DNA of 64,000 nt from assembly GCA_038396585.1 (NCBI GenBank), contig CP121691.1, positions 3,100,001 to 3,164,000 of the forward strand. The letters run 5' to 3'. Below, piece after piece: positions 1-64,000 of the stretch (within the stretch, counting starts at the first letter, position 1; every line of letters starts with the position of its first letter). The notes beneath the pieces were generated by a model. It had not been told where the DNA came from, did no database searches, and was given only the letters and a program-made list of their open reading frames with translations. Both the position numbers and the translations under genes were made by a program. The DNA is from Vallitaleaceae bacterium 9-2. GTDB taxonomy: Bacteria > Bacillota > Clostridia > Lachnospirales > Vallitaleaceae.

Positions 1-1081
1 TTTCTATACGATTAAGTTCAACTTCCGCTTCTTGACGGCGTTGACGTCCCTCTGTCTGAATTTTTAAGACTTCATCCAGGGTTGTAATCAAGGATTCATT
101 TGTATATTTTAATGTTTCTATATCTACGATTCCTCGTTCAGATTCTTTTGCCACATCAATCGTTGCCATCTTTAATGTCTCTGCGTTTTTCTTCAAGAGA
201 GCATTGGTCATATCCGTAACTTCACGTTGGGCTTGTGCAGCCTGACCGGCATGGGTTACACCAAGGGCCAAAACCATCTGACTTTTCCACAATGGAATAG
301 TATTCACAATGGTTGATTGAATTTTTTCCGCCATAATTGAATCATTTTCTTGGATTAGGCGAATCTGGGGTGCCATCTGCAATGAAATTGTCTTTGTCAA
401 TTCCAAGTCATAGAGCTTTTTTTCAAAGCGATTAATCATATTATTCATATCATTAACTGCCTGAGCATGTTCTGCTAACCCGGATTCTTCAGATTGTTTG
501 ATTAAAGCTGGAAGCTCTTGGTTCTTGGCAATATCAAGCTTTTTCTTCCCAGCTAAAATATACATATTCAACTCTTTAAAATATGTTTTGTTCAGCTCAT
601 ACATCTTATCAAGCATGGCAACATCTTTTAGCAATGTCACTTGATGGTTTTCTAAAGCCGTTGTAATATGATTGACGTTGGTCTCTGCCTTGGCATACTT
701 GGTTTTCATATCACTAATCTTTTGCGCTGGTCGTCGAAAGAGTTTTTTCAAACCTTTTTCTTCTTCTTCCTTGTCAAAGTTTTTTAGCTCTTTGACCACG
801 CCAGAAAGCATGTCGCCTATTTCTCCTAAGTCTTTTGTCTTGACTCGCTCAAGAGCCGTTTCTGAAAAATCAGCAATCTTTTTTTGCGCTCCGGCACCAA
901 ACTGAAGGATAATATTCGAATCTGTTAGGTTGATTTGACTTGCAAAATCGTCTACCATCTTCAATTCTTCCTTAGATAGGACACTTTCTTTTTCAATCTT
1001 TTTTTCTTCTTCGGCTAATATTGCTTCTGGTTTTTCATCATCACTGAATGGTTCAAAGGTAAGTGTAGGTATCTCGCTCAT
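1..1081 (-). CDS. telA: TelA-family toxic anion resistance protein (3' end outside window)
   Basis: My translation from the ATG at 1079-1081 gives about 360 codons without a stop, and the frame is still open at base 1, so the C-terminus is missing. The protein is acidic and highly helical, with no signal peptide or membrane segment. Around residues 190-300 it has the QMAPQIRLIQ and IPLWKSQMVLAL stretches typical of the TelA (tellurite/toxic anion resistance, KlaA) family. The start follows the upstream xpaC stop by one base, and its ribosome binding site (GGGAGA) lies inside the end of xpaC, so the two genes are co-transcribed and probably translationally coupled. Family members are linked to envelope stress and to tellurite or antimicrobial tolerance; their biochemical activity is not established. 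Family assignment is firm, function is not. Confidence 0.9.
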   Translation of the reverse strand, partial: MSEIPTLTFEPFSDDEKPEAILAEEEKKIEKESVLSKEELKMVDDFASQINLTDSNIILQFGAGAQKKIADFSETALERVKTKDLGEIGDMLSGVVKELKNFDKEEEEKGLKKLFRRPAQKISDMKTKYAKAETNVNHITTALENHQVTLLKDVAMLDKMYELNKTYFKELNMYILAGKKKLDIAKNQELPALIKQSEESGLAEHAQAVNDMNNMINRFEKKLYDLELTKTISLQMAPQIRLIQENDSIMAEKIQSTIVNTIPLWKSQMVLALGVTHAGQAAQAQREVTDMTNALLKKNAETLKMATIDVAKESERGIVDIETLKYTNESLITTLDEVLKIQTEGRQRRQEAEVELNRIE

Positions 1082-1082
1082 A

Positions 1083-2321
1083 TCATTCTCCCATCGTTTT
1101 TGATTTATTGATTGTATTTTCTGCAAGGCCTTCTTGGGCCAACATTGTCTCCATCACAGAAATATCTGTAGATATATCCCATGCCAAATCTTTAAACAAC
1201 TGGTCTAGCAGCTTTTCAAAAGCGCTGTTAATTGTATCTAACGTCTGCTTAATCTCTTGCTTTGTCCTTAATATATTTTCCCCCTGAATCGGTTGCTGTT
1301 CGAACTCATAATAGGCCATCAGCAACTTAATCGTTGTCGGTAGATAATAATCCATTAATCGTCGTACTTCATCTTTTTGGTCCGGGTGTTTTTCGATGTA
1401 CTCTATAATCTTAATCAAAACAGCTTCCATGTGAATAATTTTATTGACCGCGTCTGTGTCTTTAAGTTTTACCCGCAAATCGTTAATACGTTGAAGATAA
1501 TCTCTTCCCATACGCGCAACCATTGACCCACTATTTTCACTGGTCTGTGCTTGTTCTTCTTTTTCTTCGACCTGTGCCTGTTCATGCCCCGTTAGATAAC
1601 GATACTGCTCATATCCTCCACGTGATAGATAAAGCATCCCATCTTCTGTATCAAGGCTTGCCTGTGGAAACATACCGATACGTATCATTTTTTTCAAGTC
1701 TTTTATAACATATTTATAGGAAAATCCGCTTAGTTCCATCACTTCATACAATTCAATAAAGTGACGATTCCCAATAATATGTAAATACTTATCAAATCGC
1801 TTGTATCGATTGCGAAGTGTACTTCCTCGTGATTGCAAAATCAAGCTTGTCACAAAAAAGGGCATCATAATACCGATAGGTAAGGTAAAGGCAGCAACAC
1901 TTCCTGTAGCCATTCCGATAATAGCTAAAATCATAATCGCAATTCCAAGTCCTGTACTCCCTATCATTCCAAGAATTTTCAAAACCATTCCAGAAACTTT
2001 TCCAATGGGATTATACGCAAAAGTAATCTGTCGTTTTTTTATCTTTTTGAACGTCCGCCCAACATATGTATTTTTGGGTTGTTGATAAACCTCTGTTTTT
2101 TCGGGTTTGGGAGGGGATGGCGCTTTTGGAGCTTTGGCAACATCATTGGAAAATTGTATCGAACCAATTGCTTTGCGCACTTCATTGATTGCCATATCAA
2201 CCGTGTCACTGACCACATCACCAATCTCATGATCCATCCCTTTGAAATCACCGGTTCGCATAGATTCTTTGATGCTTCGTTTAAATTCTTTTGTGCTTGT
2301 GTTCCATTCTTTACGATCCAT
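1083..2321 (-). CDS. xpaC: XpaC-like protein (5-bromo-4-chloroindolyl phosphate hydrolysis family)
   Basis: A 412-residue protein. Residues 1-100 are polar, with a Pro/Lys-rich linker (KAPKAPSPPKPEK). Two hydrophobic segments follow at about 108-160. The C-terminal half is helical and carries the family's winged-helix-like stretch around FIELYEVMELSGFSYKYV. XpaC proteins are regularly encoded beside TelA, as here with a one-base gap, so the two are likely partners at the membrane. The family name comes from a Bacillus phenotype, and enzymatic hydrolase activity is doubtful. The ATG at 2321 has GGAGGATCGATAATT upstream, a good ribosome binding site. A promoter matching sigma-A consensus lies at 2374-2402. 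Confidence 0.85.
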   Translation of the reverse strand: MDRKEWNTSTKEFKRSIKESMRTGDFKGMDHEIGDVVSDTVDMAINEVRKAIGSIQFSNDVAKAPKAPSPPKPEKTEVYQQPKNTYVGRTFKKIKKRQITFAYNPIGKVSGMVLKILGMIGSTGLGIAIMILAIIGMATGSVAAFTLPIGIMMPFFVTSLILQSRGSTLRNRYKRFDKYLHIIGNRHFIELYEVMELSGFSYKYVIKDLKKMIRIGMFPQASLDTEDGMLYLSRGGYEQYRYLTGHEQAQVEEKEEQAQTSENSGSMVARMGRDYLQRINDLRVKLKDTDAVNKIIHMEAVLIKIIEYIEKHPDQKDEVRRLMDYYLPTTIKLLMAYYEFEQQPIQGENILRTKQEIKQTLDTINSAFEKLLDQLFKDLAWDISTDISVMETMLAQEGLAENTINKSKTMGE

Positions 2322-2373
2322 AATTATCGATCCTCCATCTATATTATATCTTCTAGATCGAATCCTACTCTTT

Positions 2374-2402
2374 ATTATAGACTAAGTTTAACACAAGCTC
2401 AA
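2374..2402 (-). promoter_or_regulatory. Sigma-A-type promoter for xpaC-telA
   Basis: On the minus strand, TTGAGC at 2397-2402 is followed by a 17-base spacer and a perfect TATAAT at 2374-2379, about 50 bases upstream of the xpaC start codon. Spacing and -10 are ideal and the -35 matches four of six bases. The rest of the 2322-2575 gap holds only AT-rich sequence and the terminator of the next gene. Confidence 0.7.
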
Positions 2403-2530
2403 TTCGAAAACGATTAAGATTTAATAAAAAATATCTTTTCTACCTCTTTATAGCTCTCTAATTTTTCATATATCCTTTGCACTATAGTTCAAATATATTA
2501 TATATGCTAAGTGACTAAGGAGCTTATCAT

Positions 2531-2569
2531 AAGAAAACAAAGGCAGCCAACATAACATGTGGCTGCCTT
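2531..2569 (-). terminator. Rho-independent terminator after the lipoprotein gene
   Basis: A 10-bp perfect stem (AAGGCAGCCA at 2540-2549 with its complement at 2560-2569) has a 10-base loop. On the minus strand it is followed by TTGTTTTCTT. It lies just past the stop codon of the minus-strand lipoprotein gene. Confidence 0.85.
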
Positions 2570-2575
2570 AATCGA

Positions 2576-3016
2576 TTATTCTTCAGTTGTCTCTTCATCA
2601 AGCTGGGTTGTGGGTTCAGGCACTATATTAATCTGACGTGCAGTGGCCTGAATCGGGTCGGATTCCATTACGTCACCTGCAAAAAACACATGTACATACT
2701 GCCCTTTTTCAAGTGCGTCCATTGTCTTTTCATCTTCCGCATAAATAACCGTCTCTGAATTAACGGTTACATTACCTCGGTGATAATCCGCGCCATTTTT
2801 CCCCAATTCCCCTTCAACAAAAATAGTGATTGTCTCATTGGGGTTGGCTGTTAATTCTTTGATATATCCAGCCAGTCCATATACAACGAGCTCGGAACCG
2901 GAGTCCGTATCTGCACCCGGTTGCAACTCTTGTTCTATAGGTGGTTGCTCCGGTTTTGAACAAGCAGTAACTATCATTAACATCAATGCTAACATCAACA
3001 TGATTTTCATTTTCAT
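2576..3016 (-). CDS. Small predicted lipoprotein of unknown function
   Basis: 146 residues. The N-terminus is a lipoprotein signal: KMK, a hydrophobic run, then the lipobox VTAC with Cys19. A Pro/Glu-rich linker follows, then a compact domain at about 43-135 that resembles small beta-barrel (OB-like) folds; it includes TITIFVEGELG and KGQYVHVFFAGDV. This layout (short exported barrel discussing 'export' of a value such as VYAEDEKTM) is common in Clostridia lipoproteins annotated as DUF3221-like, but I cannot assign it with certainty. The start has a strong GAGGTCAATT ribosome binding site. It has its own terminator and stands apart from its neighbours. Confidence 0.7.
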   Translation of the reverse strand: MKMKIMLMLALMLMIVTACSKPEQPPIEQELQPGADTDSGSELVVYGLAGYIKELTANPNETITIFVEGELGKNGADYHRGNVTVNSETVIYAEDEKTMDALEKGQYVHVFFAGDVMESDPIQATARQINIVPEPTTQLDEETTEE

Positions 3017-3089
3017 AATTGACCTCCTCTTTTGTATAGATTAATTCGTTGCTATACTCTTTAGACGTGGTCAGTAAAAAAATGTTCCA

Positions 3090-3860
3090 TTAACGAAAAC
3101 CAAAGTAATCCGGGTCTTTTTCTAATAACTTCATAATCAATTCTGTCATCGCTTTGACCTCAACCAGCATACATGTAGCATCACCAAAGGTAAATGTGGT
3201 GGCAATATCTTGGTCATAAAGCATCTGCTCAATCCGCCCATAATTTTCCGATACACTGCCATCAACGGTATTATGCCCGATATAAGTCACATCGTAGCTA
3301 GTTTTATCATAGTCAATGACCTTAAGGGGTCTTGAACTATTTAACAAGCGATTAGGTACATCCAGCCATTCTTCAATGCTGTGTATGTAAGTATTGCTTG
3401 TAAGGTTTGTTCCGACAAATAGAAGCTGGGACGGTTCATCATAAAGGCTTCCAAAGCATCCATGCCGTGGGCATGGTGTAAGCGGTTCTCCTTTTTGTAT
3501 CAATGCTTTATCTTTATTTGTATATTCGACTTTTCTTTTCCCATAAGCTGCTACAGAATGTGTCGGGTGCAAAGAACGCACCACATCCTCTCGGGACAGA
3601 AAAATATTGGTTAATAAACCTACACACGATTTTTCTGTTGCAACATTGTATGTATCCTCTTTTAAATTACCTTCATCCCAAGAGTGTGTGGGAAACAGTA
3701 GTAATCCTTCATCCATAAAGTTACATAAGGCATCAATAACGGTGTCTGCTCCACCATCAACCTGACCGATAGCCCGCATAGACGAATGCACCATAATGGT
3801 TCCTTTGGGATTGGTATTTGATTTTTTCAAGTGTCTTATTAGCTCATCCTTTGTATACAT
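3090..3860 (-). CDS. AAC(3)-family aminoglycoside N-acetyltransferase-like protein
   Basis: 256 residues, the usual length for the AAC(3)/YokD antibiotic acetyltransferase family. Recognisable family blocks are VHSSMRAIG at about 24-32, LFPTHSWD at about 55-62, the SLHPTHSVAAYG block at about 95-106 and CPRHGCFGSLYD near 129-140. The family transfers acetyl from acetyl-CoA to the 3-amino group of 2-deoxystreptamine aminoglycosides, but many chromosomal members in soil or marine Firmicutes are of unknown substrate. It is a single gene behind an extended -10 promoter at 3923-3931, with no mobile element nearby, so an intrinsic gene is more likely than acquired resistance. Whether it confers resistance cannot be told from sequence. 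Confidence 0.85.
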   Translation of the reverse strand: MYTKDELIRHLKKSNTNPKGTIMVHSSMRAIGQVDGGADTVIDALCNFMDEGLLLFPTHSWDEGNLKEDTYNVATEKSCVGLLTNIFLSREDVVRSLHPTHSVAAYGKRKVEYTNKDKALIQKGEPLTPCPRHGCFGSLYDEPSQLLFVGTNLTSNTYIHSIEEWLDVPNRLLNSSRPLKVIDYDKTSYDVTYIGHNTVDGSVSENYGRIEQMLYDQDIATTFTFGDATCMLVEVKAMTELIMKLLEKDPDYFGFR

Positions 3861-3922
3861 AACGCTCTCCTTATTATATCGTTTTTACTCTTTTAAAAAG
3901 TAATAGACTCACTTTGCCCTTT

Positions 3923-3931
3923 ATTATACCA
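3923..3931 (-). promoter_or_regulatory. Extended -10 promoter for the AAC(3)-like gene
   Basis: On the minus strand the sequence reads TGG TATAAT, i.e. a TGn extension and a perfect -10 hexamer, about 65 bases upstream of the start codon. No convincing -35 is present, which extended -10 promoters do not need. Confidence 0.5.
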
Positions 3932-3941
3932 TAGATAAATC

Positions 3942-3986
3942 TCAAAAAAAAGTTACATGCACACTGTATCTAGCGCATGTAACTTT
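3942..3986 (-). terminator. Terminator at the end of the allose operon
   Basis: A 12-bp stem, AAAGTTACATGC at 3949-3960 with its complement at 3975-3986, is followed on the minus strand by a run of T residues. It sits directly after the rpiB stop codon and closes the operon. The opposite strand also ends in a T-rich stretch, so it could work in both directions. Confidence 0.85.
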
Positions 3987-4008
3987 CTTTATTTTTTCCT
4001 TTTATGTG

Positions 4009-4461
4009 TTATTTTGAATATTTTTTTTCAATATCTGAAAGCATATCAAGACGTATCTGATGGCGGCCACCTTCATATTCAGCCTCTAACCATTGGTCCA
4101 CAATCATCTTTGCCAACTCTGAACCAACTACCCGTGCTCCCATTGCAAGAATATTACTATTATTATGTTCACGTGATAGTTTTGCTGAGTAAGGCTCACT
4201 GCAAACTGCTGCCCGAATGCCTGGTACTTTATTGGCTGAAATTGAAATACCAATACCTGTTCCACATACAATAATTCCTAGATCACAGTCTCCACCTTTA
4301 ACAGCTTCGGCAACTTTTAGACCATACTCAGGATAATTTTCTCTTTTTACTTCCTGATACGCTCCATAATCCAGCACTTCTATTCCTTTTTGTGCAACGT
4401 GCTCCATAAGAATCTTTTTTAATTCTAGTGAAACATGGTCACAACCAAATCCAATACGCAT
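4009..4461 (-). CDS. rpiB: RpiB-type sugar-phosphate isomerase (probable allose-6-phosphate isomerase)
   Basis: 150 residues, full length for RpiB/LacAB isomerases. Catalytic and substrate-binding residues are in place: D8-H9 in GCDH, C66 in the VCGTGIG anion-binding loop and H99 in REHNNSN. RpiB interconverts ribose-5-P and ribulose-5-P and, in E. coli, also allose-6-P and allulose-6-P. As the last gene of an allose import and phosphorylation operon, its likely job is the allose-6-P to allulose-6-P step, feeding AlsE. It starts 14 bases after the binding-protein gene, with GGAGGTCATAAG upstream. Confidence 0.92.
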   Translation of the reverse strand: MRIGFGCDHVSLELKKILMEHVAQKGIEVLDYGAYQEVKRENYPEYGLKVAEAVKGGDCDLGIIVCGTGIGISISANKVPGIRAAVCSEPYSAKLSREHNNSNILAMGARVVGSELAKMIVDQWLEAEYEGGRHQIRLDMLSDIEKKYSK

Positions 4462-4475
4462 CTTATGACCTCCTG

Positions 4476-5531
4476 TTATTTTGTGATTAATTGTGAGTCG
4501 ATAGGAATCATCTCAGGCTCTACATTTGGGCTAATCTCGCCACCTTCTTCAACAGCTTTTACCATCGCTTCTAATGAAGCTGCACCAATCGCTGCTGGAT
4601 CTTGTGCTACTGTTGCTGCAAGCATACCTTGGTCTACAGAATCTCTAGCCTCTGTATCTCCATCTGTTCCTACGACCATGATTTCTCCAACTTTTCCTGC
4701 ATTAATCACAGCTTGAAGTGCACCTAGCGCCATTGTATCATTACATGCATAGATTCCTTTTAAATCCGGATTTTGTTGAATAAAACTTGTTGCTACGTCT
4801 AAGGCTTTTTGTCGGTCCCAATCTCCCGGCAAGCTTCCTACAAGCTCAAGTCCAGCTGCTTCGAATGCGCTATAAGCACCTTCTCTTCTTGCTTCTCCCG
4901 ATGCATTACCTGCTTTACCTTCAATAATTGCTACTTTACTTCCTGCTTCAACATTTTCAACGATATAAGTTGCACCTTTTTCTCCTACTTTTACGTTATC
5001 TGTTGTTGCAAAGGCAATTACACTACCACCCATTGCCGTTAATTGCTCCATCTCAACTTTTTCGTCAATGTTCATAACATAGATGCCTTTTTCGTTAGCT
5101 TGTACAATTCCAGGAATAAGGTTTACCGGAGACAACGGTGCAACTCCAATAGCTTTATAACCTGAGTTAACAGTATTTTCTAGGATTTTAAGTTGTCCTT
5201 CTGTGTCTTCTTCTGATTGTGCTGCATATACATCAACTTTTACGCCTAGTTCATCCGCTTTTGCTAAGACACCGTCTTTCATTTTTACCCAAAAGTCGGA
5301 TGCTTGTGTTTTTAAAATCACCGCATATTCTGCTTCACTTGATTCTGCATCTTGTGTGTCTTGTTCTGTTGCTTCATCCGTTGCATCTGTTGTGTCTTGT
5401 GTCTCTTGTGCTGCATCTTGGGTGTTTGTACTGTCGTTGTTTGATGTAGTACTATCCCCTTCTTGACTGCATCCAACTAAACTTGCTACCAAGAAAATAC
5501 TTACGACTAACATTAATAAAACTTTTTTCAT
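4476..5531 (-). CDS. alsB: Allose/ribose-type sugar-binding lipoprotein of an ABC importer
   Basis: 351 residues. A lipoprotein signal ends at the lipobox SLVGC (Cys21), followed by a low-complexity acidic Ser/Thr/Asp linker at about 24-65 that tethers the domain to the membrane. The rest is a periplasmic-binding-protein type I fold of the RbsB class, with family blocks AVILKTQASDFW, GYKAIGVAPLSP, GEARREGAYSAFEA, IYACNDTMALGALQA and VVGTDGDTEA. It delivers sugar to the AlsA/AlsC transporter encoded upstream. Allose specificity is inferred from the operon. It is preceded by a 79-base gap with an AGGAGGTTTTAC ribosome binding site. Confidence 0.9.
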   Translation of the reverse strand: MKKVLLMLVVSIFLVASLVGCSQEGDSTTSNNDSTNTQDAAQETQDTTDATDEATEQDTQDAESSEAEYAVILKTQASDFWVKMKDGVLAKADELGVKVDVYAAQSEEDTEGQLKILENTVNSGYKAIGVAPLSPVNLIPGIVQANEKGIYVMNIDEKVEMEQLTAMGGSVIAFATTDNVKVGEKGATYIVENVEAGSKVAIIEGKAGNASGEARREGAYSAFEAAGLELVGSLPGDWDRQKALDVATSFIQQNPDLKGIYACNDTMALGALQAVINAGKVGEIMVVGTDGDTEARDSVDQGMLAATVAQDPAAIGAASLEAMVKAVEEGGEISPNVEPEMIPIDSQLITK

Positions 5532-5610
5532 TGTAAAACCTCCTATAAATTAATAATAGTTTGATGTTAAGTCAACATCATAGTTTATAATCATATACAT
5601 AAAAATGTAT

Positions 5611-6522
5611 TTATGATTCAAGTTTACTAAATCCATAATGCGCACTACCTAAGACACCACTTTCTTGGGTATGCTTTGGAAAAACAAATTGTAAATTTGC
5701 TTCGGGATAAGGTTTTCTGGTTCTTTTTTTCACTTGTTCAATTAATGCTTCTTTTGGAAATCCCTCCATCTCTATGACACCTCCGGCAAGTACGATGTAG
5801 TCGGGATCTAATATGTTAATCTCTGTTGCAAGGGGGATACTTAAGTTCTCTACAAACTCTTGAATGATCGCATCTTCACTATGACGAATAAAAATCTCAT
5901 CAATAATGCACTCCGGAAAGTGTCGTTCAACCAGTTGATTTAGGTATTTGCCTGATGCTTTAACTTCGGCACAACCATAATTTGCGCAGGTACATTGCTC
6001 TTTAACTCCATATAGCGGAATATGTCCAAGTTCTCCTGCGACACCATTTTTCCCTGAATAGGCTTTTCCATGAATAATAATGGCATTGCCTATTCCTGTG
6101 CCAATATAAAAGCCAACAATGGTCTGTTGAGAGATATCTTCAATCTCCATATGCTGAATATCATTAAGCAAAAGGTGGTTCACATCCCGGTCAATATAAA
6201 CTTTAAGTTTTAATGCTTCTTGCAATTTAGTTGCTAAATCAATGTTTTCTAGTCCTTTTAAATTGGGTGTAGAATACACAAATGTTTTTTCTTTATTCAA
6301 AATCGAAGGTATCCCTATGGACACACAGCTCACTTTGTCTTCCAATTGGTACGTATGTATATATTTTTCAATCTCTGTAATAAGGTTCTTAACACCGTCT
6401 TCTTGGTTTAACATGGTACTTGGTTTTTTTATAAAATATCTGAGGCTTCCATCTTTAGATACCGTTCCTATCCGAAAATTCGTCCCTCCTATATCTATGC
6501 CAATTATATCTTTCACAATCAT
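5611..6522 (-). CDS. alsK: ROK-family sugar kinase, probable D-allose kinase
   Basis: About 303 residues, a full-length ROK kinase. The N-terminal phosphate-binding motif is GIDIGGTN (D11), the adenosine-side motif is GFYIGTGIGNAI, and the zinc site is GHIPLYG followed by CTCANYGCAE, matching the family CxCGxxGCxE pattern except that Gly is replaced by Ala. It would phosphorylate D-allose at C6 with ATP in the cytoplasm. The open frame begins at a GTG at 6525; the ATG at 6522 and a GTG at 6513 are both possible, and AAGGTG spacing best fits the 6513 GTG. It lies 11 bases after alsE. Confidence 0.88.
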   Translation of the reverse strand: MIVKDIIGIDIGGTNFRIGTVSKDGSLRYFIKKPSTMLNQEDGVKNLITEIEKYIHTYQLEDKVSCVSIGIPSILNKEKTFVYSTPNLKGLENIDLATKLQEALKLKVYIDRDVNHLLLNDIQHMEIEDISQQTIVGFYIGTGIGNAIIIHGKAYSGKNGVAGELGHIPLYGVKEQCTCANYGCAEVKASGKYLNQLVERHFPECIIDEIFIRHSEDAIIQEFVENLSIPLATEINILDPDYIVLAGGVIEMEGFPKEALIEQVKKRTRKPYPEANLQFVFPKHTQESGVLGSAHYGFSKLES

Positions 6523-6536
6523 CACCTTCTATCCGA

Positions 6537-7226
6537 CTAATTTGTCATATCCACTTGAGTAGCATTTTGGAAATTAGTGATCATCTTATCCCATGCTTTT
6601 TCCAAATCCTCATCCAAACCAAAAAGTCCTGATGAGCCTACAATAAATACTTCCACTCCTGCTTCATGTAATTCATGAAATGTTTTCTCATTACATGAAC
6701 CGTCGATTTCGATTAAGTATTTATGTCCTTTTTCCTGCTTTAGCTGCTTAGCCTCTCGAATTTTATCAAGCATCTCCCGAATAAAAGGTTGTCCTGCAAA
6801 GCCAGGATCGACACTCATAATGGTAATTTTATCGAGTAGATGTGCATAATGCTTAATGCTCTCTAGTGGTGTCGCCGGATTAAGGACCACACCGACCTTG
6901 CATCCTCTGTCTTTAATTTTATTAATGATGCGAAAAGCTTCTGTTGTTATCGTCTCTGCATGAGGACAAATATATTCTGCCCCTGCATCTGCCAACGCAT
7001 CAATGTAGTCACCGGGATCTGTCACCATCAAGTGGCAATCTAGCGGTATCTCACACGCAGGCTTAATTGCCTTTACAAAATCAGGGGACAGTGTAATGTT
7101 TTTGACAAAATGTCCATCCATGATATCTACATGAAAAAAATCTGCACGTGTGTTTAAAATCTTAATTTGCTCTTTAATGTTTAGTAAATCCATACACATC
7201 AGTGATGGAGAAAATTTTGGTTTCAT
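6537..7226 (-). CDS. alsE: D-allulose-6-phosphate 3-epimerase
   Basis: 229 residues, TIM-barrel ribulose-phosphate-3-epimerase family. It carries the blocks characteristic of AlsE rather than of Rpe: SPSLMCMDLL at the N-terminus, VDIMDGHFV with a metal-binding Asp and His, PLDCHLMVTDPGDY, SVDPGFAGQPF (the second active-site Asp) and EIDGSCN. The enzyme converts D-allulose-6-P to D-fructose-6-P, the exit step of allose catabolism into glycolysis. The start is secured by GAGGAG seven bases upstream of the ATG. Together with the permease this is the strongest evidence for allose as substrate. Confidence 0.93.
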   Translation of the reverse strand: MKPKFSPSLMCMDLLNIKEQIKILNTRADFFHVDIMDGHFVKNITLSPDFVKAIKPACEIPLDCHLMVTDPGDYIDALADAGAEYICPHAETITTEAFRIINKIKDRGCKVGVVLNPATPLESIKHYAHLLDKITIMSVDPGFAGQPFIREMLDKIREAKQLKQEKGHKYLIEIDGSCNEKTFHELHEAGVEVFIVGSSGLFGLDEDLEKAWDKMITNFQNATQVDMTN

Positions 7227-7251
7227 GGTTAAATCTCCTCTATATCGTCAT

Positions 7252-8214
7252 TTATTTTTTTGTCGCAACAAAGCGATCAATCGTTACCGAAATAATAATG
7301 AGTGAACCCATCACGATTTGCTGATAACTACTAGGTACAGTCAATACAGTCATTCCATAGTTGATAATTCCAATAATGAGTCCACCGACAAATACTCCTG
7401 ATATTTTCCCTTTTCCTCCAAAGAAACTTGTGCCGCCAATAATTGAAGCAGCTATAGCATATGTCTCAAATCCAGTAGCAGCAGCCGGTTCTGCAGCACC
7501 CACTCGACCGATAAGAACGATACCTGCAATACTTGAACAGATTCCTGATATAATAAAGACAAGTAATGTATGGAGTTTGACATTAACCCCTGAATACCAA
7601 GCCGCTTCTTTATTGCCACCTAGCGCATAGATATTACGTCCAACTTTTGTCTTTTTGGTAAAAAAAGCAAGAATAATCGCTACAACTACTGCAATAATAA
7701 CGGCAACCGGTACTCCTGCTATTCGGCTACTTATGGTTGTGATAAATTCCACCGGAAATCCAAATACAGAACGTGCACCTGAGATAATCAATGTCACTCC
7801 TCTAAAGATTGCTTGGGTTCCTAACGTTATAATAAAAGGATGCAGGCCTGTTCTATTCACTAAAAATCCATTCATAAATCCAAAAATCCCACCAAAAACA
7901 ACGCCTAAAAATAATGCTAATAAGACTGGTACTCCTGCAACCATCATCTTTGCAACAATCATACCCACAAGTGCTGCTACAGAACCTACCGATAAATCTA
8001 TGCCTGCAATAAGAATGGCAAAAAACTCACCTAGTGCAAGTAATATATTGACTGAACTTTGATTCAAAATCTGTGGAATACTTTGCAAGTTTAATATACT
8101 CTCCGGTTTTAGAGCTGTTAAAACCAATACCAGCAATATAAATATTCCAAGGGTTCCATATTTTTGCCATATCATATTAAAGGACATCTTCTCTACATGT
8201 GCTTTTTTATTCAT
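7252..8214 (-). CDS. alsC: Allose ABC importer permease
   Basis: About 320 residues with eight to ten hydrophobic segments, the CUT2 (RbsC/AlsC) permease fold. Diagnostic stretches are GEFFAILIAGIDLSVGS, the TGLHPFIITLGT motif and FRGVTLIISGARSVFGF, which resemble E. coli AlsC closely. It forms the membrane channel with the AlsA ATPase. The open frame starts at a GTG at 8223, but GAGGTG with six-base spacing points to the ATG at 8214. Either way it overlaps the end of alsA, so translation is coupled. Confidence 0.92.
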   Translation of the reverse strand: MNKKAHVEKMSFNMIWQKYGTLGIFILLVLVLTALKPESILNLQSIPQILNQSSVNILLALGEFFAILIAGIDLSVGSVAALVGMIVAKMMVAGVPVLLALFLGVVFGGIFGFMNGFLVNRTGLHPFIITLGTQAIFRGVTLIISGARSVFGFPVEFITTISSRIAGVPVAVIIAVVVAIILAFFTKKTKVGRNIYALGGNKEAAWYSGVNVKLHTLLVFIISGICSSIAGIVLIGRVGAAEPAAATGFETYAIAASIIGGTSFFGGKGKISGVFVGGLIIGIINYGMTVLTVPSSYQQIVMGSLIIISVTIDRFVATKK

Positions 8215-9751
8215 TCTTTTCACCTCGTTTTTCTATTTGTCCCGTCGACGATTTTACAATAATCTCTTCTGTTGCCTCATTGACACCAAAAATACCATTA
8301 ATCTGACCTTCTCTAAAGACCGCAATTGTATCGCATACTGAAAGTAATTCAGGTAATTCAGAGGATACTACCAGTACCCCTTTGCCTTCTTGTGCAAGTT
8401 TACGCATCAACACATAAATCTCACTTTTACTTCCAACGTCGATTCCTTTTGTCGGTTCATCAAAAATAATGAGATGTGAGTTAGCAGCTAACCATTTTCC
8501 CAAAATAACTTTCTGCTGATTCCCGCCTGATAGCTCAGTAATATTTTGATGGATATCTCGGCATTTTACTTTTAGATTTTCTACAAATGTATGGGCGTTA
8601 TCGACTTCCCATTTATTTTTTACTAATCCCGTCGTTCCTTGAAGGACGGTATTTTTAATGTACTCAACAATGGACATATTTTGTTTGATATCAAAATTGT
8701 CTAAAAAACCTGTCTCTCTTCGATTTTCTGTCACCATGGCCAAACCATGCTTTATCGCTTCATAAGGTGATCGGATCTCTATTTTTTTGCCATCTAAGTA
8801 TATCGCTCCTGAACTTTTGGGTTCAGCTCCAAAAATCGCATTCATCAATTCACTACGTCCGGAGCCTACCAGACCTGCAAATCCAAGTATCTCACCTTGA
8901 TGCAACTGGAAAGAAACATTTTTGACACGCTGGTCTTTTCTAGAAATATTCTTGACTTCAAAAAGAACTTTTTCACGGCTAAAATCAGTAATCGTCGGAT
9001 GATGATATGTTCCTTTTATCTCACGTCCTACCATCATCTTAACTAGGTCATCTTCATCTACATCCTTCACGTGACGTGTTCCTACATATGTTCCGTCTTT
9101 TAACACCGTCACTCGGTCTCCGATTTCTTTGATTTCTTTCATTTTATGGGAGATGTAGACAATCCCTTTACCTTCAGCTTTTAGCTGTCGAATGATTTTA
9201 AACAAATGCTCCGTCTCCGATGTTGTCAATGATGTTGTCGGTTCATCCATGACGATAACATCTGCATCGGCAACCAAAGCTTTTGCAATCTCAACTTGCT
9301 GCTTTTCAGAAATACTGATGTCTTCAACAAATGTCTGAACATTTCTTTTTACTCCGACTTTATCCAATACCTCTGTTGCTTTTTTTTGCATGTAGTCATA
9401 ATCTACAACCGGAATATTAAAACGCTTATGGGTAGGAATCCTACCTACAAACAAGTTTTCTTGTATTGATATTTCATTAATTACGCTTAGTTCTTGATAG
9501 ATGATACTGATTCCATTTTCTTGTGCTTCTTTTGGTGTCAGCTTTGAAAATTCATTGCCTTTGAGAACAATCTTTCCCGATGTTGGTTGATAGACGCCAC
9601 TTAATATTTTCATCAACGTCGATTTTCCCGCACCATTTTCCCCCAAGAGAACATGCACTTCGCCCGCTTGAATATCAAAGCTTATATTATCGAGTGCCTT
9701 TACCCCTGGAAAAACCTTGGTAACATTTTCCATTCGAACGAGTGTACCCAT
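8207..9751 (-). CDS. alsA: Allose ABC importer ATPase with two nucleotide-binding domains
   Basis: 514 residues, the usual length for RbsA/AlsA-type tandem ATPases. Domain 1 (about 5-240) has Walker A GENGAGKST, a signature-like ISEKQQVEIAKAL and Walker B VIVMDEPTT. Domain 2 (about 265-500) has a degenerate Walker A (GLVGSGRSEL), signature LSGGNQQK and Walker B LIIFDEPTKG. Such asymmetric tandem ATPases power CUT2 sugar importers. It is the first gene of the operon after lacI, with a strong AAGGAGG ribosome binding site, and its 90-base leader contains two copies of the GTAATCGATTAC operator. Confidence 0.92.
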   Translation of the reverse strand: MGTLVRMENVTKVFPGVKALDNISFDIQAGEVHVLLGENGAGKSTLMKILSGVYQPTSGKIVLKGNEFSKLTPKEAQENGISIIYQELSVINEISIQENLFVGRIPTHKRFNIPVVDYDYMQKKATEVLDKVGVKRNVQTFVEDISISEKQQVEIAKALVADADVIVMDEPTTSLTTSETEHLFKIIRQLKAEGKGIVYISHKMKEIKEIGDRVTVLKDGTYVGTRHVKDVDEDDLVKMMVGREIKGTYHHPTITDFSREKVLFEVKNISRKDQRVKNVSFQLHQGEILGFAGLVGSGRSELMNAIFGAEPKSSGAIYLDGKKIEIRSPYEAIKHGLAMVTENRRETGFLDNFDIKQNMSIVEYIKNTVLQGTTGLVKNKWEVDNAHTFVENLKVKCRDIHQNITELSGGNQQKVILGKWLAANSHLIIFDEPTKGIDVGSKSEIYVLMRKLAQEGKGVLVVSSELPELLSVCDTIAVFREGQINGIFGVNEATEEIIVKSSTGQIEKRGEKNE

Positions 9752-9782
9752 AAGAACCTCCTTAAAGTATTTTTTCTTTTAC

Positions 9783-9794
9783 GTAATCGATTAC
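9783..9794. promoter_or_regulatory. LacI-type operator, copy 1 (als leader)
   Basis: GTAATCGATTAC is a perfect 12-bp palindrome with the central CG that LacI/GalR regulators recognise. It lies about 32 bases upstream of the alsA start. The same 12-mer recurs 31 bases away and again in front of the lacI gene. Confidence 0.85.
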
Positions 9795-9813
9795 TCAACC
9801 TATAAAAAAATAT

Positions 9814-9825
9814 GTAATCGATTAC
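9814..9825. promoter_or_regulatory. LacI-type operator, copy 2 (als leader)
   Basis: An identical GTAATCGATTAC palindrome, centred 31 bp from copy 1, i.e. about three helical turns. The two sites probably bracket the als promoter and are bound by two dimers on one DNA face. I found no clear -35/-10 pair between or around them. Confidence 0.85.
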
Positions 9826-9841
9826 GTTGTTGCTAAAAAAA

Positions 9842-10828
9842 TTATGTAGATAATCTTTTTTTTAAGTGTACAGGTATGCTAATATTTTTTTTTGTTATTG
9901 TCTCACCATGAATTAATTTCATGAGTGTCTTTGATGCTTCGATTCCTAGTTTTTCCGTATCTTGTACGATGGTCGTCAATGTTGGATTGCAAAATTTTGA
10001 TAAAGAAATATTATCAAACCCTACTACCCGAACATCTGTTGGAACGCTATAGCCACAGACATCTAGTGCATGTACCACGCCTAATGCCATATGGTCATTT
10101 GTTGCGAAGACTCCATCAAAATACAGTCCGTCTTGAATCTGCTCAAGTATTTTATTATATGCTGCAGAATAAGATGGTTCCGTGTCCAATTCAAAGTATT
10201 GTTCAATCACATCTTTTTTTTCACTAACGCCTTTTAAAAAACCATCTAATCTTCCGATAACCGGAGAGACGTCACGACTGTCTCTTAAAAATAATGGACG
10301 TCGACTTCCACTTTCAATCAGCTCAAGTGTGGCTAAGTATCCACCATGCGCATTATCCGATGCCACTAAAAAATCAGCATTCTTTGGACATCTATCAATA
10401 TAAATCACAGGTATATTCTTTTTTTGAAAGTCTTCAATCTCTGTCTGTCCCGATATATATATAACGCCATCAACATTTTTTTCCAAAAGGTTGCGAATAT
10501 GCATCGTCTCTTTTTCACGATCTTCATTCGTATCACAGATAAATACTGAATAATTGTGTTTTAGGAAAAAGCTATCAATTGTTCGGGCAATCTTTGCAAA
10601 GAACTCATTGGTTATATCTGGTACAACCACTCCGATTGCATGGCTTGTATTTGTCCTTAGACTCTTTGCATATGCATCTGGCACATAGGCATATTTTTTA
10701 ATCGCCATAAGTACTTTTTCTTCTGTTTCTTTTGAATAGCCTCCTTTGTTATTGATTACGCGAGATATTGTGGCTGTAGACACACCTATTTTATTCGCTA
10801 ATTGTTTCATCGATAATTTTTGTTCCAC
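9842..10828 (-). CDS. LacI-family repressor of the allose operon
   Basis: 328 residues. An N-terminal helix-turn-helix with hinge reads MKQLANKIGVSTATISRVINN; residues 60-328 form a sugar-binding domain (IGVVVPDITNEFF, GVIYISG, GVFATNDHMALG, VRVVGFDNISL). It starts at a GTG preceded by GGGGG with seven-base spacing. It is encoded upstream of and on the same strand as the als genes, has its own promoter, and an operator identical to those of als lies over its transcription start, so it should repress itself as well as als, with allose or a derivative as inducer. The E. coli als operon uses an RpiR-type regulator instead. Confidence 0.92.
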   Translation of the reverse strand: MEQKLSMKQLANKIGVSTATISRVINNKGGYSKETEEKVLMAIKKYAYVPDAYAKSLRTNTSHAIGVVVPDITNEFFAKIARTIDSFFLKHNYSVFICDTNEDREKETMHIRNLLEKNVDGVIYISGQTEIEDFQKKNIPVIYIDRCPKNADFLVASDNAHGGYLATLELIESGSRRPLFLRDSRDVSPVIGRLDGFLKGVSEKKDVIEQYFELDTEPSYSAAYNKILEQIQDGLYFDGVFATNDHMALGVVHALDVCGYSVPTDVRVVGFDNISLSKFCNPTLTTIVQDTEKLGIEASKTLMKLIHGETITKKNISIPVHLKKRLST

Positions 10829-10848
10829 AATACATCCCCCTTTGTTAC

Positions 10849-10860
10849 GTAATCGATTAC
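10849..10860. promoter_or_regulatory. LacI-type operator, copy 3 (autoregulatory)
   Basis: A third exact GTAATCGATTAC, placed just downstream of the lacI promoter -10 box at roughly +5 to +16, where bound repressor would block transcription. Confidence 0.85.
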
Positions 10861-10871
10861 CTTATGTTGTA

Positions 10872-10900
10872 ATAATATACTAATATTTTCAATCTGTCAA
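10872..10900 (-). promoter_or_regulatory. Consensus promoter of the lacI gene
   Basis: On the minus strand a perfect TTGACA at 10895-10900 is followed by a 17-base spacer and TATTAT at 10872-10877. It is the best match to the vegetative consensus in the window and is offset by the operator immediately downstream. Confidence 0.85.
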
Positions 10901-10923
10901 CTATTTTTTATTAATTCTGTCGT

Positions 10924-12393
10924 TTATTCTTCCATAAACGTGTGTATTTCATAGACATGTTTTTGTGTATTCCAGCGATATCGCCCAATCCAATTGATGC
11001 CTTGATCATAGTTTATTCCAGTACTGGCAAGCTCTACCTGACCCCATTGGCTCTCAGGAACTTTTGTCACTTCTTCGTAGGCATCTTCATCGATAATAAT
11101 TTCATCGAGTGCATCGCGTTGATCATATCTAAAGCGATCGGAAAAATAGATTCCTATACGAATCTCTTCATGATTTTCTTCATCAATCTTCTGATTTAAA
11201 ACAGTGTCAAATACATAATCTTTTGTCTGTCCTGTGAGGATATCTTCTGGATATGGATCTAGCTTTTGATGAATAATCCTTGTATTGCCTTGCTTAACTA
11301 AAAGATATACCGCATATTCATCTCGTATCGGGGCAAACCCTTGATTAGCGATTGTCATCCGGATGTTAAGGGCTCGACCGGGCTTTATACGTGCGGAGAG
11401 CGTTGCGTGTTCTAACGTTAAGCGGTAGCCTAAGTGGTTGTTGATATATTCTAGGGCATTTTCACCTTGATATGTTTGTTGTGCCCATTGATCAAGTACT
11501 TGCGTATTATAATAGTAGTTAAGATAGGATAGATGCAATGCATTAAACTCATCAACAGCATGCTCAATATCTGTATATTCACTTAGTGTCGGCATCTCTC
11601 CACCATTATAACCAAAGGCTAAGTGGGATGCCACCCAATCCAATTCTTCATCTCTAGAATACATTGGATCATCATATGTTCCATAGTCTATCCCATCGGC
11701 AAGCAACGCATCATTGTGAAACCCTAAGCGTTGTGTGTCAAGACCAAAATCCAAGGCATCCCTTAAAAAACGCGGTCGTCGAACACTCACTTTTATCTTT
11801 GGGTCTAAATGTGTCAGCCAAGCATATAGCAGTGCATTTCTATTATCTTCTTGCAAAGGATTCTCTTCAAGATATTGACTGTTGTGCCACTCCCCCCATG
11901 GACCGAACATCCCGGCTTGAACACTAACAACAATATCTTGATAATAATTGAGCACATCTCCAATCTGGTCGACATGTTCCAAGATAAGTTCTAGGGATTT
12001 TGGATCCTCATAATCTGCTGCATCATAACTATAGGCTGCTCGAAAAATAACTTGTTTGTTCTTTTCTCTAGCCGTATATAGCATATTATGAAGCTCCATA
12101 AGCTTATCTGCTGAAATCGCTTCAGATAGAAACTCACCTAGGTCATATGTCACTAAAAGCAGTTGGGGGTTCTCCTGCATATTCTCAACATAGTCACGGT
12201 TTGCTGTATCTACTTGGGCATAAAACCCTCTTGCCGGACCGATAACTGGTTGGTTATGCTCTTGAAACTCTAATGTCACTTTGGGTATATAATAATATGA
12301 AAACAATCCCCACCCTCCAAGCATAATAAAAACAGCTAATACTCCTGTAATAATTTTTTGGCCTATATTTTTTTTAGCTGCGTTGTCTCTCAT
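10924..12393 (-). CDS. Membrane-anchored DUF4874/DUF4832 protein, possible glycoside hydrolase
   Basis: 489 residues: one N-terminal membrane anchor at about 15-33, then an extracellular part. Residues 45-320 resemble the DUF4874/DUF4832 TIM-barrel-like family, including VSVQAGMFGPWGEWHNS, where the conserved WGEWH block supplies a candidate catalytic Glu, and SVRRPRFLRDAL. Residues 330-480 form a beta-rich domain (RALNIRMTIANQGFAPI), like the family's C-terminal module. I recognise the family but no member has, to my knowledge, a settled activity. It is the last gene of the Pel-type locus, overlapping the preceding GT2 by four bases (ATGA), so a role in trimming or modifying the exported polysaccharide is inferred. 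No terminator is visible downstream. Confidence 0.75.
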   Translation of the reverse strand: MRDNAAKKNIGQKIITGVLAVFIMLGGWGLFSYYYIPKVTLEFQEHNQPVIGPARGFYAQVDTANRDYVENMQENPQLLLVTYDLGEFLSEAISADKLMELHNMLYTAREKNKQVIFRAAYSYDAADYEDPKSLELILEHVDQIGDVLNYYQDIVVSVQAGMFGPWGEWHNSQYLEENPLQEDNRNALLYAWLTHLDPKIKVSVRRPRFLRDALDFGLDTQRLGFHNDALLADGIDYGTYDDPMYSRDEELDWVASHLAFGYNGGEMPTLSEYTDIEHAVDEFNALHLSYLNYYYNTQVLDQWAQQTYQGENALEYINNHLGYRLTLEHATLSARIKPGRALNIRMTIANQGFAPIRDEYAVYLLVKQGNTRIIHQKLDPYPEDILTGQTKDYVFDTVLNQKIDEENHEEIRIGIYFSDRFRYDQRDALDEIIIDEDAYEEVTKVPESQWGQVELASTGINYDQGINWIGRYRWNTQKHVYEIHTFMEE

Positions 12394-13391
12394 GACCGCT
12401 CCTTCCTACAAGCATCCAGTTTGTTATACAAATCTACGGCTACATGCACACTGGACAAATATACTGTCGGAAAATAACGGTACAGCCATAACTGCCCTCG
12501 TCTTATGAGACTTAGCGCTTTTTTATCCGAAAATAGTTGATAAGCCTTCTTATAACTGCTTCGAATTTTTCGTTCATATGGATATGTCTTATCGGTTCCA
12601 TATCGAAGCTGATATTGTGCAATCTGCAAATTTAACAAAAATCGATATGTGCTATATATTTCTAGTTCATTATCTTCCCATCGACGAAACCATCCTATCG
12701 CCTCTTTAAGCGCCATGAGTTTATCTAAGCGCTTTATCGAATAGCTTCCTGTCAAGCTGGTAGAACGCTGCAAATAATTAATCCAAGGTTCTCTAAGCAC
12801 AACAACTTTATGACATTGATAAAAAATCTTATATGTTGTAAACTCATCTTCATGAATACGACCAACGGGAAACCGTAATGTCTTCCACAACTCTCGCCGG
12901 TAGAGTTTTCCCCAAGCAACAATCATCTGACTTTGACCATGATTTACAATATCAAGCGTAGCACTTCGCCCTGACTTTTCAATGGGCACACGCTTTATCG
13001 CTTGAGTTGTCGGTTTTTTCCCTTCAAAAAATTTTTCAAATCCACAGACGACAACATCCGCTTTTGATTTTTCCATCACCGTATATACCCGCTTTAGCGC
13101 TCCCTGTTTAAGTGAATCATCGCTATCAAGAAAGAAAACATACTCGCCCGTGGCATACTCTAGTCCTGCATTTCTGGCACCAGACAATCCCTGGTTTTTT
13201 TGATGAATCACGTGTATCCTTGAATCCGCTTTTGCATATGCATCACATCGCTTGCCACTGTTGTCTGTCGATCCATCATTAATCAAAATAAGCTCATACG
13301 CACTAAAAGACTGACTAAGTATGGATTCAATACAACTATCTATATACTTCATCACATTATATACCGGCACAATTATACTTATTTTGACCAT
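12390..13391 (-). CDS. Family 2 glycosyltransferase
   Basis: About 333 residues. A GT-A fold with the usual motifs: ISIIVPVYN at the N-terminus, LILINDGSTDNSG, a FFLDSDDSLK DXD motif near residue 93 and an HEDEFTTYK block around 190 that supplies the catalytic base. There is no transmembrane segment, so it is cytoplasmic or membrane-associated. It would add a sugar from a nucleotide donor to a lipid-linked or growing chain. The open frame begins at 13406, but the ATG at 13391 fits GT2 N-termini and has GGGGA nine bases upstream. It overlaps both neighbours in the same operon. Confidence 0.9.
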   Translation of the reverse strand: MVKISIIVPVYNVMKYIDSCIESILSQSFSAYELILINDGSTDNSGKRCDAYAKADSRIHVIHQKNQGLSGARNAGLEYATGEYVFFLDSDDSLKQGALKRVYTVMEKSKADVVVCGFEKFFEGKKPTTQAIKRVPIEKSGRSATLDIVNHGQSQMIVAWGKLYRRELWKTLRFPVGRIHEDEFTTYKIFYQCHKVVVLREPWINYLQRSTSLTGSYSIKRLDKLMALKEAIGWFRRWEDNELEIYSTYRFLLNLQIAQYQLRYGTDKTYPYERKIRSSYKKAYQLFSDKKALSLIRRGQLWLYRYFPTVYLSSVHVAVDLYNKLDACRKERS

Positions 13392-14920
13392 AATTTCATT
13401 CCCCATTCTTTCATAATCTCCATTGCATTAGATTTTCTTAAGACCCATGCAAACCAAATGTTAATGATAAGTACACACAAAGCTGCCTTTAATCCAAAAC
13501 CGATATAACTACTTCCATCTATCCATCCGGTTCCTAAAAAACATAGCCCTATTCCACTTATCGTCCATAGAGCGCCCTTCATCTGCTCTTTTAGATAACA
13601 TCCTAATCCAAGATTCCCCAAGTATTTCATAACAATCTTAGCCTCATACCAATAAAAGGTTCCAACCGTTGAGAGCACCGTGGCAAATAGCACGCCAAAA
13701 AGTCCCCATATGCTTCCCATAATTATCGATAAAACCAGGTTAATGGCTGCTGCCAAAAACATGATATGCTTGACCTTTTCAAATAATCCCGCTGCATTTC
13801 TAAAGACACGAATCACATTACGATTACTCACCAAATAATAGTTCACTAAGATTACCACAACAATGGAAGGATTTAAGATAAGCTCCGGTCGCTTGAGCCA
13901 AAGACGGATAAAGTCTTGAACAAGTATTGCAAGACATGCCGTCGTAAATCCACTAATCCAAAAGCTAAAGTTTTGGGTTACGAAAAAGATTTTTTGCTGT
14001 TTTATAATAGGATCTCCTGCACTCAGATGACCAACACTTGCCGAGACAGCTCCAAAAAGTACTGCTACTAGACTCGTTACTCCCATAATGACAAACTCAT
14101 AATTTGAATAGTATCCAACCCAAATCGTTCCAATCAATATCGAAATAATAATATTATCCGTCCCAGTCATCATCACACGTGCCATGCGATATTGTAGAAC
14201 ATCGATGATTTTTTTATGAATCTCTTTTTGCTCCTCAAGAACATAGGATATATTGGTCTCGGTTCTTAAAAATGGATACATTTTTTTTACCACATGCTCT
14301 ATAAATCCACTAAACAAAAGACTCTTTAACAAAACTAGCGATAAATATAAAATATAATTTCCCGTCATCAATAGAACAATGATTTGTAAAATCAATGTTC
14401 CCCCATCAAAGATAAGTTCCATCAGATGAACTTTATATTTTCTTTGATCGGCTATAATCATATGCAGCTTATAACCAAATCGATTATTTATCAATACACT
14501 GATTAGATATAAGCTAAAAGCTAAGGATAAATGGGGCAACGCACTTTCCGTCTGAACCATTAAAGGAATGGCGAGTAAAAAAATCAACCCAAGACCGGAC
14601 ATCCATAGCGTCATACGCTTATAGAGCTTGGAAAAATAGTGATACAAAACTTGAAGCTTTTCAAGGTCATGATGTCGAATAGGTGCATATAAATAGTAAA
14701 GCATCACAGGTCCCATGCCATGTTCTGCAAAGGATAAGACGATAAACAAATTCGTAAACAAGCCGTTAACCCCGAGATACTCTGTTCCCAACGTACGAAT
14801 AAAAATAGACTTGCCAATAAGGTTAAGTAGCAAAATAATTACTTGCACACTCAACCCCACTATAATATTACGACTTGAATTCATTCGCCTTGACTGTGAA
14901 TTTAACGCTGTAGCTTTCAT
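13379..14920 (-). CDS. Wzx-like polysaccharide flippase (MOP superfamily)
   Basis: 513 residues with about 12 to 14 hydrophobic segments. The N-terminus (SRNIIVGLSVQVIILLLNLIGKSIFIRTLGTEYLGVNGLF, given in part) is the typical start of Wzx/RfbX-type lipid-linked oligosaccharide flippases of Firmicutes, and a mid-protein YRMARVMMTGTDNIIISILIG is a family block. It would flip undecaprenyl-linked units. Its presence in a Pel-type locus, which already has PelG, is unexpected. It overlaps both neighbouring GT2 genes, so it belongs to the same transcript. Confidence 0.88.
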   Translation of the reverse strand: MKATALNSQSRRMNSSRNIIVGLSVQVIILLLNLIGKSIFIRTLGTEYLGVNGLFTNLFIVLSFAEHGMGPVMLYYLYAPIRHHDLEKLQVLYHYFSKLYKRMTLWMSGLGLIFLLAIPLMVQTESALPHLSLAFSLYLISVLINNRFGYKLHMIIADQRKYKVHLMELIFDGGTLILQIIVLLMTGNYILYLSLVLLKSLLFSGFIEHVVKKMYPFLRTETNISYVLEEQKEIHKKIIDVLQYRMARVMMTGTDNIIISILIGTIWVGYYSNYEFVIMGVTSLVAVLFGAVSASVGHLSAGDPIIKQQKIFFVTQNFSFWISGFTTACLAILVQDFIRLWLKRPELILNPSIVVVILVNYYLVSNRNVIRVFRNAAGLFEKVKHIMFLAAAINLVLSIIMGSIWGLFGVLFATVLSTVGTFYWYEAKIVMKYLGNLGLGCYLKEQMKGALWTISGIGLCFLGTGWIDGSSYIGFGLKAALCVLIINIWFAWVLRKSNAMEIMKEWGMKLWSK

Positions 14921-15981
14921 ATATTCCCTCGTACTTTTCTATGCACATATCTACTAAGGACCGGACGCCCGATGATGAACATCCCACTCAATACATATTG
15001 CGCTTTAAACTTCGCCGTGAAGTAGAGCATACTATACATAAGGCTTTCTAACGGCTCTTGAACCTGCAGGCATGCCTTAATTGCCCCTGGCGTCTTTAAC
15101 CATTGTCTAATAACTTTCATTGAAAAAAAACGGTTTAGTATATCATGGGTTGTATGTAAATGTACTCCATACATCTCCCATTCTTTAAACAAGGTCCATA
15201 ACATTATACGAAACCCAAAAGGTATGGCTAAATCAATATTTTCATTTAGCACTTTTTTTTCATTTAAAAACGTAGCATAATTTATCAATACACTTCTTGC
15301 TCGCATGAAGATATCATCTTTTTGATTGGACGTCGATCCATCAACAATATTATACACATATACACCTTTATCTGTGACATAATACCTAGGAGCATAAGCC
15401 ATCAGCTTTATATTAAACAAGCTATCTTCCATAAAGGCTTTTTTTTGTCGATTAAAGCGCACACCACATTTTTCTAAAAAAGTCCGTCGATAGATTTTTC
15501 CCCATACATAACCAAATCCACTTGTCGTCTTATATATGTGATAACGTTTTATCTCTTGGCGTGTTCCAAAGCGACAGATTCGTCCCTTCGGGCATGGTTG
15601 TATTCGATGTTTTTTTCCATGCACTTTGCGATCATATGCCCCCGATATAATATCATATGGAAAGTGTTTAAGGGGTTCCATTAGATATTCAAGAGCTTTT
15701 TTGGGCAACTGATCATCCGCATCAACAAAAGCAATAAATTCACCGCCGCAATACTTTATACCTATATTTCTCGCTTGACCTTGTCCATTGTTTTTTGTAT
15801 GAATAACCCGGATTCTTGAATCTGTTTTAGCCAAAGCATCACAAATCTCTCCTGTTTTATCGGTCGAACCATCATTAATTAAGAGGATTTCAATAGATGT
15901 ATACGATTGCTCGCGCAAGCTTTGTACACAGGATTTAATTTTTTTTTCTGCATTATACACAGGTACTATCAAGGAGATCAT
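14917..15981 (-). CDS. Family 2 glycosyltransferase
   Basis: 354 residues, GT-A fold: MISLIVPVYN at the start, EILLINDGSTDKTG, FIAFVDADDQL with the DXD motif near residue 90, and a FMEDSLFNIKL block near 205. A C-terminal region of about 120 residues is helical and basic. It is distinct in sequence from the other GT2 at 12390-13391 but of the same type, so the pair may add successive sugars. It overlaps the flippase gene by four bases and lies 18 bases after the ParB-fold gene. Confidence 0.9.
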   Translation of the reverse strand: MISLIVPVYNAEKKIKSCVQSLREQSYTSIEILLINDGSTDKTGEICDALAKTDSRIRVIHTKNNGQGQARNIGIKYCGGEFIAFVDADDQLPKKALEYLMEPLKHFPYDIISGAYDRKVHGKKHRIQPCPKGRICRFGTRQEIKRYHIYKTTSGFGYVWGKIYRRTFLEKCGVRFNRQKKAFMEDSLFNIKLMAYAPRYYVTDKGVYVYNIVDGSTSNQKDDIFMRARSVLINYATFLNEKKVLNENIDLAIPFGFRIMLWTLFKEWEMYGVHLHTTHDILNRFFSMKVIRQWLKTPGAIKACLQVQEPLESLMYSMLYFTAKFKAQYVLSGMFIIGRPVLSRYVHRKVRGNI

Positions 15982-15999
15982 TCTCGTTTCCTTTCTAAA

Positions 16000-17085
16000 T
16001 CACACCGGACGGTTAAGTAGTTTTTGAACTGCAATCAATGCTACACGATATCGATGACGAAGACGACGCAATATTGAGTTAATCCATGTTTTTTTTGTAT
16101 GTTTTTGAATGGATAAGTCCACTTCCATCACCTTTTGTCCCTCTTTGGATAAAAGAAGGGTCAAAATTTCATCTGTCTCTTTCTTGGTATCTGCTGTATG
16201 TATTGATCCTTTCTCAAGTCCCATCTTTTCACGAAAGATTGCTTTTTGATGATTAAGTTCGCGAGCATCAATCCCTTCGACAACATATAGATGCACATAT
16301 CCATGTTCTGCATAACATGCGTTTACTTTATCTTGGATACCCTGAAAGCCATTTTTATAATGTCCTATCCAGTGTTCTTGTTTATATATACTATAGATAA
16401 GAGCTTCCATTTGCCTGTGTGTAAACTTTTGTCGCATCTCAAAAACAATTTTTGCGCCAAGTGCTTCTAACTTTTGAGGAATCTCTTTTGCACTAGGATG
16501 TTTGACCGCCTTTGGCCAGACAAACCACAAACGTACATCGTCTTTGCGGATTGCATATTCTAAGACCATCTGATGCAGATACTCTTCATCCATACATCGG
16601 TGCCTAAAAAATTTCGCATCATAATTAACCGATAACGTTGGAAACCGTACCACATGTACCGGACAATTAAAATACCAAGCACAGGCTACACGATGAGCTC
16701 CATCAAGTAAGTGCATGTCTGCGTCAACGGGAATAAGAGATTCTTTTGGATCAAATCCTGATGTTCGGAAGGATTCAATCAATGCATCAAATGTTTCAAA
16801 ATATTTTTCCAGCGAGTTTTTTTGTTGATTACCATATTCACTATACGTTCCATCGGTAAATGCTTCGATGTGTTTTGCATATAACTGACGCGCACGTTCA
16901 AGGTCTTGACCCTTTTGTTTACTCTCAATATATAAAATCTTGGGAATCAAATCCAAGCGTCCCGGAAGAACCAATTTTTTTGCCTCAATTTCAAAATATT
17001 CAAAAGGCGTCTGGGCATTAATGTTATTGTATTCTATAAAAAAAGGTGATAATCTCTGAAACAGCTCTTTTTGACTAGCCTTCAT
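16000..17085 (-). CDS. ParB/Srx-fold domain protein of unknown role in the Pel-type locus
   Basis: 361 residues, no signal peptide or membrane segment. Residues 110-150 contain SLIPVDADMHLLDGAHRVACAW (shown in part: DADMHLLDGAHRVA), which matches the ParB/sulfiredoxin nuclease-like fold, where D/E-G-x-HR forms the nucleotide-binding loop. The rest has no similarity I recognise, although similar proteins are known from capsule and O-antigen loci. It is overlapped 11 bases by pelG upstream and followed by GT2 genes. A kinase-like or nucleotide-dependent modification of a sugar precursor is one possibility; this is speculation. Confidence 0.7.
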   Translation of the reverse strand: MKASQKELFQRLSPFFIEYNNINAQTPFEYFEIEAKKLVLPGRLDLIPKILYIESKQKGQDLERARQLYAKHIEAFTDGTYSEYGNQQKNSLEKYFETFDALIESFRTSGFDPKESLIPVDADMHLLDGAHRVACAWYFNCPVHVVRFPTLSVNYDAKFFRHRCMDEEYLHQMVLEYAIRKDDVRLWFVWPKAVKHPSAKEIPQKLEALGAKIVFEMRQKFTHRQMEALIYSIYKQEHWIGHYKNGFQGIQDKVNACYAEHGYVHLYVVEGIDARELNHQKAIFREKMGLEKGSIHTADTKKETDEILTLLLSKEGQKVMEVDLSIQKHTKKTWINSILRRLRHRYRVALIAVQKLLNRPV

Positions 17086-18526
17086 TGCCTTGCTCCTTTT
17101 TATAAATAACGGATTTTGGCACTTTTCCGATAATCCGCTCTATAATGGTTGTATTGCAAAAGATATGGGCATCAAAATGTTTTTCCATGTAGCGTAGACG
17201 GTAAAAACTAAAGCTCCAGCCAACCATGGCTCCGGCAAAAGCACCCAACCCATAGAGTCGGGATAGATTTTCCCTTGCCCAGTAGCTTCCAACCAGAACA
17301 CTAATACAAAAAATCACTGCGGTCATCATTGCCCCTTTATTATCATTAAAATAGAACATAAAAATAATATTACAATACATGAGAAAAATAGCAAAATATG
17401 CGCCAATCAACGATGCATAGTTTCGAAGAACACTTCCCCCAAAACCAAAATCAGGTAGTACTGCCATAGCAATCAAAAAAAGAATTGTCGTTATAATCGC
17501 TTGTACAATGGCTAAGAAGCTGACCTGCTGAATTAATAAGCGAAACATCGCTTTTTTATCCTTTTGAATATCTTGCCAAGTTTTCCCGATAATCGACTCC
17601 ATATATTTTTGGTAGCGGTCATGAAAATTGGTCTCAACAAGAACCGTGAAGATTACAATCATTGAAATATTACTAAACATAGCAAGCGTCGTTGCCATAT
17701 CATAACTTTGCATTGTATAATAGCTTTTCGCAATAACCAAATGATTCGGATGTCCCCAAAAAACAAAATTATGGATATAGAGCCCCAAAATATAGAAAAA
17801 GTTGGTGAACAGCACTTGATATTGTTCTGTAAAATATCTTAAACAGTCAAAATATTTTTTGCTGTTTTGCTTAAAATGCTTACGCATATACGAAAATTCC
17901 AAAAAAGCAATCAGAAAAAATCCAAGCGTCACTCCATAAAGTATAGCATGAATCACCGGCTCTCCCAACCAAAAGAAAATCCAAGCCCCAACAAATGTCA
18001 CTGCCATGCCCATGCCATAAAATAATGCAATAACTTTATAATCTTTGGTCGCCGACAGATAAATCATTGAAAAAAATGCAATAATCATAATCATAAAAAA
18101 CGCATAGGTAACTGCCGCAAATATAGGGTCCACTCCTCCTACTACAATTAAGCGATATACAAAAGGTAGTGCAAGAAGTGCACCCAACAAAGTATTTAAA
18201 AAGACTCCCGTATAAAATGACGGTAGAATATCTTCATATTGGTCATCATATATTTTATCTGCAATATAACGCGACATAACTCCATTAAACGGAGCTGTAA
18301 CCAAAAGAGCAAAAATAAATACATATAGAATTGTTGAGGACAGCAGTTCTCGCTCCGCATAGGAAACCGACGTCAATCCCAAGAAAAAGTACAATGCTAT
18401 AATCGTCATGATAACAATAATTGTTGGTCCGACTGTTACAATGGAACTATAGGCAATACCTCCAATTAAGCTGGTGACACTTTCTTCTTTGAATATTTTT
18501 TTTAGTTCAAAACCAATTCCTGCCAT
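17075..18526 (-). CDS. pelG: PelG homologue, exopolysaccharide transporter
   Basis: 483 residues with about 12 membrane segments. The N-terminus MAGIGFELKKIFKEES is the hallmark of PelG, and the first membrane helix (YSSIVTVGPTIIVIM) fits too. PelG is the inner-membrane MOP-type transporter of the Pel system, working with PelD, PelE and PelF to move the polymer across the membrane as PelF makes it. It starts four bases after the pelF stop, as in known pel operons. Confidence 0.93.
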   Translation of the reverse strand: MAGIGFELKKIFKEESVTSLIGGIAYSSIVTVGPTIIVIMTIIALYFFLGLTSVSYAERELLSSTILYVFIFALLVTAPFNGVMSRYIADKIYDDQYEDILPSFYTGVFLNTLLGALLALPFVYRLIVVGGVDPIFAAVTYAFFMIMIIAFFSMIYLSATKDYKVIALFYGMGMAVTFVGAWIFFWLGEPVIHAILYGVTLGFFLIAFLEFSYMRKHFKQNSKKYFDCLRYFTEQYQVLFTNFFYILGLYIHNFVFWGHPNHLVIAKSYYTMQSYDMATTLAMFSNISMIVIFTVLVETNFHDRYQKYMESIIGKTWQDIQKDKKAMFRLLIQQVSFLAIVQAIITTILFLIAMAVLPDFGFGGSVLRNYASLIGAYFAIFLMYCNIIFMFYFNDNKGAMMTAVIFCISVLVGSYWARENLSRLYGLGAFAGAMVGWSFSFYRLRYMEKHFDAHIFCNTTIIERIIGKVPKSVIYKKEQGNEG

Positions 18527-18530
18527 CTTC

Positions 18531-19958
18531 TCACCTCTTTTCCTTATATCCTTGGCGCTGATTGTTTTTCAAATATAACTTATGATAGTTTTCAAAAACT
18601 TCATGATTCTGATAATTATTTTTTACGCGTTCATATCCATTACTACCCATGGTTTGACGAAGCTCCTGATCTTGAGCCAGTTCAACCATTGCATTCGCCA
18701 TTGCTTCGATTCCCATGATAGGGACCACAGCTCCTGCCGGACCATAGTTATCATATAATCCAAGGACAAGATTGCGACAATCGCCCACATCGGTTGTTAT
18801 AAACGGCTTTTTAGCAGCAAAACCTTCAAGAATAACTAAAGGTTGACCTTCACTTAAGCTACTTAAAACCATCATATCCATCTTGCCAAGGTATTCTTTA
18901 ACGTTAATCTTTCCAGTAAAGATAACGTCTTCCACTTCAAGTTCTTGAACAAGTTGTCGGCACTTTTGTGCATATTCCTCGTTCTCCGTAAGCGGTCCCA
19001 TAATCCATAGCTTAAGATTTTTAACTTGTGCTTTAGCCATACTAAACGCATGAATCATTGTCTTAATATCTTTGATTGGGGTTACCCGCACCACCGCACC
19101 GATATTGATAAAGGTATCTGCTGCCTCTTTGGGCACAAGATTATTAAACTGTTCTAAATGTACACCATTACTAATTACGTTAATCTTTTCAGAAGGACAA
19201 CCAAGCTCCACCTGAAAATCTTTTGCTGCCTCAAAAAGAGCGGTAATATCATCCGCCATATCATAACTACACTGTGAAAATTTTTTAAACTGCTGAATCC
19301 ATAGGTCTTTATAGAGTCCTCTAACCCATTTTGCCTTAATAATTTCTTCTTCACGCTCTCGTGTATAAATTCCATGCTCAGACACAATTAATGGTTTTTT
19401 GTGTATATATTTACATAGACTACCATAGACACCAGAATACCCTGTGGACATCGAATGATAGACATCGGCTTTTGTCGGCTTGTTTTTTAATAATAAAAAC
19501 AAGGGCATATACATCGACCGCATCGTCCACAAAAAGTCTGAAAACACCGCTTTATCATGATGCGCTTCGTAGTATTCACGCGTCATTTCCAAAAAATCCG
19601 GTCCTGTCAGCAAACTATTGACCGATACTTTTTTCTTCTGAAAAAAGTCGAATAGACATGGCCAGTCAACCTCTTGTCCAAACATCAGGCTTCGAAAAGC
19701 TCTGTACTCTTGGGATGTAAGCTTAGGCTTTTGAAAAAAACCAGGGACATAATCTTTATCAAAAAGGTATAACTCCCGAACTTGACTAACATTGGGAGGA
19801 ATCATATATTTAAATTCTTTTTTTTCATCACGGCGAACCGATAATGTCTCAATGATAAACTCTACATCATCAAGTTGTGTCATCATTTGCTGCATCCAGC
19901 TTGATACACCGCCTGTCAAGAAGGGGTATGCCCCTTCAACAATTAAGCAGATTCTCAT
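18531..19958 (-). CDS. pelF: PelF homologue, GT4 polysaccharide synthase
   Basis: 475 residues. The start MRICLIVEGAYPFLTGGVSSW is characteristic of PelF (shown here in the first 20 positions as MRICLIVEGAYPFLTGGVSS). Residues 270-440 form the second Rossmann domain with IGAVVRVTPIKDIKTM, VIFTGKINV and the retaining GT4 motif SLSEGQPLVILEG. PelF is the soluble UDP-sugar-dependent synthase of Pel (partially deacetylated GalNAc-rich polymer in Pseudomonas). Which sugar this enzyme uses is not visible. It lies 25 bases after the DUF2194 gene and directly before pelG. Confidence 0.94.
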   Translation of the reverse strand: MRICLIVEGAYPFLTGGVSSWMQQMMTQLDDVEFIIETLSVRRDEKKEFKYMIPPNVSQVRELYLFDKDYVPGFFQKPKLTSQEYRAFRSLMFGQEVDWPCLFDFFQKKKVSVNSLLTGPDFLEMTREYYEAHHDKAVFSDFLWTMRSMYMPLFLLLKNKPTKADVYHSMSTGYSGVYGSLCKYIHKKPLIVSEHGIYTREREEEIIKAKWVRGLYKDLWIQQFKKFSQCSYDMADDITALFEAAKDFQVELGCPSEKINVISNGVHLEQFNNLVPKEAADTFINIGAVVRVTPIKDIKTMIHAFSMAKAQVKNLKLWIMGPLTENEEYAQKCRQLVQELEVEDVIFTGKINVKEYLGKMDMMVLSSLSEGQPLVILEGFAAKKPFITTDVGDCRNLVLGLYDNYGPAGAVVPIMGIEAMANAMVELAQDQELRQTMGSNGYERVKNNYQNHEVFENYHKLYLKNNQRQGYKEKR

Positions 19959-19983
19959 AATTTTCTCCTGTTCCTTATATCAG

Positions 19984-21669
19984 CTACCTTACCAACTCAA
20001 TTGTGGCATGCGGTTCATATACATCAATCTGATACGAATGGGCATCTATTTGGGACACATTGCCACCAATAACCTGAAGGATTTCTTTGTCTGTGCGAAG
20101 GATAAAGTGCATCTCACCTTGCCATCCTTCTATATAGACATCAATTTTATCTTCTTCATACTGTATCCATGGAATGGATTGTTGATATATTCTTAAGCGT
20201 TCTCCCAGTTTTTGAATATTAAGGGATGGCAGTTCTCCTAACGTTCTTAGATAACGGTCCATAAATTCGGCGTAGTCTTTTGATCGAATCATCCAGTGGT
20301 CCTTCGCCGTTTCAGGATAAAGTATTTTTTCCATATCCATATTATGTACTGCTAACCCAAAAGAAGTCGCGATTGAATAAAAAGCCATTTTGTCTGATTC
20401 TTGACTTCCCATTGTCTCATAAGTTATGGGGACTTCAACGATGCCTTCTTCTTCAAATACAGGTTTAATTCCGCCAAGCTCCCATGGCTTAAGAAGGGTT
20501 CGCATCTTTTGCTGGCTTGATGTCCATCCATCTAAAGGCTTGTCTTTGTCATCTACATATAATGCTGTTAACTCTTCTTGTCCCGTCACTTTTTGATATA
20601 TCTCTTGTTCCTTGGTCAGATCGGTAAATGTCGCCAAGCCAATATAGCCGCCAAATTTTTGAAAATCACGATTATAATTTTTAATCAACTCACTTTGCAT
20701 GATTGCCGCTTCATAATCTTCTTCGAAAAATCCAGCCGATAAAAAGGCACTTGGTATTACATCTCGTGATTGAGTGATACCTATAATATCCGGAATAATG
20801 ATATCTTCTTGGACACTTAGCCCATCGCGTTGATAATTATCAAGCATCATCTTAGCATTTTCATTAAGAAGATAGGGTAATCCTACATAGGTATGAGCCA
20901 TTCCACCCACAATCGGATAGAGATAGTCTGAATATATGTCCGTTTGGACTCCGGTAAGAACACCATAACCTGAATTACTCGACATTAACGCTCCATTAAC
21001 AACATATATTTTTTGCCCTTTATAGGTGTTTCTCCATACAATAGGATTCCCCTTGCCATCATCCACAAATTGTTTGGCTGATGGCTGTAGACGTACTAAA
21101 GTATAAGGATAATCATCCACATCAAACTCTAATACACCACCTAAAAAAAAGTCCTCTAACGTCCGCAGCCGTTTTGTTGTCTCCTCTTTTTCAAGCGCAT
21201 ACACTCCGATTATTTGATTAAACTGGGTCTCTTTGATATCTTTTGCAAGCCCTAGTATAATCAAATCTCCGCCTTGTTCAACAAATCCTTCGATTTTATC
21301 CATCCATTGTTGATTAACCGCTATCTCTCCTGCCACTATCATGACGTCTGCCTCTGTCCATTTTTCTTGGTCTTGGGTCAATGAACGCACTTGGGTTAAC
21401 GACAGATTTTCTAAAGCCAGTTGTTCCTTGATGCGCTCACATGCAGACAATTCTATGCCTTCTTCAATGATGACATACTGCAATTGGTTGATTGCATCGG
21501 CGCTTGGAATATCTATATCAACCGAATCAATAACTTGATATCCATCGATATCGCGAAAAATAAATATCCCAATATCAACAAGCGAAACCGAGACCATCAT
21601 AATCATTGTGATAATTAAGAGGGTCATCACATAATATATATTTTTGATTTCCACATCTTTTTTCATCAT
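19984..21669 (-). CDS. DUF2194-type membrane-anchored protein of the Pel-type locus
   Basis: 561 residues. One N-terminal membrane segment at about 13-35, then a large extracellular part. Residues 60-150 look like a flavodoxin- or GATase-like region (ADVMIVAGEIAVNQQW, GGDLIILGLAKDI); residues 250-480 contain VGGMAHTYVGLPYLLNENA, IGLATFTDLTK and WMIRSKDYAEFMDRYL. I recognise this as DUF2194, which recurs beside pelF in Firmicutes. NodB deacetylase motifs (TFDDG, H-x3-H) are not visible. By position it may replace the PelA deacetylase/hydrolase, which is otherwise missing; that is inference. Its first codon overlaps the GT2 gene upstream by four bases. Confidence 0.72.
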   Translation of the reverse strand: MMKKDVEIKNIYYVMTLLIITMIMMVSVSLVDIGIFIFRDIDGYQVIDSVDIDIPSADAINQLQYVIIEEGIELSACERIKEQLALENLSLTQVRSLTQDQEKWTEADVMIVAGEIAVNQQWMDKIEGFVEQGGDLIILGLAKDIKETQFNQIIGVYALEKEETTKRLRTLEDFFLGGVLEFDVDDYPYTLVRLQPSAKQFVDDGKGNPIVWRNTYKGQKIYVVNGALMSSNSGYGVLTGVQTDIYSDYLYPIVGGMAHTYVGLPYLLNENAKMMLDNYQRDGLSVQEDIIIPDIIGITQSRDVIPSAFLSAGFFEEDYEAAIMQSELIKNYNRDFQKFGGYIGLATFTDLTKEQEIYQKVTGQEELTALYVDDKDKPLDGWTSSQQKMRTLLKPWELGGIKPVFEEEGIVEVPITYETMGSQESDKMAFYSIATSFGLAVHNMDMEKILYPETAKDHWMIRSKDYAEFMDRYLRTLGELPSLNIQKLGERLRIYQQSIPWIQYEEDKIDVYIEGWQGEMHFILRTDKEILQVIGGNVSQIDAHSYQIDVYEPHATIELVR

Positions 21670-22430
21670 TTTCGCTCTTTCCTTGCCTCAATGCTGGTTT
21701 CTTTCCACTGCCGTAAAATAATGCTCACCGTTGATAACGTAATAATAATCATATACTTTAACTGCTTGATATATCCACTGTGCATACTTTGACCTGTAGT
21801 ACGCTCATGCATAATCGCCGGAATTTCTTTAATCACATATCCTTTTAAAAGCATTTGAATAATCATATTAATATCCGGATATCGATAATCAAACTGTCCA
21901 TATCCTGAATAATAAGCAAATGTACGCCGATTTAATCCTTGAAGTCCTGAGGTTGGGTCTGTAATCGTTGTCCCGGTAATTTTTTGGATAATCCCTCGAA
22001 AAAAACGTATCACTACTTTTTTCAAACCTGAGGGACGAAAAGAAGACTGCTCACTTAAAAATCTTGAGCCGATGACAATATCCGGTCGTTCCTTTTCCTC
22101 CCCTTGAACCAAAGCCTCATATATATACTGTACATTTGCAATATCATGTTGTCCATCTGCATCTAGCTGAATAACGTAGTCATATCCTTTTTCATCTGCA
22201 TATTTATATCCGGCCTGTATAGCCGAACCATATCCTCGGTTCATAATCAACGACATAAGTATTACATCATAGGATGCCACTACCTGTGTGGTATGGTCGC
22301 TTGACCCATCATCAACAACCAAAATATCCGCCATCTGGGGAATTGACGTTGTCATAATTGCATCAAGTACTTTGCAGATTGACGCCTCCTCATTATATGC
22401 CGGTATCAAAATCAATGCTCCTTTTCCCAT
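21666..22430 (-). CDS. Polyprenyl-phosphate sugar synthase-type GT2 (DPM1-like)
   Basis: About 255 residues. The N-terminus GALILIPAYNEEASICKVL, followed by ILVVDDGSSDHT and YVIQLDADGQHD, is typical of dolichyl/polyprenyl-phosphate-sugar synthases. MNRGYGSAIQAGYKYA and TDPTSGLQGLNRRTF are further family blocks, and a hydrophobic C-terminal segment could attach it to the membrane. The open frame extends to 22550, but the ATG at 22430 is the real start: it is one base after the upstream stop, with GGGAAGAG ahead of it, and gives the family N-terminus. It would load a sugar onto undecaprenyl phosphate for the GT-C enzyme encoded just upstream. Confidence 0.9.
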   Translation of the reverse strand: MGKGALILIPAYNEEASICKVLDAIMTTSIPQMADILVVDDGSSDHTTQVVASYDVILMSLIMNRGYGSAIQAGYKYADEKGYDYVIQLDADGQHDIANVQYIYEALVQGEEKERPDIVIGSRFLSEQSSFRPSGLKKVVIRFFRGIIQKITGTTITDPTSGLQGLNRRTFAYYSGYGQFDYRYPDINMIIQMLLKGYVIKEIPAIMHERTTGQSMHSGYIKQLKYMIIITLSTVSIILRQWKETSIEARKERK

Positions 22431-22431
22431 C

Positions 22432-24627
22432 TTACTCTTCCCTTTCCCTACTGTTATAACCATAATCAATCGCAAAATTATATCTTGCATACTCGTCTTG
22501 CTTAATCTCATATACGATGAACTCATCATCCTCATAATAGATACGCACATCTTCCGGAAAATACGTTCTAAACTGTTGTGCCCAAAAATATGCTTTAGAG
22601 TTTAATGCATAACGATAAGACTGATAATAGTCATTGTACTCAAGTCCTTGCTCTAGTTCTTCAAGTGCCCCTTGATGGCTTACCGGTTTTCGACGCGTAA
22701 TTCCTTCTTGGGATTCTAAAAATCGAAAACCATAATCTACCAGCGGTTTTTTCTCAATGTAGAGATAGACCCGCTCTCCCGGAATCTCTAATTGTTTATT
22801 CGGTGTCCACTGTTCCTGCTCAAGAATAAATTTTGCCAATTCATAGTGGTAGCCATCATTCATCACAACACTAATATTATTAACCGGTGCAATAATTGTC
22901 CATGTCCTTGGGCTAGCCTCTTGGATAAGTTGACGGTTCACTTCCATAGCTCCCTTAGGTTGAAAATAATAAAAGGGAAGTTTGGGTTGCACCACTTCAT
23001 AATCCATCCCCATCACTACGACCACCGGAATACATGCCAAGACAGCAACATAAAACAAAAGCTTTTGATTCCAACGTTTGGTCCATTGATAAAACAATTC
23101 TATTGGCCATGCAAAGACCATCGGACTAAAATAAGCAATAAAAATGCTGACGCGCTTAATTTCCATAAGTGTCGGCAATTGAAGCGCTCGAAGGATTGTC
23201 AAAAACATCAATAAACCATATCCCGCCAATATTGCGACAAGCATGCGATAACGCTCCTTTTTGGATTGAAGATACAACCCGCCATAGATGACAATTCCCA
23301 GAATAACCAGCAATGCAATGACCCGTCCAAACCAAAGCTGTTGCACAACATGCTTTTGCCAATCCCTTCTTGCTTGCCTTAAAAAAAACTGCCACGAAAG
23401 CGCTTCTTCTGCATTCTCGTCTTCTGCATTCTCCTCTTGCTCAGTCTCATCAGATAGACCTTCATCTTCAGTTTCATTCGCATACTCATCTCCGCGAATG
23501 ATGCGAACAGCCCATTCCATGGATTGCTCCATTGGATAGCCCATTGCTCCACCTGCGATTAAAGGAGATAAGGCAAGTATGCTCATCATGAGACCTACCC
23601 CTATCAATGGAAGTACTAGCCTTTTTTTAAAGATGGTTATCAAATATATTAACCCTACACCTAAGCAAAGAAATGCTGCAATAATTGTTAGATAAAAGTG
23701 AAAGCTCAGTGTCAGTCCAAAACTTATCCCCCAAAAATAGAGCGATGTTTTTCGTTTTTCCTTAATATAGTGCAGAAGGAAAAAAAGCATTGGAACAAAC
23801 GTAAGCATCCCATACTCTTGAGGGATGGCAAATTGGAACCGATAGATTGCTTCAACATCAAAGATATTGATTACTGAATAGATGGTCAATCCTGTTGCAA
23901 TAGCGATAGTTGAAGAAAATATTTTTCGAAGTCCAAAATATAAAACAGCAAGAACAACCACACGGGTAAAGACGCCAAAGCTTCCTATAATCTGCACAGC
24001 ATCTAATCCTGTAAAGACCCCAAGCGCACCAATAATCTGGTGAAATCCATGTGGATACAATCCCGATGGAAAGATATTGCCTTCTAGCAAAGATTGAACC
24101 CAATATAGGTGAATCTCTTCATCTGGTGCACCATAGCTTACAAACTTTAATCGATTATAGCCAAAAAAATATATATTATAGGCTATAATCCCTAAAAACA
24201 TAATTTTATCTCCTGGACGTTGCCAGAATGTCCATCGAATACATCGCTTTACATTCTGTCCCATCCATTCAATAGTTCGGTGAATAAATAATCGGACTCC
24301 ATAGCGCCCTTCAAACAGATGATGTATGGATTCCATCCAGTGCACCATCTGAGTATGTAGTCCTTCTCTATCCAAGAGCCAACGTATGCCAAACCCTGAA
24401 AGCAAAAGACCTATCAATAAACTTGCTCGATTAAACCAGCCTATAAAAGACAATATATAACCGACATGAATCAGTACTGCATTTCCTCCAATCAGATACA
24501 TAAAGAAGTTATACCCTTTGTCATTAGAACGCTTTAGGCTTTGGAATATAAAAGCGCCCCAACCGATGACAAGTAATATGTATGCGATGGATAGTTGTAT
24601 AAATTCCCATATCATTGGTATGTACAC
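22432..24627 (-). CDS. Large GT-C-type membrane glycosyltransferase
   Basis: 731 residues. About 12 hydrophobic segments between residues 10 and 550, with an acidic extracellular loop at about 385-410 (ETEDEGLSDETEQEENAEDE), and a soluble C-terminal domain from about 560. The first extracellular loop carries SYGAPDEEIHLYWVQSLLEG, an acidic D-E-E motif placed as in the PMT/ArnT-like GT-C superfamily, where such an Asp/Glu is catalytic. Enzymes of this class transfer sugars from polyprenyl-phosphate donors outside the membrane; the adjacent DPM1-like GT2 would make that donor. The start is a GTG at 24627 with AAGGGGG nine bases ahead. Confidence 0.82.
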   Translation of the reverse strand: MYIPMIWEFIQLSIAYILLVIGWGAFIFQSLKRSNDKGYNFFMYLIGGNAVLIHVGYILSFIGWFNRASLLIGLLLSGFGIRWLLDREGLHTQMVHWMESIHHLFEGRYGVRLFIHRTIEWMGQNVKRCIRWTFWQRPGDKIMFLGIIAYNIYFFGYNRLKFVSYGAPDEEIHLYWVQSLLEGNIFPSGLYPHGFHQIIGALGVFTGLDAVQIIGSFGVFTRVVVLAVLYFGLRKIFSSTIAIATGLTIYSVINIFDVEAIYRFQFAIPQEYGMLTFVPMLFFLLHYIKEKRKTSLYFWGISFGLTLSFHFYLTIIAAFLCLGVGLIYLITIFKKRLVLPLIGVGLMMSILALSPLIAGGAMGYPMEQSMEWAVRIIRGDEYANETEDEGLSDETEQEENAEDENAEEALSWQFFLRQARRDWQKHVVQQLWFGRVIALLVILGIVIYGGLYLQSKKERYRMLVAILAGYGLLMFLTILRALQLPTLMEIKRVSIFIAYFSPMVFAWPIELFYQWTKRWNQKLLFYVAVLACIPVVVVMGMDYEVVQPKLPFYYFQPKGAMEVNRQLIQEASPRTWTIIAPVNNISVVMNDGYHYELAKFILEQEQWTPNKQLEIPGERVYLYIEKKPLVDYGFRFLESQEGITRRKPVSHQGALEELEQGLEYNDYYQSYRYALNSKAYFWAQQFRTYFPEDVRIYYEDDEFIVYEIKQDEYARYNFAIDYGYNSREREE

Positions 24628-24650
24628 CGGATATTTCCCCCTTATAAAAA

Positions 24651-25565
24651 TTATTGAAAAAATCGTACCAAATCAAGAAGCTCCTGATCTAACACAACCT
24701 CTGAAGCTTTTAGTCGATCTAGCACCTCTTTAAAATGTGTTTTGTCTGCCTCATAATAATATAATAGCTCTGCCTTGTAAGTGTCTATCTCTTCGGGAAA
24801 AGCTTCTCGCGCTCGTTCTACCCATACTTTTGCTTGTTCTGTTTCTTGGTTTTCAAGAAGCAGATGAACTATCTGCTGATACCATTCACACTCCATAATG
24901 TGGACATGCTGTTGATGAAGGATTCCAAGAACAGCCGCATAATGTTGCAGAAAGCGGCGGTGTTCATCTTTGGACAAAATCTTTTGTACAAGATATGGGT
25001 ACACATAGTCTCTATATTCCTTGGCTAGATGGGCATCTTCTTTCATGTTCATACATGCCTGATACATCTTTATTTCCTGTGCCACAAATGCTTCAACCAC
25101 TTCTGAAATAGCAGATGCCGCATAATGAGACACTTCACTATCTTCATGGCTTACTGCACTCAAAATAGATGCCAAGGCAGTTTGACGCTCATTTTTGAGC
25201 ACATCTAGCAAAAGTTGTCGGATGCTGTGCTTGTCTGAAACCAGTAGTGCCTCTTCAAAAGGCACTACATCCATGGCCGCATGCACATTAGGCTTTGACA
25301 ATACTTGAATACGTTCTTTACTCAAACTTAGTTCATGGCGATCTAGTTCATCTGCCCTTCGCTTATAAACCACTGCATATACTACCCATGAAAAGAATAA
25401 ATACAAAGGCGCAACAATAGGACATACTAAAATGAATAGACTTGTCACCACACCTTTGGCTCCATCTTTTTTTATAATCCAAAGTGCCAAATTCGCTATA
25501 GCAACACTTCCATTAATGACTAATAATATTATAATTTGATGCATACCTTCATAATTAGCCCACAT
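24651..25565 (-). CDS. pelE: PelE-like membrane protein with helical repeats
   Basis: 304 residues. Two N-terminal hydrophobic segments (about 8-28 and 33-60) are followed by a cytoplasmic helical region with repeated short helices (about 110-300), compatible with the TPR-type C-terminus of PelE. Sequence similarity of PelE proteins is low, so the call rests on topology and on position directly after pelD, which it overlaps by 11 bases. In Pseudomonas PelE binds PelD and helps recruit PelF. GGGAGTG eight bases before the ATG at 25565 supports this start. Confidence 0.75.
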   Translation of the reverse strand: MWANYEGMHQIIILLVINGSVAIANLALWIIKKDGAKGVVTSLFILVCPIVAPLYLFFSWVVYAVVYKRRADELDRHELSLSKERIQVLSKPNVHAAMDVVPFEEALLVSDKHSIRQLLLDVLKNERQTALASILSAVSHEDSEVSHYAASAISEVVEAFVAQEIKMYQACMNMKEDAHLAKEYRDYVYPYLVQKILSKDEHRRFLQHYAAVLGILHQQHVHIMECEWYQQIVHLLLENQETEQAKVWVERAREAFPEEIDTYKAELLYYYEADKTHFKEVLDRLKASEVVLDQELLDLVRFFQ

Positions 25566-27711
25566 GTGTATTCACTCCCGTTTGCACTTCAATGCCTTTA
25601 TCTGCCAAACGCCGTACAACATACTGTGCTTCTTCTTCATTTGTGTTCGTCAACAAAACGGCAATATGTCCAAATGCTTGACGTCCAATATAATCTGTAT
25701 CACGTACTGAGCTTTTTAAATGCCCAATCGCCTGTTGCTCATTCTCAACAGACTTTAATCGTAAAACCGTATAATCCACAACGTTTTCTTGCTCTCCATA
25801 CATATATAGTTCGATGACTTTTGCAAAGGCATCTTCTTCTAATATACCCATTTCATCAAAGTTGACTGCCATGTTAATACTTTCCATATATTCATTGGCA
25901 CGACTTAATGAACTTCCAATCAGACGGCAAAGAATGCCAAAGTTATTTTTGTCATAAAGAGTTGTACTTGCAAAAGGTAAGCTCCAAACCACAATCACCG
26001 ACTGTAGCTTTCCTTCTAAGTAAGCTCCTCCAACCATCATCGGCAGTGTTTCGTCCAACTTTGTGTTGATATAGATCTCTGAATGCATAAGCTTATCATA
26101 AATCATTGAATAGTCGCTAAGACGAAGTGTCTTTCCAAATTGCTGCGCTTTTTTTGATGTCGCAGAGGTTAATCGGCAATACTGTGACTGTTCATTAAAG
26201 CTATAGATGGCAACATCTTGGGACTTCATTGTATCGCCAACAGCTTTGACCGCTTTAAACACCACTTTTTCCGGCTCAATAACATCAAAGCGTGAAACCA
26301 AATCATAAATCCGTGCAAAACTGTCACGATAGTTTAACAAACGATTTTCATATGCGTCTTTAATCTGTACATTGCTATCATTAATAGTTTTAAGCGCATC
26401 AATTTCTAACTGTAGATATTCCAAATCATCCTTATGATCCGCATCTTTTCGTCGATATTTTTCTTTTAGATATCCAACCAAGGCACCAATCACAAAAATC
26501 TGAATAATCCAAAGATAAATCTCATCGCCTTCAAACCTAATATAAGTACTGTCCGTCGCCAAATGCATATATAATCTTCCTACCGTACTAAATGCGACTG
26601 CAAATATTCCTTGCAGATATCCATAGATGACAGCTGTCACCAGCACATATAACATATACACATCAATCGTTTCATGAAAATCAAATCCACTTGTTGCAAA
26701 AATAAAAATTTGCACCAAAAGGAAAAAAGCAACATTTTCTAAAAACTGATGTAGATTGCCTCGCTGATCCATACGAACCCGCTTTTTATTAGAAGATGAA
26801 CTTTCATTGTCTTTAATCGTATTGTGACGGTGCAACTTTATTTGTCCAACAAGTTTTGGCAATACGTCTTTTGGCTGATACTTTTCATAATACTTAGGCA
26901 CTTCATGAAATGATTGCATAAATATCTTTGGCGGCTGTTCAGCCATCGCTTCATCCGAGCGTTTATCTTCTTCGGGTTCAACGGTTTCGCCCATCCATTC
27001 AAGCACTTGGATACCTGTATACCCATAAGTATTCTTAGGCGCCACATGGTATATCACCTGCTCTTTTGGCTGCATCGTAATTAATTGATAGATGTAATCT
27101 GTTGCATCATCTGTATATATTAGGGGATAGTATTGATTCAGATAAGGACCTTCGAAGTCTTGAAAATTAAGATTAAGCATAATGTCCTTTTGATAGATGC
27201 CATACAACTCTCCCAACCGCACAATAGCAAGACGTTCTGACTGTGCATTATAATAGCTTTGGCATACTTTTTCTCCGGCAAGTACGCCAACGGCATGGGA
27301 AGATTGTGCATATGGTACGGTAGTTTCATCAATGGTATATTGTCCCTCTTTTTCATAAACCCCAAGTGTCGACAAATACACAAAAGGGATTGCTCCTTGA
27401 TTCAAGCATTGATGGACGACATTGGTCAATCCTGCCATGCCTTTTGCCATACCCTTTGTCTCTTGTTCCTTCATATGCCATGCATCTAACATACCTTTGT
27501 AGATGACAACATCCGGCTGAACCGTTTGAATCACTTGTTCAATACTCTCACTATCAAAAGGGAAGATATATTCTTGAAAAACCTGTCTCGGTGCTTTTTG
27601 CCGTTTTTCACGATTTCCCGTCACGACAAATACTTGATGACCTTCTTTTTGCATTCGGGAAATAATACTTTTCCCAAATACATCATAATTGCTAAATAGA
27701 AGTATTTTCAT
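25555..27711 (-). CDS. pelD: PelD-like c-di-GMP receptor with N-terminal degenerate SDR domain
   Basis: About 718 residues. Residues 1-265 form an extended-SDR (NAD-dependent epimerase-like) domain that has lost its function: the glycine-rich loop is SNYDVFGKS and the YxxxK pair reads HAVGV. Four hydrophobic segments at about 320-420 lead into a coiled coil (about 425-455), a GAF domain (about 465-610) and a degenerate GGDEF domain (about 620-718). The GGDEF signature is replaced by AFGHI, but the allosteric RxxD is intact as RDTD (R670-D673), with Arg pairs 30 residues later as in PelD, so c-di-GMP binding is expected. It would activate PelF/PelG. AAGGTG spacing favours the ATG at 27711 over the GTG at 27720. 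Confidence 0.9.
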   Translation of the reverse strand: MKILLFSNYDVFGKSIISRMQKEGHQVFVVTGNREKRQKAPRQVFQEYIFPFDSESIEQVIQTVQPDVVIYKGMLDAWHMKEQETKGMAKGMAGLTNVVHQCLNQGAIPFVYLSTLGVYEKEGQYTIDETTVPYAQSSHAVGVLAGEKVCQSYYNAQSERLAIVRLGELYGIYQKDIMLNLNFQDFEGPYLNQYYPLIYTDDATDYIYQLITMQPKEQVIYHVAPKNTYGYTGIQVLEWMGETVEPEEDKRSDEAMAEQPPKIFMQSFHEVPKYYEKYQPKDVLPKLVGQIKLHRHNTIKDNESSSSNKKRVRMDQRGNLHQFLENVAFFLLVQIFIFATSGFDFHETIDVYMLYVLVTAVIYGYLQGIFAVAFSTVGRLYMHLATDSTYIRFEGDEIYLWIIQIFVIGALVGYLKEKYRRKDADHKDDLEYLQLEIDALKTINDSNVQIKDAYENRLLNYRDSFARIYDLVSRFDVIEPEKVVFKAVKAVGDTMKSQDVAIYSFNEQSQYCRLTSATSKKAQQFGKTLRLSDYSMIYDKLMHSEIYINTKLDETLPMMVGGAYLEGKLQSVIVVWSLPFASTTLYDKNNFGILCRLIGSSLSRANEYMESINMAVNFDEMGILEEDAFAKVIELYMYGEQENVVDYTVLRLKSVENEQQAIGHLKSSVRDTDYIGRQAFGHIAVLLTNTNEEEAQYVVRRLADKGIEVQTGVNTHVG

Positions 27712-28090
27712 TGTTGTCACCTTCTTTCTTTAGCGCATTCAATTCTGCTCTTAGTTCTTGATTATCGCGTTTTAGCAGTGCTACCTGAATAAAAAGCTCA
27801 TTGAGTTGATTATTCTGAACACTGGTTACAATCGTATTTTTTAGAACGATAAATAGAATTCCAATCACCAAAAAGAGCAAAAAAATGGAAGGTGGATACC
27901 AGATACCTAGTTGCTTGGCAACCCAATTAATTATTCCAGGAAAAAAACCTAAAATAATTGCAATTCCACCCATAAAAAGCCACAATACGGATTGTGACTC
28001 TGTCATTTTTCGATTAACGATTTGCATTAAGATATAAATAATTAAAGTAACTCCCACTACAATTGAACCAACATTGACCCAAATACTCAT
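27692..28090 (-). CDS. DUF2304 family small membrane protein
   Basis: 132 residues: three hydrophobic segments (about 5-22, 34-55, 67-90), then a C-terminal coiled coil (about 95-125; LNELFIQVALLKRDNQEL). I recognise DUF2304, a family generally encoded next to polyprenyl-phosphate glycosyltransferases and in surface-glycan loci. It is the first gene of the Pel-type locus; its stop overlaps the pelD start. It has no known biochemical role and may scaffold the DPM1-like GT2 and GT-C enzymes. The start has GGAGGATGAGAG upstream. No convincing promoter is seen in the 71 bases before it, only a TACAAT at a plausible -10 position. Confidence 0.82.
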   Translation of the reverse strand: MSIWVNVGSIVVGVTLIIYILMQIVNRKMTESQSVLWLFMGGIAIILGFFPGIINWVAKQLGIWYPPSIFLLFLVIGILFIVLKNTIVTSVQNNQLNELFIQVALLKRDNQELRAELNALKKEGDNNENTSI

Positions 28091-28161
28091 CTCTCATCCT
28101 CCACAACGGCTGTCTCTATATTGTAATAAAGTGATGTTTTTTATCTTATCCTATTATATCT

Positions 28162-29526
28162 TTATTCTTCTTTAAATACAAATATATTTTTAAGTTGGAT
28201 ATAGAACAAAAGACCTGTTGTGATTGCCGCTATAATATCTGCAATGGGCTCTGCCAAAAATACAGCATTAACTTTATTATCCATAAATAGCGGCAAAATA
28301 TAAATTAGCGGAATCAAAAGTATAATTTTACGTAAAAGCGCAAGAAAAACCGATGTCTTTGCATTCCCTAAGGCAATAAATGTCTGTTGACAGCTCACTT
28401 GAATTCCAAAGAGCAACGTTCCCGCCATGTAAATACGCATGGATTTTATTGTCAGTTCGATAAGCTCACTATCTTTTGTAAACATTTTGGCAAAAAGTTG
28501 CGGTACTCCCATCGCTAAAAGCCACAAGGTTGCTGAATATATAACGGATACCTTTAACAATAAGAAAAACGCTTTTTTGACACGCTCGTAATTTCCTGCT
28601 CCATAGTTAAAGCTAATAATGGGGGTTGCACCTTGAGTTAATCCAAAAAGCGGCAACATGGAAAATTGCATCACACTTAGTAAAATCGTCATCGTCCCCA
28701 CAGCAATATCTCCACCATATTTTAATAGAGACGTATTAAAGACAACCGCTAGCAAGCTTTCTGTTGCCTGCATGATAAAAGGAGATAATCCCAGTACTAA
28801 ACATGGACCTAGCACTTTCAAATCAAGACGCATATTTTTTAGTCGAATGTGTAAGATTGTCTTCTTACTTGTCAAGAACCACACAACCCATATTGCCGAT
28901 ACTCCCTGAGAGATAATGGTTGCAAGTGCCGCTCCTTGAACCCCCATGTCAAAACCAAAAATAAAAATCGGGTCCAAGATAATGTTTAAGATGGCTCCAA
29001 TTAATACTGTAATCATGCTCATCTTAGAAAAGCCTTGTGCTGTAATAAAAAAGTTCAATCCCAATGCAAATTGAACAAAAATTGTTCCTATTGCATATAT
29101 TCTTAAGTAGGCAACTGCATAACCAATTGTGTTTTCACTAGCGCCAAAAGCCATAAGAATGTCCTGTGCAAAGATAAGAAGAATGGCTGTCAACGTTATC
29201 GATATAATGGCTAATGCCGTCGTACAGTTTCCAAGTATTTTTTCTGCCGCATCCTTATCCCCTTTACCTAACATGATTGATGCCCTCGGGGCGCCCCCCA
29301 TACTAACAAGTGCGGCAAAGGCAGATACAATTAAAATAATCGGCATGGTTACCCCTAGAGCAGTCAACGCTGTGGCGCCTACTACAGGGATATGCCCAAT
29401 GTACACTCGATCGACTAGGTTATATAGTAGGTTAATAATTTGTGCTGCAATGGTCGGTATGGCCATCTTAAATAATAACTTATTGATATTTTCATATCCT
29501 AATTCATTTTGTTGTTGAGTATTCAT
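28162..29526 (-). CDS. MATE-family multidrug efflux transporter
   Basis: 454 residues with 12 membrane segments in two similar halves, MATE family of the NorM/MepA kind. N-terminal block FKMAIPTIAAQIINLLYNLVDRVYIG and the GATAL region are typical. It would export cationic drugs by Na+ or H+ antiport. It is the second gene behind a MarR regulator (15-base gap, GAGAGGAAAAGATC ribosome binding site), the arrangement of an autoregulated drug-inducible pump. Confidence 0.93.
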   Translation of the reverse strand: MNTQQQNELGYENINKLLFKMAIPTIAAQIINLLYNLVDRVYIGHIPVVGATALTALGVTMPIILIVSAFAALVSMGGAPRASIMLGKGDKDAAEKILGNCTTALAIISITLTAILLIFAQDILMAFGASENTIGYAVAYLRIYAIGTIFVQFALGLNFFITAQGFSKMSMITVLIGAILNIILDPIFIFGFDMGVQGAALATIISQGVSAIWVVWFLTSKKTILHIRLKNMRLDLKVLGPCLVLGLSPFIMQATESLLAVVFNTSLLKYGGDIAVGTMTILLSVMQFSMLPLFGLTQGATPIISFNYGAGNYERVKKAFFLLLKVSVIYSATLWLLAMGVPQLFAKMFTKDSELIELTIKSMRIYMAGTLLFGIQVSCQQTFIALGNAKTSVFLALLRKIILLIPLIYILPLFMDNKVNAVFLAEPIADIIAAITTGLLFYIQLKNIFVFKEE

Positions 29527-29541
29527 GATCTTTTCCTCTCG

Positions 29542-29994
29542 CTATTTAAGTGTCTGTGTAATATTCGTATACATTTTGTCTAAGGCTGATTCAATGACAC
29601 GATATTCATGCTCTGTAATTCCATGCGTCAACTGATCAAAAAAATCTTTTTGCACTTTTTTTAGCTGTTGCACTATGGGCATTGCCGTCTCTTCCAAAGT
29701 TAAGTGTATACAACGCTTATCTTTTTGATCCACTTGATAAGCAATAAACGCCTTTTGATATAATCCATCAACAGATTTAGATATCATCGATTTAGACATC
29801 GCTCGATACTTTGCAATATCACCTGCTGTATCGAATTGTTTATTATTATATAAAAACAATAAAATATCCGCTTCACTTTGTGTCAATTCCAGCTCTCGTA
29901 TAATTGGGTAAAACATCTTATCATAGGCTTTTTTCATTTTCCAATTAAAAATGAGAAATATACTGTTTTTATTGTCAAATAATTCTTTTTCCAT
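29542..29994 (-). CDS. MarR-family transcriptional regulator
   Basis: About 150 residues. A winged helix at about 35-105 (LTQSEADILLFLYNNKQF, AMSKSMISKSVDGL, then the wing KDKRCIHLTLEE) is flanked by dimerisation helices, as in MarR/MepR. It probably represses itself and the MATE pump until a drug or metabolite binds. The open frame begins with a GTG at 30000, but GAGG eight bases before the ATG at 29994 favours that start. A 20-bp palindrome overlaps its promoter. Confidence 0.92.
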   Translation of the reverse strand: MEKELFDNKNSIFLIFNWKMKKAYDKMFYPIIRELELTQSEADILLFLYNNKQFDTAGDIAKYRAMSKSMISKSVDGLYQKAFIAYQVDQKDKRCIHLTLEETAMPIVQQLKKVQKDFFDQLTHGITEHEYRVIESALDKMYTNITQTLK

Positions 29995-30013
29995 AGACAC
30001 TTCCTCTCTAATA

Positions 30014-30033
30014 ATAGTTCAATATTGAACTAT
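30014..30033. promoter_or_regulatory. MarR operator palindrome
   Basis: ATAGTTCAATATTGAACTAT is a perfect 20-bp palindrome that overlaps the -10 box and extends over the likely transcription start of the marR-MATE operon. Its size, GTTCAA half-sites and position are those of MarR/MepR operators. Confidence 0.85.
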
Positions 30034-30060
30034 ATTACCACGCTCTTATTTTGAAATCAA
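30032..30060 (-). promoter_or_regulatory. Promoter of the marR-MATE operon
   Basis: On the minus strand TTGATT (30055-30060), a 17-base spacer and TAATAT (30032-30037) form a sigma-A-type promoter. The palindromic operator touches its -10 box. Confidence 0.75.
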
Positions 30061-30070
30061 GGACTTTTCA

Positions 30071-30098
30071 ATAGAAAAAAAGAGGCTACGCCTCTTTT
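30071..30098 (-). terminator. Terminator after the cupin gene
   Basis: A 9-bp stem, AAAAGAGGC at 30078-30086 and its complement at 30090-30098, has a three-base loop. On the minus strand it is followed by a T run. It begins seven bases past the cupin stop. Confidence 0.85.
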
Positions 30099-30104
30099 AA
30101 TAAT

Positions 30105-30428
30105 TTATTCTCTATACTGTTGTGGTCCCGGGGCCTTAACGACAATAAGTTCAAGCACCTCTTCATCTGTATTTTGCACATGCATTTTAATATTATATGG
30201 GATCTCTATTAAGCTCCCCTTAGGATATTGCTGTTGTGCTTGTTCTCCTAAACTTAAACTTAGCCGCCCCCGTATGACATTCATATATACATTGGAATTA
30301 GAATAATGTTCCGGCAAGCCCTCTCCTTGGTTAAAAACCATGTGAATATAATTGATATGATCATTCATTATCAGCTTTTCTACTACTTTTTCATTACCCG
30401 TGCTATACTTATGTACTTTTTCAATCAT
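30105..30428 (-). CDS. Small cupin-domain protein
   Basis: 107 residues, a single cupin barrel. The first motif is modified (LPEHYSNSNVYMNVIRGRLSLSLG) and the second reads YPKGSLIEIPYNIKMHVQN. Two histidines and the Glu typical of cupin metal sites are partly present (H in PEHY, H in MHVQN). Such stand-alone cupins bind small ligands or metals; the substrate is unknown. It is divergent from a Crp/Fnr regulator gene that could control it from the shared 106-base region. Confidence 0.85.
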   Translation of the reverse strand: MIEKVHKYSTGNEKVVEKLIMNDHINYIHMVFNQGEGLPEHYSNSNVYMNVIRGRLSLSLGEQAQQQYPKGSLIEIPYNIKMHVQNTDEEVLELIVVKAPGPQQYRE

Positions 30429-30466
30429 TGATATTCCTCACTTTCTAGATTCATGACTTCATTTTC

Positions 30467-30485
30467 CAATCCTTATTAAGGATTG
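30467..30485. promoter_or_regulatory. Inverted repeat in the cupin/Crp-Fnr divergent promoter
   Basis: CAATCCTTATTAAGGATTG has perfect 9-base arms around one central base and overlaps the -35 box of the Crp/Fnr gene. It is not a TGTGA-type site, so it may be the specific operator of this Crp/Fnr paralogue. Confidence 0.6.
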
Positions 30486-30511
30486 TATCTGTTCTATATA
30501 TATTATATACT
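30483..30511 (+). promoter_or_regulatory. Promoter of the Crp/Fnr gene at 30535
   Basis: TTGTAT at 30483-30488, a 17-base spacer and TATACT at 30506-30511 lie just upstream of the GGAGGTG ribosome binding site and ATG. Confidence 0.7.
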
Positions 30512-30534
30512 TTTCCTATTGGAGGTGTTTTACT

Positions 30535-31209
30535 ATGTCAAATTCAAATGCAATCCCCCCTTATCCAACAATCCTTGATGAATTGCCCCCTCAACTTGTC
30601 GCAGACTATATTGCTCAAGGGCTCTTCAAGCGTCAGTCCTTTGCCAAAAATACATTACTGCATATTGAAGAGGAGTTCTGTCAACAGATAGAGATTATCC
30701 TTGAGGGCGATATTGTTATTGAACGTATTGGTGAAGCAGGTGACCTTATGACCGTCAATCATTTTCATCAAGGGGATATCATCGGCGCCAATCTCATTTT
30801 TTCTAGTACCGATGCGTATCCGATGACAATCACAGCCAAAAAGAACTCTCAGGTCATAACCATTCAAAAGGATATCCTTTTTGAATTATGTAATAGCTAT
30901 CCTCGTTTTCTCATGGCATTTATTCGAATTATCTCGGATCTTTCTGTCCTTATCGCCACTAAGATGAAAAATCGAATTACCCGTACAATCCGACAAAGCA
31001 TCATTACATATATCAATCGACAATATCAGCTTCAAGGTACAACGACTCTACGTCTTACCATGTCCAAAAAAGCTTTAGCCGAAATGTTTGGTGTGAGCCG
31101 CACCTCCCTTTCAAGAGAATTACAAAAGATGGCTGATGAAGGTCTTATAACCTACGATGCACGATCGATTGTTGTGCTCAATCAGGCTCTTATTCAAGAG
31201 CATCATTAA
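30535..31209 (+). CDS. Crp/Fnr-family regulator without iron-sulfur cysteines
   Basis: 224 residues. Residues 25-130 form the cyclic-nucleotide-binding-like beta-barrel (EGDIVIERIGEAGDLMTVNHFHQGDIIGANLIF, in part), a long dimerisation helix follows (about 130-155), and a winged helix at about 160-215 has LTMSKKALAEMFGVSRTSLSRELQKM. There is no N-terminal Cys cluster, so the signal is probably a small molecule. Similar proteins of this subgroup are often linked to metal or nitrosative stress genes. Its 3' end overlaps the converging permease gene by 20 bases. Ribosome binding site GGAGGTG precedes the ATG. Confidence 0.92.
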   Translation: MSNSNAIPPYPTILDELPPQLVADYIAQGLFKRQSFAKNTLLHIEEEFCQQIEIILEGDIVIERIGEAGDLMTVNHFHQGDIIGANLIFSSTDAYPMTITAKKNSQVITIQKDILFELCNSYPRFLMAFIRIISDLSVLIATKMKNRITRTIRQSIITYINRQYQLQGTTTLRLTMSKKALAEMFGVSRTSLSRELQKMADEGLITYDARSIVVLNQALIQEHH

Positions 31210-31921
31210 GAACAATCGCCTTAGGCGGGCACTGTTGTACTATGTTTTTGAGTAACGCTTGTTCTTGGCTGTTGAGTTCTTCCCATAAAAGCTTTGGACT
31301 GCGAACGATAGCTTTTTTAGCTTCCATTGCAAAAACACTAGGAAGTTTTTTTGCACACGCACTGCATCCAATACAGTATTCCTTTTTTACACAAATACTC
31401 TGACATGGTTCATCGGCTTCATCTTGAATCTTAATGTGCATCCATTCCATTAATAATCCCATAAGAAAAATTAGAATAACCGTGAGCCCCCAGCGCACAG
31501 CCATAAACTCAGGACCTAAAAATTTTGCCTCATTGGCAAGCATCGGCACCTTAATTACTGCCCATGCGCTTAGAATGACCACGACATTTCCAATACTTGC
31601 GCCTTTTTTATGTAGGGTCTTAGCAATAGGAAAAGCTGCATAAATCGGTCCTGCTGATAAACTTCCAAACGCAAGCGCCAAAAGTGCCCCCATGATGCCG
31701 GAGCGTTTTCCCAAACGTTTAACGATCCATTCTTTGGGAATCAACACTTCAATGGCTACTGTCAACATAAAAATCACAGGCAAAATCTGGACCATCTCCA
31801 CAAGATAGTAAGAACTATTTTGTAATGCTATACTTGCCAAATCTTTTCTCAGCAACAGCATTAGGAGATAACTTGGCCCTATAACTGTCAGCAACTTGTT
31901 TTTTTTCATCACATTAATCAT
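31190..31921 (-). CDS. Half-size permease (ArsP/DUF318-like) with ferredoxin-type C-terminus
   Basis: 243 residues. Residues 10-165 have four to five membrane segments with FGSLSAGPIYAAFPIAKTL and SAWAVIKVPMLANEAKFLG, matching half of the predicted permease fold (ArsP/DUF318). Residues 175-240 are soluble and contain CIGCSACAKKLPSVF and, later, CPPKAI: the C-x2-C-x2-C ... CP pattern of a single [4Fe-4S] ferredoxin. A membrane transporter half fused to a ferredoxin domain suggests redox control or electron-coupled transport. It overlaps the companion permease half by four bases (ATGA) and converges with the Crp/Fnr gene. Substrate unknown. Confidence 0.8.
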   Translation of the reverse strand: MINVMKKNKLLTVIGPSYLLMLLLRKDLASIALQNSSYYLVEMVQILPVIFMLTVAIEVLIPKEWIVKRLGKRSGIMGALLALAFGSLSAGPIYAAFPIAKTLHKKGASIGNVVVILSAWAVIKVPMLANEAKFLGPEFMAVRWGLTVILIFLMGLLMEWMHIKIQDEADEPCQSICVKKEYCIGCSACAKKLPSVFAMEAKKAIVRSPKLLWEELNSQEQALLKNIVQQCPPKAIVLNDALE

Positions 31922-32403
31922 GACAAAATCCCTCCCATCATTACGGCAATCAAGATTGCAGCTGCAAAGCTTAGTCCGTTGCGTGTAAGTGCAAACCGGG
32001 TACCAAACTCTTTTTTCTCCAGAGGGAATGTCACAACGCCCACCATGGTTAACGTTGTTAAAAATGCAACTCCGGGAACAATACTAGCTCCTGCATCAAC
32101 CAAAGACCCAACCAGTGGAAATGCCACAAATGCAGGAATCAATGTGACACTTCCCACAAGGGCTGCTACAAAAGATGAAACCCATACATTCCCTGAACCT
32201 AAAACACGTTCAATCGTTTCTGGCGGAATAAAGCTTAGGATGGCTCCAATCATAAAAATGATGGCCACAATATCTCCTAACATATTTTGCATCATACCTC
32301 GTGAATTTTTCATCGCCTGCTTGGCTTGTTCTTTGTCTTTTTTTATCGCAAGGATAAAGACGATAATACCAAGAATCCAAAAACCTAGTGTGAATATATC
32401 CAT
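31918..32403 (-). CDS. Half-size permease (ArsP/DUF318-like), first half
   Basis: About 161 residues with four membrane segments. The stretch IPAFVAFPLVGSLVDAGASIVPGVAFLTTLTMVGVVTFP parallels the one in the downstream partner (AGPIYAAFPIAKTLHKKGASIG...), so the two genes encode the two homologous halves of one permease. The open frame begins at a TTG at 32421, but AAGGAG eight bases before the ATG at 32403 sets the true start. Possible substrates include metal or metalloid compounds or small thiols; nothing in the sequence decides this. Confidence 0.8.
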   Translation of the reverse strand: MDIFTLGFWILGIIVFILAIKKDKEQAKQAMKNSRGMMQNMLGDIVAIIFMIGAILSFIPPETIERVLGSGNVWVSSFVAALVGSVTLIPAFVAFPLVGSLVDAGASIVPGVAFLTTLTMVGVVTFPLEKKEFGTRFALTRNGLSFAAAILIAVMMGGILS

Positions 32404-32463
32404 GCTTTTTTCTCCTTCCAACTAATATATTCTTGATGAACTAGGTTTATTGTATCTAAATAT

Positions 32464-32496
32464 GCTCAAAAAAAGAGTTACATATGTAACTCTTTT
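32464..32496 (-). terminator. Terminator after the RIC gene
   Basis: AAAAGAGTTACA at 32471-32482 pairs with its complement at 32485-32496, giving a hairpin followed on the minus strand by a T run. It overlaps the stop codon of the repair protein gene. Confidence 0.85.
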
Positions 32497-33167
32497 TAAA
32501 ATCGTTGAAACAATACATTGTTCTCTTTGTGTACATGCTGATACATATCCGCTTGTAATTGTTGTAAATCTCCATAAGTTACTGAATACGTCGCACACCC
32601 ATCTTTTGGTACCTTAAAGTGATCTGTAATCACCGTTAAGCGCTTAAGGATATCTCCTGCCGCGTCATGCTCTTTTTCAAGTTCATAAATCAGCTTCTCT
32701 ACCTTCGTCGTGTCACCATCTAGGATTAGCGGAAAAAGCTGTTGTTCTTCTTTAACCAGGTGCGCTTCTAATTCTATCCGCAACATCCCAACCAAATGAT
32801 GGACTTCAAAAAGCTCCGGATGGCTTTGCCCGTGGACTTCAATTAATTTAAAAAGCTTTATCCCCAGTTCCGGTAAGATTCGGCGAAGATATCCATGATG
32901 ATTGTGGACAATGTTGTCAATCAATTCCTGATTGGTCATTTCACTGAGCTTTCTTGTACTTTCACCACTTGCTTCTAGTGCTATGAGCGTCTCTTCAATA
33001 GCCTTTAACACCACTTCCTGCTTTTCTTTTGTATCATCTAAGGCTGTTGCCACTGTTCGCTCTCCTCCACAACAAAAGTCTATTCCATATTGCATATACA
33101 CTCCTGATAGTACCGGGTAAAGTGTCACGCTATCACCAATTGACATATTCATATCAAAATTTTTCAT
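32496..33167 (-). CDS. Iron-sulfur cluster repair di-iron protein (RIC, ScdA/YtfE family)
   Basis: About 223 residues. The N-terminal domain has the signature YGIDFCCGG (C32-C33). Residues 80-223 form a hemerythrin-like four-helix bundle with the iron ligands in HNHHGYLRR, a HxxxE block (HLVKEEQQLFP), EHDAAGDIL and HVHKENNVLF. RIC proteins repair iron-sulfur clusters damaged by nitric oxide or oxidants. The open frame reaches 33206, but the ATG at 33167 overlaps the flavodoxin stop by four bases and has AAAGGAG ahead of it, so that is the start. Co-transcription with flavodoxin suggests an electron donor. Confidence 0.93.
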   Translation of the reverse strand: MKNFDMNMSIGDSVTLYPVLSGVYMQYGIDFCCGGERTVATALDDTKEKQEVVLKAIEETLIALEASGESTRKLSEMTNQELIDNIVHNHHGYLRRILPELGIKLFKLIEVHGQSHPELFEVHHLVGMLRIELEAHLVKEEQQLFPLILDGDTTKVEKLIYELEKEHDAAGDILKRLTVITDHFKVPKDGCATYSVTYGDLQQLQADMYQHVHKENNVLFQRF

Positions 33168-33601
33168 CTTAACACTCCTTTCACTGATTGACCAAAGGCA
33201 ATACACGCTTCTTTTGAAGCGCCTTCAGGCAGTTCATTAACAATCAAGCTATCTAACTCAATCTTAGCGCCTAGTCCATCCATCATCGCCTCCCATTCTT
33301 GCATCCATTCACCGTCGCCCCAACCATAAGATCCAAATAATGCAATGGATTTGTCTGCAAAGGCTTGTGCATGTTGTTTAATAAATGGTTCCATCTCGGA
33401 TGTATCAATCTCTTCAACGCCCATGGCCGAACATCCCAAGAGAACGATATCACTTTGTTCTATATCCACCCATTCGCTTTTAGCCACTGGTTTTATCGTT
33501 AACGCACTGTCCGCATTGACTTGTTGAATTCCTTGCCCAATAAGATGCGCCATCTTTTCGGTGTTCCCTGTACTTGTCCAATAAATAATCGCTATATTCA
33601 T
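33164..33601 (-). CDS. Short-chain flavodoxin
   Basis: 145 residues. The FMN phosphate loop is YWTSTGNTEKMA at the N-terminus; LLGCSAMGVEEID and LFGSYGWGDGEWMQEW are the isoalloxazine loops. A soluble electron carrier that can replace ferredoxin. The start has GGAGGAAT eight bases ahead. The gene leads the RIC operon, and a CRP/FNR-type palindrome lies 71 bases upstream, between it and the divergent FNR-like gene. Confidence 0.95.
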   Translation of the reverse strand: MNIAIIYWTSTGNTEKMAHLIGQGIQQVNADSALTIKPVAKSEWVDIEQSDIVLLGCSAMGVEEIDTSEMEPFIKQHAQAFADKSIALFGSYGWGDGEWMQEWEAMMDGLGAKIELDSLIVNELPEGASKEACIAFGQSVKGVLR

Positions 33602-33671
33602 TCATATTCCTCCATTTCGTATTCTCTTTAATGACTATGGATATATCTTACTCTTTATCCTTTTCTTTGTA

Positions 33672-33687
33672 TGTGATTCAAATCACA
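33672..33687. promoter_or_regulatory. CRP/FNR/HcpR-type binding site
   Basis: TGTGATTCAAATCACA: perfect 7-base arms (TGTGATT/AATCACA) around a 2-base centre, the TGTGA-N6-TCACA layout of the CRP/FNR/HcpR group. It lies between the flavodoxin-RIC operon and the FNR-like gene. If the weak -10 (TAAGAT, 33644-33649) of the flavodoxin gene is real, the site is centred near -41, an activating position. Confidence 0.75.
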
Positions 33688-33755
33688 AATACATCCAATA
33701 GCTTAAAACATATTTTTTATGATACAATATAAGAAACATAAGGAGGTGTCTTAGG

Positions 33756-34460
33756 ATGTCACATACGAACCACTGCCAGCATTGTTCCCATGGTCTTTGC
33801 ATTAGCAAAGTCTCTATTTTTAAGTCCCTTTCTCGGGAAGATAAAATCGCAATCTTGAAAAAAGTTCACCATATTACCGTGAATAAAGGAGAAACCTTTG
33901 TACGAGAGGGTGACCATTCTTCGACACTATACATCATCAATACAGGCATCGCCAAGTCTGTTCGTACAAGCGCGCTTGGAAAAGAGCAGATTATCTCTCT
34001 TCAGTCAGATGGCGATATCATCGGTGAATATTATCTTCTCAGCGATTATGAACCCTATCGCTTTTCTGTTATTGCTCTAAGTCAAATGCAATTATGCACA
34101 TTACAAAAAAAAGATATGGATGCGATTCTTGATCTTCATCCATACCTTTGCCGGTCCATGCTGACCGAACTGTCTAAAAAAATGATTACTATTGAAGACA
34201 AACTCGAAAATCTGGTGATTACAGACACAGATTCTAAAGTTGCCTATCTTCTCTTACAACTTTATGATAAATTTGGTCACTTAAGTCCTGAAGGTCCTCT
34301 TATTGACAATCCGCTTAGCCGAGAAGACATGGCTAACTTTGCCGGTATGACCCGTGAAACCATGAGTCGATACCTGAACAAATTAGCTAAGGACGGCACA
34401 ATCCGATTTTTAGGTCAAAAGAAGATCTTGCTGATTGATAAGGAGCTTTTGGAGATTTGA
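33756..34460 (+). CDS. FNR-like regulator with four conserved cysteines
   Basis: 234 residues. The N-terminus HCQHCSHGLC (C7, C10, C15) closely resembles the HCQDCSISQLC cluster ligands of E. coli FNR, and a fourth cysteine, C114 (MQLCTLQKKD), sits where E. coli has C122, so a [4Fe-4S] sensor of oxygen or nitric oxide is predicted. The DNA-binding helix reads GMTRETMSRYLNKL; the E-x2-SR residues match those of FNR, which read TTGAT-type half-sites. It is divergent from the flavodoxin-RIC pair and probably controls it. The gene ends six bases before the converging lyxose isomerase gene. Ribosome binding site AAGGAGGTG. Confidence 0.92.
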   Translation: MSHTNHCQHCSHGLCISKVSIFKSLSREDKIAILKKVHHITVNKGETFVREGDHSSTLYIINTGIAKSVRTSALGKEQIISLQSDGDIIGEYYLLSDYEPYRFSVIALSQMQLCTLQKKDMDAILDLHPYLCRSMLTELSKKMITIEDKLENLVITDTDSKVAYLLLQLYDKFGHLSPEGPLIDNPLSREDMANFAGMTRETMSRYLNKLAKDGTIRFLGQKKILLIDKELLEI

Positions 34461-34466
34461 ATAATT

Positions 34467-35141
34467 CTATACGTACTCATTACACAGCACTCTATATTTT
34501 GGTTCGTCTTCCTCAATTACCGGGAAGCGTCCTACACGTTTATCGTCAAAGAAATTGTCGTTTTCATCATCGTTGCACATAGATACTTCACCTAATAGCA
34601 CGTTGCCTCCTGACTTAGGAACAGAAAAATCATGATACATAAACTGTTGAATCGTTATACTTTCACCAGGACTTAGTTTGATCTTGCTTCCAGCCGACAC
34701 CACTCTATGTCTGCCATCCGTATTAATCTCAACATCCGTCTCTAATCGATTGCCTTCTCTGTCACTATTATATACGGTTATATAGACATCATTACCTCCA
34801 CGGTTAATAATATCTTCCATCTTACTACTATGATAATGTAGCGCGGCGTTTTGTCCTTCATATAGCATAAGCAACTTTTCAGCATATGTTTTTTTATATT
34901 TTTTCATATTATAATTCCCATTACGAATAGTGAATAAGGCGAATCCTACTTTCTTAAAATCATTTAGTCCAAAGTCAGTAATGTCCCACCCTAGATGATT
35001 GTCCCGAATTTCATCGTATTGTGCACCTTTATCTTTCCAGTCTTGTTCGTTCCAAAAAGCAAAGGGCGGTAGCTTAAATCTGCACGTATCAATAAGTATT
35101 TCCATATCTTTAATCACTTGATTGATTTCTGATCTTTTCAC
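34467..35141 (-). CDS. lyxA: D-lyxose ketol-isomerase
   Basis: About 225 residues, full length for the cupin-fold D-lyxose isomerase family (EcSI/YdaE type). Metal ligands are present at the expected positions: H102-Y-H104 and E109 in LHYHSSKMED and H170 in MYHDFSVP, matching H103, H105, E110 and H171 of the E. coli enzyme. It converts D-lyxose to D-xylulose and, in known members, D-mannose to D-fructose. It is the last gene of a sugar operon with RpiR regulator, kinase and aldolase. GAGG seven bases ahead of the GTG at 35141 sets the start; a GTG at 35147 is less likely. Confidence 0.9.
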   Translation of the reverse strand: MKRSEINQVIKDMEILIDTCRFKLPPFAFWNEQDWKDKGAQYDEIRDNHLGWDITDFGLNDFKKVGFALFTIRNGNYNMKKYKKTYAEKLLMLYEGQNAALHYHSSKMEDIINRGGNDVYITVYNSDREGNRLETDVEINTDGRHRVVSAGSKIKLSPGESITIQQFMYHDFSVPKSGGNVLLGEVSMCNDDENDNFFDDKRVGRFPVIEEDEPKYRVLCNEYV

Positions 35142-35154
35142 TGGCACACCTCAC

Positions 35155-35994
35155 TTAATATTTGTATTCTGATAAAATGATTTCAGGTTTATCTGCATCT
35201 TTACTTTCTATTGTTGCCCAATTTGTTAACAACTCTATAAGCGCATCAATAAGTGCTGTTTCTTTTAAATGTGCATAACTTCGATAATAACTAAACGACT
35301 CTTTTCTGTTACTCGAAATCAATGCATAATCAGCCAATTCTGCAACGGGAGACGTCTTTACCCCTGTAATAGCAATACTTTTTAAACCTTTGTCCTTAGC
35401 CAGCTCCATCCCTTGGATGACCTGCCTTGAACTTCCCGATTGTGATATTGCAAAAATAATATCTTCCGGACTTGCCAAGTTGACATGATTCATAAAATAC
35501 TCAGGAGCAATACCAAAGCTGCAATGAATACCTAACCTTCCTAAGCGAAACCCCATATATAAGGCCAAAGGGGTTGTATTTCCAACGGCTAATATGTGAA
35601 CTTGTTTACATGAGTTCATTAATTTAATACATTCATGCAAAACTTCATCTTCAATGTTCTCACCTATCTCCACCACCGATTCAGCATATCTGTTGAGGAT
35701 TTTTGTCATTGCATTCATCTCATTTTCATTGCTGCTTTCATTGTTATCCTCTTCATATCGTCCGACATATTTTGCCAGCATCACTTTGAATTGATAGTAT
35801 CCGGTATATCCCAAGTGTCTACACATACGTACAACTGTCGCATCACTTACCCCACTTTTTGCAGCTAGTTCAGCCACCGTTGCATTAACAGCATCCTGCG
35901 GATTTTTTAGCACATAATCCGCCACCTTTTTTTCCGCTGAAAAAATGTCATTGTAGTTTTCCTGGATGACCTCCATAACCGTTTTATCATTCAT
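35155..35994 (-). CDS. RpiR-family transcriptional regulator
   Basis: 279 residues. N-terminal helix-turn-helix domain (about 1-80) with NATVAELAAKSGVSDATVVRMCRHLGY, and a SIS sugar-phosphate-binding domain (about 115-255) with VHILAVGNTTPLA and IFAISQSGSSRQVIQG. RpiR proteins sense phosphosugars, here probably a product of the kinase encoded directly upstream. AGGAGG precedes the ATG. It is embedded in the operon it likely controls. Confidence 0.93.
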   Translation of the reverse strand: MNDKTVMEVIQENYNDIFSAEKKVADYVLKNPQDAVNATVAELAAKSGVSDATVVRMCRHLGYTGYYQFKVMLAKYVGRYEEDNNESSNENEMNAMTKILNRYAESVVEIGENIEDEVLHECIKLMNSCKQVHILAVGNTTPLALYMGFRLGRLGIHCSFGIAPEYFMNHVNLASPEDIIFAISQSGSSRQVIQGMELAKDKGLKSIAITGVKTSPVAELADYALISSNRKESFSYYRSYAHLKETALIDALIELLTNWATIESKDADKPEIILSEYKY

Positions 35995-36025
35995 TACTCT
36001 ACCTCCTGGTATTTATATAATTCTG

Positions 36026-37363
36026 TTACTTTTTAAAACATATCTGTACACCCGCAACAAATGAATCCCCTAAGCCAACAGTATACTTTGGCTTTTCAAT
36101 ATATTTTGTCGGAACGATGACTATTTTTTGCGCAGTACATTTACTTTCATGATTTTTATCATCAATAATTTTTTTATATTTTATGCCTTGGTCGCTTAGC
36201 GGAAGTTTCAGTATAGCATGAATATCATCAATAGAACCATATGTCCCTATAAGCGCTTTTGTTGTGGCCAACATATTTCCGTAAATCAGCCCAGCTTCAA
36301 TATCAACCTCTAAAGCATCCCCAACATACATGGAGTAATCTTTTGTATGTACTATAACTCCTTTTTTAATCCCATAGACTTGCTTGATTCTACACATGCC
36401 GTCAACGCACGCGATAATATCACGGATGTCAACATCATATTGCTCCATCTTCAAAGTATATTCCAACTCTTCTTCATTCAAACTTACAATATCAACTTCG
36501 TTGTAGATAGTTTCTAAACATATTTTTCTAATATTCTTGTTATGATAATGTGCATCTTCAAAAAAAACAATGCCTTTCTCATTATTTTTCCTAAAAATTG
36601 CCAAATGTTTCTTTATATAATCTAGACGATCCCGTAGAATTTGTTCATTTTCTACTGCATTAAAGCTTGATAACACATGGCTACTTATTTTTTTAGAGTG
36701 ATTTTCAATAAAATCAAAATATCCTTGGGAAAGCGGTAGAACCGCATTGACCGTAATCTTTGTAACAATTAAACGATTGGACGAGGGTATCACTATTTGT
36801 TCTTTATTCAGTTCGATTATATCCCCTTTTTTGAACTGAACAATAAAGTGAACTTCCTGTTCATTCGTTTGTCTTATATTATTTGCATGTACTAACTCCC
36901 CTTGTGCATTAGCTATATAGATATTAGACGTATTAAGTATATCACATACTGGACTAGAATCATCTGTAAGATGCACAAGTGATGCTAGATCAATCGCTGA
37001 TAGAGCAAGTGCTGCCTGGGTAGCTGTCCCACCCATAGCATATTCTGTCTCAAAGATATTTGTGATAATTTCCATATCACAAATATCCACTTCTCCCCCT
37101 ATCCCTTGTCGTGCAAAAAACACAATAGCACATAAAAAATCTTGCATGTTTTTAATATATTTAACCGCATGCATCTCTTCTAGCCTTCCATCAGGAAAAT
37201 GTTTTTTTAATAGCCGATTAAAAATATCAATGCGAAAATCACAAACCACGTCTAAATTACTTGTAAACCCTAGCGCAGGATATTCCACGCTATTATTCAA
37301 TCCCTTTGTTTTATTTTTTATTGTTTCATAAGCCGTAAAATATTTTTCCTCTATATTTATCAT
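36026..37363 (-). CDS. ADP-dependent-type sugar kinase (ADP-PFK/ADP-glucokinase family)
   Basis: 445 residues, longer than PfkB kinases but right for the ADP-dependent phosphofructokinase/glucokinase family. Family blocks: GFTSNLDVV near 32-40, MGGTATQAALALS near 133-145, FFEDAHYHNKNIRK matching the H-x-E-x-A motif in position, VDIVSLNEEELEYTL, and the catalytic GLGDSF with D433 twelve residues from the end. The family uses ADP as phosphate donor in archaea; bacterial members are rare. In this operon it would phosphorylate the ketose formed by the lyxose isomerase or a ketose phosphate. Donor and substrate need biochemistry. Ribosome binding site GGAG nine bases ahead. Confidence 0.82.
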   Translation of the reverse strand: MINIEEKYFTAYETIKNKTKGLNNSVEYPALGFTSNLDVVCDFRIDIFNRLLKKHFPDGRLEEMHAVKYIKNMQDFLCAIVFFARQGIGGEVDICDMEIITNIFETEYAMGGTATQAALALSAIDLASLVHLTDDSSPVCDILNTSNIYIANAQGELVHANNIRQTNEQEVHFIVQFKKGDIIELNKEQIVIPSSNRLIVTKITVNAVLPLSQGYFDFIENHSKKISSHVLSSFNAVENEQILRDRLDYIKKHLAIFRKNNEKGIVFFEDAHYHNKNIRKICLETIYNEVDIVSLNEEELEYTLKMEQYDVDIRDIIACVDGMCRIKQVYGIKKGVIVHTKDYSMYVGDALEVDIEAGLIYGNMLATTKALIGTYGSIDDIHAILKLPLSDQGIKYKKIIDDKNHESKCTAQKIVIVPTKYIEKPKYTVGLGDSFVAGVQICFKK

Positions 37364-37435
37364 ACTCTTTTACTCCATTCATTTCCAGCTTTTTATATGT
37401 ATATTTTTATACGTTTGCTCTATCAAAATCCTATT

Positions 37436-38296
37436 CTAATAAAAAGCAGCCTGATTATTTGCTTTAAAAAGGTCAATTTTAAATCTCGCTACTTTTTTCA
37501 TAGCTTCCATACACGGCGGTTCAATCATATTTGGTTCTCTTAGACTTTTATCCAATAAAACCTCCCGCATCTTTTCATAATAGGCCACTTTAATATCACT
37601 TGATATATTAATTTTATTAACCCCTAAAGTTACCGCTTGTGCAATCTCTTTATCAGGATTATTCGAACCTCCATGAAGCACCAACGGAATCGAAATCTTA
37701 CCTTTGATTTCTTTCAATAGATCTAATCTTAATTCTGGTTTCTTTCCCTCTGGATATAACCCATGAGACGTTCCAATTGCAATCGCGAGTGTGTCAACAT
37801 GTGTCTGTTGGACAAAATTCACCGCATCATCTGGTTGAGTATAGATAATCTCATCTGATATACTCTCCGCAGTTGAATCTGCTGTACCAATCGTTCCTAG
37901 CTCACCTTCGACCGAGACATCAACAGCATGGGCTGCTTCAACCACTTTTTGACATATAGCGATATTTTCCTCAAATGGTAAGCTCGACCCATCAATCATT
38001 ACCGATGTATATCCTGATTGAATTGCAAGCATTACTTGTTCAAAAGAAGCACCATGGTCTAGATGAATGCATACCGGAACCAAAGACGCATGCGCTCGTT
38101 CACGCATTGCTTCTATGGCATACTTCCCTATATGCGCCAATTCATCGGGATGAATCGATATAATAACCGGAGCTTCTTTTTCCTCTGAGACATCCATAAT
38201 ACCATTAAACATTGCATACGAACTAATGTTAAATGCCGGAACAGCAAATCCCTTCTCATTGGCTACTTTTAATATTTTACTCATATTCATTAACAT
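37436..38296 (-). CDS. Class II ketose-bisphosphate aldolase (GatY/FbaA family)
   Basis: 286 residues. Zinc and catalytic residues: HLDHG with catalytic D80 and zinc ligand H81, H178 in AIGTSHG and H208 in VLHGGS; the last two match the spacing in E. coli GatY. The GELGTIG loop and NISSDIK phosphate-binding block are also present. It cleaves a ketose (1-)phosphate or 1,6-bisphosphate into dihydroxyacetone phosphate and an aldehyde. With the kinase and isomerase next to it, likely substrates are tagatose-1,6-bisphosphate, fructose-1,6-bisphosphate or xylulose-1-phosphate. AGGAGG eight bases ahead of the ATG confirms the start. Confidence 0.9.
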   Translation of the reverse strand: MLMNMSKILKVANEKGFAVPAFNISSYAMFNGIMDVSEEKEAPVIISIHPDELAHIGKYAIEAMRERAHASLVPVCIHLDHGASFEQVMLAIQSGYTSVMIDGSSLPFEENIAICQKVVEAAHAVDVSVEGELGTIGTADSTAESISDEIIYTQPDDAVNFVQQTHVDTLAIAIGTSHGLYPEGKKPELRLDLLKEIKGKISIPLVLHGGSNNPDKEIAQAVTLGVNKINISSDIKVAYYEKMREVLLDKSLREPNMIEPPCMEAMKKVARFKIDLFKANNQAAFY

Positions 38297-38352
38297 CTTT
38301 TTTTCCTCCTATACGTATAATATATTTTTTTTATCTTCTAAGTTCTTAACAA

Positions 38353-39189
38353 TTAATGTTTGACGGCACCCGCTGTCATCCCCGCTATAAAATAACGTTG
38401 AAAAAACAGGAAAAGTAATAATACAGGCAAAGAGCCCAAAACACTCATCGACATCATCTGATTCCATTCATATGCATGTTGTCCCATCAAGAGACTAATA
38501 CCAACAGGAACCGTTCGCATATCATTGGTCTTAGTTAAGGCTAATGCAAAAAGGTATTCGTTCCATGCTTGCATAAATGTATACATCCCAACTGATACCA
38601 AGCCAGGTACAGAAATAGGTACTAAAACTGTCCATAGCGCTCGAAATCTAGAACCTCCATCAATCATTACTGCTTCATCCAAATCTTTGGGCAATGTATT
38701 AAAGTAGCCTGTAATCATCAAAATAGAATACGGCAACGTAAACAGCAGATACGTTAATACCAATGCCCAATAGGTGTTATACAGCTTTATCGTTACAATC
38801 AAGCTCAAGTAAGGTATAAGCAACGTAATCGGTGGAACTGCTTGTACACTTACAATCAACGTATTAATCGTACTTTTCCCTCTGAATTCAAATCGGCTAA
38901 AAGCATATGACGCCAATATACCTACAACAATCGTTAGTATAACAACAAAGAATGCGATGCAATAACTATTGATAAAAAAACGGATTTTTTCAGGACTTTG
39001 AAATATTGCCAAGTATGCATCGAAACTAAATTTTTCAGATATGATGGTGGGTGGCCATGCAAAAATCTCTGAATTTGGTTTAAAGGATCCCAAAATCATC
39101 CATAAAATAGGGAATCCTGCAAATATTGCTCCCAAAAAAAGAAGAACGACCACGATGATTTTTATATACCATTTTCTCTTTCCGACCAT
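38353..39189 (-). CDS. Sugar ABC importer permease (CUT1, MalG-type)
   Basis: 278 residues with six membrane segments. The EAA loop EAVMIDGGSRFRALWTVLVPISVPG near residue 180 and the C-terminal QRYFIAGMTAGAVKH are hallmarks of MalG-type permeases. It pairs with the upstream MalF-type permease (three-base gap) and the binding protein. No ATPase is encoded here, so a shared MsmK/MalK-type ATPase elsewhere must power it, the normal situation for CUT1 importers in Firmicutes. Confidence 0.92.
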   Translation of the reverse strand: MVGKRKWYIKIIVVVLLFLGAIFAGFPILWMILGSFKPNSEIFAWPPTIISEKFSFDAYLAIFQSPEKIRFFINSYCIAFFVVILTIVVGILASYAFSRFEFRGKSTINTLIVSVQAVPPITLLIPYLSLIVTIKLYNTYWALVLTYLLFTLPYSILMITGYFNTLPKDLDEAVMIDGGSRFRALWTVLVPISVPGLVSVGMYTFMQAWNEYLFALALTKTNDMRTVPVGISLLMGQHAYEWNQMMSMSVLGSLPVLLLFLFFQRYFIAGMTAGAVKH

Positions 39190-39192
39190 AGT

Positions 39193-40089
39193 CTAGTCCC
39201 TCGCTTTCTGATTTCGAACATAAAAAACTGCAATAATCGAGCAGACAATTAACAAAATAACCGCACTTGCTGACGCCTGAGAATACTGATACTTACTGAA
39301 ACCTAATTTGTAGATAAAAGTACTCAGCATCTCTGTAGCATTGATTGGCCCGCCACCTGTCGTCATCCAAATTAACGCAAATTGTTGAATCGTCCATACA
39401 AAGTCCAGCATCATCAAACTAATCAATATCGGCTTTAGTTGTGGTATCGTAATATGCATAAACTGCCTTAACATACCCGCCCCATCAATCGATGAAGCTT
39501 CATACAAGTCTGTCGGAATTCCCTGTAAGCCTGCAAGTATGCTCACCATGTAAAAAGGATACCCTGCCCATATATTTATTATCGTTACCGATATCAGCGC
39601 AAAGCTTCTAGAGCCTAACCATTCAATCTGTTGACTTGTTAAGTTAAACATCTGCAGAAGATAATTTATAACTCCATAAGGATTCAACATCATTTTCCAT
39701 AAGATAGCTATGATAGAAGCTGTGAACATCCATGGCAATGCATAAATCACTCGAAAAATTGCTTTTGTTCTTGTTGCCAAATAGGACGTATTTAATAACA
39801 GTGCATATACCATACCTAAAAACATATGCATAATAACACTAACTCCCACAAAAAATAATGTGTTTTTTACCGCAACAAAAAAGGTTCTATTGTTAACCAC
39901 CTTCACATAATTGTCAATGCCTACGAACATTGGGTTTTTGTTAATAATCACATTATCAAAAAACGAGTATCGAATGACCATACCTATCGGTATAACTAGC
40001 AAAACAATCATGATAGCTATTGTTGGCGAAAGATACAAATACGGCTCAAGCACTTTTTTTGCAACGAGTTTTCTCTTCTCTGACACCAT
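39193..40089 (-). CDS. Sugar ABC importer permease (CUT1, MalF-type)
   Basis: 298 residues with six membrane segments and an EAA loop, EASSIDGAGMLRQFMHITIPQLKP, near residue 205. N-terminal LYLSPTIAIMIVLLVIPIGMVI and VGIDNYVKV are standard for MalF/UgpA-type permeases. It is encoded between the binding protein and the MalG-type permease, in the usual order. Confidence 0.92.
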   Translation of the reverse strand: MVSEKRKLVAKKVLEPYLYLSPTIAIMIVLLVIPIGMVIRYSFFDNVIINKNPMFVGIDNYVKVVNNRTFFVAVKNTLFFVGVSVIMHMFLGMVYALLLNTSYLATRTKAIFRVIYALPWMFTASIIAILWKMMLNPYGVINYLLQMFNLTSQQIEWLGSRSFALISVTIINIWAGYPFYMVSILAGLQGIPTDLYEASSIDGAGMLRQFMHITIPQLKPILISLMMLDFVWTIQQFALIWMTTGGGPINATEMLSTFIYKLGFSKYQYSQASASAVILLIVCSIIAVFYVRNQKARD

Positions 40090-40158
40090 ACTTCTCCTTT
40101 CCGATCACCGAACTATGAAATAGTTCGGTGATCTGCCCATTACACTTATCCATGTTGC

Positions 40159-41508
40159 TTATTGAAATGCATCCAACCATATTTCTTGAGTTGTACTTAA
40201 CATTTCTTCTGTGGATTGAGTGTCCCCGTCAATATATAACTGTAATTGTTCATCAAATATTCGCATCAGCTCTTCTGATGTCGGAAGTCCTGTAAATTCA
40301 TTAATTGCATAGCACTCTTGATAAATTCCATAGGCTTTTACAAACAACGGATCTGCTGACGAATAATCTGGTTCAGCTTTTTTATTTCCCGGAAAAGCAT
40401 TGGCATAGACTGCCAGTTCTGCATTAACTTCAGGACTCATCATATATTCGACAAACTGCATTGCTTCAGCTTTATATTCACAATTTTCAGCAATACCGAT
40501 TCCCCAACTTGCTACATCCATTCCACTGTCTCCTACATAATTGTCTTTAACCGGAATTGACATAAAATCCATGTTCAAATCTGGAGCTTCGTTTTTTATC
40601 AGTGTCAAATGTGCTAATGAGTCTGTCATAAATCCAACTCGGCCATTTGTAAATTCTTCAACCATATCTGATTCTTTCATTGCGTAAGCACCTGGAGCAA
40701 CAACATCTTTATCAAATAGTTCTTTAACAAATTCAACTGTAGCCGTCATATCTTCATTATCTACTAATGCAGGTTGCCCATTTTCTAACATTGAACCACC
40801 AGAAGCCCATAACCAGCTCATGAAGTTATTTTGAATTCCACTTGGTGATTCTGTGGACAAAGGAATTGCCCAACCAGAAATCCCCTCTTGAGATTCTGTT
40901 ATCGCAACACATGCCTCCACAAATTCCGTCCAATTTTCAGGGACCTCTGTAATTCCTGCACCGCTTAAAATATCTAAATTCACATACATTGGATAGGCAA
41001 AATTAACAACCGGAATCATGTATGTATTTCCGTCGACTCGAATTTGATCAGATAGTTGGCTATCATCATAACCGTCAGCTTTCATAAGGGCTGTCATATC
41101 AGCAATAGATCCTTGTTTAGCGAAGTCGTACACCCATGATCCATCAAGTCCAACAACGTCTGCCATAGTTCCTGCTGCAGCTCCGGCTGCAATCTGAGTT
41201 TTTGTGTCTGCATATGGATTACTAAGCAATTCAATTTTGATGCCTGTATCTTTAGTAAATCCATCACATATTTCCTGCAAGACACCATCTGGTAATTCCA
41301 CACCCCACCATTGTTGAAATTCTAATGTCAATCCATTATTGTCAGAACTTTCTGTAGATCCAGTATCACTTTCAGGTTCTTTTTCTGTCTGTGTTGCATT
41401 GGTCTCAGTCTCTTCTTCTGTTGGTGAAGAATTCGAACACCCCATCATCGAGATCAGCATTCCAAATACCAACATCATTGTTAATCCTTTTTTTACAAAT
41501 AACTTCAT
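40159..41508 (-). CDS. Sugar-binding lipoprotein (CUT1 family) of the lyxose-isomerase operon
   Basis: 449 residues. Lipoprotein signal with lipobox ISMMGC (Cys24), then an acidic Thr/Glu/Ser linker to about 58. The rest is a type I-like extracellular solute-binding fold with FQQWWGVELPDG, TGIKIELLSNPYADT, VVGLDGSWVYDFAKQG and GWAIPLSTESPSG blocks. It gives the importer its specificity, which cannot be read from sequence. First gene of the operon; the 290-base region upstream is AT-rich, holds the terminator of the glucosidase gene at its far end, and shows no promoter I can define. Confidence 0.9.
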   Translation of the reverse strand: MKLFVKKGLTMMLVFGMLISMMGCSNSSPTEEETETNATQTEKEPESDTGSTESSDNNGLTLEFQQWWGVELPDGVLQEICDGFTKDTGIKIELLSNPYADTKTQIAAGAAAGTMADVVGLDGSWVYDFAKQGSIADMTALMKADGYDDSQLSDQIRVDGNTYMIPVVNFAYPMYVNLDILSGAGITEVPENWTEFVEACVAITESQEGISGWAIPLSTESPSGIQNNFMSWLWASGGSMLENGQPALVDNEDMTATVEFVKELFDKDVVAPGAYAMKESDMVEEFTNGRVGFMTDSLAHLTLIKNEAPDLNMDFMSIPVKDNYVGDSGMDVASWGIGIAENCEYKAEAMQFVEYMMSPEVNAELAVYANAFPGNKKAEPDYSSADPLFVKAYGIYQECYAINEFTGLPTSEELMRIFDEQLQLYIDGDTQSTEEMLSTTQEIWLDAFQ

Positions 41509-41733
41509 ACCTACAACCTCCCTTAATATTTTGTATCCTTTCCTTATTGGTGAGAATACATATGAATTTTCATTACATCCTGAATTCTATATGATATTTT
41601 ATTTCTTGTCAATCTCTTCATGTAATAATATTTTATTTTTCCTTTATGCACAATATTCAACATATTTTTTGTGCATTTTTTTATTTTTTTATGTACTTTA
41701 AACATTTATTTGTATATTTTTATTTTTACCCAT

Positions 41734-41788
41734 TAAAAAAGTACAACTCAAAGAAATTTTTTTTCTTTTCATTGTACTTTACAAATAA
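41734..41788 (-). terminator. Terminator after the isomaltase gene
   Basis: AAAGTACAA at 41738-41746 pairs with TTGTACTTT at 41772-41780, enclosing an A/T-rich inner hairpin. On the minus strand it ends in a run of T. It lies between the glucosidase stop and the next operon and insulates the two sugar modules. Confidence 0.7.
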
Positions 41789-41798
41789 ATTTATTTAA

Positions 41799-43424
41799 TT
41801 ACTTTTTCCCAAAAATCACTTTTGCTTCATATGGCTTTAAGTATTCTTCTTCCAACATTCTATCATAATTTGATAACAATAAATTTTTATACTCTAAATC
41901 CAAAAGATCATTACATCTATATTGTACTTTAAATGGTCTGAAGTTACAGATAACAATAAGTTCATAAGATCCAAGTATACGCTTATATGCAAAGATATCT
42001 TCATTATGTTTATCAATAAGTTCAAAGTTTCCGTCTCGAATAATCGACTTATATTGACTTGTTCGTCTAAATTCGATTATTTTTTTATAATAACTGTACA
42101 CTGAATTGTCATCTGCTATTTGAGCTTCTGCATTAATCATCTTGTAATTGCTATTAATATTAATCCATGGCGCAACCTTTGAAAACCCTCCATACTCTGT
42201 GCTATTCCACTGCATTGGAGTTCTAGCATTATCCCGTCCTATGTGATGTATCGAATTCATAATCTCATCATGAGAATATCCACGATTTATTCTTTCATGA
42301 TACATATTTAATATTTCAATATCTTTAAATTTTTCTATTTCTTGAAAATCCACATTGGTCATTCCTAATTCTTCACCTTGATACACATAAGGTGTTCCTT
42401 GCATAAAGTGTAAAAGCGTTCCAAACATCTTTGCTGATTCAACTCTCCATTGTTTATCATCTCCCCATCTTGAAACAATTCTAGGCAAATCATGATTATT
42501 CCAAAATAGTGCATCCCATCCTTTGTTATACAAACCTTGCTGTCTTTCTTCAAAATCTGTTTTTAGTTCATTTAAGGATACTTCTTTATAATCCCATTTT
42601 TCCTCTCCATCCATATCCAACAGAATATGCGAAAAGTTAAAAATCATGGATAACTCACTACCATCTAAATTAGAATATTTAATAGCTTTTTCAGTATCTG
42701 CGCTCCATGTCTCTCCTACCGTCATAACATCATAATGACTAAACGTTTTTTCCGTCATTTCACGAATGTAGTCATGAAGCTTTGGGCCATCTGTTATTAT
42801 TTTATCTTCTATCTCCTTAGCAACATAGTCGATGACATCAAGTCGAAATCCGCCAATCCCTTTTTCTAACCACCAATTAATCATTTGATACAGTTCTTTT
42901 CTGACTTGTGGATTATGCCAATTTAAATCTGCCTGTGATTTTGCAAACATATGTAAATACATCTCATCACGGTCTGGGGTTTCTTCCCACGCCGATCCCA
43001 AAAAAACAGATTGGAGATCATTAGGTGTCTTCCCAGTATTTTCATAAAAGTAATAGTAATCATGGTACTTAGATTTTTTATCATCTAGAGCTTGTTTGAA
43101 CCATTTATGTGATGTCGTCGTATGGTTTGCAACTAGATCCATGACAATTTTGATATCTCGCTTGCCCGCTTCTTTGATTAACCGTTCCATATCCTGCATG
43201 GTTCCAAACTCACCCATAATCGAATAGTAATCACTGATATCATATCCATTATCATCATTTGGCGATTCATAAACCGGCGATAACCAAATTACATTAGCAC
43301 CTAAATCCTGAATATAATCTAACTTATTAATTATTCCCTGCAAATCTCCAATACCATCATTGTTACTATCCATAAAACTTCTAGGATAGATTTGATACAC
43401 AACTGCCTCTTGCCACCACTTCAT
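41799..43424 (-). CDS. Oligo-1,6-glucosidase/isomaltase (GH13_31)
   Basis: 541 residues, no signal peptide, so cytoplasmic. GH13 regions in order: DLVANH (96-101), GGFRLDVIDY with nucleophile D196, VGETW with acid/base E238 and NNHDLP with D312. The Val197 after the nucleophile is the residue found in alpha-1,6-specific enzymes, where maltases have Thr or Ala. It would split isomaltooligosaccharides into glucose. It is the last gene of the operon, 14 bases after the GH66 gene, and both enzymes fit a dextran-derived substrate. Confidence 0.93.
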   Translation of the reverse strand: MKWWQEAVVYQIYPRSFMDSNNDGIGDLQGIINKLDYIQDLGANVIWLSPVYESPNDDNGYDISDYYSIMGEFGTMQDMERLIKEAGKRDIKIVMDLVANHTTTSHKWFKQALDDKKSKYHDYYYFYENTGKTPNDLQSVFLGSAWEETPDRDEMYLHMFAKSQADLNWHNPQVRKELYQMINWWLEKGIGGFRLDVIDYVAKEIEDKIITDGPKLHDYIREMTEKTFSHYDVMTVGETWSADTEKAIKYSNLDGSELSMIFNFSHILLDMDGEEKWDYKEVSLNELKTDFEERQQGLYNKGWDALFWNNHDLPRIVSRWGDDKQWRVESAKMFGTLLHFMQGTPYVYQGEELGMTNVDFQEIEKFKDIEILNMYHERINRGYSHDEIMNSIHHIGRDNARTPMQWNSTEYGGFSKVAPWININSNYKMINAEAQIADDNSVYSYYKKIIEFRRTSQYKSIIRDGNFELIDKHNEDIFAYKRILGSYELIVICNFRPFKVQYRCNDLLDLEYKNLLLSNYDRMLEEEYLKPYEAKVIFGKK

Positions 43425-43438
43425 TATTATCCTCCATT

Positions 43439-45097
43439 TTATCTAACAACCAATACCGACCAGATATCAATTTTATCTACATGCACCACTGCAACCGTTC
43501 CTCTTCCTTGATCATATGTTTCATAGGTTAATTTTTGCATCTTTGGTGACTCTGGAGATATCAAGTACACTCCTTCAATTGACTGATTCAGCAAAATCTT
43601 AACTATCATATCCCTTTGGACTATAGGTCTATTCTTTCCTTCATTCCATTGTTCATTATTCCCGACTAAATTAATGAAAGAGATAACTTTCATGGTAGTA
43701 TGTTCACGTATGATTGTCCATACTTTTCCCGCTTGTGCATATGGACTCGTCTCTACTTTCTCAAAGACATATTCTAAATTATCACCATAGGCATGCGTCA
43801 TCGAAACATCTATAAGCTCTTTATCAAAAAAAATTTCTGCATATTGTACACTAAAGTCATAGTATTTTCTAATGGCATTATAATACCGTTCTTCAACAGG
43901 ATAGTGATCCACATAATATCCTTGAGTTAACACCCGCTTGTCTTCCCCCATAACCAAATGGGTACTTCCATTGGCAATAATACAAGCCGTCAACAATGCT
44001 AATGCATTAAATGCTTGCTCTTGTGTTGCATACATGTAAGGTTTTAAATAGGCAGATATAATCAAACTTTTAGAACTTGCTACTTTTGCTTCATGAATTA
44101 TACGCTGTATATGTACATATTTGTCATATGGCTCCCACACTTCAACATACAAAATATCTTGATTTGCTTTGGCAGTAACATCTAACGGCCAGTTCCCCAC
44201 ATTGTTAAATATAACCGTTGTTTCTTTTTTCACTTTATCTAATGCAGCCTTTGTGTTATCAATTAATGGGCCAAAAGCTTCATCCATCTTGATATAACTC
44301 TTATCCACGTCATAACCACTTTTGGGGTATCCATATGTATCCATGTGAATTCCGTCAAAGTCCATTCGCTTAAGCGCTGTGCAATACTGGTCAATAATAT
44401 GTTGATGCCAAGGACATGTTGCATCAATATTCATAATATAAAATAAATCAATAAAAGTAATTGGCTTTGCATCATTGGTATACATTCCCCAATCTGCATG
44501 TTCTTCATAAAATTCTTTGGAAGCAGCATATACCGCCCCGTATGCCATTGTTTTCATCCCATAGCGATGACAAGCATCTATTTTTTTTTGTACAATTTCA
44601 GTTGACATGGATTTTCCCATTAGATCCATATACTGCTTCGTATCCGCTACCAAATATTCATGTCTATACATCCAATCATAAAATTGTACTAGGTTCATAT
44701 GTAATCTTAGCATGCTTTTAATGTCTTCATCTCCAGTATCTTCGGTTGTAAAATCACTCAAAAATCCATATCTTGGAATGATATGATGGCTTTTAGCCAC
44801 ATCAAAAGCCGTTCTCATACATTCAGTACCTAGTTTAATCGTAACGCCATATCCTCCACATTCAAATGGCTTTATTGGATATTGTATGCTCCTTGAATCC
44901 AATTCTAGCGCATATTTTCCACAAAACACCTGCTTGTCAAAATGTGTAACTATAATTTCTAACTCCTGAGAGGTTTTCTTTAACTGTTCTATCGTATATT
45001 CTTCAAGTTCGATCACAACAGCGACTTCTTCTCCTTTATGAAATTGTCCTTTAGTTGGATACACATCTTTGATCATCTGCTTTTTTTTCTCTTGCAT
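43439..45097 (-). CDS. Cytoplasmic GH66 dextranase-like glucanase
   Basis: 552 residues with no signal peptide, shorter than secreted GH66 dextranases (usually 600 to 1000 or more residues). An N-terminal beta-sandwich (about 8-100) is followed by a TIM barrel with FYDWMYRHE near 139, the nucleophile D253 in DGIHMDTYGYP, the acid/base Glu at E319 or E322 in YVEVWEPYD, and a C-terminal beta domain. GH66 enzymes cut alpha-1,6-glucan or make cyclic isomaltooligosaccharides. With an importer on one side and an isomaltase on the other, it most likely breaks down imported linear or cyclic isomaltooligosaccharides inside the cell. Confidence 0.88.
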   Translation of the reverse strand: MQEKKKQMIKDVYPTKGQFHKGEEVAVVIELEEYTIEQLKKTSQELEIIVTHFDKQVFCGKYALELDSRSIQYPIKPFECGGYGVTIKLGTECMRTAFDVAKSHHIIPRYGFLSDFTTEDTGDEDIKSMLRLHMNLVQFYDWMYRHEYLVADTKQYMDLMGKSMSTEIVQKKIDACHRYGMKTMAYGAVYAASKEFYEEHADWGMYTNDAKPITFIDLFYIMNIDATCPWHQHIIDQYCTALKRMDFDGIHMDTYGYPKSGYDVDKSYIKMDEAFGPLIDNTKAALDKVKKETTVIFNNVGNWPLDVTAKANQDILYVEVWEPYDKYVHIQRIIHEAKVASSKSLIISAYLKPYMYATQEQAFNALALLTACIIANGSTHLVMGEDKRVLTQGYYVDHYPVEERYYNAIRKYYDFSVQYAEIFFDKELIDVSMTHAYGDNLEYVFEKVETSPYAQAGKVWTIIREHTTMKVISFINLVGNNEQWNEGKNRPIVQRDMIVKILLNQSIEGVYLISPESPKMQKLTYETYDQGRGTVAVVHVDKIDIWSVLVVR

Positions 45098-45101
45098 ATA
45101 T

Positions 45102-45923
45102 TTAACCTTTTACCGCCCCTGCGGTAATCCCTTTAATAAAGTATTTTTGGAAAACAAGAAATGTTATTACCGCCGGCGCTAATCCAATCATAGCTGCGGC
45201 AGCCATCAGATTCCACTTTGCTCCATATTGTTGAAAAAACATGGATATAGCCAATGGAATTGTACGCATAGACTGCTTTTGCAAAAAGAAAACAGCCTGT
45301 GCATAGTTATTCCATATACTTAATCCATTGATAATAATAATGGATGATGTTACTGGTTTAAGTAGCGGAAAGACAATCTTAAAAAATGCGCCTATTCGAG
45401 TAGTTCCATCAATAATCGCGGCTTCTTCAAGAGTCTTGGGCACCCCTTTAATGAATCCAGAATACAGAAACGTCGAAAAGGGCAAAACATTCGTTGCCAA
45501 TATGAGAATCATCGCCCAATAAGTGTTAATACCGTTAATATCAATCATTAAAGTATATAAAGGGACTGTGTTAATGATTCCTGGAATCATCATACATCCT
45601 AACATAATCGTAAATATAATCTGATTCATCTTGTTCTTAATACGAGCCACTGCATAGCCTGCCATACTTCCAAAAAACACAACAATCGCAATAGCTCCAA
45701 CCGTTATAACTAGCGAATTAACGATTGCTTGACCAATCTGAGATGTCTGCCATGCATCCAAAAAATTTTTAAAATACATTCTAGGCACTATAACGAATTC
45801 CTCTGTAAAGTTTACTGATGGAGGCGTCATTGCCAAGATGAGCAAAATGTAAAAAGGCAGCAAAGCCATAAGAGTTATGAGAATAATCACTACTGACTTC
45901 ATTATATGTTTAAATCTATTCAT
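45102..45923 (-). CDS. Isomaltooligosaccharide ABC importer permease (CUT1, MalG-type)
   Basis: 273 residues, six membrane segments, EAA loop EEAAIIDGTTRIGAFFKIVFP near residue 175 and the typical C-terminus QKYFIKGITAGAVKG. It lies four bases before the GH66 gene and twelve after the MalF-type gene. No ATPase gene is present in the operon. Substrate is inferred from the neighbouring alpha-1,6-glucan enzymes. Confidence 0.92.
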   Translation of the reverse strand: MNRFKHIMKSVVIILITLMALLPFYILLILAMTPPSVNFTEEFVIVPRMYFKNFLDAWQTSQIGQAIVNSLVITVGAIAIVVFFGSMAGYAVARIKNKMNQIIFTIMLGCMMIPGIINTVPLYTLMIDINGINTYWAMILILATNVLPFSTFLYSGFIKGVPKTLEEAAIIDGTTRIGAFFKIVFPLLKPVTSSIIIINGLSIWNNYAQAVFFLQKQSMRTIPLAISMFFQQYGAKWNLMAAAAMIGLAPAVITFLVFQKYFIKGITAGAVKG

Positions 45924-45935
45924 AACACGTCTCTC

Positions 45936-46814
45936 CTAAGCTTCATATTCTTTTGTGTTTAAATACTTAAACGAGATCATAACAGGTATTAACACAATAA
46001 AAAATAGAATGATGGCAACTGCTGTCGAGTATCCCGTAAAACTTCCATAGCACATACGCATAATATATATGCTTAACGACTCTGTCCCATATCCGGGTCC
46101 GCCATCTGTCAACGCCATAATGATTTCAAAAACCGACAGCGACCCAATAATATTGGTAATTACATTTATCTTAATCGGTTGAATCATCATCGGCAATATG
46201 ATATATCTTATCCTCTGATAATAACTTGCTCCATCAATTTCCCCGGCCTCATGCATCTGTTCAGGAATCGCTTGCAATCCGGCAAGATAAATTACCATTG
46301 TCATCCCAACAAACTGCCATACATTAACAAAAATAATAATTCCTATCGCTATTGTTGGTGATGCCATCCAATTAAAATTTAATGGGTTATTGGTTAATAC
46401 TTCAACCAGAACATAAAGATATCCACGTCCCGGTTGAAGAATAAAATACCAAATGTATCCCATGATTAGAGGGCTAATCACTGCAGGCAAGTAAATAATT
46501 GTTCGAACGATCCCCTTGCCTTTAAACTTGGAGTCTAATAGCAGCGCATATAAAAACCCAAAAATATTCAACAACGGCGCACTGCCAACAGCAAATAACA
46601 CCGTTGTTTTTAGATCATTCATTGCCCTTTTATCTTGAAAAAAAGCAACAAAGTTATCCAAACCTATAAAATTAGGTGCTGAAACTCCATCATAATCTGT
46701 CAAACTTAGCCCAATACCACGCACTAAAGGGTATATGAAAAAAATGCTAAACAGTATAAACGCCGGAAAGATCATGACATGATGCAGTTTGGATACTATT
46801 TGTTTTTTAGCCAT
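45936..46814 (-). CDS. Isomaltooligosaccharide ABC importer permease (CUT1, MalF-type)
   Basis: 292 residues, six membrane segments, EAA loop HEAGEIDGASYYQRIRYIILP near residue 195 and the N-terminal FIYPLVRGIGLSLTDYDG block of MalF-type permeases. Ribosome binding site AAGGAG. Forms a heterodimer with the permease encoded downstream. Confidence 0.92.
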   Translation of the reverse strand: MAKKQIVSKLHHVMIFPAFILFSIFFIYPLVRGIGLSLTDYDGVSAPNFIGLDNFVAFFQDKRAMNDLKTTVLFAVGSAPLLNIFGFLYALLLDSKFKGKGIVRTIIYLPAVISPLIMGYIWYFILQPGRGYLYVLVEVLTNNPLNFNWMASPTIAIGIIIFVNVWQFVGMTMVIYLAGLQAIPEQMHEAGEIDGASYYQRIRYIILPMMIQPIKINVITNIIGSLSVFEIIMALTDGGPGYGTESLSIYIMRMCYGSFTGYSTAVAIILFFIVLIPVMISFKYLNTKEYEA

Positions 46815-46846
46815 CTAACTTCTCCTTATTATTTTCTCTTTATCCA

Positions 46847-48214
46847 CTAATTATTTGAGGCATTCCAGGCTTTATCCCACACATCCTTATATGCTTTTGC
46901 AAATTCAATTGAAGAGTCATATTGACCTGCATATAATTCTTGCACCATTCGTCCTGCATCATCACCAGAAAATCCCGAAGGGCTTTCATTGGTAAAACCG
47001 ATATTGATCCCATTTGCAAGAGCGGAATCCACTTCATCCTTCAACGGACCCCAATCTGGAGCCACATCATTAAATGCACTTGGCGATTTAATAAACTCAC
47101 TATATTTTTTTACATTCTCTGGTTGAAACAAAAAATCTAAAAATAGTTTTGCTTCTTCAGGATGTTCTGAAGCCGCCGTAATCGCATACGCTGAATCTTC
47201 TGCACTTAAAACCACCGGACTAGTTCCATCAACAATTGCTGGATATGGCATAAACCCTATGTTATCTGCCATGTCTGGATTTTTTTCCAAGATACCCCCA
47301 AGTACCCACATGCCTTGGCTAATGACTGCCGCTTCTCCCGTTGCAAATGCCTCTATTTGATTATCATATGTCGCTGTCAAGAAGTCCTCATTCAATATTT
47401 TTTTATCTCTCGCACTTAAAATAGCTGCTGCGAAGCTGTCCATCGGACCATTTTCATCTCCAAAGTGTAACTTTGCATCATCATTTTCCAAAAATGCAAT
47501 CTTTGCTCCCGTGGCACCTTCTTGTTGCTTAATCACACCATGCGCCATAAATTCAATCAAATGTCCTAACATCCAAGAGTCCTTACCTCCCATAAAAAAC
47601 GGGGTTACTCCTGTCTTTGCAACCTCCATCATACTCTGTTCAAATTCACTCCAAGTCCTTGGTTCCTCTATCTCAAGGTCACTAAAGATAGACTTGTTAT
47701 AATACATCCCTGCCATTGTCATATTGCTGGCAACCTTATATTGTTTTCCTGATATGGCATCTGTACAAAGATCACGAATGGATGGAGAAATCCTATCCCA
47801 CCACGCTTCTTGTGTAAGGTCTAAATACATTCCCTGATTGATATAATCTTGAGTTACAACCGTCACAATATCCGGAACATCGCCTGAAGCAAATTTAACC
47901 TTAATCACATTGCTCGCATCTTTTTGAAACTCTTGTTCTACCACAATATTAGGATTAGCTGCATTAAACTCATCGATTAATGTGTTCATTAACTCAACAG
48001 TCTCAACTTTCCCGGTAAACAGCTTAATATGAACGACTTCCTCACTTGCCTCATCTTCCTCCGTCATTGTGTTCGAACTATTATCTGACACTTCATCCAT
48101 CGTTTCATCGCTGACTTTATCAACCATTTCATCCGATGAGCCTTCACTTGCACATGCTGCCAACATAACCACAACGAGTAACGAACTTAAAAATAATGTA
48201 AAACCTTTTTTCAT
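46847..48214 (-). CDS. Isomaltooligosaccharide-binding lipoprotein (CUT1 family)
   Basis: 455 residues. Lipobox MLAAC (Cys21) is followed by an acidic Ser/Asp/Glu linker to about 60, then a class B/D solute-binding domain with VETVELMNTLIDEFNAANPNI, DIVTVVTQDYINQG and AEDSAYAITAASEHPEEAKLFLDFL blocks (each shown in part). It captures the oligosaccharide at the cell surface. First gene of the operon; the YesM/YesN genes start 195 bases away on the other strand, so the response regulator probably acts on the shared region. Confidence 0.9.
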   Translation of the reverse strand: MKKGFTLFLSSLLVVVMLAACASEGSSDEMVDKVSDETMDEVSDNSSNTMTEEDEASEEVVHIKLFTGKVETVELMNTLIDEFNAANPNIVVEQEFQKDASNVIKVKFASGDVPDIVTVVTQDYINQGMYLDLTQEAWWDRISPSIRDLCTDAISGKQYKVASNMTMAGMYYNKSIFSDLEIEEPRTWSEFEQSMMEVAKTGVTPFFMGGKDSWMLGHLIEFMAHGVIKQQEGATGAKIAFLENDDAKLHFGDENGPMDSFAAAILSARDKKILNEDFLTATYDNQIEAFATGEAAVISQGMWVLGGILEKNPDMADNIGFMPYPAIVDGTSPVVLSAEDSAYAITAASEHPEEAKLFLDFLFQPENVKKYSEFIKSPSAFNDVAPDWGPLKDEVDSALANGINIGFTNESPSGFSGDDAGRMVQELYAGQYDSSIEFAKAYKDVWDKAWNASNN

Positions 48215-48353
48215 AGTTTTCCCCTTTTCATTTATTAGATTACGTTTACTTGTTACACTATTTATTCTATGCTTGTTTTTCCTGCTTTAAAACACCTAAA
48301 ATTTACGATGAAGGGACTGTTTTTTACTATATGTCACATATTTTTTGATAAAA

Positions 48354-48362
48354 TGCTATACT
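48354..48362 (+). promoter_or_regulatory. Extended -10 promoter of the YesM/YesN genes
   Basis: TGC TATACT (TGn extension plus five of six -10 bases) about 48 bases before the yesM-like start. The -35 region is poor. The rest of the 48215-48409 divergent region is AT-rich and has no repeat I can define as a YesN site. Confidence 0.5.
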
Positions 48363-48409
48363 AGATTATGTAGCACCAAGCAGTTAAATATTACTTCTAG
48401 GAGGTATCC

Positions 48410-50200
48410 ATGAGACAAAAATTCCTTATTAAAAGTATATCCCTAAAAATATTTTTAAGCACAAGCTTACTCATACTCGTTGCCATTACCATTATTTCCA
48501 CGGCACTTTTTAATCAGTATAGCGAAAGTCTCATGGAACAATCATATGAAAAAGCTCAGCAGGTTGTAGAGCTGTCCGCAATGAATATTGAAAGCTATCT
48601 CAATGAACTCTACCGCTTGTCTTTGTCCCCATACTATAATCAAGATGTTATCGATGCACTCGATAAAAACATCAATGACACTGATCTTGTCAGCCTACAT
48701 AGAACACGAACTATCGAAGATTTTCTTGAGCAAATTCTTATTATTCCAAGACAAGATATTTTAAGAGTATTTATTTTTACTGATGACATATATAAGGGTG
48801 AGAGAATGCCTTCTTCCATTAACACTCAGGAAGACTATACGCAATATGATTGGTATAAAAAAGCCCTGACAAGTGAAGAACCACTGCTCGTCTCGGCACA
48901 TCTTGAGCAGGTCATCAAAAATCCTACTCATGTTGTCTTTTCAATTGTTCAAGTCATAAAAAGTACACGAAAGATAGAACGTGTCCTTGGCGTTATCAAA
49001 GTCGATGCCAATTATTCAACAATCATTGATATTTGTGATAAAACGGATTTCGGTGACGATGGTGGCGTTGCCATCATCGATTCCAATGCTCAACTCATCT
49101 ATTCAAACATCCCAAACATTGACCTTGCAGATTATCCTTCATCCACTTTTAGCAATGATAAACGCATAAGCTTTAATGGTGATGATTACCTAATCAATAC
49201 CACTAAGATTCAAGGGTCCGATTGGCACTTAGTCGGCGTTACTTCTATTCATACAATCAATCAAAAGATACTCAGCGTAAAATCAACGGCAATTCTTATT
49301 GCTTCCATTTGTTTTGTACTCTCTCTAATTATTATCTATATCTACCTTCGTCGTTTTTTACTGCCGCTCCATCAGATTATTAAAACTATCGGGCAGATTC
49401 AAAAGGGGAATCTAGATGTTCAGTTTCACTGCACCCCAAGCGATGAGCTTGGTGACCTTGCACGTTCCTTAAACAGCATGGTCTTTGAGTTAAAGAAGAT
49501 GTTTGAGGAAAACGATAATCTAGCCCATCAAATATACGAAGCCAAGTATCTGCAAAAAGAAGCACAAATCAACTCCTTATTTAGCCAAATTCAACCCCAC
49601 TTTATTTATAACACCCTAAACATGATCAGTATGCAGATTCAAAGCAACGCCACCGAAGATGCTATTAATAACATCAACCAGTTAAGCATTATGTTGCGTG
49701 GTCTTAGTCACTTAGATAAAGATATTCCTATAGCCACTGAATTAGATTTTTTAAAAGCTTATCTAGGCATTCAAAAAAGTCGCTATATTGATCGTCTCGA
49801 TTATACGATTGATGTGGACCCAAAAATTCTAGAGTATACGCTCCCTGCACTTAGCCTTCAACCTATTGTCGAAAATTCAGTCATTCATGGCTGTGAATCA
49901 AAAAAGTCAACCACACATATTAAGATATATAGTAAGTTAGACGATAAAGCTCTACTTCTTATCGTTGAAGATGATGGTATCGGTATGACCAAGGCACAAT
50001 GCGATGCATTATCTTACAAACTTAGCAACCCCGATGCAATGAATACAGAGATTAATCCATATGATAAAAGTAGTGGCATTGCCCTAATTAATGTAAATCG
50101 TCGTCTTCAGATTAAATACGGAAAAAGCTACGGCATTGATGTCAATAGTATAAAAAATCATGGTACCAAAGTATCCATCCGATTACCAAAAGCACTTTAA
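48410..50200 (+). CDS. YesM-type sensor histidine kinase
   Basis: 596 residues. Membrane helix at about 12-34, an extracellular sensing (dCache-like) domain at about 40-285, second membrane helix at about 293-315, HAMP (about 316-370), the HisKA_7 block SLFSQIQPHFIYNTLNM with His at about 398, and a C-terminal ATPase with VENSVIHG, DDGIGM and SGIALINVNRRL. These kinases sense extracellular sugars and act with YesN-type AraC regulators. It is divergent from the isomaltooligosaccharide operon. Ribosome binding site TAGGAGGTATCC. Confidence 0.94.
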   Translation: MRQKFLIKSISLKIFLSTSLLILVAITIISTALFNQYSESLMEQSYEKAQQVVELSAMNIESYLNELYRLSLSPYYNQDVIDALDKNINDTDLVSLHRTRTIEDFLEQILIIPRQDILRVFIFTDDIYKGERMPSSINTQEDYTQYDWYKKALTSEEPLLVSAHLEQVIKNPTHVVFSIVQVIKSTRKIERVLGVIKVDANYSTIIDICDKTDFGDDGGVAIIDSNAQLIYSNIPNIDLADYPSSTFSNDKRISFNGDDYLINTTKIQGSDWHLVGVTSIHTINQKILSVKSTAILIASICFVLSLIIIYIYLRRFLLPLHQIIKTIGQIQKGNLDVQFHCTPSDELGDLARSLNSMVFELKKMFEENDNLAHQIYEAKYLQKEAQINSLFSQIQPHFIYNTLNMISMQIQSNATEDAINNINQLSIMLRGLSHLDKDIPIATELDFLKAYLGIQKSRYIDRLDYTIDVDPKILEYTLPALSLQPIVENSVIHGCESKKSTTHIKIYSKLDDKALLLIVEDDGIGMTKAQCDALSYKLSNPDAMNTEINPYDKSSGIALINVNRRLQIKYGKSYGIDVNSIKNHGTKVSIRLPKAL

Positions 50201-50212
50201 GGAGGTTTAACT

Positions 50213-51757
50213 ATGTTTAATGTGATGATCGTCGACGACGAACCATTAACTTGCACGTTTCTATCCACTATGATTCCTAAACTCGATTCTCGTTGGGAAG
50301 TTGTTGCTACCGCTTCAGATGGCAAGCAAGCACTTGACTTACTTGCCTCTCACTGTGTCGACCTTGTTATTACCGATATCAAGATGCCGATAATGGATGG
50401 CGTCAAATTATGCCATCATGTTTACCAAAACTACCCTCACATCCATTTAATCATTCTATCTGGATATGGCGAATTCGACTACGCTCGACAAGCACTGAAC
50501 TATAATGTCTTTACATATTTATTAAAACCGATTAACAATAATGAACTTGTAAATTCCTTACACCAAATCGCCAAAAAAATCAATAAGACCACCGAAAATA
50601 ACCAATCCTTAAAACAGCTTATAGGTCTATCCAATCTCTTCAAGCATGAGATCGCTATAAAGTTCCTTCAAGCAGTTATTCATAACTCTTATGTAAAAAC
50701 CCAAGCATTATTGCCACTCATATACGAACATAAAATGGAGCTACTTAAAGAAGAAGGACTAATTATGATTATTGCTCCTGCTCCACATATAATCAATCAT
50801 ACCAACTATATCAAAAATCAAGATCTTACCAACTTATTAATCTATCAATTAGCAAAAGATTCACTCAAGGCTCAAGATTGCTATGTCTTGTTGGATGAAG
50901 AAAACAGAACCCTCATCTATACTACTTATACTCAAGATACTTCTGTGAGCAAACTCTGTGAATACCTATTACGCCCCATTGCCAAAGAATTCAAATTATC
51001 CACCAACTATGACTTGGTCGCATATATAGGCGACTCTGTCAGTGAACTCCTTGCAATTGATCATGCATATTCTACTGGAGTTACATGTATGTTCAATGCC
51101 GTGTCGACAAATACTAATCAAAACACTCCGCTTTATTTTTATCCAAGTCAGAAGTTGTGTATAGATACAAACAGATTAAATACAGAAGTATCTAACTATA
51201 TCTATGCTGTAAAAAGCTCTGATCTTATAAGCATTAAACACGCCAGAAGTTCTTTTGACTCCTATCCTGACAGCATCTCCTTATACTTATTTTATCTCCT
51301 TAAAAACTCACTTGAAAACAGGGATGACTTTTTGCCAACTTCCCTTAACATTATATGTCTTTTCAATACCTATGAAGCCCTTCACCTCACTAACGCAGGG
51401 ACTTCATCTGACGATTCCATTATTGAATCGGCCAAAGAATACATCCATAAAAATTATAGTGCTCCCATTAGTCTATCTATTATTGCCGAGCACCTATCTA
51501 TCTCTCCTTCATATCTTAGCAATCTTTTTCATGATACGGTAGGCGTCTCTTACATAAAATACTTGACTGAGCTTCGCTTAAACGAAGCCTTGATACTCCT
51601 TCGACATAAAAAAAACATGACTATTGAACAGATCACCTTGGCGGTGGGATACCTCAGTGTAAAACACTTTTCTTATGTTTTTAAAAAAGAGTATGGTATG
51701 ACTCCCGGTCAATACAGAAAGTCAAGCCAAGATGCAACGATAGAACTTCTTAAATAA
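50213..51757 (+). CDS. YesN-type response regulator with AraC DNA-binding domain
   Basis: 514 residues. Receiver domain at about 1-120 with the acidic pair D9-D10 (VDDEP), phosphorylation site D56 in LVITDIKMP, and Lys at about 106 in YLLKPI. A variable middle of some 280 residues links to a C-terminal AraC helix-turn-helix pair (about 405-505; SLSIIAEHLSISPSYLSNLF and EQITLAVGYLSVKHFSYVF). It is 12 bases after the kinase gene and should activate the divergent sugar operon when phosphorylated. Confidence 0.95.
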   Translation: MFNVMIVDDEPLTCTFLSTMIPKLDSRWEVVATASDGKQALDLLASHCVDLVITDIKMPIMDGVKLCHHVYQNYPHIHLIILSGYGEFDYARQALNYNVFTYLLKPINNNELVNSLHQIAKKINKTTENNQSLKQLIGLSNLFKHEIAIKFLQAVIHNSYVKTQALLPLIYEHKMELLKEEGLIMIIAPAPHIINHTNYIKNQDLTNLLIYQLAKDSLKAQDCYVLLDEENRTLIYTTYTQDTSVSKLCEYLLRPIAKEFKLSTNYDLVAYIGDSVSELLAIDHAYSTGVTCMFNAVSTNTNQNTPLYFYPSQKLCIDTNRLNTEVSNYIYAVKSSDLISIKHARSSFDSYPDSISLYLFYLLKNSLENRDDFLPTSLNIICLFNTYEALHLTNAGTSSDDSIIESAKEYIHKNYSAPISLSIIAEHLSISPSYLSNLFHDTVGVSYIKYLTELRLNEALILLRHKKNMTIEQITLAVGYLSVKHFSYVFKKEYGMTPGQYRKSSQDATIELLK

Positions 51758-51784
51758 CCTTCTTACACATTTCCAAAAAAGCAT

Positions 51785-51817
51785 AAAAAACCCGAGTGGT
51801 TATCACTCGGGTTTTTT
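51785..51817. terminator. Bidirectional terminator between yesN-like gene and SLH protein gene
   Basis: CCCGAGTG (51791-51798) and CACTCGGG (51804-51811) form a GC-rich stem with a five-base loop, with six A before and six T after, so it can stop transcription from both converging genes. Confidence 0.95.
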
Positions 51818-51827
51818 ACAGCTATTC

Positions 51828-54800
51828 TTAAAACAATTCCAACGCTTTCATGACTCTATGAACAAACGTTATGGCTTCTGCACGGGTCAGATAATCTTTG
51901 GGTTTTATCTGATTTTCTCCTTTACCTTGAAGAATATCATATGCGACAGCTAGCTCTACACTATCAACCGCCCATGGCGCTACTTGTGCTTGATCTGAAA
52001 AGGCATTGATTCCTTTTGTAACATTGTTCGCATCAAACTGATCCGCATCTTCCTTAATCAAATGCATCATATGGCTTAAGATGACACATGCTTCTTCTCG
52101 GGTAATGGTATCGTTGGGTCGATATGCCTTGTTATAACCTGAAGCCAACCCATAGTGCGCTCCTGTTTGAACTGCTTCATAATACCAGTCCTTTGCCTCT
52201 ACATCAGAGAATTGTGTATCACTCATCTGCACATCAAGCCCCATAGCTTTGACCACCATTGTTATAAACTCTGCTCTTGATGTAAATGCATCCGGTTCAA
52301 AATGCGTCGCACTTTTGCCTTGAACAATCAGTCTTGAAGCCATCATATAGACCGTATCTTCTGACCAATGCTGATGCGTGTCAGAAAAATTCACATCTTG
52401 GCGAATAAGCACATAAGTTGAATTCGTTCGGCTATGAACTTCTGCATAGTAACGTCCATCTCGTTCAACGATTTTTGTCGGTACAGGACGCATACTATAA
52501 TTTGCTTCAATGACGACTGCTGTTGTAACATCCGCAGGATTCACATGTTCTGGAATAAGAATTAAGCGACGAATATATCCAGTAAATACGTTGCCCTTAA
52601 CCGTTTTTCCATTATATGAATACTCCATCTCAAATTCAACAGGTGTGCTCATGACCTCCAGTCCATCACGGGCATCTAGTGCATAGTTCATCTCTAGGTT
52701 ATTATCTTGTGTTTTTTTCATATGCACTGATACCAAAATCTGTGAAGGATTAACACCTTGACCAAAAGTACTTTGAATCGTATCAATGTCAATCTTGCTC
52801 GCATCTACTATATAATGGGCAAAGTCTGTCTTTACTTCTAAAAGTTTTTTTGTCGCTTGTAACGTCTGCAGATTCTCTACATTGAGATGAACTTGAACAT
52901 TGGAACTACCAGGCACAAAAGCTACTTCGACATTACCTTCTCCTACCTGTGCATCTTCTATGTCAATGACTATCGGTTCATCTGCAACTTGATCTGCATC
53001 CGGATTTATCGTTGGTGGAACTTGCTGATTATTATTACTGGATTCACTCTTTACTTTAATTGTAATCGTCCCTGTATCTGTCAACGTGCCATCTGAAACC
53101 TGATAGCTAAATTGTGTCAATCCGGTCGCTTGTGCATAATAGCTATACTCACCATTTGAGGACAAATTCAAAGTTCCTTGGTCGACATCATCAACTAATG
53201 TATACGTTAACATATCCATATCAATATCTAACGCCTCGATTTGCTTGTTAACTGTCTGTTTTCTCTTAACCGTTATCATGCCATTGTCTGCTACCGGCGC
53301 ATCATTTACCGGATGAACCGTCACATTGATTGCTCCTGAAGTTGTACTGATGCCATTACTCACTGCATATCTAAAGACATCTTTTCCATAATAGTTTGCT
53401 TCAGGCTCATATAAAAATGCACCTGTCTCTGCATTAATCGACAAGTCACCATGCTTTGGATTCGCATCGATGCCATAACGTACTGCGCCTCCATCCACAT
53501 CGTAGATAGGTAAGACACCTGTGATTACACTGTCTTCATCAACGGTGATATCGTCACCGATGGCCATAGGTAAATCATCAACTTCTTGAATATGAATTGT
53601 TATCGCTGCCTCCGTCGTTGTATATCCATCATCAAGCTCAACAACAAACTGATCCGTTCCCGTTACATTCGGATTAGGCATATACGTATAATCTCCCGAT
53701 AATTTTACCGTCAATGCGCCTCCACTCGTCGTCTCAACCACGGTAAAGGTAACTGTATCTCCATCCAGATCAACTGCGTTCAATGTTCCTTCCTTAAGCG
53801 TATCTTCAATAGCAGCAATCTCAGCATCAATTGTTGGCGGGTGATTATCCACTGCTGGTGGATACGTAGGTATTAAGCTAGCAAAATACGGGGTCGTTCT
53901 TCCTTGATTAATCGTCCATGTATTTGTAAAGTCAAAGCCTACAAAAGTTGCCGCTTCTTGCATTGCTTCCTTGGTCTTTGGTTCACCTTTACCTGTATCA
54001 AGCTGGCCTGAACGCTCACTGTCATAGTATCCATTATTCAATGTTGCTGACTGCTCACCAACAAGACCACCAAAATCAACGGTTCCTGCACCTACTTCAC
54101 TTACATGTCCTGTACTATATGCATTCGTTATGATTGAACTTTGATAGTTACGCCCTACAAAACCACCGACATCAGTATATCCCTTAACATTTCCCAGTGC
54201 ATAGCTATCGCGAACTTCTGCACTTTTAAATTGATTACCAATAAGTCCACCCACTTGTGAACCACCTTCAACGTCGCCTGTAGCGTAGCAATTAACAACC
54301 TGTCCATTGAGCGCATTACGCCCGGCTAGTCCTCCGGTATAATACATGTATTCTCCGCTATAATAATTAGAACCTTCATAAAGCGACTTACCGTATACAT
54401 CCACTTCACTATAAGAACGGTCAATCACACCTCCATTAAGATTATTCCCGACAAGACCGCCTGTATTTGTTGTCCCGGTGACTCGCCCTGTTGAGTAACA
54501 GTTGGTAACTCTGCCTTCATTCACCCCAACCAGTCCGGCGACATATGCTCCTCCTTGTCCACGATTTGTCGCAACACTGGAGATGTCAACGTCAACTACC
54601 CCGAGGTTCATAATATCCCCTTGAGAATATCCAAATAACCCACTGCTGTACATATAGTCAATGCCGTCTTGCGTCAGCCCATGGATAGTGTAACCATTCC
54701 CGTCAAAAGTCCCTGTAAAGGGAATATGAAGCCTATTCATCGATACGTCATAGCTACCAATAGGCATAAAGTTAGGTTTTGTAGATAAATCCAGATCATT

Positions 54801-56000
54801 CATCAATCTATAATTAAAGTCTACCCCTTCGCGTATCCGCTCTAAGTCTTCAACTGAATAAATTAGATAAGGATCTTCTATTGTTCCGCTGCCCTCTTGA
54901 AACTCCACCACGTGAAAAACTATACGTTCTCTATTCGATAATTCCTGTACCGTTTTACCCATTTGACTCGATACAATTCCTTCATCAGCGAGGATATAAT
55001 AGTCTTGATCCGCTTCAATCGGAGCACTAATATCTAGGTTAAGTATATTATCAACCACGGACCCTGTTGTCACATCATAGGTTCCTATTAACCCATCATC
55101 ATTTTTTCTATACACATATACCTTGCCACTTCCAAGTAGAATCGGGTTTGAATACACAAATTCTATATGTAGCTCTTCCGATTTAACTTCTCCAAATGCT
55201 TTCCCATATAAAAGTATAGGCTCTCTATCCGTAACAAGCGTTGGAAAGGACTCCCCTTCTTTTATCTGCCATATATTGGTAAAATCCCACCCTTCAAATG
55301 TTGCGGCAAGCTTTAATTCATCTGCCGTTTTTGGGTTTCCGACATTTGTCGCTCTTAACGTCGTCACATCTGCATTATAATAGCTTCTTGTCAAGTTTGC
55401 TCCATTATAAGCTTCAACAACACCCCCATAGCTAAGTGTTCCTTCTAATGAAGCATAACAATTTCGAATGGTTGTATAAAACGTTGTTCCCAATAAACCA
55501 GACACTTTTCCTGTTCCCTTACCTGTTACATAGACATTTTCTATCGTACCACCAACAGCAAATGCTGCATTTGATGCAATAGCACCTGAACCATAATGGC
55601 TACTTTGGGGTACTTCTAAAGTAATATTTTCAAACCCCAGGTCGGATATGACCATCCCTGATCCAATAGATTGAAACAACCCTACAAAAGGAGAGCTCGC
55701 TGTGCCTATCGATGTCATGTTGCGAATAACATATCCATTCCCATTAAGCTTTCCATTAAACGCAATCGGTAAAGGTTCCCAATCATTTACTTCAGATAAA
55801 TCAATATCATTGGTCAACATATAACTTCCATTTGGGTTATATATAATCGCACGTAGGTCATCTACATCCGATATAGGATATATCTTTTCATTACTCCCTA
55901 CCGACACCCCATAAATGTCACTTAAAGCTCCCCACTGGGTTATCATTAGAACTGCCATGCATATCGCCAGTACTCTTTTACATTTCTTTGAAAAAAACAT
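51828..56000 (-). CDS. SLH-anchored surface protein with GLUG and cadherin-like repeats
   Basis: About 1390 residues. Signal peptide at 1-33 (basic FFSKKCKR then a hydrophobic core). Residues about 75-240 and 370-690 contain GLUG-type repeats (GGLVGxN...NCYSTGxV), which form beta-helices. Residues 715-985 hold three or four tandem cadherin-like (VCBS/Big-type) domains with DxDGD and VDDLP/VNDAP junctions. Residues about 1040-1190 form a beta-rich domain, and about 1203-1390 hold three SLH repeats that bind pyruvylated secondary wall polymer. Probably an adhesin or S-layer-associated protein. The frame extends to 56036, but GGAGG eight bases ahead of the ATG at 56000 decides the start. Confidence 0.9.
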   Translation of the reverse strand: MFFSKKCKRVLAICMAVLMITQWGALSDIYGVSVGSNEKIYPISDVDDLRAIIYNPNGSYMLTNDIDLSEVNDWEPLPIAFNGKLNGNGYVIRNMTSIGTASSPFVGLFQSIGSGMVISDLGFENITLEVPQSSHYGSGAIASNAAFAVGGTIENVYVTGKGTGKVSGLLGTTFYTTIRNCYASLEGTLSYGGVVEAYNGANLTRSYYNADVTTLRATNVGNPKTADELKLAATFEGWDFTNIWQIKEGESFPTLVTDREPILLYGKAFGEVKSEELHIEFVYSNPILLGSGKVYVYRKNDDGLIGTYDVTTGSVVDNILNLDISAPIEADQDYYILADEGIVSSQMGKTVQELSNRERIVFHVVEFQEGSGTIEDPYLIYSVEDLERIREGVDFNYRLMNDLDLSTKPNFMPIGSYDVSMNRLHIPFTGTFDGNGYTIHGLTQDGIDYMYSSGLFGYSQGDIMNLGVVDVDISSVATNRGQGGAYVAGLVGVNEGRVTNCYSTGRVTGTTNTGGLVGNNLNGGVIDRSYSEVDVYGKSLYEGSNYYSGEYMYYTGGLAGRNALNGQVVNCYATGDVEGGSQVGGLIGNQFKSAEVRDSYALGNVKGYTDVGGFVGRNYQSSIITNAYSTGHVSEVGAGTVDFGGLVGEQSATLNNGYYDSERSGQLDTGKGEPKTKEAMQEAATFVGFDFTNTWTINQGRTTPYFASLIPTYPPAVDNHPPTIDAEIAAIEDTLKEGTLNAVDLDGDTVTFTVVETTSGGALTVKLSGDYTYMPNPNVTGTDQFVVELDDGYTTTEAAITIHIQEVDDLPMAIGDDITVDEDSVITGVLPIYDVDGGAVRYGIDANPKHGDLSINAETGAFLYEPEANYYGKDVFRYAVSNGISTTSGAINVTVHPVNDAPVADNGMITVKRKQTVNKQIEALDIDMDMLTYTLVDDVDQGTLNLSSNGEYSYYAQATGLTQFSYQVSDGTLTDTGTITIKVKSESSNNNQQVPPTINPDADQVADEPIVIDIEDAQVGEGNVEVAFVPGSSNVQVHLNVENLQTLQATKKLLEVKTDFAHYIVDASKIDIDTIQSTFGQGVNPSQILVSVHMKKTQDNNLEMNYALDARDGLEVMSTPVEFEMEYSYNGKTVKGNVFTGYIRRLILIPEHVNPADVTTAVVIEANYSMRPVPTKIVERDGRYYAEVHSRTNSTYVLIRQDVNFSDTHQHWSEDTVYMMASRLIVQGKSATHFEPDAFTSRAEFITMVVKAMGLDVQMSDTQFSDVEAKDWYYEAVQTGAHYGLASGYNKAYRPNDTITREEACVILSHMMHLIKEDADQFDANNVTKGINAFSDQAQVAPWAVDSVELAVAYDILQGKGENQIKPKDYLTRAEAITFVHRVMKALELF

Positions 56001-56100
56001 ACTCATATCCTCCGTATTTTTTGATAAGATATCCACATATTACACATTTTTTTTGTTCGTATAAACATAATTGCCAAAATTGGCAGTTTTTTTCCAAAGT

Positions 56101-56886
56101 TTACACAGCTTTGATACATTCAATGGCTTTTTGATACTCTTCATAGGCTTTTTTGTATTTGCTATAATAGCGTGTCCTCATGGGCACGAGATTTCCATTT
56201 TTCATTACAAAGACTTTGTTCTCATGGTGAATCGATGCCCACTGCATATTAATGATGTAGCTATGATAACAACGTAAAAAACTTCCCTTTGCCCCAATCT
56301 GCTGCTCAATTTCACTGATTCGTCCATAGCCACTTATGGTCGTTCCATTAATAAAATACACCTTGATTTTCTTTTGTACGCCTTCAATATACATGACCGA
56401 GCTTAAGGGAATAACATATTTTTCATTCCCAACAGAATCTTCCAGAGTCAATAGTATCTGTCGTTCTTTTTCAATGATTTTTTCAATTGAAGATAAAACC
56501 TTTTGCTGCTGTGGATCGTTGGGATCTAGATTTGACACAAGATTAGCATTGCGCACAAAGGCAATCAAGTACTCAATGTCACCGGATGTTATGATTTTAG
56601 AATTAATCTCCGTACGTATAAGGGTACCATCTTTTTTTACATTAATGCGGTCAATATACTCTTGGGGAAATAAGTCTTCTTTACTATAGATTTCTTTTAG
56701 GTAGTAATTGTTGGAATCAGGGACCAAATCTCGAATATTAAGGGTTGTCATCTCTTCAATAGTATAGCCAAACATGTCTGCTCCAGATTGATTGCACATC
56801 AGAATATCTCCTTTGAGATTTTCAATAAATATACCATCCAAAGACAGATCCAATATACTCAAAACATTTTTATCAATTATATGCAC
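56101..56886 (-). CDS. PAS-LytTR transcriptional regulator
   Basis: About 261 residues. A PAS domain at about 10-120 (LDGIFIENLKGDILMCNQSGADMFGYT), a short linker helix, and a LytTR DNA-binding domain at about 150-245 (YIEGVQKKIKVYFINGTT, FLRCYHSYIINMQWASIHH, PMRTRYYSKYKK). It has no receiver domain, so it probably senses a ligand or redox state directly in the cytoplasm. It lies alone between two large SLH protein genes, all on the same strand, and is a candidate regulator of them. The start is a GTG: at 56886, with AAGGTG six bases ahead, or at 56895. Confidence 0.88.
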   Translation of the reverse strand: MHIIDKNVLSILDLSLDGIFIENLKGDILMCNQSGADMFGYTIEEMTTLNIRDLVPDSNNYYLKEIYSKEDLFPQEYIDRINVKKDGTLIRTEINSKIITSGDIEYLIAFVRNANLVSNLDPNDPQQQKVLSSIEKIIEKERQILLTLEDSVGNEKYVIPLSSVMYIEGVQKKIKVYFINGTTISGYGRISEIEQQIGAKGSFLRCYHSYIINMQWASIHHENKVFVMKNGNLVPMRTRYYSKYKKAYEEYQKAIECIKAV

Positions 56887-56996
56887 CGTTATCACCTTGT
56901 CTATTTATTATAGTCAAACCTTTGTCCATTACTTTCCTTATATTGTATAATATTTTGTTTATTTTGGTCAAATGATTCTTGCGTCAATTCACTGTT

Positions 56997-57038
56997 ACAA
57001 AAAAAGAGATGTCGGAAAATATTTTCCTACATCTCTTT
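56997..57038 (-). terminator. Terminator after the large SLH protein gene
   Basis: AAAGAGATGT at 57003-57012 pairs with ACATCTCTTT at 57029-57038, with a GGAAAATATTTTCC palindrome in between extending the stem. On the minus strand a T run follows. It sits four bases past the stop codon. Confidence 0.9.
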
Positions 57039-57042
57039 AATG

Positions 57043-60000
57043 TTACTGATAAACCGTTTCCATGAATCGCATAATGATGGCTGCGACTTGTGCCCGGGTT
57101 GCACTATCTTTTGGCGCCAACACATCTCCCGTCGTACCCGTTAACACACCTTGTGCATTTGCCCAACTTACAGCTTCAAAAGCCCAATCTGCTATCTCCT
57201 CTTCATCCAAGTAGGAGGTTAAATCCGCTTGCTTACGAGTATCTAGTTGCTTGCTATTGGCATAGTTCATTAATATCTGGGCTAGTTGTTCACGGGTCAA
57301 CATATCGTCAGGTCCAAATACATCTTCTGAATAGCCACGAACAATATTTTTTGAAGTGGCCCAACGAACCGCTTGTGCATACCATGCTTGTGCATCGATA
57401 TCATCATATTCAGCTATTGCATCAAAAGATTTGGGTTCATTTTCAATCCGCCATAAAACCGTGACAATCATGGCTCTTGTCATTGTATCTTCCGGTAAAA
57501 ATTCGGTTGCACTCGTACCACGCATATAATTATGATAATCAACATACTTCACTGCTTGTTCGTACCAAGTATCCGAACTAACATCGGCATATGGAATTTC
57601 CCATGCCTGTAATACATCATAAGTCACCCTATAATGGGAAAAATGATTAACGGAAAAAATAACACATTCTTTTTTCGCATCATAGGTTGAAGAAACCCTG
57701 TTCATCTTACCTGCTTCATTGATGTGATAAACATTAATTCCTTTTGGATCTTGTCCTTTTTTTAATGGATACACAATCTCAACCGTTGCCGAACCCTCTG
57801 ATAGGGTTTTGATTTCTTTTTCGCCACTTAGGATATTTATATCATATGTAAGCGCTGTATCGTTTTCTTCTTCTACCTCACCTTCATTAACTTTTGCAAA
57901 ATCCAGGATAAACGTCTCTTCTGCCTTCTCGCCAATATGTCTCATCGCCCTGGCATCCAGTGTAACCGTTACCGAATTAGTTCTTAGGGTTAATGCGCTT
58001 TGCCCTGTTGATACTAAGTTCTTGATGGCTTCGGTTGCCATATGAACTGCCAATGTCTCTATGGTTTTTTCAGATTGAATGTTAATCTGAACATGTGGAC
58101 TTGTCTTTTGTTTATCACTTTCTTTCATCACTTGCTCAACCATGCTTAATAAAGTTGCTTCATCCACTACAACTATATCCGATTTTTTGGCACGTTCATA
58201 ATCAACATTCAGGAGAATAATCGTCTCTTTGTCTACTGTTACAGGCTCATTAAATGTATCCGTGCTTGGTAGGATAACCTCTTCTCGGATTCCACCTCCG
58301 CCTCCTCCACCACCACCACTTGGCGGTGCTGGTGGCGCTTCTTTTGAGACATGAAGGGTGTATGTATTACCGGATACTCCGTCCTCTGCTGTAACGATGA
58401 TCTGTACTTTATTATCCCCTGTCACCAAGCCTGTATGCCCGGTAATCTGCACATCTGCTGTAGCTTCCATAGATGTTGCCACTACATTAACGCTTGTTTG
58501 AGTGTGATCTATCGATGCCGTATATGCTTTAACGTCAGGATGAAATTCCGGAGATATCTCCACTCCTTCGATGTATAAGCTACTGAGTCTACTCTCTGTA
58601 GATGGTGCCTTTTCTTTTGTCACATATATGGTATACATCTCTTGAGTGATTCCGTCTTCTGCCGTTACAAGGACTTGCACTGTATTTTTACCTGCTGATA
58701 GATTGGTATGACCCACTACTTTTACATTTGAAGTTTTATCAAAAGGTATCGCTTCTACATTAAGGAACTCTGTCAAATAGTCTACATCTACACTATATTC
58801 TTTGATATCATCGGCAAAAGCCGGTGACATCTTTAGCCCCTCAATATTCAAATCGCTTAAGATTGCGTAGTCCGAACGTTTTCTTACAACAGCCTGAATC
58901 ATCGTGTCGCTAGTGATATTATCTACTGCAAAAATGCATTCACCTAATCTGTCATTCATTGGATAGTTCATATTATTATGGCTTACACTGACGATTTCAT
59001 ATCCACGTTCAGGCTCTATACGATATGTCGCTGAAGCGCCTTCTTGAACTGTAAAACTGCCATCTGCATTGATTCTATAAGGATTTGGCTTATCCACCAC
59101 TATGGACCACTTTGAATGCTTAGGTTGGTTATATGCCAGAGTATATGCATTAATAAACTCCACATCAATGTCATAAATATTTTGATCCAAGCTATAGCGT
59201 ATTTGTTCATCAATTACAGGGCGCCTATCCCCTTGGGAAAAAGTCGTCATATTGGATGCGATAACTTCATCATAAAGAACCTGACCATTCAGTGTCCAAT
59301 AATTAATCATCTGTCCCTCTGGGATGTTGTTCGCCTTTATTATGAACTCTTTTCCGGCAGGATAGACATGGTTATCTGCAGGAATCGGATTGTTCTTGGC
59401 ATCAGTTACCCTAAACCTGTCTGAGTCCACATATGAAAACATATATTGAATGTTGGCTGCTGACGTCACGTCAAGCTTAGCATCTGCGTTGGGTTTTGCC
59501 AGTATATAACTGGTTCCTCTATACTCTTTATCATCCACCTTGACAATACGATCGTTTAAGTACCAGCGCTTAATCGCATATCCTGGCTTTGTCGAAACAT
59601 CAAAGCGAACACTATAATCCTTATAGATCTCAATGGCAGGTCCTGTAACCGTTTCTTGGGAAGGAAGCTGCTCGTCGTATTGATTGATGTAGGTATATTC
59701 TATCTTCTCCAAAGCATCATTGGTATCAAATAATTGAACGCTATATGTCTCTTCCGGTGAATAAGGCGAAAACTCAGCCTCCACATCTATATCTGATGTA
59801 ATGCTGTCAATTGTATATTCTGGAATGGGTTCTCCATTCTCAAGTCGCTCATCAATCGACACTGTATTTACTTCAAATGCTGATAGCCTGTAGCCAATTT
59901 CCGGTTTACAGATCAGGGTCATCTTATCCCCGCCTTGTAGTTTTAAGTCCCCTGGTCTTTGCTTGACATCGTTTAGCCATATCTCAACGGCTCCGCCAGT

Positions 60001-63000
60001 CACCGTGGAAACCGACAGGTCATATCCATTGGCAATAGTTGATAAGCTTACTGTTGTCGGTTTTGTTATGGAAAATGTCGGCGTCGGATTAGTGTCTGCA
60101 TCTAAGTGTTCTTGTCCGTCAAATGTGCTGCCTTCAATCTTCCAAAAGGCGCCTTCATTCACACTGTACCCTTCTTTGACTTTTAACTCTATCAATGTAT
60201 CGCCACTAACCTTGGAACCATTTTCAATAGCGGCTCCAGTCTTTGCATTGATTGCCTGAATGTTGCCATTAAGATTCAGTAGATACTTATCCCTTGCAAA
60301 ATGTGCTGTGATTTTCGCGTGGCTTGCATCAGTCACAACATGTGATAAGGAATACGTTCCATTTGGATGCTTTGTACCTTCGTGTTCACCAGTAGCCCCT
60401 GAAGGCGTCTGGTCAATGTACCATTTGTCAAAAGAATATCCGGGATTTGCCTTAGCAATTACATCAACTGTAATCCCTTTATTTAATATGACGCCTGATG
60501 ATATCGGCGTATCACCGACATACATTTGCACGCTACCCGCATCATTATTCGGTGTGATGGTCGTTGTCACAACCCGTTGTTTTTCTTTAAAATTAGCTAT
60601 AATCTTAATCGGATGTTCTTCTAGGATATAATTTAGTATACTCTCCTTTTGAACCTCTTGTTCCAAATCAACCGGATTACCATTATCCAGATTGATGATT
60701 TCCCAGCCGTCAAAATCATAGCCGTCAAAAGGATGTGCCATGAATATCAGCGACGACCCTTCTCTGTACTGACTGGCAAATTCTTTATTTGCATTGATAC
60801 TAACTTCTCCTGCCGCTTCTGCATTTATCGTTTCAACATCTACTATAACCTCAAGACTTCGACCATAGACAATAAATTGTGTCTGTTCATAGATAAATCT
60901 ATAATCGCTCGGTAAACCTTCTTTGGCAAGCGGATGTATCGTGTAGCTTGACGGTGCCAGCAAACCGTTAAGCTCCTCTTCAACACGATTTCCTGCCGTA
61001 TTGACAATCATTGTCTCAAAACTTAATGCACTGGATTCTAAGACTTCAATCATTTGATTTTTGGTTCCCTGGTCGTATTGATCCGAGACGATTTCATAGG
61101 CATATCGAGGATTTTCATTTTCCGGTAGAATTCCTGTATCTGTCTTACTCATAATATATGTATTCTTCGTATTTTGCGCCGGATTGGCATTAACAATACG
61201 CACAATAACATCTAGCGGCGCGATTTCAAATTCCTTAAAATCAATTAACCACCCTTGTTCACTATAGGCATACATGATGTATTGTCCCGCTTGAATATTC
61301 ACTCCTTCTGTATAATCTTGCAATTGGCTACCATCTCTTTTTGAGTACTTATACGTCACCTCAGTAAGAGGAACTTTGGCTCCTTCACTAACTTCAAATG
61401 TCTCTAAATGTAGCGGTGCATTATATTCAAAGACACTTTTGCCTCCTTCACCCAAGGATAGGTAATACCCGGATGTAGAGCTACCGGTAACAAACGGATA
61501 CTCGCCGATATACCTGCGCGAATTAAATTTTTCGTCCCCGGAATATGCGATTGTTACTGAATATATTCCATCATTTAACACACCCAAATCTGCTGTTCCC
61601 AAAGCTTTTAGCGTTGCTTCTCCTGCTCCTGCCAAGGGTGAGAGTGGTACTTGCAAGGTTTTTTTAAAGTTATCGCCTGTGACCGATAACGACAATAGGT
61701 TCGTCGGTGCAACTTGGGCGAGGCTATCTGGCTTAATAATGACATCAAGCGCATACTTTTCTCCATTTTTTCTAATCTTAGCCTCGTCAAAGAAGACGTC
61801 ATATTTTGATACATTGAGTTGAAACTTCTTTGAATACGTGGAGATATAGTAGGTCTCTCTTGAACCTTCATCATAATATACACGATTCACCCGTAATCTA
61901 TACTGGGTTCCGCTAGCTTTAAGTGATGGAGAGCGAAAAGATATCGTATCTGCCGTCAATCCCGGTATATCTTGCCATACCCCATTATTTAAAGCTTGCC
62001 ATTGTAACGTTAGTCCGTCCGAATTATTAGGCGTTGTATCTAACATCGTATCTCCGTCTTTTACAAGCGCTTTAACAGATTTTGCACTATCGACTTTTAG
62101 ATCTAGAAAGGGTACCGATGTATTCGTACTTGTCATAAGTCCTTCCAATTCTATGCTTGGGTAACCGACATCTGTCGTTGTTCTTGCCACAAGTGTCTCA
62201 GAATATATACTTCTTCTGGGTTCTTGGGCGCCGATGGCTTGTATCGAGTATTTGTACTCCGTATTTGGATTTAACTGCGTATCAATATATGAAAATTCAT
62301 AGACTTTATCCGAATCAACATCCGTTCCCTTAGAAAATGGAACGGTGGCGATTTTGGTCCGACCACTTCCTGAAGGAAAATCATATTCACGATAAATCTC
62401 AAATCCTGAGATGAGTTCGTCATAGGTCCATTGCAGCTTAATATTTCTCGAATAATCCATTGCTTCTTCTGACGCATTGTTATCAATCACCTGTTCAAAA
62501 TCTTGAGGTAACTTTGGCGGTGCCACTACCCCACTGACAAGATAATTGACCACCGGAATCGATGAACCGTCATCCATTCGGTGCTTATGCATGAACACTT
62601 TCCAATTATAGCCATATCCATAAGGCTCAGCCTCAAGGGGCATATTCTGCATCTCTGCAGTAAATACACTCCCTGTTCCTTCGACTTTTCCAGTTGTCCA
62701 ATCAGTACCGCCACCTACAGTAAATCCAGCGGTCGAGCCTCCTGTAAAGCTGGTTTGCCACCCCCATTGATATGTTGTCATAATCTCAAATCCATTCGTA
62801 AATACTTCTGAACTTTCCTCTGTTATTTCGACAGATTGTATGATGCTTGCAGCATTTGAACTAAATCCAACACCTGTTGGATCGCCCTTATAGGCGATGG
62901 CATGTTGATAATTATCTAATGATGAGGGGTATGTCGTTGGGTCTCCTAAGGTGTGGGTCAATACTGATGCACCTACATCAGGTAAATCTTCAAAGACTTC

Positions 63001-64000
63001 CGTTAATTTTTCATAGGTACTATTGGGAAGCAGTCTTACCGATGGTTCATAAGGAATAGACACATCTAAGTCTTCTTCATTGACATTCCCATGTTCATCC
63101 ACATTATAGAGTTTGTATGAATAGATTGCTGTCGGAACCGAATAAAGAACAATAATATCATCTCCTGTCGATGCCGTATATTCAATACTATAGGTTGTGT
63201 TATAGTTCGTCTCTACGGTATGAGTCATATTGTATAAGGTTTCTGCGTTAAAGGTAAATGTCGAGGCCGGAGTGGTTACTTCAACAACCGGACCAATGGT
63301 AAAGGTTCCCGTATGTCCATCCACCGTTCCAGAAGAAGATGACGTACCATAGGAAGTTGTCGATTCATTATAGGCTCCAGACAAGTCATCACGCTCCATT
63401 AAGTCATCAAAATACGGAGGTGAAGACACAACTGCCAAGACCTTAGGGTCAGAATACACCATAGAATGAGTGCCTGTATACGACAAATAGGACGTATCGT
63501 TTTTGTCAAGATTGGCACTGACTAACGTTGACGTGAAGTTTTTATTGGTTCTACTTGACTTTAGGTCCTCGGGAACGGCTACACCTGCATTGCTTTTATC
63601 CAAGTTCATCGATAACAAATACGTGGGTGCATACTTTTCAATATACTCCATGGAAAAGTTTTCTTCTGAGCCCTCTTCAAGAACTTTATCTCGGTAGGAC
63701 TTAATCTTCCAAAGCTTATTCCACCAGTTTTTATAATAGGCTTCTCGAATCGTTGTTGCAGGTGTTATGACCGTCGCTGAAGCTGTGTTTTTCACATTGA
63801 TATACTGGGCTAAGGTGGATACGGTTTCATTTTCATCTCCTGTAAAATCAACAACCTGAAGATCATACTCCACATAATGTTCAAAATCGTTGATATCGAT
63901 ATTGCCATTTTGCATCAACGCTTTATTGTCCGTTGTATAGACTAAGTTCATATCATTATTATTCAACTCAAAAAAGAGACTGTCAAAATAAATTCCTGCG
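57043..64000 (-). CDS. Giant SLH-anchored surface protein (5' end outside window)
   Basis: At least 2318 codons. The first start codon in frame is a TTG at 63966, but the frame stays open to base 64000, so the true start and signal peptide lie beyond the edge. From that TTG: an N-terminal region of unknown type (1-485), a fibronectin type III-like domain (about 488-600), Ig-like domains, several Flg_new/InlB-type 'bacterial repeat' domains (about 1080-1500; IIANFKEK, ITAHFARDK, VEAEFSPY ends), two cadherin-like beta-sandwich domains (about 1702-1875; LSDLNIEGLKMSPAF and LSSLYIEGVEISPEF), a nine-glycine linker near 1885, a beta domain (1890-2115) and three SLH repeats (2122-2307). Likely an adhesin or S-layer-linked protein. 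Confidence 0.9.
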   Translation of the reverse strand, partial: AGIYFDSLFFELNNNDMNLVYTTDNKALMQNGNIDINDFEHYVEYDLQVVDFTGDENETVSTLAQYINVKNTASATVITPATTIREAYYKNWWNKLWKIKSYRDKVLEEGSEENFSMEYIEKYAPTYLLSMNLDKSNAGVAVPEDLKSSRTNKNFTSTLVSANLDKNDTSYLSYTGTHSMVYSDPKVLAVVSSPPYFDDLMERDDLSGAYNESTTSYGTSSSSGTVDGHTGTFTIGPVVEVTTPASTFTFNAETLYNMTHTVETNYNTTYSIEYTASTGDDIIVLYSVPTAIYSYKLYNVDEHGNVNEEDLDVSIPYEPSVRLLPNSTYEKLTEVFEDLPDVGASVLTHTLGDPTTYPSSLDNYQHAIAYKGDPTGVGFSSNAASIIQSVEITEESSEVFTNGFEIMTTYQWGWQTSFTGGSTAGFTVGGGTDWTTGKVEGTGSVFTAEMQNMPLEAEPYGYGYNWKVFMHKHRMDDGSSIPVVNYLVSGVVAPPKLPQDFEQVIDNNASEEAMDYSRNIKLQWTYDELISGFEIYREYDFPSGSGRTKIATVPFSKGTDVDSDKVYEFSYIDTQLNPNTEYKYSIQAIGAQEPRRSIYSETLVARTTTDVGYPSIELEGLMTSTNTSVPFLDLKVDSAKSVKALVKDGDTMLDTTPNNSDGLTLQWQALNNGVWQDIPGLTADTISFRSPSLKASGTQYRLRVNRVYYDEGSRETYYISTYSKKFQLNVSKYDVFFDEAKIRKNGEKYALDVIIKPDSLAQVAPTNLLSLSVTGDNFKKTLQVPLSPLAGAGEATLKALGTADLGVLNDGIYSVTIAYSGDEKFNSRRYIGEYPFVTGSSTSGYYLSLGEGGKSVFEYNAPLHLETFEVSEGAKVPLTEVTYKYSKRDGSQLQDYTEGVNIQAGQYIMYAYSEQGWLIDFKEFEIAPLDVIVRIVNANPAQNTKNTYIMSKTDTGILPENENPRYAYEIVSDQYDQGTKNQMIEVLESSALSFETMIVNTAGNRVEEELNGLLAPSSYTIHPLAKEGLPSDYRFIYEQTQFIVYGRSLEVIVDVETINAEAAGEVSINANKEFASQYREGSSLIFMAHPFDGYDFDGWEIINLDNGNPVDLEQEVQKESILNYILEEHPIKIIANFKEKQRVVTTTITPNNDAGSVQMYVGDTPISSGVILNKGITVDVIAKANPGYSFDKWYIDQTPSGATGEHEGTKHPNGTYSLSHVVTDASHAKITAHFARDKYLLNLNGNIQAINAKTGAAIENGSKVSGDTLIELKVKEGYSVNEGAFWKIEGSTFDGQEHLDADTNPTPTFSITKPTTVSLSTIANGYDLSVSTVTGGAVEIWLNDVKQRPGDLKLQGGDKMTLICKPEIGYRLSAFEVNTVSIDERLENGEPIPEYTIDSITSDIDVEAEFSPYSPEETYSVQLFDTNDALEKIEYTYINQYDEQLPSQETVTGPAIEIYKDYSVRFDVSTKPGYAIKRWYLNDRIVKVDDKEYRGTSYILAKPNADAKLDVTSAANIQYMFSYVDSDRFRVTDAKNNPIPADNHVYPAGKEFIIKANNIPEGQMINYWTLNGQVLYDEVIASNMTTFSQGDRRPVIDEQIRYSLDQNIYDIDVEFINAYTLAYNQPKHSKWSIVVDKPNPYRINADGSFTVQEGASATYRIEPERGYEIVSVSHNNMNYPMNDRLGECIFAVDNITSDTMIQAVVRKRSDYAILSDLNIEGLKMSPAFADDIKEYSVDVDYLTEFLNVEAIPFDKTSNVKVVGHTNLSAGKNTVQVLVTAEDGITQEMYTIYVTKEKAPSTESRLSSLYIEGVEISPEFHPDVKAYTASIDHTQTSVNVVATSMEATADVQITGHTGLVTGDNKVQIIVTAEDGVSGNTYTLHVSKEAPPAPPSGGGGGGGGGIREEVILPSTDTFNEPVTVDKETIILLNVDYERAKKSDIVVVDEATLLSMVEQVMKESDKQKTSPHVQINIQSEKTIETLAVHMATEAIKNLVSTGQSALTLRTNSVTVTLDARAMRHIGEKAEETFILDFAKVNEGEVEEENDTALTYDINILSGEKEIKTLSEGSATVEIVYPLKKGQDPKGINVYHINEAGKMNRVSSTYDAKKECVIFSVNHFSHYRVTYDVLQAWEIPYADVSSDTWYEQAVKYVDYHNYMRGTSATEFLPEDTMTRAMIVTVLWRIENEPKSFDAIAEYDDIDAQAWYAQAVRWATSKNIVRGYSEDVFGPDDMLTREQLAQILMNYANSKQLDTRKQADLTSYLDEEEIADWAFEAVSWANAQGVLTGTTGDVLAPKDSATRAQVAAIIMRFMETVYQ

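What the first reader, a model, noticed from the sequence alone, without database searches (positions are those of the whole stretch)
34467..41508. Possible new sugar pathway: lyxose isomerase, ADP-type kinase and class II aldolase in one operon
Seen: binding protein, two CUT1 permeases, GatY-type aldolase with intact zinc and catalytic residues, a kinase of the ADP-dependent PFK/glucokinase family, RpiR regulator and a lyxose isomerase with all metal ligands. Known: ADP-dependent sugar kinases are mainly archaeal, and lyxose isomerase acts on D-lyxose and D-mannose. Inference: D-lyxose to xylulose to a phosphate cleaved to DHAP plus glycolaldehyde, or mannose/tagatose-type sugars to a bisphosphate.
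Basis: partly seen in the sequence, partly recalled or inferred. Interest (0 to 1): 0.75.

Follow-up and report, generated by a model that had tools for sequence, protein, structure and literature searches.

The report
Sugar operon with archaeal-type kinase
A bacterium carries a seven-gene set that should import a sugar, isomerise it, phosphorylate it with a kinase of a mainly archaeal family and split it in two; the same gene set recurs in distant Firmicutes, but its sugar and its phosphate donor are untested.

Summary
Confirmed: seven same-strand genes (34467-41508) encode a binding protein, two CUT1 permeases, a class II aldolase, a PF04587 (ADP-dependent PFK/glucokinase family) kinase, an RpiR regulator and a PF07385 D-lyxose/D-mannose isomerase. 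The importer lies beside 12 of 13 further full-length relatives of the kinase and an aldolase beside 13 of 13, across four Firmicute families: a real functional unit. It sits in a 17.4-kb segment absent from another genome of the species.

Best reading: aldose -> ketose (isomerase) -> ketose-1-phosphate (kinase) -> DHAP + aldehyde (aldolase). The kinase has glucokinase-type sugar-site residues and lacks the fructose-6-phosphate contacts. None of 22 operon-linked aldolases keeps a Ser/Arg pair that I recall as binding a 6-phosphate; one solved enzyme deposited as a bisphosphate aldolase lacks it too. Donor (ADP or ATP) and sugar (D-mannose or D-lyxose) remain open.

The same logic is published with other parts: lmuKAIZYX of E. 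coli O157 (same isomerase and aldolase families, PfkB kinase). An lmu-like operon also occurs in the window's order. New variant of a known kind; what is distinctive is a bacterial subfamily of PF04587 for which my searches found no characterised member.

The parts
40159..41508 (-). CUT1-type sugar binding protein (N-terminus reads like a lipoprotein signal)
   Evidence: SBP_bac_1 115.5 bits; 65-72% identical in 12 relatives' loci
39193..40089 (-). CUT1 permease, MalF/UgpA type
   Evidence: BPD_transp_1 56.1 bits; best NCBIfam UgpA, below its cut-off
38353..39189 (-). CUT1 permease, MalG/GlcU type
   Evidence: BPD_transp_1 57.9 bits; 72-83% identical in 12 relatives' loci
37436..38296 (-). class II (zinc) ketose-phosphate aldolase, PRK08185-like
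   Evidence: F_bP_aldolase 310 bits; PRK08185 404.3 against cut-off 405; motifs intact
36026..37363 (-). sugar kinase of the ADP-dependent PFK/glucokinase family
   Evidence: PF04587 114.4 bits; model matches 4b8s at Z 40.7; residue table
35155..35994 (-). RpiR-type regulator with SIS domain
   Evidence: HTH_6 74.9 and SIS 71.8 bits
34467..35147 (-). D-lyxose/D-mannose-type isomerase (probable true start 35141)
   Evidence: Lyx_isomer 301.6 bits; aligned to 3kmh over its length
41584..41612 (-). promoter-like site, TTGACA-17-TAGAAT, upstream of the binding-protein gene
   Evidence: 11 of 12 matches, the best of 28 hits, but hits as a whole are not above shuffles (33.5)
41735..41780 (-). AT-rich inverted repeat with T run, possible terminator of the upstream GH13 gene
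   Evidence: read by eye; the terminator scan did not list it
34458..51822 (.). strain-variable 17,365-base segment holding this operon, a GH13/GH66 CUT1 operon and a two-component pair
   Evidence: absent in the conspecific genome G453, whose flanks lie 72 bases apart

Best explanation
It is a transferable catabolic operon for a sugar of the D-mannose/D-lyxose type. The binding protein and two CUT1 permeases import the sugar, with an ATPase encoded elsewhere (inferred). The PF07385 isomerase turns the aldose into its ketose (D-mannose to D-fructose, or D-lyxose to D-xylulose). The PF04587 kinase phosphorylates the free ketose at C1. The class II aldolase splits the ketose-1-phosphate into DHAP and an unphosphorylated aldehyde (glyceraldehyde or glycolaldehyde). 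RpiR probably senses a sugar phosphate and controls the unit. Shown here: gene set, conservation, fold and residue patterns. Inferred: every reaction, C1 as the site, the sugar and the donor. I lean to D-mannose/D-fructose over D-lyxose/D-xylulose (about 55:35, rest other sugars) and only weakly to ADP over ATP (about 60:40).
For: Conserved unit in 13 further loci. PF07385 in 12 of 14 kinase-bearing genomes against 41 of 392 genomes of the order, with two size classes of PF07385 recruited beside the operon. Kinase: glucokinase-type E91 and H172 kept, F6P contacts K179 and R212 lost, in 14 of 14 clade members; nearest folds are ADP-dependent glucokinases. Aldolases: Ser and Arg of FBP aldolases 4to8/7ncc absent in 22 of 22 operon-linked or adjacent members. 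Mutarotase-type genes beside the operon in L007, L010 and L075 fit an aldose. Two PF07385 loci of the order sit with GH2 genes bearing mannosidase-type Ig domains. The lmu precedent: LmuI isomerase, LmuK with fructose kinase activity.
Against: No reaction was tested. The role of the aldolase Ser/Arg pair is recalled, not cited, and 8q58, deposited as a ketose-bisphosphate aldolase, also lacks both (8q57, deposited as KbaY, lacks the Ser; its Arg column is not aligned). In 6 of 13 further loci no PF07385 gene lies nearby (three of these contigs end close to the cluster), and 2 of 14 genomes have none at all, so the isomerase is not indispensable. L004 and L007 carry an extra PfkB kinase, which could mean two phosphorylations there. 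CUT1 importers often carry oligosaccharides (recalled), and the binding protein's nearest solved relatives are mostly maltose/oligosaccharide binders. lmuK and lmuA were dispensable for growth on lyxose.
Confidence: 0.5

Rival explanations
1. Bisphosphate route: the kinase, alone or with a second kinase, makes a ketose-1,6-bisphosphate (fructose, tagatose or another hexose), which the aldolase splits into DHAP and glyceraldehyde-3-phosphate.
For: The aldolase family is named for bisphosphates (TIGR00167 267 bits, over its cut-off of 215.6). Family members include F6P kinases. L004 and L007 have an extra PfkB kinase. 8q58 shows that an enzyme deposited as a bisphosphate aldolase can lack the Ser/Arg pair.
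Against: The kinase lacks K179 and R212 of the F6P site and has the glucokinase His. 22 of 22 linked aldolases lack Ser and Arg of 4to8/7ncc. The window operon has one kinase only.
Confidence: 0.22
2. The kinase is an ordinary ATP-dependent (or other-donor) ketokinase that has left ADP dependence, so 'ADP-type' is only ancestry.
For: The His of the HXE motif is Phe in 14 of 14 clade members and Val in L074/L075, against His in the 8 other bacterial and 3 archaeal rows; N32 is Thr or His in the operon-linked rows. The sister operon type lmu uses an ATP-coupled PfkB kinase.
Against: R197, E269, E299, H339 and D433, matching the beta-phosphate, metal, ribose and catalytic contacts of ADP-dependent enzymes, are kept in 14 of 14. 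The 17 best structural matches are ADP-dependent family members.
Confidence: 0.38
3. The operon serves a C6-modified sugar, such as a 6-deoxy-D-mannose-type sugar or a sulfo-sugar, which cannot be phosphorylated at C6 and so needs C1 phosphorylation and an aldolase.
For: Loss of the recalled 6-phosphate contacts; an aldo/keto reductase beside L007 and a short-chain dehydrogenase beside L075 could handle an odd aldehyde.
Against: No dehydrogenase, reductase or exporter gene in the window operon; no direct evidence for any such sugar.
Confidence: 0.1

Closest known systems
lmuKAIZYX lyxose/mannose utilization operon, E. coli O157:H7 EDL933 (PMC10128022, section 7 read; L084)
   Same: ABC importer, PF07385 isomerase (40.6% identity), class II aldolase PF01116 (36.4% over 239 aa, also without the Ser/Arg pair), one sugar kinase
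   Different: LmuK is PfkB (PF00294), its binding protein is Peripla_BP_4, and it is controlled by a two-component pair; the window has PF04587, SBP_bac_1 and RpiR
ADP-dependent glucokinases and phosphofructokinases (PF04587; e.g. 4b8s, 5od2, 6xio)
   Same: fold over 431 residues, GXGD Asp, phosphate-binding Arg, metal-binding Glu residues
   Different: 20-25% identity to solved members; HXE His replaced by Phe; sits in an aldolase/isomerase operon; donor untested
PF07385 D-lyxose/D-mannose isomerases (3kmh)
   Same: aligned over the whole length with the His/Glu motif kept
   Different: below NCBIfam's cut-off for the Gram-negative equivalog, 239 of 350 bits
Class II fructose-bisphosphate aldolases (4to8, 7ncc)
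   Same: fold family and zinc/catalytic motifs
   Different: Ser and Arg columns are His and Asn

Membership tests
PF04587 kinase family (by descent) | curated Pfam score and fold | tested here: met
   114.4 bits against 27; Z 40.7 to 4b8s, rmsd 2.9, 431 aligned
PF04587 kinase family (by descent) | catalytic Asp of GXGD, Arg for the transferred phosphate, metal-binding Glu of HXE and NXXE/DXXE | tested here: met
   D433, R197, E269, E299 in 14 of 14 clade members
ADP-dependent glucokinase/PFK as enzymes | complete HXE motif | tested here: not met
   His replaced by Phe in 14 of 14, Glu kept; I therefore file it in the family by descent, not as an ADP-dependent enzyme
ADP-dependent glucokinase/PFK as enzymes | ADP as phosphate donor | not testable with these tools
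   needs an assay
ADP-dependent phosphofructokinase | F6P contacts K179, N181, R212 | tested here: not met
   E170, H172, I203 in the window; roles from PMC7948494
PF07385 D-lyxose/D-mannose isomerase | family score and His/Glu motif | tested here: met
   301.6 bits; alignment to 3kmh
PF07385 D-lyxose/D-mannose isomerase | activity on D-lyxose or D-mannose | not testable with these tools
   needs an assay
Class II aldolase PF01116 | family score and zinc/catalytic motifs | tested here: met
   310 bits; motifs
Fructose-1,6-bisphosphate aldolase (specific) | Ser and Arg columns of 4to8/7ncc (role recalled) | tested here: not met
   His and Asn; caveat 8q58
lmu operon | PF07385 isomerase, class II aldolase, sugar kinase, ABC importer together | tested here: met
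lmu operon | PfkB-type kinase and Peripla_BP_4 importer | tested here: not met
   window has PF04587 and SBP_bac_1 against PF00294 and PF13407; works like lmu, is not an lmu operon

The most novel reading that the evidence does not exclude
A bacterial subfamily of the ADP-dependent kinase family has become an ADP-dependent ketose 1-kinase (ketohexokinase or xylulose-1-kinase type), a specificity that I do not know for this family, and forms the core of a transferable ketose-1-phosphate pathway in Firmicutes.
Probability: 0.28. Interest if true: 0.68.

Novelty: new variant of a known kind. Interest (0 to 1): 0.45.

Why it matters
It places a mainly archaeal kinase family in a defined, conserved bacterial sugar operon and so gives a direct way to find what bacterial members phosphorylate and with which donor. 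It also suggests that the isomerase-kinase-aldolase logic published for lmuKAIZYX has been assembled more than once with unrelated kinases and importers, and that it varies between strains here.

Tried and rejected
Rejected: N in place of D in the DXXE motif as a sign of ATP use. N is also in all ten bacterial PF04587 rows outside the clade, and PMC6028617 itself writes 'NXXE' (passages).

Rejected: the GH13/GH66 genes as part of the unit. A promoter-like site and a terminator-like repeat lie between, and no GH13 or GH66 relative was labelled in the operon loci examined for it.

Led nowhere: the ligand of the binding protein; its nearest solved relatives are at E 1.3e-19 or weaker and mostly maltose/oligosaccharide binders. 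Binding-protein orthologues at E <= 1e-120: 1 of 391 class genomes, the window's own.

Literature: ten searches. None listed an isomerase/PF04587-kinase/aldolase operon; searches returned no paper. The library is open-access only, so this is weak evidence of absence. What I saw: PMC7948494, part 1 of Results and part 1 of Discussion, and passages; PMC10128022, section 7 and passages; PMC6028617, PMC12203962 and PMC12696579, passages only; all others, search listing only.

Tree: the 13 clade kinases given to it hold together at 84/89 only, and with the two 402-aa kinases at 100/98, with a long-branch warning; the three archaeal rows are aligned parts, and L066 was not included. L013 (Thermobacillus) has only pieces of the kinase gene (query 28-63 and 176-348) and no operon beside it; it is left out of the 13-locus counts. 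One row, L030, was asked for but did not reach the table.
Full report
What is there. Seven genes on the - strand between 34467 and 41508 form one tight unit: binding protein (40159-41508), two CUT1 permeases (39193-40089, 38353-39189), class II aldolase (37436-38296), PF04587 kinase (36026-37363), RpiR regulator (35155-35994) and PF07385 isomerase (34467-35147), with gaps of 3 to 72 bases. Pfam confirms each assignment. In NCBIfam the kinase's best model is PRK14039, ADP-glucokinase, at 116 of 387 bits; the isomerase reaches 239 of 350; the aldolase reaches PRK08185 at 404.3 of 405 and passes only the broad TIGR00167. A promoter-like site (11 of 12) and, by eye, a terminator-like repeat lie between the upstream GH13 gene and the binding-protein gene, so I take it as its own transcription unit; promoter-like hits in the region are not above shuffles.

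It is a conserved unit. A pattern scan of genome contigs with the kinase confirmed 12 loci, eleven with a full-length gene (L002-L012). Two more full-length relatives came from the whole-genome set: L066 from G019 and L067 from G386. In these 13 loci the three transporter genes lie beside the kinase in 12 (L009 starts at its contig end), a class II aldolase in 13, RpiR in 10. The other three (L002, L003, L006) have a gene that reads like a DeoR regulator (of such genes only L008's was Pfam-checked), and L002's contig ends just after the kinase. A PF07385 isomerase is nearby in seven: full-length in L005, L007, L008, L066; short type in L010 and L012; short type about 7 kb away in L003. Binding protein and permeases are 62-83% identical to the window's, the kinase 46-56%. 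The named hosts span Lachnospiraceae, Bacillaceae, Paenibacillaceae and Halanaerobiaceae. The unit is rare: clade-level kinases in 2 of 398 phylum genomes (16 others have matches of 148 bits or less) and 2 of 22 family genomes (a third has only a 68-residue match).

Related versions. Close orthologues of the second permease occur in 4 of 392 order genomes: the window's, G019, and two (L074, L075) in which the operon holds a very different 402-aa PF04587 kinase (22-24% identity) and a different class II aldolase; L075 also keeps the isomerase, RpiR and the usual aldolase. G059 and G357 (L072, L073) have a sister kinase of 513-572 aa in the order RpiR, binding protein, two permeases, kinase, aldolase. 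The partnership of PF04587 kinase, CUT1 importer and class II aldolase is thus wider than the window's clade.

Isomerase association. PF07385 is in 12 of 14 genomes that hold the clade kinase (misses G386 and G836) and in 41 of 392 genomes of the window's order, among them all four permease-bearing genomes (in G1147 it lies on another contig). The counts are not corrected for kinship, and the 14 span other orders. I read one PF07385 locus in each of 15 of the 37 other PF07385 genomes, chosen by me mainly among strong hits. By BLAST labels, one is an lmu-like operon (L107), three have a PfkB kinase (L105, L106, L112), two have a DUF4432-like gene and a GH2 gene (L102, L104), and none has a labelled PF04587 kinase; the remaining nine show no labelled sugar kinase. 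Pfam confirms PfkB in L105, L107 and L112, and mannosidase-type Ig domains in the GH2 genes of L102 and L104. That makes D-mannose a likely natural substrate of some PF07385 enzymes here.

Kinase. The model (mean pLDDT 87.1) matches ADP-dependent glucokinases best: 4b8s Z 40.7, rmsd 2.9, 431 residues aligned, tied with 5o0j (40.2) and 1ua4 (40.0); 6xio, the F6P complex, has Z 36.8, rmsd 3.3, 414 aligned. Adenosine kinases follow at about Z 22 and ketohexokinases at about Z 20. By the residue roles in PMC7948494, mapped by me through the alignments, the window protein has the Glu of glucokinases and bifunctional enzymes (E91) and the glucokinase-type His (H172), and lacks K179 (now E170) and R212 (now I203). 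E91, H172 and the loss of K179 and R212 hold in 14 of 14 clade kinases and in L072-L075. As a contrast, L025 and L031, bacterial rows outside operons of this kind as far as seen, keep K, N and R at those columns. The catalytic Asp, the phosphate-binding Arg, the ribose-contact His and both metal-binding Glu are kept. But the His of HXE is Phe in 14 of 14, and N32, which that paper calls highly conserved, is Thr. I conclude that the substrate is probably an unphosphorylated sugar and that the donor is open.

Aldolase. The zinc and catalytic motifs are intact. At two columns where FBP aldolases 4to8 and 7ncc have Ser and Arg, none of 22 operon-linked or adjacent aldolases has either, nor do LmuA and its L107 relative. 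From memory these residues bind the 6-phosphate; I found no paper to cite for it. Against this, 8q58, deposited as a ketose-bisphosphate aldolase, also lacks both, and 8q57, deposited as KbaY, lacks the Ser while its Arg column is not aligned. The pattern favours, but does not prove, a substrate without a 6-phosphate.

Mechanism. Import, isomerisation, C1 phosphorylation, retro-aldol cleavage to DHAP and an aldehyde, RpiR control. The window operon has one kinase, and aldolases of this kind release DHAP from a C1-phosphorylated end (recalled), so in a linear pathway the kinase must act at C1. D-mannose via D-fructose and D-lyxose via D-xylulose both fit. The genome has two genes over the xylulokinase cut-off, which makes another xylulose kinase less needed.

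Comparison. The published analogue is lmuKAIZYX of E. coli O157:H7 (PMC10128022, section 7): importer, isomerase LmuI (its sequence matches 3kmh), aldolase LmuA and kinase LmuK, which had fructose kinase activity in an ATP-coupled assay. Deleting lmuI or the importer reduced growth on lyxose, whereas lmuK and lmuA were dispensable. Here the kinase family, importer class and regulator differ. It works like lmu but is not an lmu operon.

Mobility. In another genome of the species (G453), stretches matching window 29755-34457 (98.8%) and 51823-63998 (93.6%) lie 72 bases apart, and that genome shows no PF07385 gene and no close permease. A 17,365-base segment is present here and absent there: this operon, a second CUT1-like set with GH13 and GH66 genes, and a histidine kinase/response regulator pair. 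I saw no integrase among its listed ORFs. GC is 36.0% against 37.9% and 40.2% in the flanks. Gain here or loss there is not decided.

Verdict. Observation confirmed, interpretation partly supported, new variant of a known kind. The open point worth an experiment is the bacterial PF04587 kinase: its sugar, its carbon and its donor.

Noticed in passing
window 34458-51822: A 17,365-base segment is absent from a conspecific genome (G453), whose flanking sequences lie 72 bases apart.
   Followed up: partly
window 41799-48214: A neighbouring same-strand set in the same variable segment: GH13 (PRK10933 phosphotrehalase-type, 581 bits), GH66 dextranase-family protein and, by reading, two permeases and a binding protein; perhaps for alpha-1,6-glucans.
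   Followed up: no
L074:7088-8296 and L075:7695-8903: A 402-aa, very divergent PF04587 kinase (22-24% identity) with its own aldolase stands in the same operon; HXE His is Val.
   Followed up: partly
L072, L073: A sister kinase of 513-572 aa in a RpiR/binding protein/permeases/kinase/aldolase order in two genomes of another family.
   Followed up: partly
L013 10001-10592: Thermobacillus xylanilyticus keeps only pieces of the kinase gene without the operon, perhaps a relic.
   Followed up: no
L107 1142-7507: An lmu-like operon (importer, aldolase, PfkB kinase, PF07385 isomerase) in the window's own order.
   Followed up: partly
L021-L042: Other PF04587-like proteins of about 470-580 aa in the phylum; L025 and L031 keep the F6P-type K, N and R, and two (L026, L034) lie beside a gene that reads like an iron-type alcohol dehydrogenase.
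   Followed up: no
window 51828-63966: Two very large proteins (1402 and over 2300 aa), the second with repeats that read like S-layer-type domains; this side is 93.6% identical to the conspecific against 98.8% on the other side of the segment.
   Followed up: no
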